A DNA stretch of 64,000 bases from Prostheceraeus crozeri (lineage: Eukaryota > Platyhelminthes > Polycladida > Euryleptidae), in contig CAJQUW010000458.1 of NCBI GenBank assembly GCA_907163375.1, positions 1-64,000 of the forward strand, given 5' to 3'. The position numbers were made by a program, and so were the translations under genes. The notes under the pieces were generated by a model that was not told where the DNA came from, did no database searches, and saw only the letters and a program-made list of their open reading frames with translations. Each line of letters begins with the position of its first letter. Position 1 is the first letter of the stretch. Shown piece after piece: positions 1-64,000 of this stretch.

Positions 1-300
1 TCGTCCGAAAGTTCGGAAGAGAAAGTTCCCAGTAAGCTTCCTCAACATGATCATTTTTGCTAGCTCATCTAATCTCCTATTCTTTTTCTTTCAGAGTTTT
101 TGAGTAGAAGTGTGAGAGGAGTGTCGGTGGACGGATAACGTCCCATGGGCTCTTTTAAGGGCCAACCTTCTAATGCAGCTAAAGCGGTCCCAAGCCCGCC
201 ACATATCCTCGGATATGGAATGCAGAGGGGAAGAAAATAATGAATGGAATGAAATGGGAGGACACTCACGCGCCACACGCAACATAACACACTTCTCTCT
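1..300. other. Left edge, no gene recognised
   Basis: No supported coding region is visible here; the short reading frames on the minus strand run on into the 206-bp repeat array and look like chance. The stretch is not similar to the right terminal region of Polinton 1, so it is probably internal to the element. Confidence 0.4.
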
Positions 301-1124
301 TCCGTAGTCTAACAAGCTCTTTACACATGGATCGCAGTCGATTGCTATCCCTGTATCAGAAGTGTAAGCTATCTTAATTTTATTTGATACTATTTCATCT
401 ATCATCATCGTCCATATGAAATGTTTTAAGATTTACAAGTTAGACTAAGCGTGCTACTATTTCCAAATGAAAATGTATACATGGTTAAATCATCCACTTA
501 ACCCCATCCGTAGTCTAACAAGCTCTTTACACATGGATCGCAGTCGATTGCTATCCCTGTATCAGAAGTGTAAGCTATCTTAATTTTATTTGACACTATT
601 TCATCTATCATCATCGTCCATATGAAATGTTTTAAGATTTACAAGTTAGACTAAGCGTGCTACTATTTCCAAATGAAAATGTATACATGATTAAATCATC
701 CACTTAACCCCATCCGTAGTCTAACAAGCTCTTTACACATGGATCGCAGTCGATTGCTATCCCTGTATCAGAAGTGTAAGCTATCTTAATTTTATTTGAC
801 ACTATTTCATCTATCATCATCGTCCATATGAAATGTTTTTAGATTTACAAGTTAGACTAAGCGTGCTACTATTTCCAAATGAAAATGTATACATGGTTAA
901 ATCATCCACTTAACCCCATCCGTAGTCTAACAAGCTCTTTACACATGGATCGCAGTCGATTGCTATCCCTGTATCAGAAGTGTAAGCTATCTTAATTTTA
1001 TTTGACACTATTTCATCTATCATCATCGTCCATATGAAATGTTTTTAGATTTACAAGTTAGACTAAGCGTGCTACTATTTCCAAATGAAAAAGTATACAT
1101 GGTTAAATTATTCACTAAAACCCC
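301..1124. repeat. Tandem array, four 206-bp units
   Basis: Four nearly identical units start at 301, 507, 713 and 919, each opening with TCCGTAGTCTAACAAGCTC. They differ by only a few substitutions, such as TTTGATACT in unit 1 against TTTGACACT in the others, so the array was amplified or homogenised recently. No long reading frame runs through it. It lies between the polymerase transcription unit and the element's left end, where a recombination, replication or terminal function is possible but not shown. Confidence 0.95.
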
Positions 1125-1173
1125 ATTCAAGTAAGTCAGTATGAAAGCAAAGATAATATGAAATAAAAATTTA

Positions 1174-1470
1174 TTATGGCATGTATTTCAAAAGGTCTTC
1201 ATCGTCAATATCGTCCCAGAGTCTGACTTCACATAGATAACAAAAACAGTTGAGCTGCTTTAAACGTTCTTCTGCAGCGTCCCTCACTTTCTCAATGTAC
1301 GCCCACTCCGCCACGGTTCGCGGTTGGGAGTTAGGGGTGTACCACTCCCATATTTGATGCAACTGCGACTTGCTGGTCATCTCCATCACATCGTCAGTAT
1401 CGTACTGGAGATACTTCCACCTCACGCCTGTTAAGTCGGGACACTCCTTCTCACATACACTCTCCTCTTC
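1174..1470 (-). CDS. Possible small gene or terminal exon, unknown function
   Basis: An open frame without an ATG at its head runs leftward from 1470 to a TAA stop at 1174. The peptide is acidic and Trp-rich and has Cys pairs (CEKEC near the start, CFCYLC near the end) and a final WDDIDDEDLLKYMP tail. The minus-strand AATAAA poly(A) signal at 1170-1175 overlaps the stop codon, as in two other genes of this element, which argues for a real 3' end. A pyrimidine-poor CAG acceptor just upstream of the frame could join it to an earlier exon, but none was identified. No family is recognised. Confidence 0.4.
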   Translation of the reverse strand, partial: EEESVCEKECPDLTGVRWKYLQYDTDDVMEMTSKSQLHQIWEWYTPNSQPRTVAEWAYIEKVRDAAEERLKQLNCFCYLCEVRLWDDIDDEDLLKYMP

Positions 1471-1686
1471 CTATCCGCTGGTAATGATACTTCCTGATAT
1501 TGTCCAGTTGGTACACCTTCTCCACCTTCGCCTTTTTGGTGCATTTGGTGTTAAACGAGCACCTTTGCTGATGCGCATGGAGAGGAGAACTCCAATGCGG
1601 TATTTGGTGTTGTTGGAGGACTTGTCATGTTGTCTTTGAAATGCTGACTTTGAAATGTTTTCTAATTCTTAAGTATCAACAAGCAA

Positions 1687-1736
1687 CCAATCAGAAGATG
1701 AACAGCCAATGAATGATGAGCATGAAAGGATATAAG
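1687..1736 (+). promoter_or_regulatory. Promoter of the polymerase unit: two CCAAT boxes and TATA
   Basis: CCAAT occurs in forward orientation at 1687-1691 and 1706-1710, followed by TATAAG at 1731-1736. The putative start codon is at 1908, after a leader of about 150 nt. The minus-strand unit at 18.2 kb has the same order of two CCAAT boxes then TATA, which makes a chance match less likely. The transcription start is not determined. Confidence 0.55.
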
Positions 1737-1910
1737 CAAAGTGACATCCGTGTCATTTCACTCTGTCTTTGAGACGTATAAGTGAAGTATTCTCTAGCGA
1801 ATTCTGCTATTATTTGAGGTGTACAAGTGAATTCCAAATTTGAGACATATTAATTGAGTGAAGTCTCTATCTTATTGAAGCATCAACTTAAACATAATTT
1901 CGTTCAAATG

Positions 1911-1978
1911 GTTAAGTTGAAAATTTCCTCTCTCATCTCCCTTAAACGTGTGGCTAATAGCATCTTCCTCAATTTCAG
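1911..1978 (+). other. 68-nt intron directly after the polymerase ATG
   Basis: The segment starts GTTAAG and ends in a pyrimidine-rich CTCAATTTCAG. Splicing joins the ATG to an open frame beginning GCATCAACTTC. The donor is weak, but the intron has the same length as, and clear similarity to, the intron at 17976-18043 on the other strand (both contain CTCCCTT, AACGT, TAATA and end TTTCAG). Confidence 0.55.
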
Positions 1979-2039
1979 GCATCAACTTCATCACCACCAC
2001 CCTCCCTTCTCGAGGAAAGTTTAGAGTTGTTGAGTCAAG

Positions 2040-2098
2040 GTAGGTTGTAACAATATACTGACACTTGAACAGAGATGAAAGAATGATTTCTCTTTCAG
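2040..2098 (+). other. 59-nt intron in the polymerase 5' region
   Basis: The donor reads CAAG/GTAGGT and the acceptor TTTCTCTTTCAG/GTGAT. Removing it keeps the Ser/Glu-rich leader in frame with the first zinc-finger-like segment. Both splice sites fit animal consensus well. Confidence 0.6.
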
Positions 2099-2300
2099 GT
2101 GATACCAGTTCCATCTCGTGCGAGTCCATATCAACATTGTCGCGGGAATGCGACGATCGGCAATGTGCTGACTGTGGACACATCTTCACGAGGAAGCGTG
2201 ATCTCACCGACACATCAAGCGAGGTGTTTGTCGACCTAAGCCGGCATCAATCTCCGAAGGTAGGGATGATTCTGTTAACGATGTCTCCTTTTCTTGCGAC

Positions 2301-3665
2301 TTGTGCGCTCAGTCTTTCGAGACACGTTTTGAACTATCTTCGCACAGACTTCAACATACACACGCGAACGATACCTACACCAACGGTACCTCCTCTATCC
2401 GACTCACTGAAGTGTCCATAAATAATTTAGTGAGGAACTACCAGATGGACTCCTCAGAAACCATTGCTAACTTTGAGGAATGGTTTCATCAAAAATCATC
2501 ATTGATAGAAGCGCTCTTCAACAATTTAGACAATTTTAGGATGAAGGCGCTCATCTATCTTAAAATAAAATATGTAAAAATCGACCACCATACTGGACAA
2601 ATAATAGAGAGGTTGGAGTTTCACATACCCTCCTCTCCTGCAACCGAAGTTGTAGACTGTGAGTCTTGGATAAATTTTCATATCCAAGGGTTAAAATTAA
2701 ATATAGATAAATTTAACGAGCGTGATAGTGGACTCGTTTTTGATGGTATTGAGACCGCCATGATTAAAATCAGTTTATTAGGAAATCATAGTGGTCGAGG
2801 CTCCTTTAAACTTCCGAAAAATTTAAGAAATAAAGCAGCAGTCATTTCTGTAGATTGCGAATCGCAATGTTTTAAGTATGCCGTCCTCTCCATTCTCCAC
2901 TATAATGATGTGCAGAATAGTCGATACCGCAAGAGTAAGTATCAACAGTGGGAGAATGAATTAAACTTCGATGACTGTAATAGTGACGATATGAAAATTA
3001 AAGATATAGAAAAATTTGAAAAATTGAACAACATCAAAATAGTTCTCCATGTTTGGGAAAAAGGATTGAAGGGTGTGCGCTACAACTCGCGTTCGAGTTG
3101 TTATGAACGTACAGTAAACCTGTTATTAGTAAAACAGGATGATAGTGAGGAATGGCACTACTGCGGTATTCCCAAAATCTCTCGCTTATACCACCACTTA
3201 GAAAACTCTAGTAGAGAGTTATATTACTGCGACAGATGTATTCGCCACTTTAGGAGGAAAACTAAATTTGAAACTCATTACGAATGGTGTAAGCGAGGTA
3301 AACTGCAAATGGAGCGCATGCCCAAAGATAAGGAGTTTTCATATAGAGAGAATGGTGATGAATTAAGTCCTCTTCGTGTCATCTATGCTGACATCGAATG
3401 TTATATCGATGATAACATCCATCGACCAGCAGCCATTTCCTGCTATGAAGTATGGCATGATCACTTTAGGGGTAGGCAAAATAAAATGCGCGTCTGGCAA
3501 GGTGAGGATTGTATTTACCAATTCCTACAATTCCTCGAACAGGCTGTAAAATTTCAACAAAAACATGATGGTGAACTCTATCGCAGATCATTGCATATGA
3601 CAGCAGATGATCAAGCAAAATTTGATAGTTGCAACATTTGCCACAAATGTAGGAAAAACATTTGA
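2301..3665 (+). CDS. Polymerase B segment 1: zinc finger, N-terminal domain, exonuclease motif I
   Basis: The open frame is 454 codons and continues upstream in frame, so its first codon (TTG) is not a real start. It opens with a C2H2-type finger whose first Cys lies just upstream of 2301. The Polinton polymerase N-terminal domain follows, then a Cys/His knuckle near 3225-3290 (CDRC ... H ... C), then exonuclease motif I, YADIECYID, at about 3384. It ends in the first half of a Cys-based endonuclease-VII-like knuckle (CNICHKC), where the reading frame is lost. Confidence 0.85.
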   Translation: MCAQSFETRFELSSHRLQHTHANDTYTNGTSSIRLTEVSINNLVRNYQMDSSETIANFEEWFHQKSSLIEALFNNLDNFRMKALIYLKIKYVKIDHHTGQIIERLEFHIPSSPATEVVDCESWINFHIQGLKLNIDKFNERDSGLVFDGIETAMIKISLLGNHSGRGSFKLPKNLRNKAAVISVDCESQCFKYAVLSILHYNDVQNSRYRKSKYQQWENELNFDDCNSDDMKIKDIEKFEKLNNIKIVLHVWEKGLKGVRYNSRSSCYERTVNLLLVKQDDSEEWHYCGIPKISRLYHHLENSSRELYYCDRCIRHFRRKTKFETHYEWCKRGKLQMERMPKDKEFSYRENGDELSPLRVIYADIECYIDDNIHRPAAISCYEVWHDHFRGRQNKMRVWQGEDCIYQFLQFLEQAVKFQQKHDGELYRRSLHMTADDQAKFDSCNICHKCRKNI

Positions 3666-4698
3666 CGATGATAAGATTAAGAAAGTGCGCGACCATGATC
3701 ACATCACTGCTAAATTTAGAAACGCACTCTGTTCAAAATGCAATTTTTCACTTAGGATGAAACGGCGTACATTACCCGTCATTTTCCATAATTTCAAGGG
3801 CTACGACAGCCATATGATAATAAAAGGAGGTTTAGGTCAAATGAAAGAGTGGAAGCTTGATGTAATAGCGCAAACGAGAGAGAAGTTTATGGCCATGACA
3901 GCAAAAGTGCCTGTCGATAAAACTAAAGAAAATAAGACGGTCTATTTTGATATAAAATTTTTAGATTCCTACCAATTTATGACTGCTTCACTGGCCTCTC
4001 TCGTGCAAAATCTAAAGTCTCTTCCACTAACACAAAATCTTAAGAAACAATACCCAAATCTAACCGATGAAGTCATCACACGGAAAGGAGTCTTTCCATA
4101 TGCATATTTTGATGCGATTAGTAAACTCGGCGAGACTTCTCTTCCGCCCATAGATAAATTTAAAAATGATTTGACCGGCGCAGAATGTAAGACCGAAGAT
4201 TATGATCATGCACAAGATGCATGGATAAAATTTGACTGCCATACATTTGGCGAATATATGATTGCCTACCTTAAGTTAGATGTATTTTTGCTGGCTGATG
4301 TATTTCAGGAGTTTCGACGAGTGGCATTAGAAGAAGATAAGTTAGATCCCGTCCACTTTGTCAGTCTGCCAGCCATGTCATTTAAGTCTGCTTTTAAAAT
4401 GACTGGTGAGACCATTCATCTCTTACAAGATCCAGAGATGTATAATTTATTTGAGCGAGGAATTCGCGGTGGTCTCACATTTGTAAATAAACATAGGTTA
4501 AAATCTGAAACAGTAGGCAATGACCAGACTCATCTGAAGTATTATGACCAAAATAATTTGTATGGTAGTTCATTATCCAAACCGCTACCTCACTCTGAGT
4601 TTAGCTGGTTAGATGATAGTGATATTCAACATTTCTCCAACCCTTCTAACATACTAGCAATTCCAGATGAAGGTGATTGGGGATATATTTTGAGATAG
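3607..4698 (+). CDS. Polymerase B segment 2: HNH-like knuckle, exonuclease II and III, motif A
   Basis: This 363-codon frame overlaps segment 1 by 59 nt in another frame. It continues the knuckle with KVRDHDHITAKFR and CSKC, a signature typical of Polinton polymerases. Exonuclease II (HNFKGYDSH) and III (YLKLD) follow, then the polymerase motif A region DQNNLYGSSLS. It ends at TGA 4696-4698 beside GGGG and TTTT runs. Confidence 0.85.
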   Translation: MIKQNLIVATFATNVGKTFDDDKIKKVRDHDHITAKFRNALCSKCNFSLRMKRRTLPVIFHNFKGYDSHMIIKGGLGQMKEWKLDVIAQTREKFMAMTAKVPVDKTKENKTVYFDIKFLDSYQFMTASLASLVQNLKSLPLTQNLKKQYPNLTDEVITRKGVFPYAYFDAISKLGETSLPPIDKFKNDLTGAECKTEDYDHAQDAWIKFDCHTFGEYMIAYLKLDVFLLADVFQEFRRVALEEDKLDPVHFVSLPAMSFKSAFKMTGETIHLLQDPEMYNLFERGIRGGLTFVNKHRLKSETVGNDQTHLKYYDQNNLYGSSLSKPLPHSEFSWLDDSDIQHFSNPSNILAIPDEGDWGYILR

Positions 4699-5645
4699 AT
4701 CTAATCTATCCAAATAATATTAAACATAAAACCGTAGATTTTCCACTCGCACCCGAATCAGGTGAAGTGAGTAAAGATATGTTTTCCGACTTTATGAAAC
4801 AATTTCATAAAGATTTAGAATCATGTGGACAACCCGACTATAAGCCTTGTCGCAAACTTTTACTCACCCAGTATGATAAAGAAAACTATCTAGTCCACTT
4901 TAGCATCTTAAAATTTTATTTAGAAATGGGTATGATTTTAAAAAGAGTTCACCGCATTATTAAATTTAGACAGAAAGCCTTCCTCAAGCCATATATTGAT
5001 AGCAACAGCCAGAAACGTGCACTAGCCCAAAATAACTTTGAAAAAGATTTTTATAAATATAAGAACAACAGTCTATTTGGTAAGACGATGGAGGATGTTA
5101 GAAAGCGCGTAAACTACAAACTAGTTAATGATGATCAAAAGTATCACAAATTGACCTCATCACCTCTATTCATCGATAGAGACATTATCGATGAGGACCT
5201 TATAGGTGTTAAAATGATAAAATCTGAAGTTGAGTTGTGCAAACCCATCTATATTGGTCAAGCTGTACTAGATTATTCTAAGCTTGAAATGTACCAACTC
5301 TTTTATAAAATACTAAAACCATGTCCTCTCGTAAAAGAGGTTCGTTTGTTGGGTGGTGATACAGATAGTTTCTTCTTAGGTATTACCACTCAAAAAGATT
5401 TAAATTTCAATGAAGTAGGAAAATCTTTGGAAAGATATTTTGATACATCAAATTATCCTGCTGATCATCCACTCTACTCCATCAAAAATAAGGCAAAACT
5501 TGGCTGCTTTAAGGATGAGACAGCAGGGAAGGAAATAGATGAAATGATTCTCCTCCGTCCAAAAATGTATTCTATGAAATTAAAGGATAGTGATGATAGC
5601 ATTAAGCGCGCTAAAGGCATATCAAAATCCATTGTGCAAATATGA
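4677..5645 (+). CDS. Polymerase B segment 3: motifs B and C
   Basis: This 322-codon frame takes over from segment 2 with a 22-nt overlap. It contains motif B (KYKNNSLFGKTMED) and motif C (GGDTDSFF), including both catalytic Asp residues of DTD. The region between them is the palm and fingers. It ends near 5645 at the last frame change. Confidence 0.85.
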   Translation: MGIYFEIDLIYPNNIKHKTVDFPLAPESGEVSKDMFSDFMKQFHKDLESCGQPDYKPCRKLLLTQYDKENYLVHFSILKFYLEMGMILKRVHRIIKFRQKAFLKPYIDSNSQKRALAQNNFEKDFYKYKNNSLFGKTMEDVRKRVNYKLVNDDQKYHKLTSSPLFIDRDIIDEDLIGVKMIKSEVELCKPIYIGQAVLDYSKLEMYQLFYKILKPCPLVKEVRLLGGDTDSFFLGITTQKDLNFNEVGKSLERYFDTSNYPADHPLYSIKNKAKLGCFKDETAGKEIDEMILLRPKMYSMKLKDSDDSIKRAKGISKSIVQI

Positions 5646-5893
5646 AACATAAGAATTTCAGGAAAGCCTATAGAAATAAAAATATAACGTTTGTCAATAT
5701 GACAATCTTAAAATCTAAGTCGCATGAGATCAAAACTCATACTTTTAGGAAACGGGCGCTTTCAGCATGGGAGGATAAGAGGTGCTGGTTAGAACACAAC
5801 ATATCTCTTCCACATGGACATCCTGACACAAACATACCACCACCCAAAAGAATTAAACTCACACTACCACATTCAGGAGACGTCTTAGCATAA
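5642..5893 (+). CDS. Polymerase B segment 4: C-terminal tail
   Basis: This 83-codon frame carries the end of the polymerase. Its FRKRALSAWEDKRCWL segment has a recognisable counterpart at the 3' end of the Polinton 2 polymerase (about 46895-46945), which confirms that it belongs to the same gene. The tail is Pro-rich and basic. The stop is at 5891-5893. Confidence 0.75.
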   Translation: MKHKNFRKAYRNKNITFVNMTILKSKSHEIKTHTFRKRALSAWEDKRCWLEHNISLPHGHPDTNIPPPKRIKLTLPHSGDVLA

Positions 5894-6198
5894 TCATCCT
5901 TAACTTAGTATTTTGATGTTGATTTCTGTAGATAAACATTGTTGTTTTATGTATCGCATGAGATTGTTTTTTCCTTGTGAATATGTGTCCACATCTGTAC
6001 ATTCCCCATGTGATGACTTTTCCACTGAAAGACATTTTTCCTATCCCTGTATATTTCCACCCTTCACGAAGTAAAAAGACTTTTTGTATATAACAATGTT
6101 TATTGAAGTGCGCTCATGTATATATTTTCAGTGGATGTTGTATAAAGTCTGTTGCTTCACATTCATGTACATATTTCAATAAACATATCACAATGACT
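5894..6198. other. Convergent intergenic region with poly(A) signals on both strands
   Basis: The polymerase unit and the minor-capsid-like unit converge here. AATAAA lies at 6178-6183 on the plus strand and at 6099-6104 on the minus strand. The plus-strand signal is beyond the minus-strand one, so the two transcripts would overlap by tens of bases. No reading frame is supported. Confidence 0.6.
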
Positions 6199-7077
6199 TC
6201 ACTTTGTTTTCCGAAACACTAACGTTATGAGGGATTTAGTATCTTTCACATGGATGCACTCTTGTAAACCATTGGTAATTTTGATAGCAATAGAGGGTAT
6301 AGTTTGTTTGACGACGGGATGATAGAAAATAGATTCAAACATCTTCTCGACTATTCCATATGAAGCGTCTTTATCATGAATGAAATCACGTAAAATGTAT
6401 TCTTTTTTCTCACCAACAGAAATAGGTAGAATCAAATCACTTTGAATGTAAAGGTGCTGTTCATGTTTATCAAGTGTCATTGGTGTTTCTATACCAATCG
6501 TATGCGCAGCAGCAAACACTGTTTGTAGCATTGAAAAACCAAAGAGTTTTTTCAAATTTTTACTCAATTGACATTGAATGTCATCACCCAGTTTCAGAAC
6601 AACGCGTTGATTTTCAATTGAAAACGAAATGTGGTGTGTCTTTGCATCATATTTACTTTTCATCACATGCTTCAACTTCTGTTGTATATAAGGATTTACT
6701 ACATGAATGAAGCTTTCAACTGTATGATATAGACGCGGCATTATATTGATAGCAACTTTAGATTCTTCATAAGACTGGTAAATTTTCTTGATGCGATCGC
6801 CATAGATGTCCACCCACCATTCATCATTAACTGAATCAGCTTTAGTGTGATATTCATGAGAAGCATACACCACACCGCTTCCAATAATAGGTGTATAATG
6901 TCTTACAAAATGACGCAAGGTTGGAGAGAAATAAACTGTAAGTTTGTCATTATATTTCTGAATAACCAACTTATTTTTGTCCGCCATAATTTTCTCTCCA
7001 TACTTCTTACCCACAGTCTCATTCCATCGTTTTACTAACTCAATAAGTGATAAAGGTTGAACACCACGCTTTTTCAA
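6199..7077 (-). CDS. Minor-capsid-like protein, C-terminal part of a frameshifted gene
   Basis: The frame is open for 292 codons but starts at a TTG inside the end of the upstream frame 7040-7750, so it is best read as the second part of that gene after a frameshift near 7065-7077, beside TTTT and AAAAA runs. Its C-terminal region (YIQSDLILPISVG ... IAIKITN ... LVFRK) lines up with the C-terminus of the neighbouring gene at 7760 (FQIYSNIGEDVRVGD ... IDIAIYDD ... LHFRMKS). The family is common in Polintons and is thought to form a minor capsid or vertex component. The exact role is not established here. Confidence 0.6.
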   Translation of the reverse strand: MKKRGVQPLSLIELVKRWNETVGKKYGEKIMADKNKLVIQKYNDKLTVYFSPTLRHFVRHYTPIIGSGVVYASHEYHTKADSVNDEWWVDIYGDRIKKIYQSYEESKVAINIMPRLYHTVESFIHVVNPYIQQKLKHVMKSKYDAKTHHISFSIENQRVVLKLGDDIQCQLSKNLKKLFGFSMLQTVFAAAHTIGIETPMTLDKHEQHLYIQSDLILPISVGEKKEYILRDFIHDKDASYGIVEKMFESIFYHPVVKQTIPSIAIKITNGLQECIHVKDTKSLITLVFRKTK

Positions 7078-7750
7078 AATGATGCGTTTCTTCGCATTCT
7101 ACAACATCTTCATCAAATATTTTAAATCTATAATGAAATTTGTTGATTCGATTTGAATAAACTTTTCTAACATTTGCAGTAGCAATTGACGTTAGATGTA
7201 GTCCATGACCAAAACCGAGATGCGGATAGAATTCACTATCCAACCTCAGCGTAAGACCTTTAGTAAAAGAATGAAAGCGGAGGAACTGTCTCCCACTCCA
7301 ATGATAGATAGTAAACTCATAAGCTTTCTGATTTTTATTCTTCATGATGGAAGTATTACCACTGTTGAATGCCTTAATAATTTTCTCATTCCCAAATGGC
7401 TCATAAGAATCTGATTTTATCTGAATCCATTCATAGTTCCACTTTCCATCTGATGTTAAATTGTATGGGAACTGAAATGCATTATTCATCGTTATTCCAT
7501 CATGGGTGCGAGGAGTCAATATCATTTCTTCCAAATCATTCACATTCTGAATATTGCTATCATAGCAAATACTAGAAACGCCAACCTCCCATTCACCTTC
7601 TAAATGCAGTGGGCGATTTAATTCTACTCGATAGTCTGATGGTTTATTTTTGGGAAATTTATTCATAGAAGCATTACTGGGCAAGTAGATTAGAAACGAG
7701 TCCTTATTTTCACTTTCCATATTATTCACATTGGAAAAATATATTAGCAT
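7040..7750 (-). CDS. Minor-capsid-like protein, N-terminal part of a frameshifted gene
   Basis: The 236-codon frame starts at ATG 7750 or at the second Met, 7720. The N-terminal segment LPSNASMNKFPKNKPSDY followed by LEGEWEVGVSSI is the hallmark of a Polinton virion-protein family and is shared with the gene at 7760 (LSNAATKRF ... LNGNWEVGVTQL). The frame runs out near 7040, where the frame at 6199-7077 takes over, so this gene and the next are paralogues from a tandem duplication and this copy has one frameshift. Confidence 0.6.
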   Translation of the reverse strand: MLIYFSNVNNMESENKDSFLIYLPSNASMNKFPKNKPSDYRVELNRPLHLEGEWEVGVSSICYDSNIQNVNDLEEMILTPRTHDGITMNNAFQFPYNLTSDGKWNYEWIQIKSDSYEPFGNEKIIKAFNSGNTSIMKNKNQKAYEFTIYHWSGRQFLRFHSFTKGLTLRLDSEFYPHLGFGHGLHLTSIATANVRKVYSNRINKFHYRFKIFDEDVVECEETHHFEKAWCSTFITY

Positions 7751-7759
7751 ACGTTTGCA

Positions 7760-9157
7760 TTAACTCTTCATTCGGAAATGGAGTGTGATACTTGTCACAG
7801 CATCTTTATGAAAAGGAATCAACGCACCAGCATCGTCATAAATGGCAATATCAATTTGTGGGATGTAGTTTGATTTCAGCTTTGTATAATGCACTTTCTT
7901 GAAAGTATGCTCAGATAAAATACTGCAGCTCTTTGGCTGGTATGGTATCATTGCTAGCAATGGAGCTTCAACATCTCCCACACGTACATCTTCACCAATA
8001 TTGGAATATATCTGAAAATAGTTAATACGACGCGATAGCGACATGTCTGCGCTAGCTTTGGTTACAGTACCACTTTTAAAGATATTTTGGTCAAAACCCA
8101 AAATGTCCATTAGAGTTTTATCCATAATTAGTTCAATACCTTTTCCACTTATAGTGAGAGACAAAGTACCTTCTTTTTCAGAAAATGAAATATGTTGCTC
8201 ATTAATCACTTCATTTAAATAATCTACAACCAATTTAACCGAAGTAATAATGCGAGGCATCAACACTCTTGTTTCATGTAAGAAACCACCAAAAGGCTCT
8301 ACACACTTTCTGTATAAAGATACGGCCCATTCTGTATCAAATTGATTTGGCCTTTCACATGGTAAATGTTGCATATCAGATTTTCCATGAACAGCTGCAG
8401 AACGATGTCGTAAGAACTGATGAAAATCTTTTGAACAAACTAATACTAGATCATCATCATTTAATTTGCTTATTGCAATATGATTAGATGATTTGATATA
8501 AGTCAATGTTGCCACTTGTTTACCATCAACTCGAAGGAGATAATTAAATTTCTTCAATAATGTTTCAGGAGTCATGTTTGTCTTTCTTGGCTTAATCACA
8601 ATCTTCTTCACCAACGTCTTCTCATTTCTTGGAATAAGATCTACATAATAAGCTTCCTCTCGATATATTAACTGTTTATGACCACTTATGTGGTAATTAA
8701 CGTTAAAATTATCATAGCTTGTTAAGGCGCTAGCGAGGTAGCCTAAATCATTTCTTAAACTTGGACTTAAACCAACAATCCAATCTTTCTCAACTACATG
8801 ATGTACATAATTATAATCATCATTGTGCGGAGTAAATTGGACAATATGTTTACACGCTTTATTCAAGAAATCATATATAAACTTTTTACATGATAAGAGA
8901 TCTTTCTTTGACCACTGTGGAATGTATACTCGGCACCCCTTTTCACATTGATAAGCAGCTGTACGCCTCATATTAATAGTCATCACCTCATGATCAAAAG
9001 TATAGACACAGTTGCTATAAACAAGTTGAGTGACACCCACTTCCCAATTCCCATTTAGCTGTTGTGCATGATCAATGGGAGTAGAAAAGAGTGCGGCTCG
9101 ATTACTAGTAAATCTCTTTGTAGCCGCATTGCTAAGCAAAATATGATAAAACGACAT
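7760..9157 (-). CDS. Minor-capsid-like (vertex/penton-type) virion protein
   Basis: The intact gene encodes 465 residues from ATG 9157; the frame is open a little further, but only through a TTG. The N-terminal motif NGNWEVGVTQL and the C-terminal block with VGDVEAPLLAMIPY and a final LHFR define the same family as the neighbouring pair. The C-terminal block recurs in many Polintons and looks like a beta-rich fold. The gene lies 35 bp from the divergent PC4-like gene and 10 bp from the upstream Met of its downstream paralogue. I infer a virion role; homology to adenovirus penton base cannot be judged by eye. Confidence 0.6.
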   Translation of the reverse strand: MSFYHILLSNAATKRFTSNRAALFSTPIDHAQQLNGNWEVGVTQLVYSNCVYTFDHEVMTINMRRTAAYQCEKGCRVYIPQWSKKDLLSCKKFIYDFLNKACKHIVQFTPHNDDYNYVHHVVEKDWIVGLSPSLRNDLGYLASALTSYDNFNVNYHISGHKQLIYREEAYYVDLIPRNEKTLVKKIVIKPRKTNMTPETLLKKFNYLLRVDGKQVATLTYIKSSNHIAISKLNDDDLVLVCSKDFHQFLRHRSAAVHGKSDMQHLPCERPNQFDTEWAVSLYRKCVEPFGGFLHETRVLMPRIITSVKLVVDYLNEVINEQHISFSEKEGTLSLTISGKGIELIMDKTLMDILGFDQNIFKSGTVTKASADMSLSRRINYFQIYSNIGEDVRVGDVEAPLLAMIPYQPKSCSILSEHTFKKVHYTKLKSNYIPQIDIAIYDDAGALIPFHKDAVTSITLHFRMKS

Positions 9158-9192
9158 TTTTATATTGCTAATCTGCAACTTTGCATAACATC
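9158..9192. promoter_or_regulatory. 35-bp divergent intergenic gap
   Basis: The start codons of the leftward virion-protein gene (9157) and the rightward PC4-like gene (9193) are only 35 bp apart. The gap is AT-rich and includes TTTTTATATTGC, which reads as ATATAAAAA on the minus strand. Either the core promoters lie inside the opposing coding regions or these genes are translated from longer transcripts. Confidence 0.4.
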
Positions 9193-9549
9193 ATGAAGAC
9201 TTGGATTTTGGACTCTCTACAATATATCAGAGTTGATCGTGATGGAAACGTACATTTCAAAAATTCTCATGGTCATACATCAAGAGGAATTACATTAACA
9301 TGGCGACAATTTGTCAACCTCAATGATATCATGAGGGATTTGGAATATTTTGAAACATTAAGATTCATCTCCTTGGGTGATCAAGTTTGGCTTCAACATT
9401 ACAGAAATGAAATTCAAATCTACCATTCTCATTCCGCAAACTGTTTCTCATTTCGCAAATACAATTGGGAGAAGTATAGAAGATACATACATCGCTCCAT
9501 CATGACATTTATTCGTCGTGAGTTCATCGCCCTACTATGCAAATCTTAA
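9193..9549 (+). CDS. PC4-like protein, paralogue 1
   Basis: The gene encodes 118 residues from ATG 9193, the first ATG of a frame that opens at a TTG. It appears to hold two beta-beta-beta-alpha repeats: the first spans residues 7-53 and ends GITLTWRQFVNLNDIM, the second spans about 58-105 and ends FSFRKYNWEKYRRYI. The first repeat resembles the single-stranded-DNA-binding core of transcription coactivator PC4 (p15), where a short beta-hairpin is followed by a GISL..EQW..L helix. The match is by eye and moderate. It is a tandem duplicate of the next gene (shared LDSLQ, WEKY and HRSI). The position directly upstream of a TBP-like gene fits a transcription role, but this is inferred. Confidence 0.55.
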   Translation: MKTWILDSLQYIRVDRDGNVHFKNSHGHTSRGITLTWRQFVNLNDIMRDLEYFETLRFISLGDQVWLQHYRNEIQIYHSHSANCFSFRKYNWEKYRRYIHRSIMTFIRREFIALLCKS

Positions 9550-9571
9550 TCAGATATGATTACCACGCACC

Positions 9572-10222
9572 ATGAGTTGGAAATTAGATTCCCTACAACG
9601 TATTGAAACGGATCATGATCGAAACGTCTATTTCAAAGATTCAACTGGAAATGTGAGAAGAGAGTTTGCTTTATCTTATCGTCATTTTCAATCTCTACAT
9701 CATATCATGAAGGACTTGAAATACTTCTATATGAAAAGACATTCACGTATTGGAAATCGCATCTGGCTGCGCGTCAACAATCGGCGAATTCAACTCTATC
9801 ATTCCCAACTTCATACTAACTTCACATTTCATCAAGGTAGTTGGGAAAAGTATAAAAGGAAGGTACATCGCTCAATTTACTCATTCTTTCATCATGAAGC
9901 GCCATCGCTACACCATCGTCAACATTCTCCGTCGCTTCAGACTCTACACCAAAATCGATCTCACAACATTACGCCAACAGCTTCCAAACAGCAAGTATTA
10001 CCCGGGCCGTCCTCAAATGTTAGTGGTGAAGATGAACAATTCACGGAATCTTCAACTCTTCCCAAATGGGACTGTACAGATTCTCGGCGCCCTTTCTCAT
10101 TCATCGGCGCAGTCAATGCGCTTAGAGCTACAAAGACTACTACGTCGGATATGGAAGAGGGAGAGGTGTGTGATGTCGAATCTGACTGTGGACAATATGG
10201 TGATCTCTACTCAATTGAGTGA
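9572..10222 (+). CDS. PC4-like protein, paralogue 2, with a long C-terminal tail
   Basis: The gene encodes 216 residues from ATG 9572. Residues 1-110 repeat the two-repeat PC4-like domain of paralogue 1 (WKLDSLQRIETDHDRNVYFK, WEKYKRKVHRSI). The remainder is a low-complexity tail rich in Ser, His and Gln that ends in an acidic stretch (DMEEGEVCDVESDC). The tail overlaps the TBP-like gene in another frame for 329 bp, so it is either a real overprinted region or an untranslated extension. In Polinton 2 the counterpart frame shows similarity in the part before the overlap. An acidic tail would suit a coactivator, which is speculation. Confidence 0.55.
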   Translation: MSWKLDSLQRIETDHDRNVYFKDSTGNVRREFALSYRHFQSLHHIMKDLKYFYMKRHSRIGNRIWLRVNNRRIQLYHSQLHTNFTFHQGSWEKYKRKVHRSIYSFFHHEAPSLHHRQHSPSLQTLHQNRSHNITPTASKQQVLPGPSSNVSGEDEQFTESSTLPKWDCTDSRRPFSFIGAVNALRATKTTTSDMEEGEVCDVESDCGQYGDLYSIE

Positions 10223-10439
10223 CAGTCTATCATTTTTGAAGATTCGTACCAGCAGTTACAGTTTGTGTTATGAACCCGAACTTTTTCCTGCAGCTCTCAT
10301 TAGTTGTTGGTTGCCTGTGCATGTGGCAATCTTTCATAATAGTAAAGTGATCATTACTGGACTAAAATCTCATGAACAAGCAAATATGATCCTAGACTAT
10401 CTCATTGAGTATGTACGTACCCAGCGGATTGTAAAATAA
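9894..10439 (+). CDS. TBP-like protein (TATA-binding-protein fold)
   Basis: The gene encodes 181 residues from ATG 9894, very close to the size of the TBP core. Two direct repeats can be seen. Repeat 1 (residues 6-85) has TIVN, KIDLTTL, YYPGRPQMLVVKM, LFPNGTVQILGA. Repeat 2 (about 97-181) has DNMVIS, YEPELFPAALI, VAIFHNSKVIITGLKS. These follow the order and spacing of the eukaryotic TBP repeats, where YEPELFP, a phosphate-binding IF.SGK strand and TGAK occur at the same places. It should therefore bind promoter DNA as a saddle, perhaps to direct host RNA polymerase II to element promoters. TBP-like proteins are known in large DNA viruses. A degenerate second copy occurs in Polinton 2. The first part overlaps the PC4-like paralogue 2. 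The stop codon lies inside AATAAA (10435-10440). Confidence 0.8.
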   Translation: MKRHRYTIVNILRRFRLYTKIDLTTLRQQLPNSKYYPGRPQMLVVKMNNSRNLQLFPNGTVQILGALSHSSAQSMRLELQRLLRRIWKRERCVMSNLTVDNMVISTQLSDSLSFLKIRTSSYSLCYEPELFPAALISCWLPVHVAIFHNSKVIITGLKSHEQANMILDYLIEYVRTQRIVK

Positions 10440-10471
10440 AAAACAATTTTTTCCAACATGATGTTTTTATT
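10435..10471. terminator. Back-to-back poly(A) signals overlapping two stop codons
   Basis: AATAAA on the plus strand (10435-10440) contains the TBP-like stop, and AATAAA on the minus strand (10466-10471) contains the protease stop. The two convergent genes are only 27 bp apart, so this short segment appears to end both transcripts. Confidence 0.55.
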
Positions 10472-10928
10472 TCAAATCATGATAGAACTTACAAATCATT
10501 TTTTCATTAGAGGATGGATTACATGAAAAGTTTTGAATAATAGATGCAAATCGAGATACATGTAAACGTTTTAAGATGAAGTACAGTACAAAAGCACCAC
10601 ACGTTGATGAAAGTGGATGTTGTAGTATGCGTTCATTTCGCTGATATTGACGCGTATGTTTTCTCAACCACTGCTGTGTTGGTATATTTGGAGGTTGAGC
10701 AAGAGAGTCAAATAGTTCACCACGTCGGTCTTCTCCAATAAAGATCGCTTTCCAATGCTCACCGCCTAAATTCTGTGAATGAGTGTTTAGCACAATAAAG
10801 ATGGGATAGTGATTTACTGCAGGTGGTAAGGTATCGAGTGAATAGACATTATCGAAAGCTTTCAACGTCGCTTCGTCTGCATTACGCTGCACTTTAGTCT
10901 TAATATCGTCAGCAGTCAACCAACTCAT
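10467..10928 (-). CDS. Adenain-like cysteine protease (maturation protease)
   Basis: The gene encodes 153 residues from ATG 10928. The catalytic arrangement of the adenovirus/Ulp1-type protease is visible: His58 in GGEHWKAIF, Asp74 in GELFDS, Gln103 in the oxyanion-hole position, and Cys110 in LSSTCGAFV. In Polintons and adenoviruses this enzyme cleaves virion precursor proteins after assembly. Its start overlaps the stop of the capsid gene (TAATG), so it is the last cistron of the leftward cluster. It seems intact. Confidence 0.9.
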   Translation of the reverse strand: MSWLTADDIKTKVQRNADEATLKAFDNVYSLDTLPPAVNHYPIFIVLNTHSQNLGGEHWKAIFIGEDRRGELFDSLAQPPNIPTQQWLRKHTRQYQRNERILQHPLSSTCGAFVLYFILKRLHVSRFASIIQNFSCNPSSNEKMICKFYHDLK

Positions 10929-12205
10929 TAACGATTATACTGAAGAATCACGTCACGATACTTTGTAATTTCAATATTTGAATCGAAGACTGCATAAATT
11001 AATACATTGATCGTCTCAGGTAGTGTTCTTTTGAACGTCAAATCCAAACGAATATTATGAGGCACGTTCGCTTGACGATAGGGTGCACTAATATCGCTGT
11101 CAGCAGTTAAATCAAATGCATAAATAGTATATCCACTCTTAAACTCTTTCATAGTCAGTCCGTTGGTGTCATCCGTATTGTAAAAGCCAAAAACATCCAT
11201 AAAATCAACATAACTGCGCATAAATTGATCTGAAGCAAAATCTGGTTTGTAGGGTGGACCAGGATGACTCACACCATTTACACGTAAAGCAATTTCACTT
11301 AACTGATTGTGTTTAAAATTGAAAGGATTCTTCTTTATATTACCATTAAATGCATCATTTTCAACCATTGCCACCATGAGGAGCTTCGGTGCTTCCGATG
11401 GAAAGAGGCCATCTTTCATGAAACTCTTTTGATCTTTCGGAATTGTAAAGGTGAGAAGCTTTGTATGCTGAATGGGGTAAATGGCATTTTGGCGGTTAAG
11501 GCCTTCAGCATGCCCTCTAATGACACTTGGATTCGGTACTACTCGACGAATGTAAAGTGCAATATCTTCCACATGAATTCTAAAATTGTCAACTTTAGCA
11601 AATGCATTCAGCGCAAATTCAGGCTTATTCAATGTCAGCTTGAGTCGCATGCTGGTATTACACAGTAAAAACTTTGACTGTCTAAAGAAGTCTAAATTCA
11701 GCGGACCATATAGCTGACATACTCTACTATCTTTAATCATAGCAGATCGCTTTACAAAGCCACTGTTTGTTTCAACATCAAATTTTCCTGCTTCATCTCT
11801 GTACCATCCCATGGCTTCCATATGACTTTTTTGTGCTGCTGGATGAAACTGTGATACATGATTGAAATATGATTTATAGGGATAATCGCTTTGACCACCT
11901 TCCACTTGCTGCTCTCCAATCGTTAGAGAAACATCACGAAGTAATGTAGTCAATGGTAAATTGTTCAGTCCAACTTTATGTGCATCGTCAATAGCAGTTC
12001 CATCTGCTTGCTGAATTCTAAACCTCAAATCAAGCATCGCATAACTCAAATCTATGTAGTCATCACTACCACCAGGAATAACAAATTCAATGGGGCCAGC
12101 ATTCTCAGCTGTTCGAGGATGATAATCTACAATACTTGAACTAAGAATATCTGTCTGTATGGCTTGTTGATCGAACAAACAAAAACCGGAAGTTTTACAC
12201 TCCAT
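10928..12205 (-). CDS. Major capsid protein (Polinton, double jelly-roll type)
   Basis: The intact gene encodes 425 residues from ATG 12205. The N-terminal region (SSSIVDYHPRTAENAGPI, then DDYIDLSYAMLDLRFRI) matches the conserved opening of the Polinton capsid family that also includes the nematode F54H12.2-type proteins. The length is enough for a double jelly-roll. In the Polinton model this protein forms the hexagonal capsomers of an icosahedral particle. It is flanked by the protease and a basic core-like protein and sits 2 bp from the latter. I cannot exclude that it is the vertex protein instead, but the size and conservation favour the major capsid protein. Confidence 0.7.
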   Translation of the reverse strand: MECKTSGFCLFDQQAIQTDILSSSIVDYHPRTAENAGPIEFVIPGGSDDYIDLSYAMLDLRFRIQQADGTAIDDAHKVGLNNLPLTTLLRDVSLTIGEQQVEGGQSDYPYKSYFNHVSQFHPAAQKSHMEAMGWYRDEAGKFDVETNSGFVKRSAMIKDSRVCQLYGPLNLDFFRQSKFLLCNTSMRLKLTLNKPEFALNAFAKVDNFRIHVEDIALYIRRVVPNPSVIRGHAEGLNRQNAIYPIQHTKLLTFTIPKDQKSFMKDGLFPSEAPKLLMVAMVENDAFNGNIKKNPFNFKHNQLSEIALRVNGVSHPGPPYKPDFASDQFMRSYVDFMDVFGFYNTDDTNGLTMKEFKSGYTIYAFDLTADSDISAPYRQANVPHNIRLDLTFKRTLPETINVLIYAVFDSNIEITKYRDVILQYNR

Positions 12206-12207
12206 GA

Positions 12208-12663
12208 TTAGAAGTTATAGCAGCGTCGTCGTTTAGCGCCTGATGAATGATTAGAGCCTCTGCGACGTTTGCGTGAATGCCTTTTGACTGAAGATCGCAC
12301 CTTACCAGCTCCGCGATGTTTCCTCCTTCCTTTATTCATTCGTTTAGGTGATTTCTTTCCTTGAGTAACACCAGCAATGGTCTGCTTCAATGTTTTTAAA
12401 CCGCGTTCCTTCCCACGATTCAACAAACTGCTCTTGAAACTTCTACCTCTGGAAAGATCACTAGCAACATCACCAGCAAAGCCAACGGCATTACTTAAAA
12501 CATTTCGTTTTAAAGATCTACCGACATTGGATATGAGAGGTGCTACAACAGATTTCAGTGCACCAAGTATGCTACCTCCACGTTGGCGGCGAGCACCGAT
12601 GTAAATTTGTCCTCCGCCACTTACATAGGAGGGTCGTGAATAAAATGAGGCAGTTGGATTCAT
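12208..12663 (-). CDS. Basic core/membrane-active virion protein
   Basis: The gene encodes 151 residues from ATG 12663. The N-terminal third is Gly/Tyr-rich with GG and RGG sites (SGGGQIYIGARRQRGGSI). A predicted amphipathic segment follows (ILGALKSVVAPLISNVG), and the last 50 residues are almost entirely Lys, Arg, Gly and Ser. Such proteins recur beside Polinton capsid genes and resemble adenovirus core or pVI/pX-like precursors, which bind DNA and disrupt membranes after adenain cleavage at GG sites. Position and composition support this; the precise function is inferred. Confidence 0.65.
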   Translation of the reverse strand: MNPTASFYSRPSYVSGGGQIYIGARRQRGGSILGALKSVVAPLISNVGRSLKRNVLSNAVGFAGDVASDLSRGRSFKSSLLNRGKERGLKTLKQTIAGVTQGKKSPKRMNKGRRKHRGAGKVRSSVKRHSRKRRRGSNHSSGAKRRRCYNF

Positions 12664-12704
12664 AGCTCAAACCCTAAACATTGTTAGTTACAACTTTGCA
12701 TGAA

Positions 12705-13925
12705 TCACTGTCGATCACTTAGATGAAAGATGTCGGCACGACGCATCCAAGAGTTCATACTTGAAGGATAACCAGCCCATTTAACAAGACACCATTCTTC
12801 ACCTTGCCGTTTTTTACATCGAATGATTTTCTCTACCCAATATGTTTCACTTTCAGTGACTACCTCAATCTCATCGCGGTAAAAGCTACCCTCAATTTCT
12901 TCATTATCGTAATCTTTCAACTTGTAGGTGGTCGGAGAGTCTTTTTGATTAATCCTTGATACTGTAAATACCTCCTCTGTCCAATTCGGAAGGTACCCTT
13001 TAGCAAAAACACTTTTCACTTTTGAGATACGAACTTTATCGCCAATTTTCACATCACTTTTCACATGAGTGCGTTTACGTTGGAATGATTCGCGCACTTT
13101 ATCTACATTGTCAGCATTTACATCTACTGGTCTGAGTCCAATAGAACGATGGATAGAGTGATTGTAGGCATGGAGTGTATCTTGTAGAACCTTTGTCCAA
13201 TTTTGTGTCAAGTTGGCAGTAAAATGTCGCCACAAGCGATTTTTTAATGTGCGATTAAAACGTTCAACGAGTGCAGCTTTATAAGCGCTCTTTACACTAA
13301 ACAACTCAATGTCATGCCTCTCAAATAATCTTGTCACATGCTGATTTTCAAACTCTTTTCCTTGATCACTCTGAATTCTTTTTGGAATGCGACCTTCTCG
13401 AAAAATTGTTTGGAATGCTTTTGCTACTCCTTTCCCTTCTTTAGTTTTTAAAGGTTGAGCCCACGCATAACGCGAGAAAATATCAATGACGGTTAAAATA
13501 AAATTATTGCCCGAGTTATGTTTTGAAATGGAGGCAACATCGCACAAATCTGCTTGCCACTGTTCATCGATGTCATGAACAATATAATGGCGGGTGCGGT
13601 ACTTCTTTTTCGCTTGTTTGTGGAGTGTATAGGTAGCCTGACCCTTTAACCATCGTTTCACTTGTGATTGTGGAAGACCACTCGCTTTTGATAATTTCTT
13701 GATAGATGCAAATCCTGCCGGATGTTTTACATCATAATAGATTGACTTCAAACGTTCAGTCGATGACGGCTGACTCTTTTTCCTCCTTCTCATCTTTTTT
13801 CTTTCTTGCCTTTCTACATTTACAACAACTGCAGCATTTAGCTTTAGCGGTTTTGCGATCGTGTTCACATTGCTTAGGGGTTTCATTATGAGAGCTGGCG
13901 CAGCAAGTGCAAGTGACAACGACAT
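12705..13925 (-). CDS. Retroviral-type integrase with C-terminal chromodomain
   Basis: The gene encodes 406 residues from ATG 13925. The catalytic core has Asp in WQADLCDV, Asp in IQSDQGKEF and Glu in YKAALVERFNR, with about 35 residues between the last two (DDE). An N-terminal Lys/Arg stretch and a helix-turn-helix-like LSKASGLPQSQVKRWL segment precede it. An SH3-like part (KIGDKVRIS) and a chromodomain (YWVEKIIRCKKRQGEEWCLV, WAGYPSSMNSW) complete it. The enzyme inserts the element into host DNA and makes the 6-bp duplication. The first 170 bp overlap the Cys-rich gene in another frame, so translation may start at a later Met. Confidence 0.9.
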   Translation of the reverse strand: MSLSLALAAPALIMKPLSNVNTIAKPLKLNAAVVVNVERQERKKMRRRKKSQPSSTERLKSIYYDVKHPAGFASIKKLSKASGLPQSQVKRWLKGQATYTLHKQAKKKYRTRHYIVHDIDEQWQADLCDVASISKHNSGNNFILTVIDIFSRYAWAQPLKTKEGKGVAKAFQTIFREGRIPKRIQSDQGKEFENQHVTRLFERHDIELFSVKSAYKAALVERFNRTLKNRLWRHFTANLTQNWTKVLQDTLHAYNHSIHRSIGLRPVDVNADNVDKVRESFQRKRTHVKSDVKIGDKVRISKVKSVFAKGYLPNWTEEVFTVSRINQKDSPTTYKLKDYDNEEIEGSFYRDEIEVVTESETYWVEKIIRCKKRQGEEWCLVKWAGYPSSMNSWMRRADIFHLSDRQ

Positions 13926-13971
13926 TCACCTCTGGCGGCTCATTACATGGCAAGCAACACATCTGCTTCAT
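13756..13971 (-). CDS. Small Cys-rich basic protein overlapping the integrase 5' end
   Basis: The frame encodes 71 residues from ATG 13971, 1 bp after the stop of the upstream gene, exactly where a packed cluster would start its next gene. It has 15 Cys residues in CxxC and CC groups (MCCLPC, CTCC, CCSCCKC) and then a run of charged residues (KARKKKDEKEEK). The pattern suggests zinc or other metal binding. The integrase lies in the +1 frame relative to it. It could be an independent protein or a Cys-rich front piece reached by recoding. Codon-level constraint would decide. Confidence 0.45.
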   Translation of the reverse strand: MKQMCCLPCNEPPEVNVVVTCTCCASSHNETPKQCEHDRKTAKAKCCSCCKCRKARKKKDEKEEKESAVID

Positions 13972-13972
13972 A

Positions 13973-14665
13973 TTAATAGTCTGAGAACATGTATTTCCTA
14001 GGAGGAGCTGTTTTACGTTTTCCTTTTACCAGTTTTAGTGGCGATGTAGATCTACGTCGAGTTCTTCCTCTTGTTTGCTTAGTGAGTGTGGGAGGGGATG
14101 TAGCAGGTGACGTCTTAAACCAATTTGTTGGCATTTTCATCGCCTGAAGCATTGGAGTAGTAGCCACTGTTGAATCAAGTTCTTTCAATGTCTCATTATT
14201 TAAAGCAAATTTTGGCACATTATGCTTTTTCAATAGTTTAAGAAAGTATGACCAACCAGGTGGAACATAGCCCTGACGGCGCTTTCTACGTGTCGCATAC
14301 TGAATCAAGTCTTCATAACGTGAAGCATCAATCACTTTATTTTCATCTGTAATGATTTCTCCTCTATCATTTACATTGAGATGGGGCTCAATACTATTGA
14401 AAAGAGATATGGCATGTGCGCGAGATGCTAAAGGTGTAGCAGTCGATACAGAGTCACGCATCTTATTCTTCAAGTTTTTCAATTGCTCAACAGTTTCCGA
14501 TTGTAATAATACAGCACGATGTGGATCTTTGATGTGAACATTTTGCTGATAATCTATTTCTTTTCTATACATTTGATTTGCAAGAGGTTGCTTTACTTGC
14601 TGCATGGCAGTCAATTGTACATATTCATCCTGAGGAATAACAATCATGCGAGAATAAGAACTCAT
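13973..14665 (-). CDS. Polinton protein of unknown function between ATPase and integrase
   Basis: The gene encodes 230 residues from ATG 14665 and overlaps the ATPase stop by 4 bp (ATGA). It is hydrophilic, begins with a Gln-rich helix (QDEYVQLTAMQQVKQ), has a central ARRKRRQGYVPPGWSYF-like segment (actual motif TRRKRRQGYVPPGWSYF), and ends in a strongly basic, Ser/Thr/Pro-rich tail. The conserved location suggests a virion or packaging accessory protein comparable to the PW/PC-type proteins of other Polintons. I do not recognise a domain. Confidence 0.55.
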   Translation of the reverse strand: MSSYSRMIVIPQDEYVQLTAMQQVKQPLANQMYRKEIDYQQNVHIKDPHRAVLLQSETVEQLKNLKNKMRDSVSTATPLASRAHAISLFNSIEPHLNVNDRGEIITDENKVIDASRYEDLIQYATRRKRRQGYVPPGWSYFLKLLKKHNVPKFALNNETLKELDSTVATTPMLQAMKMPTNWFKTSPATSPPTLTKQTRGRTRRRSTSPLKLVKGKRKTAPPRKYMFSDY

Positions 14666-15279
14666 AGTTTGTAGATAATCATGGGAGTTTTCAAAATATC
14701 ACTTCGAAATCTAAATTCTTCCGGACACTCTTGCGTAAAGTCAATGAATAAGTAACCGTATGGTTTTTCAGTAGCTGCTTGAAAAATTTCAATTAAGGCT
14801 TTTGATCCTCTGGGTGCAACTTGTCGCGCTAAAATTTCAAATTGACTTTTATCTCGCGGATTCTTGAAAATAGCATAATAGTGTGTATTCAGGTTTCGTG
14901 TACGAGCTTCTTTTCCATCAGGAAACAAATTTTGTGTAATATAGATGATAAAACACCTTTTATGGTGTGCTGCGCGAGTGAACATATCTGTAACATCTTT
15001 TGAATTCTTACTTTCTTTTAATAAATCATCCAATACAACAACATCATTAGACTGAAGTTTATCCACTGGAATAATTCCTTCATGTCGAATAAAGTTGCGA
15101 CTTTGCAATTCCTGAAACAGCGACGGTTGATAAATACCATAACACCAAATCACTCGATTGATAGGTTCCTTAAACAACTCCCTTCTTTTATCCAATAAAT
15201 TCAGCGTGAAAACAGTTTTACCTGCATGAGATGGACCTGATACAGTCAGAACTTTATCACATTGAAGTCTGAAATCCAT
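14662..15279 (-). CDS. FtsK/HerA-type genome-packaging ATPase
   Basis: The gene encodes 205 residues from ATG 15279; the frame is open to 15327 but only through a TTG and overlaps the preceding gene. Walker A is GPSHAGKTVF near the N-terminus, Walker B is VVVLDDLL near residue 80, and YITQN supplies the sensor position. This is the A32-like packaging ATPase of Polintons, adenovirus-like and other double jelly-roll viruses, which drives DNA into the capsid. The length is normal for the family and no break is visible. Confidence 0.9.
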   Translation of the reverse strand: MDFRLQCDKVLTVSGPSHAGKTVFTLNLLDKRRELFKEPINRVIWCYGIYQPSLFQELQSRNFIRHEGIIPVDKLQSNDVVVLDDLLKESKNSKDVTDMFTRAAHHKRCFIIYITQNLFPDGKEARTRNLNTHYYAIFKNPRDKSQFEILARQVAPRGSKALIEIFQAATEKPYGYLFIDFTQECPEEFRFRSDILKTPMIIYKL

Positions 15280-15310
15280 TTTATTACTTTGAGACTCAAC
15301 ATTTGCATAA

Positions 15311-15652
15311 TTAACGCTTAGAGCCAAAGATATTTCCCAATAGGTTGCCCACGGCAGGAGCTATCATTGGAAGTATTGCTGAAAGGAAACCGCCCTTTTG
15401 TGTTAGAGTTTTCCTCTTTCTTTGAAGGGCGACTTTAGGATTGGAGATGAAACGCAATTTCGTAGCATATCGCTTAAGTAACTTTCGTTGTTTTGGTGCT
15501 AATTTCTTCGTCCTCAACTTCCTCACATGAGAAATAATTTCACAAATGAATTTATCGTTAGCATGTCGTATAGCATTGTATCGCTGATTTGCTTTCATTC
15601 GTCGGAGAGCTTGAATGGCTGAAGAAAACTTTTGACTTTTACGTTTCGTCAT
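15311..15652 (-). CDS. Basic virion protein with GG site and hydrophobic C-terminal peptide
   Basis: The gene encodes 113 residues from ATG 15652. Residues 1-85 are Lys/Arg-rich helices. The end is TQKGGFLSAILPMIAPAVG plus a short LLGNIF tail. A double-Gly site followed by an amphipathic, membrane-active-looking peptide is typical for small Polinton virion proteins located next to the ATPase, and it parallels adenovirus proteins released by adenain. The end overlaps the ATPase upstream region. Function is inferred from composition and position. Confidence 0.65.
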   Translation of the reverse strand: MTKRKSQKFSSAIQALRRMKANQRYNAIRHANDKFICEIISHVRKLRTKKLAPKQRKLLKRYATKLRFISNPKVALQRKRKTLTQKGGFLSAILPMIAPAVGNLLGNIFGSKR

Positions 15653-15703
15653 TTTCCGTGTTAGTCTTTGCTAAAACCTATCTTTACCACATTTGCATAG
15701 GTA

Positions 15704-16027
15704 CTAACTATTGCGACATAAGTGACAATCGAAATGAGCAATGTCACAGTGGTTACATTGGCAAAGTTGAATGCAATTACGTATGAAACAGCGTTGACAA
15801 AAAGCATGCTTACATCTCTTGAAGATGCGCTTTTCATTTCCATCCTTTCGCTTACATACATCGCAACACATAGTTTCACCGTTACTGATGTCTATAGCAA
15901 GTCTTTTTGAAGATATGAATTTGCTAGCCTTTTCTAAATAATAGACGCATGTACAGAAGGAATATACTTCGAGAGTGAGCAGACATAGCTCGAAAACCAG
16001 TTGTGCTACAATCAAGTACCACTGCAT
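15704..16027 (-). CDS. Membrane-anchored RING-finger protein, possible ubiquitin ligase
   Basis: The gene encodes 107 residues from ATG 16027, 3 bp after the stop of the upstream gene. A hydrophobic N-terminal segment (WYLIVAQLVFELCLLTL) could be a signal anchor. A RING-type Cys/His series follows: C-x2-C (CDVC), C-x-H-x2-C-x2-C (CKHAFCQRC) and C-x2-C (CNHC), with an extra CHLC. The spacing fits C3HC4. Several DNA viruses use membrane RING proteins to ubiquitinate host factors; that role is only a possibility here. A hydrophobic frame at 15661-15879 overlaps it and is probably a shadow. Confidence 0.6.
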   Translation of the reverse strand: MQWYLIVAQLVFELCLLTLEVYSFCTCVYYLEKASKFISSKRLAIDISNGETMCCDVCKRKDGNEKRIFKRCKHAFCQRCFIRNCIQLCQCNHCDIAHFDCHLCRNS

Positions 16028-16029
16028 TT

Positions 16030-16440
16030 TCAATTTTTCTTTATGGAAAGTTGAATGTGAATATCTGAAATCGCTTCAATCACTAGACTGCTACCATGAT
16101 GGTTAAATGCGTTAAGACGTTCAGCAATTTTTATCATATGTCTTTTAAAAAATTCTTCGGGGTGATCTACCACTTCCATTGAATAAGAAGCAAAATGGAA
16201 AGAGCGACTTTCCACCTCTTCCTTTCCAAAATGACTAAACTTAATTTTCGCAACTAATCGCGCCATGACAATGCTATCAGAGAATGTATTCATTAACTCT
16301 AGAAATAGAGTGCTAGCATCATCTACCACTGCTTCGATGTCGGTCTCATCTTTATGAAAATTTATCACATAATCTTGAACAGCTCCTTTTAAACTTTGCC
16401 TATGAAAACGTAATGTTCCGCAGTCGTTTGAGAAAGACAT
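16030..16440 (-). CDS. Stand-alone paralogue of the polymerase B N-terminal domain
   Basis: The gene encodes 136 residues from ATG 16440. Its second half (ARLVAKIKF, then FHFASYSMEVVD, LNAFNHHGSSLVIEAI, IHIQLS) lines up along its length with the N-terminal domain of this element's own polymerase (KALIYLKIKY, FHIPSSPATEVVD, IDKFNERDSGLVFDGI, MIKISL). Its first half (LRFHRQSLKGAVQDYVINF) resembles the opening of other Polinton polymerases. No polymerase catalytic motif is present. A homologue stands alone in Polinton 2 at 49758. It may be a replication cofactor, a protein-primer-related factor or a regulator competing with the polymerase domain; none of these is shown. Confidence 0.65.
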   Translation of the reverse strand: MSFSNDCGTLRFHRQSLKGAVQDYVINFHKDETDIEAVVDDASTLFLELMNTFSDSIVMARLVAKIKFSHFGKEEVESRSFHFASYSMEVVDHPEEFFKRHMIKIAERLNAFNHHGSSLVIEAISDIHIQLSIKKN

Positions 16441-16527
16441 GATCGCCCTTTAACTAACCCATCCATTGCATGAAAACAACAACTCTTCTCATAGTAACAT
16501 TTATTGAATAACGGTAACAAGCATGCA

Positions 16528-17058
16528 TTATAAATCAATGGTTTGAAAGAGATAAAATAGATACAGCTGATAACTATCATACAGCGAGCAATGATAACCA
16601 TACAGGACTTTGGCAGTGTTGAGGTAAGGAGGAAAGAAGCATTGGTTATGAACGTAGCTACTACAACGAACAGACAAAATAGGAACACACAAATCCTTAA
16701 AACGTTTCGTGACTTCATGATAATGTTGATTCACTCTACTATCCCAAGGCGGGAGCAAAATATCATCAATGATTAGATTGGGAAATACTTTCCTCTCCTT
16801 ACCAGGATTATTACAAAAGATGCGTATAACATTGAAAGCAGCTAACCATCGTTTAAAGTCAATAAGAAGAGCACTCTCACAAGAAAAGCCATAGTCTTGC
16901 AAATATTTCAGATTAAGTCCATGAATGTGTTTTCTCGCCCATTGATCAACATTGGGATCACAGTTGGCATGTTGATGATAGACACTAACAATCTGATATG
17001 TCCAATTGTTCATAGCAATAGCACTGAGCTCCTGTACAGGTTCACCCTCACAATCCAT
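16528..17058 (-). CDS. Predicted DEDDh-type 3'-5' exonuclease
   Basis: The gene encodes 176 residues from ATG 17058. It opens with MDCEGEPVQELSAI, giving the Asp2-x-Glu4 pair of exonuclease motif I. A HIHGLN segment at residues 44-49 and a CNNPGKER segment near 82-89 occupy the middle, and YHCSLYD near the end supplies His156-x4-Asp161, the spacing of the DEDDh group. The second motif Asp is not certain. The family recurs in Polinton-like and invertebrate sequences. It could proofread, process DNA ends or degrade RNA. It stands between the small RING-like gene and the polymerase-N paralogue. Confidence 0.65.
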   Translation of the reverse strand: MDCEGEPVQELSAIAMNNWTYQIVSVYHQHANCDPNVDQWARKHIHGLNLKYLQDYGFSCESALLIDFKRWLAAFNVIRIFCNNPGKERKVFPNLIIDDILLPPWDSRVNQHYHEVTKRFKDLCVPILSVRCSSYVHNQCFFPPYLNTAKVLYGYHCSLYDSYQLYLFYLFQTIDL

Positions 17059-17110
17059 AAAAATGATGATAGAAGCCTAAAACGGAAATTTACACATCTA
17101 AGGAAGCGTT

Positions 17111-17311
17111 CTATAACATATTACAAAATGAAGAATTACATCGATGCTTTTCACGACAAAATACACAAATGATATGATGGCAACGAAGAAGTAAAATGTA
17201 TCTAATAAGACCACGTCTACGACACTCAAAGCACATAAGCGAATTGTCATAGGGTAGAGTTAGGAAAGGACTAGTAATTCTCCTTCTTTGATTTGCGTTT
17301 TGATGTAGCAT
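17111..17311 (-). CDS. Small RING-like Cys/His protein
   Basis: The frame is open from 17359, but its first codon is TTG inside the upstream gene; the first ATG is at 17311. It contains C-x2-C (CFEC), then C-x-H-x2-C-x2-C (CHHIICVFC) and further Cys residues (RCNSSFC). This is the same core spacing as the RING protein at 15704, with a less regular final pair. It may be a reduced RING or another zinc-binding fold. It fills a gap between two cluster genes, which supports its being real. Confidence 0.4.
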   Translation of the reverse strand: MLHQNANQRRRITSPFLTLPYDNSLMCFECRRRGLIRYILLLRCHHIICVFCREKHRCNSSFCNML

Positions 17312-18046
17312 TCTTCTCCGACTTGCGCTTCGTACCACTGCTGTTAAGGATTTGATCAATTATGTCGTCCACGTTGGGTGGTTTCGGAATATATAAAATG
17401 GATTCCATATGCATGGAGAGAGAGGCTATTTTATTATCCTTGTGTCGACCATAATATAGCCCATTCACTTTGAAAAGGATATCCCAAGTACCTTCTCCGA
17501 GCTCATCACATCTGATGGGTATTGAATGATCTCCATCCTTCTTATAGTAAGTACACCAATGTGATACCGGTAGGCAAATGTGATTACCATCCCAAATCTT
17601 TCTATAGGGAGTATCCTTGTCATCTCTCGCCTTCCACTCTTGAGCAAGAGGAGTAGGAATGTCCATATTTAATGTCACGTACTCCTCAATAATATCAAGT
17701 TGGTGGCGAATGTACGTACTCACGGGGATCAGTATGTAGTCCCCATACTGATTGTGCATTATCTTGACATCCGTGGAAGGGAGCATTCCCGTTTGGAGTA
17801 CTACGCTATGATCATCATAACGCAAGGCTTGTTTAAATTTACGCTGTAGCGGTGTAGGATTATGTACCTTGGATGTTTCTTCCACTGGCCTCAGTTGTAG
17901 ATGATCTGACCGTAGCGAACCTTGTAACGTTTGACCGCCATTTTGTCCTACTAGTGCAGCAGATGGAGTAGATGCCTGAAAATGAAAAAAGATTGTATTA
18001 AGTTTACGTTCAAGGGAGGAGAGGGAGGGAAGTAGCGACTTACCAT
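17271..18046 (-). CDS. Conserved Polinton protein of unknown function, two exons
   Basis: The inferred ATG is at 18046-18044, immediately followed by an intron at 17976-18043; the second exon runs from 17975 to the stop at 17271. The frame stays open from the acceptor through the GTG at 17885. The protein is about 234 residues, with an N-terminal ASTPSAALVGQNGGQ, a middle with QYGDYILIPVS and KKDGDHSIPIRCDELGEG, and a Lys/Ser-rich tail that may be a nuclear signal. A broken homologue in Polinton 2 (49017-49696) retains QYG, KDG and the following pattern. The first gene of the leftward unit is likely expressed early; the role is unknown. Confidence 0.65.
17976..18043 (-). other. 68-nt intron directly after the start codon
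   Basis: The donor is ATG/GTAAGT and the acceptor TTTTTTCATTTTCAG/GCATCT, both strong. The downstream frame is open with no in-frame stop. The intron has the same length as the polymerase intron at 1911-1978 and shares several blocks with it, so the two are probably homologous. Confidence 0.7.
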
Positions 18047-18144
18047 TTTAGTTGGGTAATAGAACAGGGAACTAGAGAGAGAAAATGTGCGTCCGTCACT
18101 CGTGTGATTCAACGATGGAATGATTCTCACTGTGGAAGGCTCGC

Positions 18145-18192
18145 TATTTATAAAGAAATGCTTGATTCTCATTGGATGATGATCCTCATTGG
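18145..18192 (-). promoter_or_regulatory. Promoter of the leftward cluster: two CCAAT boxes and TATAAATA
   Basis: On the minus strand CCAAT lies at 18192-18188 and 18175-18171, each in the context TCCAATGAG, followed by TATAAATA at 18152-18145. The leader to the ATG at 18046 is about 75 nt after a start roughly 30 bp past TATA. The order repeats the polymerase promoter at 1687-1736. Confidence 0.65.
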
Positions 18193-19204
18193 ACAATAAC
18201 ATCAAGCTGATTCCAAATCTGGTCTCTGTTTTTCAATCCGATGCTTCGTTTTGAAGCTAGAGCCCAAAACGTCCCAAATTCTAACTCTGTCGTTTTTCGC
18301 CAATGTCCCAAAATCTTAAATGGCGTCTCACATCTAAACGAAGACAGATAGGAACAAGCCGATTGTTTCACTGAATTTGTCTCACTCTTAGCTTTCAAAC
18401 GAGCTATCGCACGACAAAATCCGTCCACTGGAAGCCAAAATCGAAGCAAGCTGTCCAGAGGGGGGGGACGTCAGCCGAAAATTTTTTCTCTCCGATTTCG
18501 CTGGAAACATCCTTCCTAACCCAAAATTTCACGTAGATTCCGAATCTGGCCTCCGTTTTCTCATCCGATGCTTCGTTTGGGCGCTACACACCAAAACATC
18601 CCAAATTCTAACTCTGTCGTTTTTTCGAAAAATGTTGAAAATTTTTTCTCTCCGATTGACTTGAAACTCACTATACAGATAAAGAATTTCACGCTGATTC
18701 CAAATCTGAAATCCGTTTTCCAATCCGATGCTTCGTTTTGAAGCTACAGCCCAAAACGTCCCAAATTCTAACTCTGTCGTTTTTCACCAATGTCCCAAAA
18801 TCTTAAATGGCGTCTCACATCTAAACGAAGACAGATAGGAACAAGCCGATTCTTTCACTGAATTTGTCTCACTCTTAGCTTTCAAACGAGCTATCGCACG
18901 ACAAAATCCGTCCACTAGAAGCCAAAATCGAAGCAAGCTGTCCAGGGGGGGGGGACGTCAGCCGAAAATTTTTTCTCTCCGATTTCGCTGGAAACATCCT
19001 TCCTAACCCAAAATTTCACGTAGATTCCGAATCTGGCCTCCGTTTTCTCATCCGATGCTTCGTTTGGGCGCTACACACCAAAACGTCCCAAATTCTAACT
19101 CTGTTAAAATTTTGAAGAAAAATTTTTTCTCGCCAATTGCCTTGAAACTCACCCTACCGATGCAGAATTTTACGCTGAATCCGAATCTGGCAGCCATTTC
19201 ACCA

Positions 19205-19302
19205 TCCACGACAACCTAGACGGTCGCCCACGTCAACCTAGACGGTCGCCCACGTCAACCTAGGCGGTCGGCCACGTCAACCTAGGCGGTCGGTCACGTC
19301 AA
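19205..19302. repeat. Minisatellite of about 22 bp, four to five units
   Basis: CAACCTAGACGGTCGCCCA is repeated head to tail, with later copies changing to CAACCTAGGCGGTCGG. It lies within the terminal region of Polinton 1. Confidence 0.85.
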
Positions 19303-19332
19303 CCCATACGAGACCAACACATCCGAGTCTCA

Positions 19333-19495
19333 CACTCTGTCGTTCCAGAGGGGGGGGGGAGTCAGCGAACATGTTGTGAACCCACCTGGCCGGCACACCA
19401 CGACAGACTCTGTCGTTCCAGAGGGGGGGGGGGACTCAGACCCGAAGCACCACGGCGGCCGACCACGACACTCTGCCGTTCCAGAGGGGGGGGGC
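19333..19495. repeat. Three G-run repeats
   Basis: CTCTGTCGTTCCAGAGG followed by 8-11 G occurs at about 19336, 19408 and 19470 with different intervening bases. Similar TCCAGAGG plus G-run motifs occur at 18454 and 18940 and, as TGGAGG plus a long G-run, in the Polinton 2 repeat. Confidence 0.7.
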
Positions 19496-19527
19496 GCCGG
19501 TCGAGTGTTTGTCACTTGCTTACTACT

Positions 19528-20841
19528 CATATTTATCACACAGCGATTACATCTTTATGGGATTCGAGGATGAACAGGATCTGTTTACTTGTGGGAATCG
19601 AAAAGGCAAAGATTGATGTACAGGATTTGTTTACATGTGAGGATCGCAAAAGCATACTGTATTTATTGATGGGATGAATTTAATGACAGGATCTGTTTAC
19701 ATGTGGGAAACGCAACAATTGAATGATGTCTGATTTATCTTTGTGACATATCTTTCAAGACATATCATTACTATTCAGTATTTTGTCAGCCACTATGTGT
19801 GGGACCCCGCTCGTCTGGGTTTGAGTGTTCAGGTTAGGGGTCGAAACACAACTAGACGAGTACCTGCTGATGACTGACGGACTGCAGTATTATGTTTTAT
19901 ATCCCTTAATCGGTAGCTGAAGTAGTGGTCGATGTATTGTAATTCACATGAAGAAATGTGGAATTACATGAAGTACTATAGACGGATGAAGAAACTGGCG
20001 ATAACAAATTCAAGTGAAGAAATAGTATTTTCCATGTGTAGTCTTAGGTATAGTGTGTATAGTTTCATTGCTTTCGGTGTAGCAGAGTGTCATTGTAGTT
20101 CTATTGTTTACCTCCATTATCCACTTTCCACTTATCCACTTTGTGTAGTGTCAGATATAGTTCACTTGTAATCAGTGTAGTAGCATCGTTGTATTTCCAT
20201 ATTTTACCTCCACTTTTCCAATTTTTATTCATCGGTTTCCTGTTGTTTTATAATATCCATTTTTAATTTCCTTAACCTATGGTGACCATTGTCTTATTCT
20301 ATTTCCACTATCAGCATCTGTAGTCGGTACAGTATATTAGACGTCTGTTTTGAACGTGTATACGGCAGTGTTTGGAATCTATGGTATTAGTATATTAACA
20401 GCAAGAATGAGTAGTATTACAAGTCTTAAGATTTCCATTTTTACCAGATATTGGGCCAAAGCTGATCAATTTTAATTCGTTGCCACGAGAAAGCTACATT
20501 GAGTTCTTTTAAGAACTGATTAATCCAATGGTTACAGCAGCATTGCCTTTGTACACTTGCGGATTGGAGAACGCCATCAGTCCTCCTTAGGACTACTTTA
20601 ACTAATAATTTAAATTAGTAAGCATTATATTCTATTATAAATGGCTACTGGGATGACTTTCATCATCGTATGAGAATAATGTTCAAAATCATCATCTTCC
20701 TCTTAACGGCAGTTTTATCAATTATACTACAAGTTTTTGCAGATAGAAGAATGTAGCATTACTCAACGCATGTTTTGGAAAACTAATTTAGAATGCGTGT
20801 CATGATCTAGAAATTAACTTGAAATGATGTGAAAAACTTAC
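19528..20841. other. GLO1 intronic sequence, nothing recognised
   Basis: AT-rich sequence between the Polinton 1 end and GLO1 exon 5. The opening part has three diverged copies of a GGATCTGTTTAC-type block at 19579, 19622 and 19690. No coding region or RNA gene is supported, and the expected final GLO1 exon is not found here. Confidence 0.6.
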
Positions 20842-20931
20842 CTTGATCAGGTTTCTTTATAAATTTCACTCCCAGTTTTTCGAATCTTTGACAAGCGGCT
20901 TCCACGTTAGGAACAACGATACCAATATGCC
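20842..20931 (-). CDS. GLO1: GLO1 exon 5 (lactoylglutathione lyase)
   Basis: The 90-bp exon is bounded by TATTGCAG/GG and CAAG/GTAAGT. It encodes [20 protein letters not shown] followed by [10 protein letters not shown], which matches the penultimate part of animal glyoxalase I, including the conserved GHIGI.VPDV and KKPDDGK stretches. Its phase (2 in, 1 out) fits exon 4. The enzyme isomerises the methylglyoxal-glutathione hemithioacetal to S-D-lactoylglutathione in the cytosol and uses a bound zinc. The next and last exon is not in the window. Confidence 0.9.
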
Positions 20932-21142
20932 CTGCAATATCCAAGAAACGTAATATACATAGGAAAAGAACTCTCTCTAACAGCAACAGGGAATCAGAGA
21001 GTCTGTAAGACAGCAAAATGTTCTTTTTTGAGCGCTATCAGTTAAAGATAAGCATTAAAAGCGACCTAATAGAACAAATTACACAGTACTATCCGCTACT
21101 CATAAATAATACATACCATTGTAAATCAAGTCAATAACTTAC

Positions 21143-21210
21143 CAAATCCTCTGGGATCAGAATTGCCGTTGTGATATGGTTCCTCTTCACTTGTCTCAGT
21201 ACCCCAGTTG
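21143..21210 (-). CDS. GLO1: GLO1 exon 4
   Basis: The 68-bp exon has acceptor ATTTTTCCAG/CAACTGG and donor GATTTG/GTAAGT. It encodes [19 protein letters not shown] and RGF, the most conserved part of the enzyme. The codon split with exon 3 gives the expected His before NWGTE. Neighbouring exons and phases agree. Confidence 0.92.
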
Positions 21211-21759
21211 CTGGAAAAATTGCAAACTCTTGAATACGGAAGCAAAATTGAAAAATTATAAAAATGAACATTAAAAAAATGAAATTATAAATAAAACAAG
21301 ATAATGCAACATTCGAGTTTCTTCACTGTGTAATTATAATCAGTATGCTTGTAGAAGCTGATATCAATTGTTAAGATTGAAGATGTCTTGGCTAGTCATT
21401 TATTTTACTTTTAATGGATGAGGAAGAGCTAAGGTTTTAATGGTGCAATAATTCAATTAAAGGTATAATTCTTTTCGGTTGCTATTCGGCATCCATCATC
21501 AGATAAAAGGAATTAAGCATAGAAGTAAAGTCATGAATTCAAATTTCACATTGAATAAGGAAGTAGAAAAGAAATCTAGTAAAATGCATAAAACATGTTT
21601 TTCTTATGGTTAAGCAGAATGGTGCATGGTTGCCTATTCAGACATACACAGCTCCATAACAAGTTTCCATCCCCTGAATGTGCAGACATCAAGCTTTGCA
21701 ATTATGCTGCGTATTTTTCTATGACGCAAACTCAAATTACACCGTCAAAAACATTGTGT

Positions 21760-22165
21760 TTTTATATAGAGTGGAAGCTTTCCCAAGTCAGATAGAAGAC
21801 TTTTCTGTTCTACCGCGAGATCTTTCGGCCTACATCGTAGGCCATTCTCAAGCGACTGCACTGTATTGTTGAATCAACGATTAACACATCTCACATGAAA
21901 TCACAGCGATATCAGACGGATTGACACTTACATGGTAGCAAACAAAAGAAAAGAGCTCAGATGTTAACAGGCTCTTTTCTTTTGTTTGCTATCATGTAAG
22001 TGTCAATCCGTCTGATATCGCTGTGATTTCATGTGAGATGTGTTAATCGTTGATTCAACAATACAGTGCAGTCGCTTGAGAATGGCCTACGATGTAGGCC
22101 GAAAGATCTCGCGGTAGAACAGAAAAGTCTTCTATCTGACTTGGGAAAGCTTCCACTCTATATAA
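21760..22165. repeat. Long perfect-looking palindrome, arms about 190 bp
   Basis: The left arm (about 21760-21952) and the right arm (about 21970-22165) are inverted copies that begin and end with TATATAGAGTGG and its complement. They are separated by only some 15 bases around CTCAGATGTTAACAG. The arms are nearly identical, including GGCCTACATCGTAGGCC, itself a small palindrome. It may be a foldback transposon or a recent inverted duplication, and an RNA of it would form a long hairpin. No coding capacity is evident. Confidence 0.85.
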
Positions 22166-24214
22166 TTACAAATCAATTCCCTATGTTTGAAATATTTGTG
22201 TTTTTGATTGAACTAATGCATCATTTGGCGAATGAGCCAGTGATGGAAATGAAGTAGAAGTCATGACGAGACATTTCCAACGTTCGCTCAATTAATTATC
22301 CTGAGAAGACAGTCTACCTATCTATACAACGCTTACTTCAAGATCACCTGGGTATCCAAATGGCTAATCAGAAACTAATGGCATTCGGTAGGAACACAAG
22401 ACTGGGGTCACAAGAGAAAGTTTATCAAACTTATTCGGCCTTGAATTGTAGTGTGTACGTCGTATTGATACAGGAGTGGTAAGATGAATTTCATACTAAA
22501 TCGTAAATATTGACATAATGTTTACTTACCTTAATTAACATTACTATGCCCAATGGAAGAGCTATATGACGGCACCACATAAATTACCTTCTACGTTATT
22601 GACATTTATGCTATAAAAATCCAATCGGACTTCAAATCATTCGTTGCATCCTTAGTTAGAGCTTCATAAAATCAAGATTTTGGTGGCCATTTCTTTGATT
22701 GAGGGAAGCGGAATCATGTCATTGATCCAACTCCGAGCATTGATAGGAATCCGACTCCAGGCAGTGAGCATTGACTTCACGAATAAAAGTGCGAGTATTA
22801 CTAAGAAGCAACGTAAAACAATGAAGGCTGTGGCTTATGGCTTGCTTACTTCATGTATTCAACTGCATTATTGATAGCATAATCGTATATGTATAGCGCC
22901 TCGATATACATAAACAAGTACATTTCACATACAAGTATTCAGGAATATTTGTTGGTCTTGCTAAAAAATTGCAGAGTTGAAAATCGTGCTATGAGGTTGA
23001 TATATGGTATGTCAAATTTTACATCTAATGGTAGTAACCTTGCTAACAAGCGAGCAAACTTGAGTAGGAAGCTGTTTAAAACAATTGACTCTTTCAGCAA
23101 CCATGTGTTACACAAGCACTTTTCCAAGCATTCTTGTGTGCCTATGTGTCGTACGAAGAAGTATAAGTCTTCCCTCTTTCCATTCACCACTGTCCCATAA
23201 ACAATCAGTTTGACGGACCTGATTTTTAAGTTACGCGCTTATGTCATGATGATCATTCTTCATTAATGTAGACGATGAATTCTAACTTTCATTTTATGTC
23301 GTATCAATTATGTAACTGTGAATTTGATTTCTATTACTTTTGGAAATATACCGTCGGCGAATCGGTAAAAGGGCCTATGTGCAAAAAGTCAACTTTTCAG
23401 GAGGACGTTTATTCGATCTCTTTGAAACAAAACGCAATAACAAGAAAAAGTGAAATAGCCAAGTTTCATCTCTTAACACGACTTTTAAACCTGTCAAAGG
23501 ATAGTTTCTGCAATGATACCAAATACTTCATCAATTAAAAGCATATACAATTGACTCGTTCCTCCAATCATAGGCCTACATGTAAAATCCTGATGGATGG
23601 AAAACATGTAGGCTACATACATGTACATTGTCCTACATGGGCACAATTGTATGTAGGCCTACATGTAGCCTAGAGAATAGCCTTGCGTGATCTGTTGCAT
23701 ATTGTGCACTAACTTGCATGGCAAGTACATACGGATTAAACTAAGCTTATTCCACTGTATAATGATGAGTGCCTGTAGGCCTATGCAATAGGATATGACA
23801 GCTGCCATAGAATGAGGCAAAAGTCTAATTCTAACCATGTCCTAATTTTGAAATTGCAGTCCGTCCCTTTGCTACCTCATACACAGTTATATTAGTCTAC
23901 TTATAGGTTTTGTAGAGAAGCATGCCCGCTAAGATTCATTGGAAACATATGTTTGTAAAAAAGTTTTTTTAGAAGAATAGCATCAATGATGATAACAGAA
24001 TGAACACAATCAAACTGTGAATCACAGCAGAGTTATCATTGAACTAAGTTGTAGGCCTATCAGTCCCACCAAGGCCGCATGGTTTCAAATTGGATCATAA
24101 ATGCTCTCAACAAAATCAAACTTGAATCAGGAAGCAGAAACATCACTGCAAGCACCATCAGACACTACAATCAAACACACACAAGGCCTACGAGTCATAC
24201 CTTACAAACATTCG
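22166..24214. other. GLO1 intron 3, no gene recognised
   Basis: Only short chance frames occur. At 23565-23690 several palindromic TGTAGGCCTACATGTA-type blocks are clustered, a repeat style seen elsewhere in this window. Confidence 0.55.
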
Positions 24215-26451
24215 TTAAAGCCTCACTTTCAAAGAATCATAGAAAGAGTGGTAGTCCATAGGCATGATACTCTTCATTTTTTGAAGGTCCTCCCACTTCA
24301 ACTTGGAAATACCCAAGCTCTCATGATAGAGTCGGGGAGTGGTTGACAGTTCATTACTGGGCCCGCCTCGTCTTCTGGGTAGCAGTTTCCAATGCTCTGT
24401 TTGCCTCAACTTAAACATGACGGATCCGTCGCACTTGCAGAGCATACCGCGTATGTCTTGCACAGTGGGGTCACCGGTAGTATTTCCAGGCCGGATTGAC
24501 TTAAAGTTTGAAGGACGATTGTCAAAATCTCTGAAGAAATCGTCATCGCATATGTGTAAGCGATATGGATTTCCTCTCCTGGCATTTGTCATTGAGGTGT
24601 AGAAATCAGATGGGGAATAAAGAGGATCGATCAGATTTCTTTCAATCGTTGCATGGACAGAATCGACCTCCATCATGGTATGTCCACGCTCAAGAATCAG
24701 TTGAATAATCACTATCTTCATCTCTTTGCTCAAATCAGATAACATACTCGAGAGCACCTTATTTCTGTTTTGATAAGTACATCCATCACTGATCAAACCA
24801 ACTTCTTCAATGACCTGATATGCCTGAATTCGTCCTTTAATGTAATCATAAATGCAGCTAACGAATTCATTGGCAGTTACCTGTCCTTCCGCTTCTTGCC
24901 AGACGTACAAATCGGCATCTCTAGTCACCATGTCATAAAATGTGATATTGTGAATTTGTAGTTTCTGCTTGAAGTACAAGGCCGAGGCTTGACTACGTGG
25001 ACATGTCAACACACTTTGCAGGTCCATGGTAATCGCCAGCTTTTTCCCATTGGAAAACATGGCATCAGATTTTATCTGGTTCTTTGCTTCTCTGGCTTCA
25101 TCGCTTTCTCTATGTGGAGAGAATATGCTTCAGAAGACAATTTTCCGGCCGCGTGTGACAAGCAGCTATCGCACTGGTCCTTTCGAGGATGGTGAATGAA
25201 GACATTATTTTTCTTTGCAAGCTTGGAGAAGCATTGTCGCGTGATTGGCGAGGAATTGTTGTCGTCGCACCATCTAATGTAGGCACAGTGAAGGTTTGCG
25301 TACGACTTGAAAGATGCATCAACATATTTTCTCGACGTGGATGCCTTACAGTAGAGGCTTGGCACAGCAGGAAGACTATCAATAAATTCCTCTGCCTTAG
25401 AAATCTTTCCTGCTCGAGCATCATTCCGTGATTTCTGCTCTAGAATTCCTGGGTGGATGACTTTCCTCCAACCTCTGAGGTGCTTCTCGCCAATTGCAAA
25501 TGTACTAAGGAACATGCCTCTACAAACTTTGACGCGACTTCCATCTTCTGATTTCAGATGGTATTCAAAACCGTTTTCCTTCATTGCTGAATCTGTTTCT
25601 TCAGCATCTGGTCTCCTTCTTACAGATTCCCTAGCCTCAATAAATGACATGATAAAAATCCTCTTTTCCTCCCAAGTGCGAAGACTCCAAAATTCGTTGA
25701 ACAGCTCAGACCTCTTTTCATCTGATACACTACTGCACAACCATGATCTAGACCCACTTGCACTATGAGTGTGACTATGATTACATCGAACTCCAAGACG
25801 TCGTGATGATCTGATAGTATCTTGACGAGCAACTCCTGACACACTATCATACGAATATCCTAGGTATTCATTTCCATGCAGTCTAGATAGAGTCGACATT
25901 TTGCGTTTATGACCATGAGCAGATGAAATGCCAGGATCACTACATGGAGGTTCTACATGAACACTATCAAAGGTCATGGCATCAGGACAATCAAAACTCA
26001 CATCAGCTGCGGGAGAAACGTATACATCACGATCGCAGACACTATCAGTAGAGACATGCACATCAGGATCAGGATCGGAGGCAGTAGCAGTAGGGACATG
26101 CACATCAGGATCAGGATCGGAGGCAGTAGCAGTAGAGACGTGCACATCAGGATTAGGATCGGAGGCAGTAGCAGTAGAGACGTGCACATCAGGATTAGGA
26201 TCGGAGGCAGTAGCAGTAGAGACGTGCACATCAGGATCGGAGGCAGTAGCAGTAGAGACGTGCACATCAGGATTAGGATCGGAGGCAGTAGCAGTAGAGA
26301 CGTGCACATCAGGATCAGGATCACACCAGGTAGTACGTGTTGAAACAGCTTCTTGCAGAATTTCTTGCATGTATGTTGATGTTCTTCTTTTTTTAGCTGG
26401 TATTTTCAACGTAAAAGCGGCCTGGAGGCACCTCTTCCCATAAGACATCAC
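24215..26451 (-). pseudogene. DDE-type transposase-like protein of an unclassified DNA transposon
   Basis: Two leftward frames, 25072-26451 (459 codons) and 24215-25060 (281 codons), form one gene with a frameshift near 25085. The N-terminal part is Ser/Thr-rich, contains a tandem peptide repeat and an HTH-like VVDASFKSYANLHCAYIRW-type middle (actual text VDASFKSYANLHCAYIRW), and then a zinc knuckle RKDQCDSC. The second part has LAITMDLQSVLTCP, a SDGCTYQNRN block and GHTMMEVDSVHATIER, which supply plausible catalytic Asp, Asp and Glu. The arrangement recurs in a transposase-derived family widespread in cnidarians, molluscs and arthropods. Terminal repeats were not found. Confidence 0.6.
26040..26330 (-). 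repeat. In-frame coding tandem repeat (33-39 bp units)
   Basis: Seven units of CATCAGGATCAGGATCGGAG-type sequence encode DPDVHVSTATAS and variants in the transposase N-terminus. Units differ by 6-bp insertions that keep the frame. All three minus-strand frames are open through the repeat, as expected for a unit length divisible by three. Confidence 0.85.
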
Positions 26452-27040
26452 GCTGAACTGATTTCGTTCTCATCAAGGTGACCTTATCGATGCTCGTGAT
26501 GAGTCAGCATTGTCGTCTGATCGAACGTGAGAAAGTGGATTTTCAGCGTGCTGTTGTCGGGACATTTCAATGTTGCCAAGACTCGTTAGTCCGTGCGTAA
26601 TACGAAGTATTTTAGAAACAAACATACACATAGGGCCTTTTACCGATTACAAAAATGGACTGTCGACCCTGACTGGAATCTTTACATCAAGCGCGCGCCG
26701 GCACCAAATTCTATTTATAGATTATTCCAGACTAAGGCGCGCCGGCGCGCCGGAAGCAAAATCTATTTATAGATCCTTCCGAATTAAAGCGCGCCGGCAC
26801 CAAATTCTATTTATAGATTCTACTCAATAAAAATCCGCATGATGAGTTTAATGCGCGCCGTAACCGAACACAGTAATTTAACTTGAACGAGTACGTTTTC
26901 ATCCTTTCATTCGCAATATTTTTTGCGTTATATTTGCACGAACGAATAGGATACAGGCCATATTTCCACAGAACTGATTTACGCCGTATCTATAGAAACG
27001 TGTCTCTTTCATGGAGTTTGTCTGAGTAGATAGTGTTTAT

Positions 27041-27058
27041 GAGAGAGAGAGAGAGAGA
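27041..27058. repeat. GA microsatellite
   Basis: A run of alternating GA bases downstream of the LINE reverse transcriptase, possibly part of its 3' tail region. Confidence 0.8.
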
Positions 27059-27221
27059 ATAATGTTTATATTTCACAGAAATTGAAAATCAGTCTAATTC
27101 ACTTATACATTCACAATAATATAAAAGTCATACACAAGAATAGCAGGTTTCAAAGAAAAAAAACCAATATTTAAGAAAATTACAAATGTGGCAGTTATTA
27201 ATACCAGATATGACATTCACT

Positions 27222-29195
27222 TTACAGGGGTCGATAATATTCAATTCTATTAAGCATTTCACATGCCCATGGGAAAAATGTGTTCTTGTGTCTAGTCGTC
27301 TTGGATTTCGGAAGACAAAAGTGGTTCGTGTATGGAAGACGACGTGGCGTGCAATAGTTTAAAGGATGAACAATATCCTCACACTTCCTCAAAAATTTGA
27401 TTGATTGCTCAATCCGACGACTTTCAACAGACGGCATACGATTACAATCGCAGTCAAAGTTGCACATGATTCTATGTGCCCTTTTTTCAATGCTATTTAT
27501 GCTTTTTACAGAACGATATGAAAGATTACAAAATAAAGGACCAGCATAAAGTAAAATTGATTGAACATACATAGTGTAAACTTCCGTCAACTGACGGGGG
27601 GACAAGACATTCTTTAGACACCTGATAGCATAGAGTCTTCGAGATGCTGAGAGACACACATTAGAAAAATGTTGGTCCCAAGAGAGAGAATTATGCAAAG
27701 TAACACCAAGAATGTACAACTCGTCAGTGTAATCAATATCGTCATATAACGAAACACGAGCATTATTCGAACGGAGTATCACTGTTTGTTTTGACTTGTT
27801 GCGATTGAGCACTAGGTTTAGATTCCTGAGTTGACCAACAATATTGTCAAGGAAGAATGGATTGATGGATCCCTTTGACAGGCATTCAACAAGCGTCATA
27901 TCATCGGCGTATTTGATGAGTCTTACGTTGGGCGACACGATGGAGATGGATCCTAGAAAAGCTGCACAGAGAAAAGGACCGAGGAGTGATCCCTGAGGAA
28001 CTCCAGAAACAACTTCCATTGAAGAACCGAGACATCCGTTGTACCTCACCATTTGTCGCCTATTGCATAAATAGGATTTTAACCATAGTAGCATTCCTAG
28101 ATTGAGACCTCCACTCTGCAGGGCATTAATTAGTCGATTGTGTTGGATTTTATCAAATGCCTTGCTTAGGTCAATACACGTAACTCGCACAGATTCCGTA
28201 TTGTCGTCTTCAAGGTATTCGGCAATTGAGCTGTGGATGTCAATCAGCGCACTAGTGGTGGAACCTAGTGGTCGATAGGCGTGTTGATGAGGCCCATATA
28301 ACTTAACGAATTCATTCTTGAATCGCGATAGCATCAGCTTCTCAAAAATCTTTGAGATGGAGGGCAAAATGGAGATTGGACGGAATTCATCGGTGTTTGC
28401 ATTCTTTACTTTAGGCACCGGAACAACATGAGCAGTCTTCCATACTGTAGGAAAAATTTTGTGGTCAATGGAGAATTGAAATATATGACATAGCGGTTCA
28501 CAAATCACATGGGCACTTTCTCTTAATAAACGATTCGGTATACCGTCGCACCCGAAAGATTTCCCAACTTTCAATCTCGTCAATTGTTCGAAAACTTCAT
28601 CTGGCGTTACTATCACATCGAGCGTTTGGTTGCTGTCTATTTGTTGAAGCTGGAGGGGAACATCGTCGTCATGATTGAAAAACGTGTTGAAAGAGTCAGT
28701 CAATTTCGTTAAGAATTCAGACGTATCGGAGTTCCTGCTTCTGGTTTTCCTCTTGTTCTTTTGATTGCCAGTGATTTCTTTCACAATAGTCCAAACATTA
28801 TTACCTTCCTTGATAATTTTATTGCTCCATATCTTCTTCGCTTTGACGATCTCTTGCTTAACTTTGATTTTCAAGTGCTCGAATACAGGCCAATTATTTT
28901 CGCGATAAGCGCGCCATCGATCTTCAATAAGCAATTTCAACATAGGCGTCAACCAAGGCTTGTCACTCTCACGCAGCAAAACATATCTAACTGGGATGAA
29001 AGCCATAGCCTCTTGGAATAGCTCATAGAACACTCCACATTTTGAATCGATATCATCTTCAATGAGGACAGCAGAAAAAATCAGATCTTTGAAGGCGTAG
29101 TAAGAAATGAGACATATTTGACTGTCTGTAATCGAAAACCTTACAAAGCACAGCAGAATCAAGATCTTTACAGTAATTGGGGCGCAAAAGGACAC
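27222..29195 (-). CDS. LINE ORF2, reverse transcriptase part
   Basis: The frame is 657 codons. Reverse transcriptase motifs are in order: FRPISILPSISKIFEKLML, HAYRPLGSTTSALIDIH, CIDLSKAFDKIQHNRL (catalytic Asp), SGVPQGSLLGPFLC and IKYADDMTLVE (YADD). An ILGVTLHNSLSW thumb-type segment follows. The style is that of the CR1/Daphne/Rex group of non-LTR elements. The endonuclease sits in the overlapping frame 29059-29790, so a frameshift near 29060-29195 separates the two domains. Catalytic residues are intact. Confidence 0.85.
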   Translation of the reverse strand: MSFCAPITVKILILLCFVRFSITDSQICLISYYAFKDLIFSAVLIEDDIDSKCGVFYELFQEAMAFIPVRYVLLRESDKPWLTPMLKLLIEDRWRAYRENNWPVFEHLKIKVKQEIVKAKKIWSNKIIKEGNNVWTIVKEITGNQKNKRKTRSRNSDTSEFLTKLTDSFNTFFNHDDDVPLQLQQIDSNQTLDVIVTPDEVFEQLTRLKVGKSFGCDGIPNRLLRESAHVICEPLCHIFQFSIDHKIFPTVWKTAHVVPVPKVKNANTDEFRPISILPSISKIFEKLMLSRFKNEFVKLYGPHQHAYRPLGSTTSALIDIHSSIAEYLEDDNTESVRVTCIDLSKAFDKIQHNRLINALQSGGLNLGMLLWLKSYLCNRRQMVRYNGCLGSSMEVVSGVPQGSLLGPFLCAAFLGSISIVSPNVRLIKYADDMTLVECLSKGSINPFFLDNIVGQLRNLNLVLNRNKSKQTVILRSNNARVSLYDDIDYTDELYILGVTLHNSLSWDQHFSNVCLSASRRLYAIRCLKNVLSPRQLTEVYTMYVQSILLYAGPLFCNLSYRSVKSINSIEKRAHRIMCNFDCDCNRMPSVESRRIEQSIKFLRKCEDIVHPLNYCTPRRLPYTNHFCLPKSKTTRHKNTFFPWACEMLNRIEYYRPL

Positions 29196-29790
29196 TTTTA
29201 TGATCGGAAGATTTTAATGGAGGGCCAATCTCGGCGTCCTCCCCATAGAAATCACACAGGTTTTCAGATATCCATAATTGGTCCAAAAAGGAAGTATTCC
29301 GACTAGGTAAGGTGACCTTATTAACGCAAGCCAACTGGAAATGCACAAAGGAAGTGTCAAAATCGTTGAAATCACCACAGATCGCAAACTTCAGGTCAGT
29401 GAACTTATTATTAAAGAAATCAATGTGAGAAATTATGTAGTCTCGAATTATTCGATGTTGTAACGAGCACAAACCAGGTGGAATATACACTAGCAGCACA
29501 ATCATGCCAAGAGTGTTCAAATTTAGAGTAATACATTCCATGCACTCAGGAGAACCAAAGACTGATGACACAGTTTCGGCGTTGTAGCTACTGTGTACCC
29601 AAATACACACACCTCCTCCAGAACGCTCACGACGATCCACTCTATGAAGATCATAATTATTTATATGCATTAGTTCATCGTCAATTCCATCATGGAGCCA
29701 TGATTCAGTAACACATATCAAGCTTGGTTTCTTGACTGACGCCAAAATCGTCAATTCGTCCAACTTCTTGACTATTGATCGGGCATTCAA
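29059..29790 (-). CDS. LINE ORF2, apurinic-type endonuclease part
   Basis: The frame carries MNARSIVKKLDEL, CVTESWLHDGI (catalytic Glu), RRERSGGGVCIWV, ICGDFNDFD (Asp and Asn) and KSSDHKSVLLR (terminal Asp-His). This is the exonuclease-endonuclease-phosphatase fold that nicks target DNA for target-primed reverse transcription. The end is garbled by the frameshift into the reverse transcriptase frame. A start further upstream in frame is not seen. Confidence 0.82.
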   Translation of the reverse strand: MNARSIVKKLDELTILASVKKPSLICVTESWLHDGIDDELMHINNYDLHRVDRRERSGGGVCIWVHSSYNAETVSSVFGSPECMECITLNLNTLGMIVLLVYIPPGLCSLQHRIIRDYIISHIDFFNNKFTDLKFAICGDFNDFDTSFVHFQLACVNKVTLPSRNTSFLDQLWISENLCDFYGEDAEIGPPLKSSDHKSVLLRPNYCKDLDSAVLCKVFDYRQSNMSHFLLRLQRSDFFCCPH

Positions 29791-29831
29791 AAGTAAAACT
29801 GAGGGATAACAAATACCAGAAAATCTTGATG

Positions 29832-30605
29832 TTAAAAACCGGTTTGAAAACCCACTTGGTTCGATATCTGCTCTCTCATAACAATCCTTCCTTGCTTGAT
29901 GATAACATCTTCTCCTTTGTCTTGCCTATCCTTCAATTCTTTTCGTAGCAGTCTATGTTGTTGCTGCTGTAAAGGGGTGAAATCATGATTTATGAAGACC
30001 GATCGGAAGTTGGGAGAGTTCTTCAGAGACCTCGAATTTCGTAGAATGCTGATCTTGGTGGAAATGTCTTTGACCTTGATTCGCATCAGTCGAGGTTTAC
30101 TGGACTGCTTTCTCCCAATCCTTTCTGCACCATCCATCAATTCTCCCCTAACACCGATAAATCGAAGAATTGTGTGAACTTCCTGCTCATCGTAAGCCTT
30201 TCTCTCAACAACAGATCCAGAGTCTTTTTCGGGTACGCCACTAATTATCAGGTTAGGTTCCCGAACTCGTCGCTGATGAATCTCTCGCAACATATCTTCC
30301 ATTTGAAATTTCGCATTTGTCTCTAGCTCAAAGACCTGAAGCTGAAGCTTCGCATGAGCTGTTTGGAGGTTTAGATGACTTTCTTTTAACTCATTGAACG
30401 AGCAAAGAAGAGGATTAAGAATATCATTCAGCTTCTCTTCCAGTCTACCCACAATGCTGTCTGTATCAAGCTTTTCTTTTCTGATTTGGAGAAGGGCATT
30501 TATCAATTCTTGCTTGTTAATAGAGTTTTTCCGTCTCTGTAATTCTTCATCGGAAAGCAAAGCTATGTTTGGCTGAGACATTGTCACCGCAGTCAAAAAT
30601 CGCAA
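29832..30605 (-). CDS. LINE ORF1, coiled-coil nucleic-acid chaperone-like protein
   Basis: The frame encodes 257 residues. The N-terminal 100 residues are heptad-rich and probably a coiled coil (KLNDILNPLLCSFNELKES region). The rest has EPNLIISGVPE, AERIGRKQSSKPRLMRIKV and INHDFTPLQQQQHRLLRKEL, features seen in L1-like ORF1 proteins with an RNA-binding RRM-like core. It lies immediately upstream of the endonuclease in transcription order. Confidence 0.75.
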   Translation of the reverse strand: MRFLTAVTMSQPNIALLSDEELQRRKNSINKQELINALLQIRKEKLDTDSIVGRLEEKLNDILNPLLCSFNELKESHLNLQTAHAKLQLQVFELETNAKFQMEDMLREIHQRRVREPNLIISGVPEKDSGSVVERKAYDEQEVHTILRFIGVRGELMDGAERIGRKQSSKPRLMRIKVKDISTKISILRNSRSLKNSPNFRSVFINHDFTPLQQQQHRLLRKELKDRQDKGEDVIIKQGRIVMREQISNQVGFQTGF

Positions 30606-31317
30606 AACTGTTCACTAAGTATCGAACCTGGAACTTCCAACAGAAAGTCAGCAGCGTTATCCACACGGCCACCGTAGATGTAGAGCCGAACTGTCAACAA
30701 CACCTTGATAATCCGGTTAAACAGAAAACCAGTGCACAGCAGGCACGAAGCGAGATGAGATTCAGCCGCGGATACAACAAATTGCAAGACTGAACAATAC
30801 TCAGTCAATTGTGTCTTCGGACGACGAAAAGATCCCAAATCAGCAGGAACCACTCAATGGATAAAGAAACTGACCAGCCACAAGGAACACTCAAATCACG
30901 AGGATGCCGACGATATAAATTTAAAGACGGAGCGACGAATATAACACCATATATTCCAATGAAATCGACACAGAAGCAAGAGACGAGACAGAGCGTTCAC
31001 CAAGCACGACCAGCGCACAAGTTTATGATATACGGCTGACGATTTACCACAAAAAGAAATTATAGAAAAGTAAATGCACATATATACATGTAGTATACTG
31101 TTTGTTACTACTCCGTTAGTATCTTAAAATGTACTTCATCAAAGGCTAAAGCGCGCCGCACCGGCGCGCCAGGAAGTGCGCTATTTATAGAAATTTTAAG
31201 ATCCCGGCGCGCTGGCGCGCCGGTATGTTCTATTTTTAGAAAATATCGCTTATCGAGCGCGCCGGCGCGCCGGATTAATCCAGCAAAACATGTAAAGATT
31301 CCAGTCGGGCTGTCGAC

Positions 31318-33744
31318 ACCACAGAATTAGATTCATCTGCGCGCGCTTCGGTTTCACAGAAAGGAAGAATCATATCTAATTTTAATATCGAAATGGCACA
31401 TCACAAAATTAGACAACTTGCTCCTTCTCGAATGGATAATTCATGTATCGCTTGCTATTGGAAATGGCAAACAATAAGCTGTCAGAAAAGGACACCAGAG
31501 CTAGTGAGAGATGCGTGCGTGCTGTGATATCACTTCGCACACACCAAAACACACATCGATGTGTGGCTTCGATTCAGTGTATGCACTATACAGTGAGCAA
31601 TGCCGAGGAAAGAATGAAATCATCAAGTGAACTAATTTTCGTACGCCTGCTACTTTCTTTAATAATGATCGGAAGGGTCAACATTATGGAGAAAACTTGT
31701 GTGCAATGATCTGAATTCTTCGAATCTGAAGGAATTTTGACAATCGAAGCACTTCGCTGGAACTCACATTAATCCGCAAGCGACGCACGACTTTTTTTCC
31801 TATCTCTTTAAGGTATTAGGAATTCCTTTTTGCCCACCTAATAGGTTCCTCAATGTGCCGTCCATTTCGTATTAATCACACTTCTAGCAAACCGAAGCAG
31901 ATAAACAAAATACTTAATTCTGTGGTCGACACATAGGGCCTTCTGCATTTCTGAATTAAAACAAACTTCCTTTTCGAAATTGAACTTATCGTTCAAGGAC
32001 ATTGTGCAAGATACAATTAAGAACCTTTCTACGTTAGAATGTTACGTTATGAAGTATTTTAGAAACAAGCATACACATAGGGCCTTTTGCCGATTACAAA
32101 AATGGACTGTCGACAAATAGGGCCTTTTGTATTTCTGAATTTAAACAAACTTCCTGTTCGAATTTGAACTTATCGTTCAAGAACGTTGTGTAAAACACAA
32201 TTGAGAACATTTCTACGTTAAAAAGTCATTTTCGAAAATTTTACATATAGGCCTTTTACCGATTCACCGACGCCTTTATATTATTAATATTGCGATCCAG
32301 CTAGATTATTATCTTCATCTCAATATAAGTCTAATGTGTACAGTTTCAAAATTTTTGACTTAATCATCGTTGTGGGCCTACCTGAATCTATGTCTAGTGT
32401 GCATCAGTGCATTCGAACTGTTGAGTGAGTGAGTGGGCTGACAAGGTTTTCAGTCGTTCACTGATGAACGAATTAAGTGACCGAACGAGAAATTACAGCT
32501 GCTACTACTGAACTCAACTGAACTAGGAATTTCCTGCTCATGAAGTGAAGAACGAACTGAACTGATATTTCCCTATTCTTCCAATTCCTATCAATAAATT
32601 GACAATTTGAGCGATCTCGAATTGATTGTCTAACTCTTTCTTACTCAAATGCATTGCTGTTTAAATCGACCACGTCCATATTTGCATACAATTTTGAAAA
32701 CAATAATAGTAACAACAAAAAGAACAACGATAGTAATGTCCATAACAGATATTCACAACAGAAATACAAACTGCCACAGCATTCTATTATACATGCATTG
32801 AGAAAATGATGGAATCGGTAACATCAGCCTTAAGTCGTGATCAGAGGTCACTGATTAAGCGCTCGACGCCCGAGGGCGAGAAGCTATCCTAAGCCGGAGT
32901 CCGGTCAAAATGGCAGGACTTCGGGGCTCCGACTCCGCATCCCTGATAAAGAACTGACTTGGTCGATTCAAGAGAAGTAGAAAGATCCTTCGCAATATAC
33001 ATACTTAGACAATAGAGAGTTCGCTTGCTGACTCAACAATGACTATATGCTCATGTAAACTGACATACATTCATGAATGTGGAACTAGAAGAAGAAATCA
33101 TGCTGAAGTCCTCCTAAATAGTCACATGAGCAATCGAGTTGACATTTTTATAGTTTTATGATTTGTTATAATATTGCACAATTAATATGAATATATTTAT
33201 CTGCATACAACCATGATCATTATTATTAGATTCAATCCAATTAACAAGAGGAAAGCACAAATTAAGTTAACAAAAACGATAAGACAACCTGAAGATTCTC
33301 GAGATATACGAGTACTCTGAAACTTTATCAAAAAAAGTAAAACATTCAGTCCACGATGGAGTATGACCCCGGAAGCGCTTATCATATTTTCATATTTATC
33401 GAATAGAACGAATCTCAAAACAGAACCCGCGCTCGAGTAATTAAAAATATCACATAAATAGACATGTACCTGAGTGATTAATTTAATCACAAGTCCTCTA
33501 TTATACATGGCATATACAGAGTTTCTCACACACGTTTCTCTTCTTTTGTAATTGAGTGAAGTTTAGTTGACAAAACTGAAGAGTAATTCTTTTGTATGTT
33601 TTACTAATCTTGCTGATCTTAAACATTTAAGCTTATGAGAACAATGGTGCAGATTGGTTCTAAAACAAAATGCTATCATACGGTTACTGGGGTGATCCAG
33701 TTCAGATGTGGTCACTAGTGACATTGTTTCTTTATTGAGCATAT
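31318..33744. other. GLO1 intron 3, repeats but no gene
   Basis: A block of about 65 bp at 32042-32120 (GAAGTATTTTAGAAACAAGC ... TGGACTGTCGAC) repeats the sequence left of the composite element at 26596-26666. Another block with AATAGGGCCTT and AACAAACTTCC occurs at 31932 and 32117. No reading frame is convincing. Confidence 0.55.
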
Positions 33745-33746
33745 AT

Positions 33747-33995
33747 TGTGGTCTCCGTGGCACAGTAGCTAAGTGCTTGGCCTAACGATCTTTTGGTCAA
33801 GAGGTCGAGCTCCGAAAGTGTGATTGGAAGTCGGCAGGAGTGCATCCAGACTAAAAGATCATGACGCTCCAAATTAAAGTCTGACCATGTTAGCACCGTC
33901 CAAGCCTCCAGTTTGGGGGAGTAGTGACGCGAAACCATTCCGAGCCAAAACCTACGGACTTGATGGCAAGGGCCACCAGTCACAGAGAGTAAAAA
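33747..33995 (+). mobile_element. tRNA-derived SINE
   Basis: The head, starting near 33750, has an A-box-like TGGCACAGTAGCTAAGTGC and a B-box-like GGTCGAGCTCC about 40 bp downstream, in the order of a pol III promoter. The body continues with GAAGTCGGCAGGAGTGCATC and ends near AGTCACAGAGAGTAAAA at about 33995. It is diverged, and the tRNA of origin is not clear. Confidence 0.6.
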
Positions 33996-35737
33996 AGGAA
34001 TTTTTAATCAGAAGCGTTTATTTTGCTCACATTGTTCATGAAGATTTGCATGGTAAAATTTCGACCACATAGAATGTCTGATATGTTGACACATCAAATC
34101 CACTGGATATCCGTTCAATGAGAAGTGTAGTGACTTATATAAGGAAATTTACCCAAGAACTGCAAACTGTGTATGTTACATGTAGTAGTGTGAGCAAGAG
34201 ACCGTGCTTCCAAGCAGTAGGACAGATAGCTTTGACATTGAGAATTTAGTTAGTGTAGGTAGGTTTCCTAAAAGCACAGGTGTCAAGAGCATTTCGGAAA
34301 TATTGATGCCAATGTCTAGAAATGGAGGACGTTTGCCACAGCGCAATCATCACTATCAAAATTGAGAAAAATATCGTCTACATAACAATGATGGAGTTTT
34401 AGGTTTGAAAAGTTCTCTGCATTGAGAAATTTGCTTTCCAGAACCCCATGGAAAGGTCGATCAAAGTTGCATCCAAGGGAGACTCCATCGCTGATCCATC
34501 AATCTCCTTATGAAGAAAGTAATCACAATTGAAAAGTATACCTGTTTCTAAATACAGAAAATTAATGAAAATTCCCTTAGAAAAAGGTGGATGTTCATCT
34601 AAAGAAGTGTGTGATCAATTCAACAGCTTTATTAAGCTTACAAAATGCTATGTTTCACTTTAGCAATTCTCACATGAAAGAAAAAAGCACACACTAAAAA
34701 TTAATGCCGAAGACATCCTTGTATTTATACTACAATATTAAAAATTTGACAGGTGAAGTCGGCTTCAAATTACAAATCAAAAGTTGCCAAGTTTTTCGCC
34801 TTATGGTTATATCTAAGGCAGATGGATGTTGATCTGTAATTAAGTGCAAGACGGAAGCTTTTTGTTTACTTTTAATACGTATGAAAAGGACTACAGCAGC
34901 TGAGGAAGTTTAGAACCTCTTTGCTTAGAACACTGAGACGTGAATACCATCATCTTCGTGCGTGGAGTCACCAAACTACACATGCTTTTATGAATTACAT
35001 ATGGCTCACCGTTCTACAACACAAAGTACATTCTTAATAAAATAATATCAATTCATACATTACAATTGGATTAATAGCTGCCTCTGTATAAATTTGCTGG
35101 CCACTGACGGAATCTGATAATTTTGAAAACATCCCGAAATATTATCTCTCAAATCCAAGGATTTCGGGATAAATTCACCATGACTATAAAGGGAGTCGCA
35201 TATAAGCGCGCATTATAGACTACGACAATCAGATACCTAACTTCCAACCACCCTGTATTTGCGTCGCTGCTCGACCTCAATCAAATTGGTGCTTCACGTA
35301 GTGTAAAGCGATTAGATAAGTGGAAATCAGGTGGATCAGTCGCATCAGTTTTTTTCAATTTATTTTCTTTTGCATTGCAACAGTAGGTAAAATGGAGACG
35401 GTTTTTAATTCCTGGGTGACTCTCGAGGAATTTTAAGGAAATTGTTTTATTTCCAGACTATGAAACTCTGTAAATTTAAGGAGGGGAATTCAGTTCACCG
35501 ATAAAAATATAACAGATGTATCATGGCGGTTATTATGACGATCAAAGGCAATCTAGAACTAAATTTTAAGTTGGTTATATACATTTGACTAAGTTGGTTT
35601 CATTTATTTATTACTCTGAAAATCTAGGATTCTCATAAAAAAATCATAAATTGTTATAATTTTTATGATATTCATGCAATTGTCGGGAAACACTAATATT
35701 TAAACGGCTAAAATATATTCATTTAGATGCCACTTAC
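33996..35737. other. GLO1 intron 3, nothing recognised
   Basis: No coding region, RNA gene or repeat is supported in this AT-rich stretch. Confidence 0.5.
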
Positions 35738-35878
35738 TGCGTTAGCTCCAATGTTGCAATTTGTTTAAAGCAATTGACTGTTCTCTTTTTGTCATCTTTT
35801 GGAACATCTTTTGCATCACAATACCCTAAGAAGAACAGTGAAAATTTCATATCGGGAAAATCAAACGTTTGGAGAAGT
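35738..35878 (-). CDS. GLO1: GLO1 exon 3
   Basis: The 141-bp exon has acceptor TTTTATATTTCAG/ACTTC and donor AACGCA/GTAAGT. It encodes LLQTFDFPDMKFSLFFLGYC, then DAKDVPKDDKK and IATLELTH, which match the FDFP.MKFSLYFL.Y segment of animal glyoxalase I. The phases (1 base in, 2 bases out) join exon 2 and exon 4 exactly. Confidence 0.92.
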
Positions 35879-36910
35879 CTGAAATATAAAAATGACATCC
35901 ATTCACTTCAGAAGATACTGATGCATCATCTCATAATATTGGGATATGAAACTACATGTAAATACTATAATAATATGTAAATTCTATATTAATATAGAAT
36001 GATGATCATTTCAAATGCATAACAAAATCAACACAATTGGTGAAAGGTCAAGTGGAGAATATATTTGAGAGAAAGGTACAATTTGAGGATAGATTTTGGA
36101 GATTGAAAGTACATGTAGAGATAAAAACCAATGTTGATGAGATAATGAAATCACGAAACACTTATCATTGGAGAACCCTGACTTTCAGTTACAACAACAT
36201 GTAGAAATGTCAAGGTTTAATTTTACCGCAAGTTTGATGACGCTTCTTACAATGTTAATAACACCGGTGCACAGCACACCAATAAGCAGATCGGCGGTGG
36301 CGTGATGAAGAGGCGCACAATTCTGTCGCCCAGCCACTTCTCGAGCAAGATCTTACCCATCTGACAATATCAAATGCATTGAAAGGATCTAAACAAATAT
36401 GTTGATCTGTGAAGGCTGATAACACAGCTAGGATAACTAGTAGAATAGCATAACTAGTAAAGGACAGTGCTTCGATATGGAGATACTGAAGATTCATCAT
36501 TCGAATCTGTCCGCCTAGGTAGGTTCAGCTGATCCAAGTGATAGTAGGTCCAACTGATTCAACAAGTAAATACCAAAATCTACCATATCATGTAGAAAGG
36601 TCAGCATTCATGTAGAAAAGGTCAACGATGACTGAAGCGTGTCTCACATTTCTCGAGCACCTGAATGAAAAACACTTAAATCTTGTGGTACACTTACTTA
36701 TTAAACTGAAGAAAATGAAAAATCAAAACCTTAACAACAATTTTTCTTAGCTAATATCATTTTCTTTACAATTTACGAATGATGACTTCCCTTAATTGGT
36801 GACGATATATTTACAACCAATGTTTATAGAGAATAATTTCAGTTCATTTTAAATGCAAAATGACATTGATTCGTAAATTGTTAGCTTGATGTAATATCAG
36901 ATGAACTTAC
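35879..36910. other. GLO1 intron 2
   Basis: About 1 kb between exons 2 and 3. A leftward frame at 36255-36500 has no recognisable similarity. Nothing else is supported. Confidence 0.55.
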
Positions 36911-36993
36911 CGCATACCCAATACTTTACTGTAAAATTCCAACGAGCGTTTTGGATCTTTAATGCGCAACATCGTTTGTTGAAAGTAAAACCC
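36911..36993 (-). CDS. GLO1: GLO1 exon 2
   Basis: The 83-bp exon has acceptor CTTATTTTTCAG/GGG and donor GGTATGCG/GTAAGT. It encodes [20 protein letters not shown] and YSKVLGMR, the hallmark QQTM.R.KDP.RSL.FY..VLGM of glyoxalase I, including the Gln that ligates the active-site metal. Phase 0 entry fits exon 1. Confidence 0.93.
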
Positions 36994-37334
36994 CTGAAAA
37001 ATAAGAGAAGCAGTTTAGCTAGCACGACAATATTAAACAAGGTTTGTGATCAAAAAAAGGAAATATTACATGACATCGTGAATTTATCGTGCAAGGATGT
37101 AGGAGATATCAAACTCTGTGTATTTTTCACAACATTCTAGCATTTAAATCAAAAGTAAACATGAAAATCAAAATTTTGCGTAGTCAGAACTTAAAATTTC
37201 CCATTCTGAATACATAAAGAAATATAAGAGATGGCTGAAGGCGGGAGGACCATAATGAATCAATGATGTGAAAAAAATCAGCTTTCTCTCCCGAGTAATT
37301 TAATGCCACAAATAATTACGAATAAAAAATATGT

Positions 37335-37376
37335 ACACAGCCGACGTTTCGGGTCCAGACCCTTTCTCAAGGCAAG
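37335..37376 (-). other. Penelope-type terminal motif, weakly hammerhead-like
   Basis: On the minus strand the sequence reads CTTGAGAAAGGGTCTGGACC then CGAAACGTCGGCTG, with a GGGTC/GACCC hairpin followed by GAAAC. This arrangement resembles the stem II and GAAA part of hammerhead ribozymes reported from Penelope-like elements, but the CTGATGA core is not intact. It lies just downstream of the GIY-YIG fragment. Confidence 0.3.
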
Positions 37377-37410
37377 GCAGCAATAAAATTACACTGTCTA
37401 AACTGGCTCG

Positions 37411-37680
37411 TTAGATACGCAGTATAGCTCCGGTTGTCTCATGACGTCTGTTCATTTTAGGATGGCACTTATTGATTAATCGCGATTCCACCACGCTTGT
37501 TTCAACAGGATCATTTAAGCAGCGAAGAAATTCAACATCAAAATCATCAATCGAACCGTTAACAAGACAGGTCTTACTGTGTTCAGACAAAGCACTTAGA
37601 TCATTTTTATTACGAATACTGAGACTGTGTTCGTTGTATCTAATGTAGAATGGTCTAGCACTTTTGCCTATATATTGCAA
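37411..37680 (-). pseudogene. Penelope-like element fragment, GIY-YIG endonuclease domain
   Basis: The frame has QYIGKSARPFYIRYNEHSLS (YIG, with the Arg and His positions of the family), ALSEHSKTC and VVESRLINKCHPKMNRR, where the Glu is the expected metal-binding residue. No reverse transcriptase part is visible upstream. The fragment is a 3' remnant of a Penelope-like retroelement. Confidence 0.6.
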
Positions 37681-37740
37681 AATTATAAAGAAATATCCTG
37701 AATAAAGAGCTTTCTTTGCTATTTGTGCATAATATCGTGA

Positions 37741-37872
37741 CTAAACATGAGCGTCGGGTCGGGTTTCATGAATTTTGAAACCGACTCTGGCTAAAAGTCA
37801 ACCTGAACCCGATCAGAAAATACCAGAACCTGACCCGACCGGATTAGATTCGAAACCATTCATGGTATTATG
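37741..37872. repeat. Short interspersed GGGTCGGG repeat, copy 1
   Basis: The segment opens TAAACATGAGCGTCGGGTCG and contains repeated CCCGACC and ACCCGAT. A related block in the opposite orientation lies at 53640-53785, ending CGCTCATCTTTA, so both may be copies of one small nonautonomous transposon. Confidence 0.4.
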
Positions 37873-38204
37873 GAAATACTCGTGTGACGAATGTCATCGT
37901 ATTAGGGGAATCCGGGTTATTCCAGAGCTGTATAAAGGTTTCATCCCAGGTTTAAATCGAACTATTTAAGCACCATAAATAGGCTTCAGGAAGTGCCATC
38001 AGTCAGATTTAATTGTTGGAGACTAATTGGATAAAGATGACAAAATCGCAAAAATACGAGAAGAACTTCAAATAGATGCCGGGTATTCAATGAAATTATT
38101 TTAAATTTCTATGAAATAATAAACATGCATACCATATTTAAAATTGTAGTAATAGTTGGTGCCACTTCAGATGCTCTGGGTTAGCTTCAATTAGAGTTTT
38201 GACC

Positions 38205-38720
38205 TCTTTTATATATCCAAAATGTAGCCCAGATCAAGGAAACACAGAACAAGATGACGACTCGCTTACGGTGAATGAGAGTATTGCACAAGAGGTCCAG
38301 CAGTTCTGCTATCTTGGAGACATGCATGACAGGGATGCTGGTGTAGAGAGAGCCGTGTGAACTCGCAGTGCGACTACGTGGTCAAAATGGAGGGAACTTG
38401 CCAATCTCCTAACGAACAGAGGAATCCCATTGAAATGCCGAGGACATGTCCACCAGTCATGCTTAGGATCTGTTCTGCTGAATGGTTCGGAAACATGGTC
38501 CCTCGCAAACAAACTGATGAACACCTTGAGGACATGTGACCTAATGATGCTCCGCTTCATAGCAGGTGTAAAATGGAGAGAGAGGATCCCAAATGAAGAA
38601 GTATTATAACGGTGTGGTCTGAGGGACTTAGAGGTGACGATCTGTAAAAGCATACTACGCTGGTTTGAACATGTGAAGAGAGCGGACAATATCGTGAAAG
38701 AAGTTGAAGAAGTGGAAGAA
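38205..38720 (+). pseudogene. LINE reverse-transcriptase C-terminal remnant
   Basis: Conceptual plus-strand translation contains QEVQQFCYLGDMHD, WSKWRELANLLTNRGIPLK, LNGSETWSLANK and LRFIAGVKWRERIPNEEV, broken by stops and frame changes. This order is typical of the C-terminal part of endonuclease-reverse transcriptase LINEs in animals. It is an old, truncated copy. Confidence 0.6.
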
Positions 38721-39267
38721 GCTCGAAATTAATAAAGATCTTGCCTTGGACCGAAACAACTGTAGAATCAGGAACTCAAGGGCGCTAAACGAGGAGTGAG
38801 AGTGAGATTGGGTGAGTACTTATTAGATAATTTATCTATATTCTGCTCTTAGTGCATATACTGTAGAGATATGTTCATAGCTCTATCATAATTGTGAAAC
38901 ATCATTATAATTTCATTTCGATATTGAATTAAGTTAACTTTATCCATTTTATGAAACTGGTGATCTGCATCAAAGGAAAGTAAACAAATACAAAACCATT
39001 ATTGTCTCTAACCGTGGTGTTGATACGCCTACCTCATATTGACGAAGACTGCATTTCATGGTTGACAATTAACAGAAGCATCGAGAACATAAGATAGAAT
39101 GCTTACTCCTCTTTAACACTGGTTTGTGAATTTCTTATGTATCCAATAAAAGAGTACCGGAACGTGAACAGAGATGGATTACTGAAGCAAGAAGCCTAAC
39201 TATCCACGCACTTCTGCAAAATTTTCCGTTCACCAGCTTTCACAATTGTTCCAAACATCTCTTGACG
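38721..39267. other. GLO1 intron 1 left of Polinton 2
   Basis: No gene is supported. The last bases before the element, CTGCTG at 39268-39273, are the target duplication. Confidence 0.55.
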
Positions 39268-39273
39268 CTGCTG
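39268..39273. repeat. Target-site duplication, left copy (CTGCTG)
   Basis: Directly adjoins the AG terminus of Polinton 2 and equals the bases after the right terminus at 53305-53310. Six bp is the standard Polinton duplication length. Confidence 0.92.
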
Positions 39274-40762
39274 AGTAGTGATCCCATTGTAAAATCAAGT
39301 GCAAAATGTGAAATGATGAGTCATCCCCCCTCTAGAAGGAAGTGGCCAAGGATGTGCTGGAAGGGATGGGTCCGAGCGGAGGAAACTGTTCCCTCCCCCC
39401 TCTGGAAGGAAGGAAGGAAGGATGAGCTCTCCTGTGAGGCAAGGGTAGGAAAGTGTTTTACCTTTAGAAAAGTTTAGTTTAAAAAAGTTAGTGTTAAAAG
39501 TTTTTTAGTTTCGGATTCTACGTGAAATTTTGGGTTAGGTAGGTTGTTTCCAGCTCCATCGGAAGAAAAAGTGCTGACCCCCCCCCACGGCAGGGTTTCT
39601 TCCAACTTTGGTTCTAGAGATGGTAGAAAGTCGTGTGATAGCGCGTTTGAAAGCTAAGAGTGAGATGAATTCAGTGGAAGAAACGGCTTGTCTCTACGTT
39701 CTTTTGTTGAGGTATGGGAGTGACTTTAAGATTTTAGGAATCTCCGAAAAATGACAGAGTTTGAAAGTGGAGGTTTTGGATGTTTTGGGATGAGAAAGGT
39801 CCTATTCAGACTTCCAACTTTGGTTCTAGAGATGGTAGAAAGTCGTGCGATAGCGCGTTTGAAAGCTAAGAGTGAGAAAATGCAGTGGAAAGCATCATAT
39901 GTCCAAATTTTCCTGGGTTTTGAGTGGAAAATGACTTGAAAATGGCAGGAATCTCCGAAAAACGACAGAGTTAGAAAAAGGTGGGTTTTGGGGTGAGAAA
40001 GGTCGTATTTCGGCCAGAAGGAGGGCTCGGATGGACAAACGGAGGTCAGATTCGGACTCTACGTGAAATTTTGGGTTAGGGAGGTGATTTCCAGCGGAAT
40101 CGGAGAGAAAAAGTTCTGACCCCCCCTTCCAGTCAGACTTCATCATTTGGTTCTAGAGATGGTAGAAAGTCGTGTGACTTGAAAATGGTAGGAATCTCCG
40201 AAAAACGACAAGAGTTAGAAGGTGGATGTTTTGGAATGAGAAAGGTCGTATTTCGGGGTGAAGGAGTGTCTGGATGGACAAACGGAGGGCAGATTCGGAC
40301 TCTACGTACAATGTTACATGAGTAGGGTGATTTTCAAGTCAATCGGAGAGAAAAGTGCTAACCTTCACACTGGGTCTCAACACATAGGATTTTTTCGTGA
40401 AAATGTTAAATTGTGGCCTACTTTGATGACGACTCTCTCAGGAATGGAAGTGAATGAAGAGCTCGGGTTTCTTTTAGGGGAAAGACCGCACTTTGTTCTC
40501 TAGGATCCTACCTTTTCAGATGTGTGGAAGGTTTCGTTTCCATATGAGAGCTTGTTTAAAATCGAATTTTTGCGCATTTTTCCATGAGGTTGGATAGTTT
40601 GAAAAAACGAGTTTTTTCAACTCGGCTTCTGGTAATCGTAGAGAGTCGAGGGATGGCTTAAATGAAAGGTGATAGCGAGAAAACGTGACTGTCAAAATTT
40701 GAAGTCAATCGGAGCACTAGAACCGGAGATAGAAGTGTTTAAAGTTTTGGATGATTGAGATC
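39274..40762. repeat. Polinton 2 left terminal inverted repeat
   Basis: This 1.49-kb arm is an inverted copy of 51928-53304, with the inner boundary at TTGGATGATTGAGATC. Length differs from the other arm by about 110 bp because of internal indels. It contains internal repeats around CTTAGCTTTCAAACGCGC, CCAACTTTGGTTCTAGAGATGG-type blocks and C-runs. The polymerase reading frame begins right at its inner edge. Confidence 0.9.
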
Positions 40763-41410
40763 CACCCAACCAACTCCCAGCATCGCCACCACCTGCAGCA
40801 GCAGCGAACGACCTCCCTCTCCTCTCCGTCGAGTCCGTGGAGACTCTTGGAGCAGGAGTTGGAGATAGTCGGAGAGGAGAGGGAGATTGATGTCGAAGAG
40901 GAGAAGGAGGACTATCGATGCCAGCGTGAGAGGCTCGTTCCTGACTATGAGATGGAAAGCTCTGAACCTACAGAGGATATTCATCCATTCCTGCCAAATA
41001 ATATAGGTTTAATTCATCAAATGTTGGCGAGTTTAGATAGGTTTTTGCTCAAAGGCATGTCTTATGTCTCTTCTCGTTTCAATAAAATAGACAGCAGTAC
41101 GGGAGAAGTAGAGTCCACTGTGACCATTAGGATAGCCTCCTGTGCTGCTGATCTGATAGGTGATGTGAACGAGTGGATAGAGAGACATGCGACCGATCTC
41201 GTCAGCAACTTAAATAAATTTAATGAAAGAGACAGAGGTTTGGTTTTTGATGGGATAGAGAAAGTAGACATTAAAATCAATCTCTTAGAAAATTTGCGAG
41301 GGAGTGGTTGTTTCACCCTCCCCAAAGCACTGGCTGACAAAAAGGCTGTCATCAATGTAGATTGTCAGTCCCAGTGTTTCAAGTATGCCGTCCTCTCCAT
41401 TCTTCAGTGA
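40751..41410 (+). CDS. Polinton 2 polymerase fragment 1 (N-terminal domain)
   Basis: Opens with a Gln/His/Ser-rich leader and an acidic, Glu-rich stretch, then the conserved N-terminal domain (LNKFNERDRGLVFDGIEKVD and VDCQSQCFKYAVLSIL). The leader has no counterpart of the zinc fingers of copy 1. It ends at a stop at 41408-41410. Confidence 0.75.
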   Translation: MIEIHPTNSQHRHHLQQQRTTSLSSPSSPWRLLEQELEIVGEEREIDVEEEKEDYRCQRERLVPDYEMESSEPTEDIHPFLPNNIGLIHQMLASLDRFLLKGMSYVSSRFNKIDSSTGEVESTVTIRIASCAADLIGDVNEWIERHATDLVSNLNKFNERDRGLVFDGIEKVDIKINLLENLRGSGCFTLPKALADKKAVINVDCQSQCFKYAVLSILQ

Positions 41411-42035
41411 TGATGATATAAGTATGCATCGTCAAAGAGTCACTCACTATCGTGAATGGGAGGACGAACTTAAGTTTGATGGGCTAGATGTCAACACATT
41501 AGATTGTAAGGACATCACCCAATTTGAAAAATTTAATAAAATTAAGATAGTCGTCCATCTCTGGGAAAAAGGTCTGAAGGGCGTTAGGTATAACAACCGC
41601 CAAAGTACCTACGACCGGATTGTCAATCTTCTAGTGTTTGGCGACAACCACCCAGAATGGCATTATTGTGGCATTCCTAAAATCTCAAAGTTGTATCGCC
41701 ACCAACAAAGTTATGATGAACAACAGTATTACTGTGATCGCTGCACACGACGTTTCACATCCAAACCATTTTTTGAACAGCATTACGAGTGGTGCTCTCG
41801 GGGTAAGCTTCAAATGGAAGTGATGCCCAAAGATAAATTTTATAGGTATGAAGAAAAAGGCAATGAGCTGAGTCCCATTTGTGTCATTTATGCAGACATT
41901 GAATGCCATATTGATAGTGAAGATCAGACTGACCAACCTGCAGCCATTGCCTGTTATGAAGTTTGGCATTCTTACTATAGGAACCAAAATAAACTGCATG
42001 TGTGCCAAGGTGAAGACTGCATCTTAGAATTTTAA
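41385..42035 (+). CDS. Polinton 2 polymerase fragment 2 (exonuclease I)
   Basis: Continues in another frame with WEKGLKGVRYNNRQSTYDRI, a Cys/His knuckle (YYCDRCTRRF ... HYEWC) and YADIECHID, which is exonuclease motif I. It stops at a TAA at 42033-42035 in a spot where copy 1 is open. Confidence 0.75.
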   Translation: MPSSPFFSDDDISMHRQRVTHYREWEDELKFDGLDVNTLDCKDITQFEKFNKIKIVVHLWEKGLKGVRYNNRQSTYDRIVNLLVFGDNHPEWHYCGIPKISKLYRHQQSYDEQQYYCDRCTRRFTSKPFFEQHYEWCSRGKLQMEVMPKDKFYRYEEKGNELSPICVIYADIECHIDSEDQTDQPAAIACYEVWHSYYRNQNKLHVCQGEDCILEF

Positions 42036-42097
42036 AATGTTTAGATAAAAAAGCCCGTTTTCATCAACGCTATGAAACGGAGCTCACTAGGAAACCC

Positions 42098-42511
42098 ATG
42101 TGTTTCACAGAAGTCGATAAATTAAAATTTGATAGGACCACAGAATGTCCCCGCTGCTGCTCATCCTTTGATGAGGAGCAGCATAAGAAAGTGAGGGACC
42201 ATTGCCATCTCAGTGGCAAATTTAGGACTGCCTTGTGCAGTAAATGTAATTTCTCACTTAGGCTCAAACGGCTAACGCTCCCCGTCATCTTTCATAACTT
42301 TAAATGTTATGATGCGCATATTCTTCTTCGCCATGGTCTAGGACATATGAAGTCATGGTCGATGAACGTCATAGCGCAAAGTAAGGAAAAATTCATGTCT
42401 CTGTCGGCCAAAGTCCATGTTGACATGACGAAGGAGGGGAAGCCTGTCTTTTATGACGTTAAGTTTATGGACAGTTTCCAGTTTGTCTTCTTCCTTAGCC
42501 ACTTTGGCTAA
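42098..42511 (+). CDS. Polinton 2 polymerase fragment 3 (knuckle, exonuclease II)
   Basis: Encodes the CPRCCSSF and KVRDHCHLSGKFR knuckle, CSKCNFSLR, and HNFKCYDAH of exonuclease motif II. It breaks just before the hAT insertion at 42569. Confidence 0.75.
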   Translation: MCFTEVDKLKFDRTTECPRCCSSFDEEQHKKVRDHCHLSGKFRTALCSKCNFSLRLKRLTLPVIFHNFKCYDAHILLRHGLGHMKSWSMNVIAQSKEKFMSLSAKVHVDMTKEGKPVFYDVKFMDSFQFVFFLSHFG

Positions 42512-42568
42512 TAATTTAGACTCACTTCCTCTCACTCAAAATTTGAAGAAAGACTATCCTACTAGTAG

Positions 42569-45211
42569 CAGAGTTGGAAAAGTCGGAATTGGAATTGACG
42601 ATACTTAAATCTACTGGAATTGGAATTGACCTTGATAAAACTCAATTCTACTTTTTCGATAGACCTGTTATAAATCTATTTGTACAAAAATTGAAATCAC
42701 AGTATTCGGCCGTTGTGTTAACTGCACGCAGAGATAAGAGAGAGAGAGATAGATCGACAGAGCTAGTTTAATTCTATTGTTGAATAAAGGGTGCTAATTG
42801 TGACTTTGATGGGCCTACAGCCACCAGACAATGTTAATTCAGCAATTAAGCAAACAATGAAAAGGTAATCATATTTGTTCAATCTGTGATTTATTTATTT
42901 ATCATGTAAGATAATTAATCAAAATAAAACAATTGTTGAATTTAGTTATTGATTGGATGAGCACAAAAATCGGAGATTGACTTAATTGTTGCACACACAA
43001 AAAACAATTGGTTTGGAAAGAGGAAAATTAACGCTGCATTAAAGGGCAGCAACCCTGTCAATTCAGATCACAATATAGACAGTGTCAAATTATTCTAATA
43101 ATTAATGATTCAATTAAAATGGCAATGACATGAAATATTATTCAACCTCCAATCACAACAATTGACAATATTAATTTCCAAGACTATAGTTATACAAATA
43201 CGATACTCAACGATATAAGAAAAACTTTAAACTTGCAGTTCACTTCTTAATGTTGAATTCACTTCAATTCGATCGGACTCACTTAGACCAAAATAATATC
43301 ATAAATATCAGTGTCACTTATACCGTCAATCTTCAATCGCGCTCGCTGATGTGTTGCCGCATACGCTACTGTGTTGTTGTTCGCTGGTAGGCAGTTGTAG
43401 TTGATACTTCTGTAGTTAAGTTACACCGCGAGATCCCGGAGTTCTTCTTTCAGCTACTGAAGATGTCGTATGTGTTGTTGTTGTTTCAATTTCTCATCGT
43501 CTCTAATTTATGCAAATTTTTGACACTTGACGATAAATCCACTTTCTTTTGAAAATTGAAAGAGTTTCCTTTAATCTCTGCTCGTTAGCTTTCGACCCGA
43601 CCACATTTCGTTCTTATCACGGAATTTTTAATCTCCCTTTTTTAACATGGACCATTAATCAGTTTTCATGATATCATTTTTATCGTTTTTTCTTTCATCA
43701 ACAATCACGTTATCGCACATTGAATTTCTTTCTTCTGTTAGTTTATTAATAGATTATTCGCATCCCCCTCTCTCTCTCTCTCATAGAAGTAGATAATGAG
43801 AATGGAAGTTTGATATCTTGCCTATGTACAATGATGGCACATGGAAAAATCTATGGTTTGTAGATCAGATTCGATCTAAAACATCACATCATAGTCAAAC
43901 TATTTGCCAAGTTGGTTGTGGAAGTTGTTGACAGCAAATTAATGCAGGATTTTTATGAAGATAATATCAAGTGAGATGGTGGCATTGTTTCATGTGGCAT
44001 AGCCTACTATTCCCTGGGTTGGTATATTGTGTCGATTTGCAGAAGCCATTAACAACTATTTTTCAAAATTCGAATTAAAAATTGGTCCACAAAGTCATAA
44101 TTGAAAGTGGGCGGTGCACTGGTTGTAAGAATATCTCAAGAATTCAATAGAAAAAATCTAATTATAGGATGATTTTTCAATCTCCTTAAGAAACCTAGCG
44201 CTTTTGTCGAATAAACACATTGAAAGCTTCTTCACCGACAATCATTTCTCAGATAAGTGAATAATCGCTGGAACTTTTCAATTAATCATTAAATGACACA
44301 TGTGATAGAGAGTGATGATATTTTGTAAGCTGATCTTCGAAAGCATGTAAAGATTTTGAAAATTGTTCAAATATAGTGAACAGGGCAGCCCTTTAAAGTA
44401 AAATGAATACTCTGAGATTTCTTGACCTCTGATTTCAAGCTGGAGCAATGTATGTCCTGTAAATCGACATTGCAAGTTGCATATGTGACTGATAATACTC
44501 TTGATAGATTATAGGAGCGATATTTCAAAAATGATGAACGTACAGAACGTTTTAAAGGATTTCTTTCCCTGTCATCCTGTCGCCGCAGTATTTTGTAAAT
44601 TCACTATTGCTTTTGTGTACATGATCTTTGGACAAGGGGCAGCAATCCAGATCACAATTTGGCTTGATAAATATAAATACAAATAAGAAAACATGGAAAC
44701 CAGCTCGCACAATTTGCGTTTTGCCCCAACTTAGTTCCCCCGGCGTGTGCCATAATTTTCATGCGATTTCCATTCTAGGACTTTCTATGGTACTGTTAAT
44801 TTCTATGGTCTCTCTCTCTCAGTGTTTGATTCCTTGCTGACCGTTAATTTTCTTTTCTCTTTTTCACAAGATGTTGAATATCTCGTTTACGAAACGAAAA
44901 TGGCGCAGGCTGACCGACTACATATATACATGTACACAAGAAATATGAACTATGAACATGAGAACGCACATAGGAACGACGCAGGGAACGGCACACAGGA
45001 ATAAAGAGGATAGGATACGGGCACATGGGTTAGATTGAAGTGAGGAAACTTTCGATACATTAACATATACGCGTCATGCAATTATCGGAATTCGGAATTG
45101 AATCTCATTATGGAATTGGAATTGAATTGAACTGTGTCGATTGGAATTGGAATTGAAATTTCTGCTCTGGAATTGGAATTAAAAAATTTCAGTGGAATTT
45201 TTCCAGCTCTG
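42569..45211. mobile_element. Nonautonomous hAT-type transposon, 2643 bp, inside the polymerase
   Basis: The left end CAGAGTTGGAAAAGTCGG and the inverted right end CAGAGCTGGAAAAATTCC form imperfect terminal repeats of the CAGAG type, and an 8-bp duplication flanks it (ACTAGTAG at 42561-42568, ACTATTAG at 45212-45219, one mismatch). Joining the flanks restores the order of polymerase sequence seen in copy 1, which confirms the insertion. The interior is AT-rich with no transposase frame. A 91-bp relative lies at 54840. Confidence 0.85.
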
Positions 45212-45433
45212 ACTATTAGTGACAGTCTCATGCGACGGAAAGGGGTGTTTCCTTATAGTTATTTTAGTTCAATGGACACATTGAAAGAAACATCCCTTCC
45301 GTCCATTGATAAATTTAAGAACGATTTGACGGGTGAGGACTGTTCGTCTGATGACTATAGGCATGCACAGCAGGCATGGCAAGAATTAGGTTGTCACTCG
45401 TTTAGTGACTATATGCTTGCCTACTTAAAATGA
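45199..45433 (+). CDS. Polinton 2 polymerase fragment 4 (linker to exonuclease III)
   Basis: The polymerase similarity starts just after the hAT right end (RRKGVFPYSYF) and reaches SDYMLAYLK, the first half of exonuclease III, before a TGA. In copy 1 the same motif reads through. Confidence 0.7.
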
Positions 45434-45528
45434 GATGTTTTGCTCTTAGCCGATGTCTTTGAGGCTTTTAGGAAAGTTACACTGGAGCAGGACGTGTTGG
45501 ACCCCGTCCATTACGTTAGTTTACCGGG

Positions 45529-46029
45529 TTGTCCAACAAGTCAGCTTTTAAAATGACTAGGGAAAAAATACATTTATTAGACGATCCCGAAATGTACACC
45601 ATGTTTGAACGCGGTATCCGAGGTGGACTGACGTTTGTCAACAAGCATGTTGTCAATGGAACAGTCGATGGTGAATTTGACACTCACCTGATGTACATCG
45701 ACCAAAATAATTTATATGGAAGTGCACTGTCGAAACCTTTGCCACAATCCCACTTTGCTTGGCTTGAACCCCATGAGGTTGAACACTTTTCCAACCCCCA
45801 GCACATTTTAGGACTGGAAGATGAGGCCGACATAGGTTATTTGTTTGAAGTCGACCTCACCTATCCACACTGTATTAAGAATAAGACATCAGACTTTCCT
45901 CTTGCTCTGGAGTCTGGTATAGTGACTGAAGATATGTATTCTCCCTTCATGGAGCAACTAAAATCTAAGTATGACGGAGAAAATAAAATGAAATATAATC
46001 CTGCTAGAAAGCTACTGCTCACCCAGTAG
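45529..46029 (+). CDS. Polinton 2 polymerase fragment 5 (motif A)
   Basis: Contains FERGIRGGLTFVNKH and DQNNLYGSALSKPLPQ, the motif A region. It ends in a TAG at 46027-46029 at the place where copy 1 has a Tyr in the TQYDKE stretch. Confidence 0.75.
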   Translation: MSNKSAFKMTREKIHLLDDPEMYTMFERGIRGGLTFVNKHVVNGTVDGEFDTHLMYIDQNNLYGSALSKPLPQSHFAWLEPHEVEHFSNPQHILGLEDEADIGYLFEVDLTYPHCIKNKTSDFPLALESGIVTEDMYSPFMEQLKSKYDGENKMKYNPARKLLLTQ

Positions 46030-46080
46030 GATAAAGAACATCACATTGTTCATTACAAGATTCTCAAATTCTATTTAAGG

Positions 46081-46748
46081 ATGGGTATGCAGTTACAAAA
46101 AGTGCATAGGGGTGTTGAATTTCATCAAAAGGACTTTTTGAAGCCTTACATAGATTTTAATAGCCAGAAACGTGCTGCCTCCAAGAATCCTTTTGAAAAG
46201 GGTTTCTTCAAATTTAAGAACAATTCCCTCTTTGGTAAAACCATGGAGGATGTAAGAAAACGCATCAATTATAATTTGGTGACTGATCCTGAGGTAGCTA
46301 GAAAAATGCATCGTTCGCCACTCTTTGTATATGCTGATGCCATTACGAAGATCTGGCCGGCATTAAGATGATAAAACCCAAAGTGGAGTTGTGCAAACCC
46401 ATCTACATAGGTCAAGCCGTTTTAGATCAGTCCAAGCTTGAGATGTACAACCTCTACCACCACACGATAAAATCATGCCCACTCATCCATCATGCAGCAT
46501 TGGTAGGCGGGGATACTGATAGCTTTTCCCTCGCACTCACCACTAGGAAAGGAGTCAGCAAGGAAGACCTTCTGCACCAGCTAAAGCCACACTTTGATAG
46601 CTCCAGCTATCCCACAGAGCATCCGCTTTACTCGACCTTAAATAAAGCAAAGCTCGGTTGCTTCAAAGATGAATGCGCCGGCAATAGGATAGAAGAGATG
46701 ATCTTGCTTCGCCCCAAGATGTACTCTATGAAGTTAAAATCATCATAG
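46081..46748 (+). CDS. Polinton 2 polymerase fragments 6 and 7 (motifs B and C)
   Basis: Two frames, 46081-46371 and 46368-46748, overlap by 4 bp. The first has NNSLFGKTMEDVRKRINY (motif B), the second GGDTDSFSLALTTRKG (motif C) and ends with MYSMKLKSS. One deletion between them accounts for the frame change. Confidence 0.75.
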
Positions 46749-47454
46749 CCTTCCATAAAACGGGCGAAAGGCATCTCAAAGTCCATCGTTAGGAAAATGA
46801 CACAGAGACTATCGAGATGCTATAAATTAAACTAAAATAAGTTCAGTCGATATGACGATTTTAAAATCAAAGGTACACGAAGTCACGACAACAACGTTTA
46901 GGAAACGGGCGCTCTCGGCTTAAGAAGACAAGCGATGCTGGATGAGTCCTAACCACTCATTACCGTATGGCCATCCAGACACACATCTACCTCCACCCAA
47001 GAAACAGAAACTTTCTCTTCCTCCGTCCGACGATGTATGATTCCTCTTTGTTGTGGTTAATGTTTTGTTTTTCTCTCCACAGCGTTTTCTATGGGATGTT
47101 GTAAGTGAGTGCCTTGTAACATGCGTCCAACTCCTGATCACAACATATCAACGATGGGGTATCCAGTGCTTTTGCTGACTTTGTTTTGTCCCTGTACAGT
47201 TTCCGGCACATCAGTGACTTTGTTTTCTCCCTGCACATCAGTGACTTTGTTTTCTCTGTGTATAGTATTAACTATGTGTGACTGATGAAATGTCTTTCAT
47301 TCAATAACATATCATGTACAGACTGTCTCGCTTTTCTTTTGACATAAAGTTGGGATTCTCACTCAATAGACAGAAGTAAAAGTTTTGATCATTTTGTAAG
47401 ATGGGTATGGTTAGAAATAAAGTTGAAGATTGTAAAGTTTGAATTAATGTTAGA

Positions 47455-47665
47455 ATCATTTCAGAGTTTGCAAGATAGGTAAAGCATAAAATAAAGTTAG
47501 AATCACTTCACTGTTTGTAAGATAGGTAAAGTATAAAATTAAGTCACAAGCATTTCAGAGTTTGCAAGATAGGTAAAGTATACAATAAAGTTAGAATTAT
47601 TTCACTGTTTGCAAGATAGGTAAAGTATAAAATAAAGTCATAACCATGTCAGAGTTTGTAAGTTA
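47455..47665. repeat. Tandem repeat, period about 57 bp, with AATAAAG in each unit
   Basis: Four diverged units alternate GCAAGATAGGTAAAGTATA, AATAAAGT and TTTCAGAGTTTG or TTTCACTGTTTG. The AATAAA in most units suggests redundant poly(A) signals downstream of the polymerase, but that is inferred. Confidence 0.75.
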
Positions 47666-47825
47666 AAAAGTTAACATCCTCAAATTTCCAACGAATGTAA
47701 CATCATGAAAATTTCTTCGGCTTAGGAAACATCATACACTTTGCTGACTCATGTCTTAAATAGCTCTGACTCAAGAAGTGGTAAAGTGCCATTCAGTTAG
47801 ATAAGAATGTAATCAGTCTTGTTCA

Positions 47826-48005
47826 ACCTTTTCACCGACACGTGTGTGGGCGTTATTTATCAGACAAAGCGATAGCGCCTCACGTCAGACAGCGTGACCT
47901 TTTCACCGACAAGTGTGTGGGCATCATTTCATGTCTATAAATAGCGCTGATTCATCAAAAAGCGATGAACCCTGTTGATGACCTTTTCACCGACACGTGT
48001 GTGGG
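47826..48005. repeat. Three copies of a CACGTG-type block and a TATA-like box
   Basis: CCTTTTCACCGACACGTGTG followed by TGGG occurs at about 47827, 47898 (with CAAGTG) and 47981. A TATAAATAG at about 47937 follows the second copy. The core contains ACACGTGT, a palindrome with an E-box. The function is unknown. Confidence 0.65.
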
Positions 48006-48047
48006 TGATAGTTCATTGCCATGACTCATTCAAAACACATCATGTGA

Positions 48048-48518
48048 TTAACACGATTCTATTAACTGTGACTCATACAGATAACGCATTAAAGATTTGA
48101 CAATGTCAGCTACTTTACTGATATCACGTACACCAGTCATGATACAATGTCCGTTGTGAAACACTGCAATATATACAGGATGCCACTTCCGAATCAGAGC
48201 GGCAGGAAAGAGTTCAGTTTCACAAAATATACAATGATTACTGGTTTTAATGTTTGCTAGATTCACTAACATCTTCAATTGAACACACACTACTATATTC
48301 TTCAATGTCAGGGGACTCAGACGTAGATGAGGCATGAGTGTTCGCATTTTCTTGACAACCTCATAACACATGGACTGCATCACGAAATGAGAAAGGTTTC
48401 CTAGGACTTGGATTTTGCCGCAGCGAAAGATTTGAAGATTTTGACCGTTGCTCATGCGAATGACCAACATTTGTGGACGACCGCGATGATACCCTGAATC
48501 GGGAAGATGGATGTGCAA
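48048..48518 (-). pseudogene. TBP-like protein of Polinton 2, N-terminally damaged
   Basis: The 156-codon frame aligns with the TBP-like protein of copy 1: YHRGRPQMLVIRMSNGQNLQ, QVLGNLSHF, then KNIVVCVQL, TELFPAALIRKWHP, VAVFHNG-type strand (actual IAVFHNGHCIMTG). Both TBP repeats are present, but the first beta-strand region of repeat 1 is in another frame and about 70 bp shorter than in copy 1. Conservation of the saddle strands while the polymerase has decayed suggests later loss or a retained role. Confidence 0.7.
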
Positions 48519-48639
48519 CTATTCTAAATCGATGTCTCTTCCGACATTCATTTCGCGTATGGCGTTGATGATGCGGATGGGGAGCATGATTCACAAAAGA
48601 CATGAGGGTCGAGTGAACTTCCCTTTTATACTTTCCCAT
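48361..48639 (-). pseudogene. PC4-like protein tail of Polinton 2, overlapping the TBP-like gene
   Basis: The frame starts with MGKYKREVHSTLMSFVNHAP, matching WEKYKRKVHRSIYSFFHHEA in copy 1, and continues with a His/Arg/Ser-rich tail. It overlaps the TBP-like frame as in copy 1. It is joined by a frame change to the domain at 48591-48881. Confidence 0.55.
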
Positions 48640-48881
48640 GAGGGTTTTGGAATCACGATGTAGCAGTGATCATTATGTAGAATCATCTCTTGAATGCGAA
48701 TAAATACAATGCCTTCTCCTACGTTAATGACACGACAAGAGTTGGATAGGATAGCGCGATGCAACCTTCGTAGTTGAAAGGGTTCTAGAGTTATCTGAAG
48801 TTGACGTTTCGTATCATAAAATGTAGCACACTGACTTTTCCATGACACATAGAGGCATGCTGATAATTTCCACATGATCAT
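48591..48881 (-). pseudogene. PC4-like domain of Polinton 2
   Basis: Begins MIMWKLSACLYVSWKS and includes QLQITLEPFQLRRLHRAILS, the best match in the window to the PC4 helix region, then a second repeat with VFIRIQEMILHNDHCYIVIP. It precedes the TBP-like gene, as in copy 1, which is conserved gene order. Confidence 0.55.
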
Positions 48882-49016
48882 GATTCAAACCTGAGTGAAG
48901 AGTGTAATCCCTAAGAAAGAAGGAGAGTGGTGTTCATGTATGGCATGGTCAGTGCAAATTTTTTCTTGATAAGGTGGCCGTTAGGCCTTGGTCTCATAAA
49001 GACCGATGGTGCGTTC
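48882..49016. other. Intergenic, nothing recognised
   Basis: Short AT-rich spacer between the PC4-like and conserved-unknown remnants. Confidence 0.4.
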
Positions 49017-49696
49017 TCAGTGTGTGTGGAGAGTGTTACTGTAGTTGATCATCATCAACATGGACATCATTAAAAAACGTAAATGATAGGGATTCAACGT
49101 AAACAACCTTCCGTCCCTGCGCAGAACAACGTAGATGGTTTGAATTTTAATTTCAAAGGAGTAGAATCCTTTTCCCAAAATGGGGAGAGGTTTGCAATTG
49201 AGTAAGTCGAATTCGTTGCCGTCCTTTTCATGGATGATGAGAGTGTCTATCCGTATGAACATACATGTATCTTCTTTCCACGATGGGAACTTGTGGCCGC
49301 TTCCCATTGTGTCGAACAATTTCTTTGGGAATGGTGAGATTTTCTTTCAGGAATGTTTCAAGAGTATTGAATTGTAACCGTGTCCAAGTCTAACGGTACA
49401 CATACAGCGAGTCCATACTGTGTTGAGACAACCTTTAGATAATCCATCCGATGACTTGGTGTTTTTATGGTAACGACTTTTCCGTGATGAGGTATCTTTT
49501 GATTGAAAGCATTTTTACCCAATGCTAAAGTAAGGGAGTTCAGTGTACCCAGTGCGAGAGCAGAGGAGTTGATGGCTTCGAGAAACTGCATGGTTAGCGC
49601 AAGGACGGAAATGATTGCTATGAGCTCAGTCGTTCGTTCTATAACCACACTAGCTCCAATCACAGACGAGGTAGAGTTCCCGATGTGCGCACGCAC
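49017..49696 (-). pseudogene. Broken homologue of the Polinton 1 protein at 17271-18046
   Basis: Two leftward frames, 49358-49696 and 49017-49319, line up with different parts of the 234-residue protein of copy 1: STQYGLAVCVPLDLD against HNQYGDYILIPVSTY, and HEKDGNEFDLLNCKPLPILG against KKDGDHSIPIRCDELGEG. A frameshift lies near 49340. The N-terminal part of the first frame is hydrophobic and may not be genuine. Confidence 0.55.
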
Positions 49697-49757
49697 ATTT
49701 GAAACGTGTTATTGAAATCGTCTTAGGCAAAAATGATGTTTAGCTATAGACTCAAGC

Positions 49758-49982
49758 ATGGCACCTGAAGTCAATACATTAAAACATGATGATTGCACGA
49801 TTCGTTTTCATCAAGAGAGCTTCGGAGGCTTAATACAAGATTACATCCTTGAGTTTCAAAGAGAGGAGACAGAATTGGAAGCATGTTTAGACTATACACG
49901 AAAAATATTTACGGAGTTGATATCTTATTTCAAAGACAGTCTCATCAAGGCTCACTTAATTCACTCATCTGCTTCTGAATAA
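49758..49982 (+). pseudogene. Truncated stand-alone polymerase-N-like protein of Polinton 2
   Basis: From ATG 49758 the frame encodes 74 residues: HDDCTIRFHQESFGGLIQDY, EFQREETELEACLD and IFTELISYFKDSLIKAHL. This aligns with the first half of the gene at 16030 in copy 1 (LRFHRQSLKGAVQDYVINF, DETDIEAVVD). The second half, which carries the polymerase-like part, is missing after an early stop. It diverges from the conserved-unknown remnant by 61 bp. Confidence 0.6.
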
Positions 49983-51927
49983 AATAAACCATATTGTCAT
50001 TGCTATTAGTAAAGCGGGTTTCAATGATGTTAAATCAAAGACCAAAGAATTTTTTTTCATGACGACGTTTTACTAACTATACTTTAGAGGGTATGAAGGG
50101 TTAGTTCATACCATGTAGTTGATCTCTATAAACGGTAGACTTGTTACACTTCGCGGTATTATTATTCATTAACGGTTTATCATGTTGAGTTCAATCTTCG
50201 AAATAAGCATATTTTACACACTGCAGTCCCCTTCTCAACTAAGGATAAAAACTTTCTAATGCTGTTGTGAGTTCAGTCAGTCATAAAACATCATGATCAA
50301 ACTTTACTTTCACAAACGTGTCACAGTAAAACTATTTGACTACACTAAACTTTGCTTTTGCAAAACATGATACACTTTCTGACTACACTCACGAATAGAA
50401 CTTCGATGATCGAACTTTACTTTCACAAACGTGTGTCACGGTAAAACTATTTGACTACATTATCACTTTATCAACCTGTGTCGCAGTAAAAACTTTTGCA
50501 AAACATGATAAACTTTCTGACTGCGTTCACAAGAGCTTGTTCACTAGCGAAGACAGAAATGAGTTTGTGGTTGGGTGTGCCGCATGAATGCCCCTTCCAA
50601 TTCATTCCATTTCATTTAGCCTCGGTGATAGAGGCAAACAGAACTCATGGTTCATTCTCGTACGTATGGCCAACTATAGGGAGACAAGTGCAATGGAGAT
50701 TTTCTAAGGCAACCTGTGGCAGATAGCTAAATGTCGCCCTGGCGGTCAGAGTACAACGTTGAGACGAAAGGCAACCACTTGGAAACATGACGCAGAGAGG
50801 TTTCACAAAGATTACCATTGCCAACGCCCCGTGCAGTCACTTCACCGATGTCTCGAAAGAACGCCCACCAACAGGAGGTATGACACCGAAAATCTCCGTG
50901 ACCTGCACCGTCAATGACTTGATAGCAAGACATGAAACTTAGCGTGCTTGATAGCAAGGTGTCAAGCTCTTGAATCCGTTACAGGCATTACTCTGAGGGC
51001 ATCTTCTCCCAGCTCCAAGGCCTCGACCCACAAATCCAACCTCGGGCGGACAGAGCGTGCGTCATATCACTGTGTTGGTATCCGGGCCCCGATTTTGATA
51101 TGAAAACCGGTGGAGTTATTTACAAGAGGAAACATCCCAAGTCGTTGCTTTGATCAGCTTGATAGCAAGCCGTGATTCACAAGCGTTTTGCAATGGAGAT
51201 ATTTAGTAGCCACCCATGACAAGATAGCTAAGACTCAACCGATTGGCGTTCAAAGTGCTACGTTGAGAACTGTGTCGGATGCCCAACATGAACTGCCCCA
51301 GAGTTTTCGGTCTAAAATATGACACACTCCCTTGCCACACTTATCACTACAGCATCATCCGCCGTCCCGAAGGAACACCCTGTCATTGAAATATTACAGC
51401 GAAACTCTCCGTACCATGCTCGCTTTCAGTGAAAATCCGCCTGTATCATGTAAAGACATGAGAAGACTGGCTCAGACATCATTACAAATCCTTTAGTTGA
51501 CTTCAGCAGGGTCGAAAACCCCAGAAAACCTCCAAAAATAACGAATTTGAATTTTTCAACTTTTTAGCACTACTTATGAAATTTTATAAGTAGTCTATGA
51601 CTTGACCTGAATCATGACCTCTCGAACCCTTTTTGAATCAAGTCAAAAGGACTTGTAGAAGCAAAGTTACAAGCCTTTAAAGTTTTGGAGTCTTTTATGG
51701 CCTGGAGAATAAGGTCATCTCCTGGCTAACCTATAAGTCTGACGCCTTAGCTGATATCAGCAATGAAATTTTCTAAGTCGGTTTTTGAAATTTGGAATTT
51801 CCGATGCTATCGTTGGAGCTCCAGAGAGACGACCTACCTTTGACAATCTCTCTCGTCTTAATGAAATTTCTCATTCGGTTCCCAGCTATTTTATAGCATT
51901 CAGTTTATGGCGATCAGCTGATGACGT
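49983..51927. other. Polinton 2 region without recognisable genes
   Basis: Contains diverged repeats at 50285-50530 (ACTTTACTTTCACAAACGTG) and two related blocks about 490 bp apart (around 50697 and 51192, sharing CAATGGAGAT, AGATAGCTAA and ACGTTGAGA). CTTGATAGCAAG occurs three times. The expected structural genes of a Polinton are not seen. Confidence 0.6.
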
Positions 51928-53304
51928 GATCTCAATCATCCAAAACTTTAAACACTTCTATCTCCGGTTCTAGTGCTCCGATTGACTTCAAATTTTGACA
52001 GTCACGTTTTCTCGCTATCACCTTTCATTTAAGCCATCCCTCGACTCTCTACGATTACCAGAAGCCGAGTTGAAAAAACTCGTTTTTTCAAACTATCCAA
52101 CCTCATGGAAAAATGCGCAAAAATTCGATTTTAAACAAGCTCTCATATGGAAACGAAACCTTCCACACATCTGAACAGGTAGGATCCTAGAGAACAAAGT
52201 GCGGTCTTTCCCCTAAAAGAAACCCGAGCTCTTCATTCACTTCCATTCCTGAGAGAGTCGTCATCAAAGTAGGCCACAATTTAACATTTTCACGAAAAAA
52301 TCCTGTGTTGAGACCCAGTGTGAAGGTTAGCACTTTTCTCTCCGATTGACTTGAAAATCACCCTACTCATGTAACATTGTACGTAGAGTCCGAATCTGCC
52401 CTCCGTTTGTCCATCCAGACACTCCTTCACCCCGAAATACGACCTTTCTCATTCCAAAACATCCACCTTCTAACTCTTGTCGTTTTTCGGAGATTCCTGC
52501 CATTTTCAAGTCATTTTCCACTCAAAACCCAGGAAAATTTGGACATATGATGCTTTCCACTGCATTTTCTCACTCTTAGCTTTCAAACGCGCTATCGCAC
52601 GACTTTCTACCATCTCTAGAACCAAAGTTGGAAGTCTGACTGGAGGGGGGGGGGGGGGGTCAGCACTTTTTCTTCCGATGGAGCTGGAAACAACCTACCT
52701 AACCCAAAATTTCACGTAGAATCCGAATCTGCCCTCCTTTTGTCCATCCGGACACTCCTTCAGCCCGAAATAGGACCTTTCTCATCCCAAAACATCCAAA
52801 ACCTCCACTTTCAAACTCTGTCATTTTTCGGAGATTCCTAAAATCTTAAAGCCACTCCCATACCTCAACAAAAGAACGTAGAGACAAGCCGTTTCGTCCA
52901 CTGAATTCATCTCACTCTTAGCTTTCAAACGCGCTATCACACGACTTTCTACCATCTCTAGAACCAAAGTTGGAAGAAACCCTGCCGTGGGGGGGGGGGG
53001 TCAGCACTTTTTCTTCCGATGGAGCTGGAAACAACCTACCTAACCCAAAATTTCACGTAGAATCCGAAACTAAAAAACTTTTAAAACTAACTTTTTTAAA
53101 CTAAACTTTTCTAAAGGTAAAACACTTTCCTACCCTTGCCTCACAGGAGAGCTCATCCTTCCTTCCTTCCTTCCAGAGGGGGGAGGGAACAGTTTCCTCC
53201 GCTCGGACCCATCCCTTCCAGCACATCCTTGGCCACTTCCTTCTAGAGGGGGGATGACTCATCATTTCACATTTTGCACTTGATTTTACAATGGGATCAC
53301 TACT
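51928..53304. repeat. Polinton 2 right terminal inverted repeat
   Basis: Inverted copy of 39274-40762, inner boundary GATCTCAATCATCC and outer end ACTACT. It carries long G-runs (at about 52645 and 52990) and the CTTAGCTTTCAAACGCGC block. Arms are close to identical, so the insertion or its homogenisation is not very old. Confidence 0.9.
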
Positions 53305-53310
53305 CTGCTG
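53305..53310. repeat. Target-site duplication, right copy (CTGCTG)
   Basis: Matches 39268-39273 exactly. Confidence 0.92.
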
Positions 53311-54831
53311 TGAATACCTATCATAGAAACCTATCAAATCGAAATAATACTTTGATATTTTTGAAATTATATTAGAGTACACCTTACAAAGTCGGATTAA
53401 AGTCGTTTAATCATATTTGGGGAAATAGCTTCGATAAAAAATGACAAAAACAAATCCAAAAGTGAAGCAAGCAAGAAATAATAATTTCCTTGTTACATAA
53501 TCAGAACAATGCAAAAAGCAAAAGTATAGATCACATCAATTGAACAGACCATTGCACTACATGTAAGGATAACACTGTATCAATCTTTTTGTGGAAAAAT
53601 ATGCATTAATTCTGACGGACTTCCAAAATCTGTGTGCTCAAACCGGACAAAATCCGAGTTCCGGTTTTCTCGGGTTTATGGTTAAAGCGATAATCCAGCC
53701 GGACCCGACCCGACTTCATAATTGTCCTACCCGAACCGGTAATTCCAGGTTCGGGCCGGGTTTCGAGTAGAATCGCTCATCTTTAATCGTGACGCAATAC
53801 CAGTTTGTCCCAAAAGTTCGTGTTAAACAATTTTATGCGAATTTACATTTAATTGTCTTAGTTATCAAAACAAAATAGCAACACAAGTACAATTTATCAC
53901 TTCACGTAGTCAAAATCCTCACAAATGAATGGTATGGCGGTGGTGCCATTACGAAAGAAAACTTCAGGTTAAGTGAGAATTCCATCTCCAACACTTCTCT
54001 CATCTTTTACCGGTACTGGAGGATCGGATCTCACATGTTTCCATTCTCTCTTCAGCAAGCTAGGCTCAGGTTAAAACCCAATGAGCCACGTATTATCGTC
54101 TGTCACTATTCACTGCATGATTGTCGTTGCACCGCTGTCCATGTATTTAGCTTTCTACTTTTAACTTCATATTTTCCTCTTCTGCTGTTGGTTGGACGAT
54201 GTGAGACTTCTCTAAAGGCCACGGTCATTTACATCACTCGCAGATCATCCTAGTGCCATATTTCCTTCAGTGATGGCTATGAGTCACATCTTCCTTCGAC
54301 CTTCCACAGAGACGGGAGCACTCAATTACTTTGTAGCACTCGGCATTCTTCGTTTATTTTCGCAAGTTGCATGGTACCTCGGCCTAGCGAGCAGAGTTTA
54401 TAGCAGTTCTACTTATTTTTCAAAATACGGAACACATAACTTTTAGGCATATTGAACTATGTTGCTCTTCCATGTTCTGAAAAGTGGCTTTAGAATGATG
54501 ACGTGGAAATACTTAGAAGTTTCAGTTACGCCAACCACATTAGCAGGCCTCCCAGGCACTTCCAAAAAAAATTTTAGGTTATTTAGGTCTTTCATAATTA
54601 AATTGACGGCTATTTTTAGGTTATTATAACATATAATACGTGTTGCGAAATGTATGTGTGCATGTGTTGCGAAATGCATTTTAAACGAACATAAGAGACA
54701 TTTGCGCATCGTTAAACATGTCAAGGAAAATATGAAAGGCCTGACTAGTGTGCAATACAATAGAATATAGGCCACAATAGAATATAGGCCTAAATGTCGT
54801 AGAGAGAAAACAAATTGCTGTAATCATAACT
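53311..54831. other. GLO1 intron 1 right of Polinton 2
   Basis: Includes a GGGTCGGG-type repeat at about 53640-53785 related to that at 37741. No gene is supported. Confidence 0.5.
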
Positions 54832-54839
54832 GTTGTAAT

Positions 54840-54930
54840 CAGAGTTAGAAAAGTCGGAATTGGAATTGGATTTGAAATTTCTGCTCTGGAATTGGAATCA
54901 AAAAATTTCAGTGGAATTTTTCCAGCTCTG
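54840..54930. mobile_element. hAT-type MITE, 91 bp, perfect 8-bp duplication
   Basis: It starts CAGAGTTAGAAAAGTCGG and ends GGAATTTTTCCAGCTCTG, the same ends as the 2.64-kb element at 42569. GTTGTAAT is duplicated at 54832-54839 and 54931-54938. The sequence corresponds to the two terminal parts of the larger element without its interior. Confidence 0.9.
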
Positions 54931-54938
54931 GTTGTAAT

Positions 54939-55253
54939 GATTTCTATTAACAGATGAGGCAGGTTGCTCCTCAAATATATAACAATTGCTTTATATACGT
55001 GTAAAGTAACATAGGTTTCTCTCCAGAGGATCCCTTTCTCTTCAGACAAATCACTGGACAGAAAGATTGCTTTAGCATTGATGCTTAACATTCCACTGCA
55101 GATTTCTTCACGAACTTCGATATCAAACTTCGCAGTAAGGAGAACATGACATCATGAAAAAGATGAACCATTGGTTCGTCTTTTTTGAAAAGTCTTGAAG
55201 AAGGATTCGAATTCATCAGATGAGAAGACAACGAAACAGAACGTCCCTTTCTG
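54939..55253. other. GLO1 intron 1, nothing recognised
   Basis: No convincing feature. Confidence 0.4.
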
Positions 55254-56096
55254 CTATGGATCATTCAATATTTCGACAATGCGCTTATATCTCAGGATAG
55301 ACGTATCACTTCCAACGTTCTCTTGAGAAGGCAGAAAGTTTAGGAAATATTCCATCAATTTGGGCCATCGCTCCAACAGCCGGAGACATGCCTTCCTCAT
55401 CGATAGGCATCGCGACGAAACATGCTTCAAGACAAATCTGGCCTCTAATTTGGTAATCAACTCCACAGATTTGCAGTCCTCACATCTGCAGGCTGATCGC
55501 TTGAAGAAGAACGCTATGTCGAAAACGAAAGTTTCTAAGTCAAAACCACAAGCATCAAGTCCTTTTCTGAAAGCATTGTGCACTTTGTGCAATGTATATG
55601 TACCGATGGTGAGAAACTGACTCCCGTATTGTTCGGTGAAATGTTTGGCGAGTTCTTGCTCGAATTTCAAATTTACGTTTGGTCCATCCATTCCCAAATG
55701 AATTAATAATGTTGGCTTCAAATCTAATTTCTTCAGCATTTCGAAGAAATGAATGACAAGATCTTCAGCTTTGCAATGCCCAATGAATAAAGAGCCAACA
55801 TACGTTGATGTTATCTCATTGTGTTTTGCAGACCAATACTGTAAATAGGCATCATTTTGGCGTTTGACTCGAGTATTAGTTGTCTCATCAAACTTGAATG
55901 ATTACGGAGAATTTCGGACTTCTTCTTTGTCGCAGTCCACGATGTATGGTGCTAAACCATGCTGAATGACGTACGTCAATTTTGCGGCACTCTGCTTGTA
56001 GCCTTCGGCTATTTTCGAGTATGGGAACATCAGTTGAAACTTTTTTGAATCTGTACGTGCACTCGCGAATGTGTAATTGTTTTCGACGAATGACAT
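55254..56096 (-). pseudogene. ZBED/hAT-like transposase-derived remnant
   Basis: Two leftward frames, 55902-56096 and 55254-55739, are separated by a frame change. Recognisable segments are SKIAEGYKQSAAKLTYVIQH, MDGPNVNLKFEQELAKHF, TIGTYTLHKVHNAFRKGL, FFFKRSACRCEDCKSVELI and SSRCLSMRKACLRLLERWP. This order is typical of a transposase-derived family in invertebrates; the SSRWLS-type box is shared with hAT/ZBED proteins. It lacks both termini and is dead. Confidence 0.5.
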
Positions 56097-57310
56097 GGCT
56101 TGAATGATCTCAGCATTTTATATCTCTTGATCACGTGTAAATTTTGGTATGGTAGGATTTTGAGATAAAGTTAGGCCTACATTTCTCAAATTGCTAAGCA
56201 CTAACCTGGTTTGGCTTCCGCAACCTTTAAATTCCTTCGACTTTACACTGCTTTTTACCGCGCTCATGGGACGTCACCTGCCGAATTCCTTGACTGTCAA
56301 TTTTGAATTCAGCAGAGCAATAAGTGCACCTTGCTGAGTAATCGTTTCCCTTGACAGGTTTGAGAAATTGAAATTCGCTTGAAGGTTACATCGTTTCTGG
56401 TGTCTGTCCTTCGTAGCTGTCAAATAGACTGCAGTTAATGGCCTACTGTCCCTCTGCTACCAATTGTCGCTATTTTTGAATACAACATCACTAGAAAAGT
56501 AATCAATACATGGACATGTTAGTTATCACTTGGTTAGTAAATCAGATGAAATTGAAAAAAATGTTTACAAAAGAATGTTAAAAATGTGTCGATAGTAAAA
56601 TCATTTACCATCGATAGGATATTTACAGCAATTATTTTCAGTATGACAATAATATGCGCATATACAATCATGCATATCAGTATATACAATCATATACAAA
56701 AAAAAATTGTGACAAGGTGTACTGGCACACACAAATCGAGCACAAGATTGTATGAATTCCGCTTCAACCCATTCAAGTCTTCTACACTTGTTTCATTTCT
56801 TTGAAAGGTGCCCTGAAATCAATCGCAAAGAAACACAATCCCAGATACTGCATCTACGAACACCACTATTACCGTTTAACAACATTTACATATATCACAA
56901 ATGTTGTGCGTCCATGTGCATATCTTCGATTCTATAATTCTCGACTTTTATTGTCAGAATTAAGGCACCTTTTGAATGAGATAAGTTCCTCAACGACCAT
57001 GTTTTTCATTGTAGTCATCAGTAACATTTTACATTAGAAAATTACAGAAGAAATCTTATGCCAATATACCAATTCAGCTGTCTGAATCAAAACATGCAAA
57101 TGAAACATAAAAATATCATATTCAGCAAGAATTCAATTTTTTACGGAGCCATATGCCATATGCTTTTTTATATTTGTCGTCATCTATAGTTCTAATGATC
57201 CACGTATACAGACTACAGCTGATAGATTATTTATTCCATCTTCATGTTAATTTTGGATTTGTAAAGTTCTGACATAAAAGAAAAATCCACACGATCAGAA
57301 GCATATTTAC
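56097..57310. other. GLO1 intron 1, 5' part
   Basis: No gene is recognised. AT-rich, with a few short chance frames. Confidence 0.5.
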
Positions 57311-57367
57311 CTTAGTTTCGGCAGGTGGCTCTGTGCACATTGAATCTGCCTTCTGTTTGCTTCCCAT
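57311..57367 (-). CDS. GLO1: GLO1 exon 1, coding part
   Basis: ATG at 57367 opens MGSKQKADSMCTEPPAETK, ending at donor AAG/GTAAAT in phase 0, which fits exon 2. The C-terminal half resembles the variable N-terminus of animal glyoxalase I just before the QQTM stretch. The exon continues upstream to 57379, where TCTCATTTCAG is a good acceptor, so there is a 5' untranslated exon further right. Identity is less certain than for the other exons because the N-terminus is variable. Confidence 0.75.
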
Positions 57368-57379
57368 AGTGACTTCAGT

Positions 57380-60219
57380 CTGAAATGAGAGGTAGAATTT
57401 CAATTGCAGCTGATACTTGATAGAAAATAATGCTTCTTGCTGAAACGACTGACAACAAAATTCGCGTGAAAGTAGAACTTAAACTCATCAACGATTCGTA
57501 AAATTCTTTCTTTTGATTAATTTCTTCATACTTCCATGTTAATCAGTCGAATTAGCAGCTGAATACGAACGCTGATAGTACTGTCACCAGCGATGCCGGA
57601 TAAGGGGGGACAAAGGTACCCTTCCGTAGAAGTGCAGTTATACAACATTCTTCAAATGGTAAGCTCATATAAAGCAAAAAATTAGGTTGAGAGTCGAAAT
57701 ACAGCAATGTGTAGGTTGCGAATTGCAATGCCTTCGAGAGCAATTAACTGATTACCTTCCTACTAATTGACAGCAGTTGACTCTCACACACACACACACA
57801 CACACTTCACATTACACACGCAGCTGCTTATTTGTTTCTATTCTCAATGAACTGATAGTGAGTGATGCACTATCTATGACTGCCAAAGCAAAACCTGCAA
57901 GACAGAGAGGGAAGGTAGCATATTTGGCTGATTTCATCAAATCAGAGACAAAGGAATACAAGAAGCTGATGACCCTGATACCGGCTGCGACCCAGAACGT
58001 ATTTCCCATTTCGAATTGAAGTGGTAATACTTTGGAATCACGAACTGCCTGACAAACAGCATGGATACACGATACAATCAGTCAGACTTATAAGTTGTCC
58101 AGATGATGGAACGTGGCATTTTGAACGCTTCGAGCAATGAGAAAATATCAGCTGAAGATACGGAGCGCTTGCAAAAATATGCATGGAATATTTTGGTTTG
58201 ATGCAAACTTGAAAGACGACATGGCGAACCTCCCGCTTTTCAGTAAGATATATAATTATAAACAGTTGCATCCCACCGTGAAGCGTGTCACGAGAATCGA
58301 TACAGTTTGTGACATGATTAATAGGATGAAAAGTGCTAAGCTATCGTGCCAGGCTGTCCATTCTTTGTTGCAATAATAATTTCCATGTCTTCTTGAACTA
58401 CAGAGCACACCTTTAATGCTTTGCGACGTCTGAATGACTGGACCGGAGCACGAACTGTAAATCATTTGAATAACATTATGTTCGCCACAATTCACAAACA
58501 ACGCCTTGACGATCTAAACTGAGAAACAGTAGCCTCCGAATTTTCTGAGCGAAGTGAGCGTCGAAGAAAGTAGGCCTACTTCGGATAATTCGATAGATAA
58601 TTTCTTGATCATTTAATAGATAATTTTTCTAACCAAGCTAAAGTTGATGATTTTACTGCACGTGAAACAAAATTTAATCGTCAGTGCGATGCAAAAAATA
58701 TCGCAATCATTGTGTAAAAGAAAGAGGTTGACTCTGACTTACGCCTGCTCTTTATATTTTAATACATTTTTGACTGGATGTCTGGTTGAAAAATACCGTG
58801 CGTTCCCTTCTCTTTTCAAGAACTGCTTTCAATCATTATCGAGATCTAACTTCGTGTTAAAAGTATTTCTGATGAAGTAGCTCTATTCTTTGCACTGAGT
58901 TTTTCAGAAATAGCTATTAATTTTTAGTAAACATAGGGTAGCTAGCTACCTCATTTTGGTAATGCAGCAGATTCCATGAGTCTCAAGCTTTTTTTATTTT
59001 TTTTTAATTGACAGGAAAGTATCAATCAACAAAGTAACTCGAAAGCATGATTTTACACGTCTATGTGCACTCAAAGAGACCCCTACACTAAAAAAAATCA
59101 CAGGTTTAACATATAATATTGGCTAATATCAAACCAGTTTATGATACAGTATATGTAATATCAAAGCACTTGTCAGACTGCATTATGCATACAATTTAAT
59201 AAATCCGCAAGGCAATAGCCTAATTGCTGTAAATGTTACTTTGTACACCCGTCTGACAGAATGGCGGATAGTTTTGTCGAAATTGCATCTTATTAAGCAG
59301 CTTGCAAATGAGGCCTCACCTTCTACAAGAACCAAAAATGCAAGCCTTCCGTTTCCGAAAGAGATGGGAGGAAACCAAAAAGAAATTAGCAAACGATTGA
59401 AAAAAGTCTATATTGTAGATGAGTGTTCAGCATTACTTGAATGACCACTACTCGAGTACTCGAATGCAGTATCAATGTATTATAGGGCATCATACATCAT
59501 TATGCTGTTTAGTTCAACACACTATTTAGGCATATATAAGCTGAGATAAATCTACAAAAATCATAGGGTAGTTACATTTCCTTTGAATGCAGATTCGAAA
59601 ATGAACCGAAACTGAAAGATCGACTATAGAAGGCCAATCAAGGTTTTACGCATTTTTATAAAATCGGCCTTGCAAAAAGTCGGGAGCTTTCCCTCTTCAT
59701 TGTATTGCTGTCATCCTGCCAATTGGACAACTACAGATTTTGCTTTGGCAAATTTATCGCTCCAATTCATTCGTTGAGATAACTCGAGTTTTTTATCTGA
59801 TATAATAGATAATGAATAATGCCCATTTCCTTCTGAGATGCAATAAAAAAAAGCTACATAGCTTCATGGACCGAAGTATAGGCTAATGTACTTGCGAATG
59901 TGTCTCCTTTGTTTAACTCAAAAACTTAGAAATAAAATTACGCATTCCCCATTTTCTTGATTTCGATGCATGCTCATATAATCGCATCATAATTTCATGG
60001 ACACTGATAAATGTATGATTTGTGTGAAGGCGCAGTTGGTGCAAAACACACACTGAATTTTATTTACGACTGAAGGTGGACTTCAATTTTACATATTATG
60101 AAGTTTACCAGGCCAGCTCATAGTAGTTAAGTCTCACCACATCAGTGATATATTTTCTTGCTACTTAACATGTACACTGTAAACTGATAAAATCTAGTAT
60201 TGGGCGCGACGGAATCCCG
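57380..60219. other. Upstream of GLO1 exon 1, no gene recognised
   Basis: Probably the first GLO1 intron, containing a CA microsatellite at about 57784-57804. The 5' untranslated exon and promoter were not located. Scattered short frames have no recognisable similarity. Confidence 0.45.
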
Positions 60220-61642
60220 CCGTGGATATTCAGGGATTTTTGTGATGTGCTTTCACCTGCTTTACTTTGCTTTTGAACAGGTGTCTTCGTGATGGACTTT
60301 TCCCAACTGCCTCAAGGCTGCGAACATCATACCCGTTCCTAAAGTGGATAGACCTTGACTGATATCCGATTATCGACCTATATCGATATTATCATCGATG
60401 TTTATTATCTTTGAAAGAATAATTATGAACAAGTTCATCTTACCTACAGTGAAACATACCGTTCGACCTGATCAATTTGCATACATTCCTCGGCCAGGTT
60501 GTGGAACTTCATGTGCCCTTGTAGCTGCTCAAAATAGAATCCTTCGCTTTCTGGACTCCAGCTCGAGAGCTGTGAGAATTTTATCGATTGACCTCCCTAA
60601 GGCTTTTGATAAACTTCTACACTAAGTCATTGTTAATCATGTTGGGGCTTCAACATTCCTCCCTTTATTATTCGCTTTACATGCAGTTTTTTGAGTAATA
60701 GAACACAGAGAGTTTTTTATGGCAATGAGTTCTCACAATGGAAAGTTGTGTCTAGTGGCGTGCCCAGGGCAGCTCCCTTGGGCCAGTTTTGTTTACGCTT
60801 GCCATAGATAATTTGCCATCTGTCTGTACGAATACAACTGTAATCAAATATGCGGACGATGTTCTTTTTACACAATGTATCAGGAATTCCTTAAAAGATA
60901 AACTTTAACTTGAGTGGCAGAACGTCTTGGAGTGGTCCAACAATTTTGGTCTGCCTATCAACACTGAAAAATCAGTAGTGATGGATATAGTCACAAAGCG
61001 TGGATTGCACACCTGTCCCGTTAAAATTTCTGATAGTTGTTTTCTAAAATAAGTTGACAATTTGAAATATCTTGGTCGCTACTTGTCCTATGATTTTCGT
61101 TGGAACACCCATATCAATTTTATTGTTAAGAAGGCATCCCGTAGATTGTTCATCTTACGTAATTTACGACGTTGTGGTGCAGATACAGGCATAATGTTCA
61201 AATGCTATGTGACCTTCATAAGGTATATTTTGACTTATGCTTTTTGTTCCTTTTATAATAGCTCGCAATACTCACTGAAAATACTTGAGCGTATTGAACA
61301 GCAAGTTTTACGTATCATTGGAGTTGCCTGAACCTCTTTTCGTCTTTTTTGACAATTGTTGTCTGAAACTGTTTAGAAAAATTACTGCTGATGAACATAA
61401 TCTTCGTTGAGGTATTTTTGATGTCAAAGGTCAAACAGGTATTGCCACCCGTTCTACATGTTCTCCTTTTTCTAAGACTTCGAGATTTGGAAACTCATTC
61501 ATTCGTTTTTCTCGACAGCTTCTCTCAGTTTTTATCTCCTTGAGCCATCGCCTCTGCTTGTATCTTCTACTTATTATCATCGTATAATTGTAACGTTCAC
61601 CGCATGTCATGGAAGTGAACTCAATAAAGCTATTATTATTAT
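60220..61642 (+). pseudogene. LINE reverse-transcriptase remnant with 3' tail
   Basis: Conceptual translation gives PDQFAYIPRPGCGTSCAL, ILSIDLPKAFDKL (motif A), IKYADDVLF (motif C, about 60845) and LGRYLSYDFRWNTHINFIVK, with stops and frame changes between. The 3' end has AATAAAGCTATTATTATTAT, a short ATT-repeat tail. It is truncated and inactive, and different from the LINE at 27-30 kb. Confidence 0.7.
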
Positions 61643-64000
61643 GTTTGCTTGTCTTATTGAGAAACTAAATGGCATATTCTTTAAAGAATAATTCATCTAA
61701 ACAGTTAGTACTTTCAATCGGATTAGGCCAATATTATTCTGAATGCTTCAATGCAACGAAGTAGGTAATCATCGATCTGAATAATGGCGAATAGAAATCT
61801 TCACATTCTCTGATCGGCATGACATTATATGCATGCAGTTATAGGACACTATACGGCGCTTTAGATCTAGGAATTATCATTTTTTAATGAACAATGAAAT
61901 GAGTTGAAGATGGCTTGTTACTTATCGGATTCCTGGCAAAACGATGAGTTGTGTAAATTATCACGTAATTAATTTGCCTCGATTTCTCGAAATCACTACT
62001 CGAGTAAAACTTTGAAAGTGAGTACTCGTGCCGAACAATAACCAGGCCTGTGATAAGCCTATGAGAAAAATTGAGGATTTTCCTTGAAATATTTGAGGAA
62101 TGGAAACGGAGCCTAATGTGGCGATTGCAAAAAAACTCCAAACTTTAGCATGGATTTTGGGCCAAACTTCAAGTCATGAAAGTCACAACTAAGAAGGTAA
62201 CCCCAGGGTTGACCACACCACACCTTTAGAAGTTGTGCATGTTACAAAGGGATATTGGCCTACTAATAATGACTTCCCATGTTGTTACGAATTTAATTTG
62301 CTGACTTCAAGTACTATATGATTAGAATGTGTCGAACAGAGGATGTCAAATCGAGTTGCTGATATCGCTGTGATTCACGCTATCGTCTCCAATTCCATGA
62401 TGCTTGTCAGGTTTGTATACTGTAATTTTTTGAATTTAGGAAATATCTTCAAATACATGCATGTGGGGCTTTGTGACGATCAATTTTTACGGACTTTAGA
62501 CAAATTTGGGAGGAGAGTAACCCATAAGTATAAAAATATTAAAATTGTTGACGGAATGCATTGCTTGTGGCTAAAAAATCAGTATTATGAAGGATGCGCC
62601 ACATTACACACATTAAAATTACTTTTTTTACTGAATAAGTTTTGGTGGTTCTTGTTAACCTGTTAGCGCTTTGAGCATATCGTTCCGATCTACATTCAAA
62701 TGAGCATGAATTCTCTCGCACGACACAAAACAACTGTGAGGAACAGGCTTGCCAGTTAAGTTGTTGGTCTCATCTAGGCGAAGGGTGAAAGATCATCACC
62801 TCTATTCCCATGAAGTTCCGCAGAGATATTGACATCCACATCTTGCAGCAGACCAGGTTGAAAATCTACCAACCCAGTGGTTTGAATGTCTTAATTAATT
62901 TACGTTCGCATGCAACGATAAACGATTCGTGCGTTACTTTCACACCAAGCTGTGTTCAGATGTCGGTCGGCAGACCCTGGAAAACGTATCTGCAGACTCA
63001 TGGGATAGCAGAGCTTCATAAGCTTCCAACCCTCACACGCTAGTGGCCAGGAGGCAGATAGACACTAAATTTAGGGACTATTTGCTTTACCCCATCGGAT
63101 GTGTTCGTATTCAGCGGAAATAAAATGTAAGAGAATGAGTAAAGCAAAAGTTTCAGTTGATAAGAGCACTGAAATCCAAGTGGGCTGGGCTACCTATACT
63201 TTTTCATATAATGGATATAAAAGATCGATATCCTAAATTTCTTTAAGAAGCACAGGTATGCATTTGGCAACCATATAGTTGCAGAACCATAATGAAGGCT
63301 GTGACAAGGTCAAGATAATTAATGAAAATAATTGAAAGCATTTTATTGTTGGAATTCTTGGGAACATTATGATGTTTGAAGTAAAAATTGATTGCAGTGT
63401 TCAGATAGCCTATACAATTTCTGTAGGTTGATCGCAGTGTTTCACTCATCGAATACGTGAAAGTGTTGCACTAAGGAGTTCGACAGACAATAACTTCAAA
63501 CAACTTCTCTGCATAGCAAAATAGGTGCGAATGAACCCAAACATCTGCAGCCCTGTAGCTTCCAGAAGTGAAAACGACGTGAAATAAGAACAGGTCATAA
63601 ATCATAATTGTTCATGCTCAGCAGTCAGGATAGGATTCTATCTCAGCTTCTTGATTGGAAGTTTACATATCATCGCCATTCGCCAAAAAACAATATCCTA
63701 CAGTTAGTCTGAAATGTGTCACATGTGAGGAATTTTTCTTAGTTAAGCTATACTTGAGAAATTTTTGAGGATTTGAGGAGTAAAAACAATATTTGAAGAA
63801 TCTGAGGAATTTGAGGAGTAATCACATGCCTGAATAACATAAAGAAATAATTCAGCTGGAGTTTCGGTTGTGAATATCGTATGTTTGTCTCCTTTAATAG
63901 TGGAACCCGGATTTCCCGGTTTTCTTGGTTAGTGGACACCCTGTTACAGTAATCCGATAACAGACCAAAAGCCTTCGCAAACTTTACGATGAAGCCTGTT
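61643..64000. other. Right edge, no gene recognised
   Basis: AT-rich with no supported coding region, RNA gene or strong repeat. Confidence 0.45.

Follow-up and report, generated by a model that had tools for sequence, protein, structure and literature searches.

The gene at 9894..10439 of the analysed DNA (64,000 nucleotides of contig CAJQUW010000458.1 of the flatworm Prostheceraeus crozeri, hereafter the window) encodes a protein whose membership in the TATA-binding protein (TBP) family, and whose place within a Polinton, are both supported by our analysis. TBP marks gene starts and is regarded as a component of gene expression that is universal and does not vary; to our knowledge, its only occurrences beyond cells are in very large DNA viruses. 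Here it lies in a mobile element of roughly 20 kb, with thousands of insertions and three diverged families, and half of its DNA surface is changed alike throughout. This rebuilt half of the DNA-gripping surface suggests that the element can pick its own promoters.

The TBP gene of a Polinton

The TBP frame runs from an ATG at 9894 to a stop codon at 10437‒10439 (181 aa) and stays open upstream of this ATG as far as a TTG at 9750. An earlier note on this DNA had read the product as a TBP-like protein with both repeats and quoted four motifs from it; all four are present in the translation, and Pfam PF00352 matched in two stretches (E = 7.6e-21, 74.2 bits, cut-off 22.9). Sequence matches to solved TBPs reached E values down to 2.8e-14, and down to 1e-24 with a profile of 44 sequences. 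In the fold check, which had been set beforehand as the refutation test, the predicted structure was the TBP saddle, and the best matches were TBPs, with no unrelated fold. Thousands of probe matches in the assembly and 60 homologues in other data bear out the further claim that the gene is no peculiarity of a single element, and the diverged copy reported from a second Polinton is real (48048..48518, minus strand; Pfam TBP E = 5.3e-15). In searches of viral_contigs with the TBP alignment, a pPolB piece, the capsid candidate and yeast TBP, no locus was found by any query. Frames were intact in 150 of 150 and 148 of 150 copies in the genome searches, counts that cover the best-scoring copies only, are biased to intact ones and are not taken as evidence of selection. 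Since three of the four intercalating Phe residues are kept and the F99 position is Pro, the element TBP is a diverged TBP rather than a canonical one.

The identification of the element as a Polinton also stands, because of the genes around TBP: a DNA_pol_B_2 polymerase, an rve integrase with a chromodomain, a protease, a putative ATPase and a putative capsid gene. The features of the element are as follows.

2301..5645, plus strand: protein-primed DNA polymerase B region (pPolB), here in three overlapping ORFs; DNA_pol_B_2 E = 4.8e-16 on 3607‒4695
9181..9549, plus strand: tandem paralogue of the Pur-like gene, 122 aa, without the tail
9572..10222, plus strand: predicted Pur-alpha/Whirly/PC4-fold (Pur-like) protein, 216 aa, of which the C-terminal ~109 codons are shared with the TBP gene, read in a different frame
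9851..9859, plus strand: TATAAAAGG, within the Pur-like coding sequence, a candidate TATA box for TBP
9894..10439, plus strand: TBP gene with both TBP repeats
10467..10928, minus strand: adenovirus/Ulp1-type protease, convergent with TBP; Peptidase_C48 0.0013 and Peptidase_C5 0.044, both below cut-off
10928..12205, minus strand: putative major capsid protein, named from position, size and resemblance; 54% identity in family 3
12705..13925, minus strand: RVE integrase with chromodomain; rve 1.2e-10, Chromo 3.1e-6
14662..15327, minus strand: putative packaging ATPase; Pox_A32 E = 0.022, below cut-off; 58‒75% identical pieces in family 3
18306..19527, no strand: right end of the element, inner part of the terminal inverted repeat; common end ...CACTTGCTTACTACT

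The protease homologue of family 3 matched C48 above the cut-off (E = 7.7e-5), and the best PDB match of the protease was the S273R protease (0.013). The putative ATPase and capsid genes are named mainly from position; the capsid candidate, a putative major capsid protein, had no match in Pfam or PDB, double jelly-roll proteins included. The right end is the exact point, after CACTTGCTTACTACT near 19527, at which three copies (the window copy and two others) diverge. On copy C1845, the left flank repeats the inner right-end sequence (which begins at about 18306) in inverted orientation, at 97% over about 480 bases; the terminal inverted repeat is seen in this inner part on C1845, the left end of the window copy lying beyond the contig start. 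The element measures about 20 kb. Tandem repeats of 206 bases occur near its left (window 301‒1218) and of 22 bases near its right end (19206‒19315).

Elsewhere, the window holds a near-perfect palindrome (21757‒22170; 200-base arms, 99% complementary, with a 14-base spacer), an in-frame tandem repeat (25957‒26443) that forms part of a larger ORF and has several of its frames open on both strands, and a LINE-type reverse transcriptase and endonuclease frame pair (27222‒29790), named by eye from the translation.

Residues of the predicted DNA and TFIIB surfaces

Residues were compared among 45 element TBPs, that is, the 44-sequence set and one of family 3, with yeast TBP numbering and the DNA- and TFIIB-contact roles that we assume for these positions. 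The TFIIB contacts of the C-terminal stirrup are E186 (44/45), E188 (45/45) and L189 (41/45). On the C-terminal DNA surface, N159, V161, F190, P191, F207 and T215 are each present in all 45 sequences, while the DNA contact L205 is replaced by Ala (32), Thr (11) or Ser (2), and the V213 position is Ile in 33 and Met in 10. The N-terminal DNA surface keeps F116 (45/45) and N69 (40/45, the other five being gaps). The first intercalating residue, F99, is Pro in 44 of the 45 proteins, the three other intercalating Phe being kept in every one, and V122 is replaced by Gln (45/45), L114 by Gln (42/45) and T124 by Leu (41/45); Met (28) or His (10) occupies the V71 position. The change of the DNA surface, as judged from these residues, is mostly one-sided, in the N-terminal half, and is itself conserved, which fits a different reading of one half-site and does not fit degeneration. 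Since the N-terminal DNA surface is altered, plain TATA recognition is not to be assumed. DNA binding may be weak, since the protein lacks one of four intercalating Phe as well as several DNA contacts, and has other residues in place of L205.

We favour, with moderate confidence, a Polinton-owned promoter factor of the TBP family that keeps the contact with host TFIIB, has a site preference of its own and directs the host polymerase to the genes of the element. From the computed homology, predicted fold and residue pattern, we infer DNA binding and its specificity, TFIIB binding and use at element promoters. The C-terminal half would act much like a standard TBP half, inserting two Phe into a DNA step and offering the TFIIB-binding stirrup, so that host TFIIB and RNA polymerase II could be brought in. 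The N-terminal half, since its DNA surface is rebuilt, probably picks a site unlike the TATA box in the half that it covers.

The combination of nearly invariant TFIIB contacts and a changed N-terminal DNA surface would also suit a TBP mimic that has lost normal TATA binding and interferes with the host by titrating TFIIB or TBP partners, thereby damping host transcription. We consider this improbable, since a pure titrator would not need F190, P191, F207, N159, V161, T215 and F116, which are invariant, and since the changed N-terminal residues are conserved, as a new specificity predicts and decay does not.

The overlapping Pur-like gene

The predicted fold of the overlapping neighbour is shared with Pur-alpha, Whirly and PC4 proteins, and Pur-alpha ranks first in the fold comparison. 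The Pur-like proteins show no sequence match to these families, whether 23 of them were compared with Pfam or their profile with PDB, and Foldseek gave no match at E ≤ 0.001. PC4, the first guess from sequence, was discarded, having no Pfam PC4 match and being less favoured than Pur-alpha in the fold comparison; a Nudix_hydro match (0.018) was taken as chance. Pur-alpha/Whirly-like folds bind single strands, and the gene product is probably a nucleic-acid-binding protein on the basis of the predicted fold. As a predicted single-strand binder, it probably acts with TBP in promoter opening or replication, a cooperation that we infer. The tandem paralogue is 42% identical to it, has short homologues (P0076‒P0079) and probably starts at the ATG at 9193.

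Five sequences, which represent three families, were shuffled synonymously; for each of them, the Pur-like tail frame stayed open in 0 to 0.87% of the shuffles. Synonymous constraint is not clearly seen in the overlap: pS is slightly lower inside than outside in the three closest pairs (0.24/0.28 for window‒L030, 0.28/0.36 for window‒L026 and 0.23/0.28 for L026‒L030), and distant pairs, which are near saturation, differ in either direction. The open-frame test is thus the one result that argues for a real tail.

The Pur-like and TBP frames are fused into a single open frame in a minority of copies (292 aa in L032), and frames of 286‒293 aa in other copies are candidates for such a fusion, known from their lengths alone. 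A JGI contig of 10,296 bases (P0061) encodes a Pur-like protein that is 99% identical; an environmental sample therefore probably contained the element or its host.

Three element families and their spread

TBPs of family 2, which includes the second window copy, and of family 3 (L024, L025, L028 and L034) are 40‒44% identical to the family-1 TBP. On C12605, the genes around TBP in the family-3 element follow the order of the window element: pPolB, two genes on the minus strand, a single Pur-like gene, TBP, protease and capsid, then a small gene, the integrase, another gene and the ATPase. TBP adjoins the Pur-like gene in all three families, with its residues kept, and Ka/Ks is well below 1 between subfamilies. 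The second element in the window has the following features.

40751..46748, plus strand: pPolB pieces, interrupted here; tblastn 47‒67% to the pPolB of the first element
48048..48518, minus strand: TBP of the second, capsid-less family, a damaged copy, named from the Pfam match and the surrounding genes

This TBP (L009) has an in-frame stop in the first repeat, where the eleven other family-2 copies fetched (L010‒L020) are open. Three family-2 loci (27.8, 19.8 and 19.0 kb) carry pPolB, TBP, the Pur-like gene and homologues of the small genes 16030, 16528 and 17271; when 20 gene pieces from the first element were used as tblastn queries, no protease, capsid, integrase or ATPase was found in them at E ≤ 0.001. 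In the second window copy (region 40751‒49700), the same method found pPolB, TBP, Pur-like and 16030 pieces only. The capsid-less status of family 2 therefore refers to three loci and one damaged copy among 1,312 probe matches. Long inverted repeats lie on both sides of the loci on C13882 and C10994 (96‒98% in the best pieces), and the third locus has a short inverted match of 86 bases. This gene content indicates that the loss of the virion genes leaves TBP and the polymerase together.

Family-2 homologues of the 16030 gene (window 16030‒16440), of which there are two or three per element, match the N-terminal part of pPolB (residues 26‒160, 25%, E about 1e-7), and the gene may be derived from the polymerase, whose N-terminal part lies at window 2301‒3665.

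The retention of pPolB, TBP and the Pur-like protein in a capsid-less family, together with the single-strand binding of Pur-alpha/Whirly-like folds, might instead point to a DNA-bending architectural factor that works with both partners in replication or integration at the terminal repeats. This seems unlikely to us, since the conserved TFIIB stirrup would have no evident use in replication, and we retain the promoter factor as the preferred reading.

Probes were counted over the assembly of 2.05 Gb in 14,165 contigs. The family-1 TBP probe (29 bases, up to 2 mismatches) gave 5,525 matches (backward control, 0), the capsid probe 5,628 (control, 0) and the family-2 probe the 1,312 mentioned above (control, 0). 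The TBP and capsid probes lie 1,792‒1,793 bases apart in four compared copies (C7, C8, C13 and C15) and 1,794 in the window. If all of its copies were complete, family 1 would account for about 5% of the assembly. Nine family-1 copies are 99.2‒100% identical over 3.5 kb, and the spread was therefore recent; because of this near-identity, open frames within family 1 say little. The counts point to thousands of Polinton copies in two families and to an unusually large, recent expansion. A captured passenger gene without function, riding on a very active element, would fit the little weight of open frames within family 1, but this explanation is very improbable, since three families with ~40% identical proteins keep TBP and its residues beside the Pur-like gene, Ka/Ks is low between subfamilies and 60 homologues exist in other data.

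Promoter candidates and a model of expression

TATAAA, mostly as TATAAAAGG, lies 43‒47 bases upstream of the TBP ATG in 18 of 20 distinct copies from the three families, namely 6/8 in family 1 and its subfamilies (L026 and L029 have a changed base), 9/9 in family 2 and 3/3 in family 3; these are 8, 9 and 3 of the fetched copies, in 21 rows of which L025 and L034 are one place. TATAAAAGG is a candidate TATA box, and the TBP gene may be started through it as an ordinary TATA box within the overlapping neighbour gene. It may also merely reflect the codons of the conserved peptide YKR of the neighbour; YKR/YKK is kept in 5 of 13 aligned full-length database homologues and absent from 8.

ATGCAAA is enriched upstream of family-1 starts (5 of 14, where the background for a 60-base window is 0.013) and absent from those of family 3 (0/9) and family 2 (0/7). 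The relaxed form A[AT]GCAA, chosen after inspection and scored on hand-picked starts that include some internal ATGs, precedes 7 of 14 starts in family 1 (six at 29‒46 bases, one at 56) and, at 33‒47 bases upstream, 6 of 9 in family 3. For family 2 the count is 2 of 7, and in the right half of the family-3 element, which had been held out, it is 1 of 6. A[AT]GCAA is only a lead for a promoter motif, with no link to TBP. pPolB and the 17271 gene have a common 3'-splice-site-like TTTCAGGCATC in their 5' regions, and thus both may be expressed from spliced transcripts. These 5' regions (window 1960‒1995 and 17955‒17990) are similar, with TTTCAG|GCATC.

We propose tentatively, and with less than even confidence, that the N-terminally re-tooled TBP and the overlapping single-strand binder form a promoter-recognition module. 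The host would switch on TBP via the TATA box, and TBP would then open a separate class of promoters with host TFIIB and Pol II; the capsid-less derivatives, which keep pPolB, TBP and the binder, would be replicons built on the same core and able to express themselves. Two questions become testable in this element: by what means Polintons express genes that may be silent within the genome of a host, and how the specificity of TBP can change one repeat at a time.

Comparison with cellular and viral TBPs

The element TBP resembles cellular TBP in its two repeats, the saddle fold, the TFIIB stirrup and most of the C-terminal DNA surface. However, element TBPs are about 25% identical to yeast TBP, have Pro at the first intercalating Phe and replacements of V122, L114 and T124, and belong to a mobile element. 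The host has a separate TBP gene of its own, whose exons on C9306 are 79% and 86% identical to yeast. Element TBPs are not recent copies of the host gene. In a tree of 50 rows and 179 columns, with archaeal and eukaryotic TBPs as the only cellular rows and a short TRF2 fragment dropped, all 45 TBPs of the elements group in a single clade (support 0.78), which sits on a long branch next to three eukaryotic TBPs; because of the few cellular rows and the long branch, we draw no origin from it. TRF2/TBPL1, a metazoan TBP-related factor, is likewise a TBP relative thought to use non-TATA promoters. The host TRF2-like exon on C3829 (39% to yeast TBP) differs in having W, H and Y at F116, F190 and F207, whereas the element TBP keeps the three Phe. 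The presence of TRF2 points to a bilaterian host.

No report of a Polinton TBP was found in keyword searches of an open-access library, including passages of PMC10675990, PMC10132985, PMC11071296, PMC11071308, PMC10120064, PMC11464507, PMC12220804 and PMC7805220; subscription papers, supplements or repeat databases may hold an earlier annotation. TATA-binding proteins are described from elements of putative mirusvirus origin in an alga (PMC10675990). A TBP gene cluster is given for 59% of mirusvirus genomes, and the same cluster for 0% of Nucleocytoviricota (PMC10132985). Megavirus chilensis also encodes RNA polymerase subunits, TFIIB and TFIIS (PMC11464507); in 18 of the 20 element gene pieces (frames 6199‒7077 and 7040‒7750 being outside the scan), no Pfam match to RNA polymerase or TFIIB was found. 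Giant-virus TBPs (for example those of Heterosigma akashiwo virus 01 and Terrestrivirus) are also virus-encoded and are structural matches of the element TBP in BFVD, with E down to 2.2e-11. Giant viruses and mirusviruses are very large, whereas the Polinton that bears this TBP is about 20 kb.
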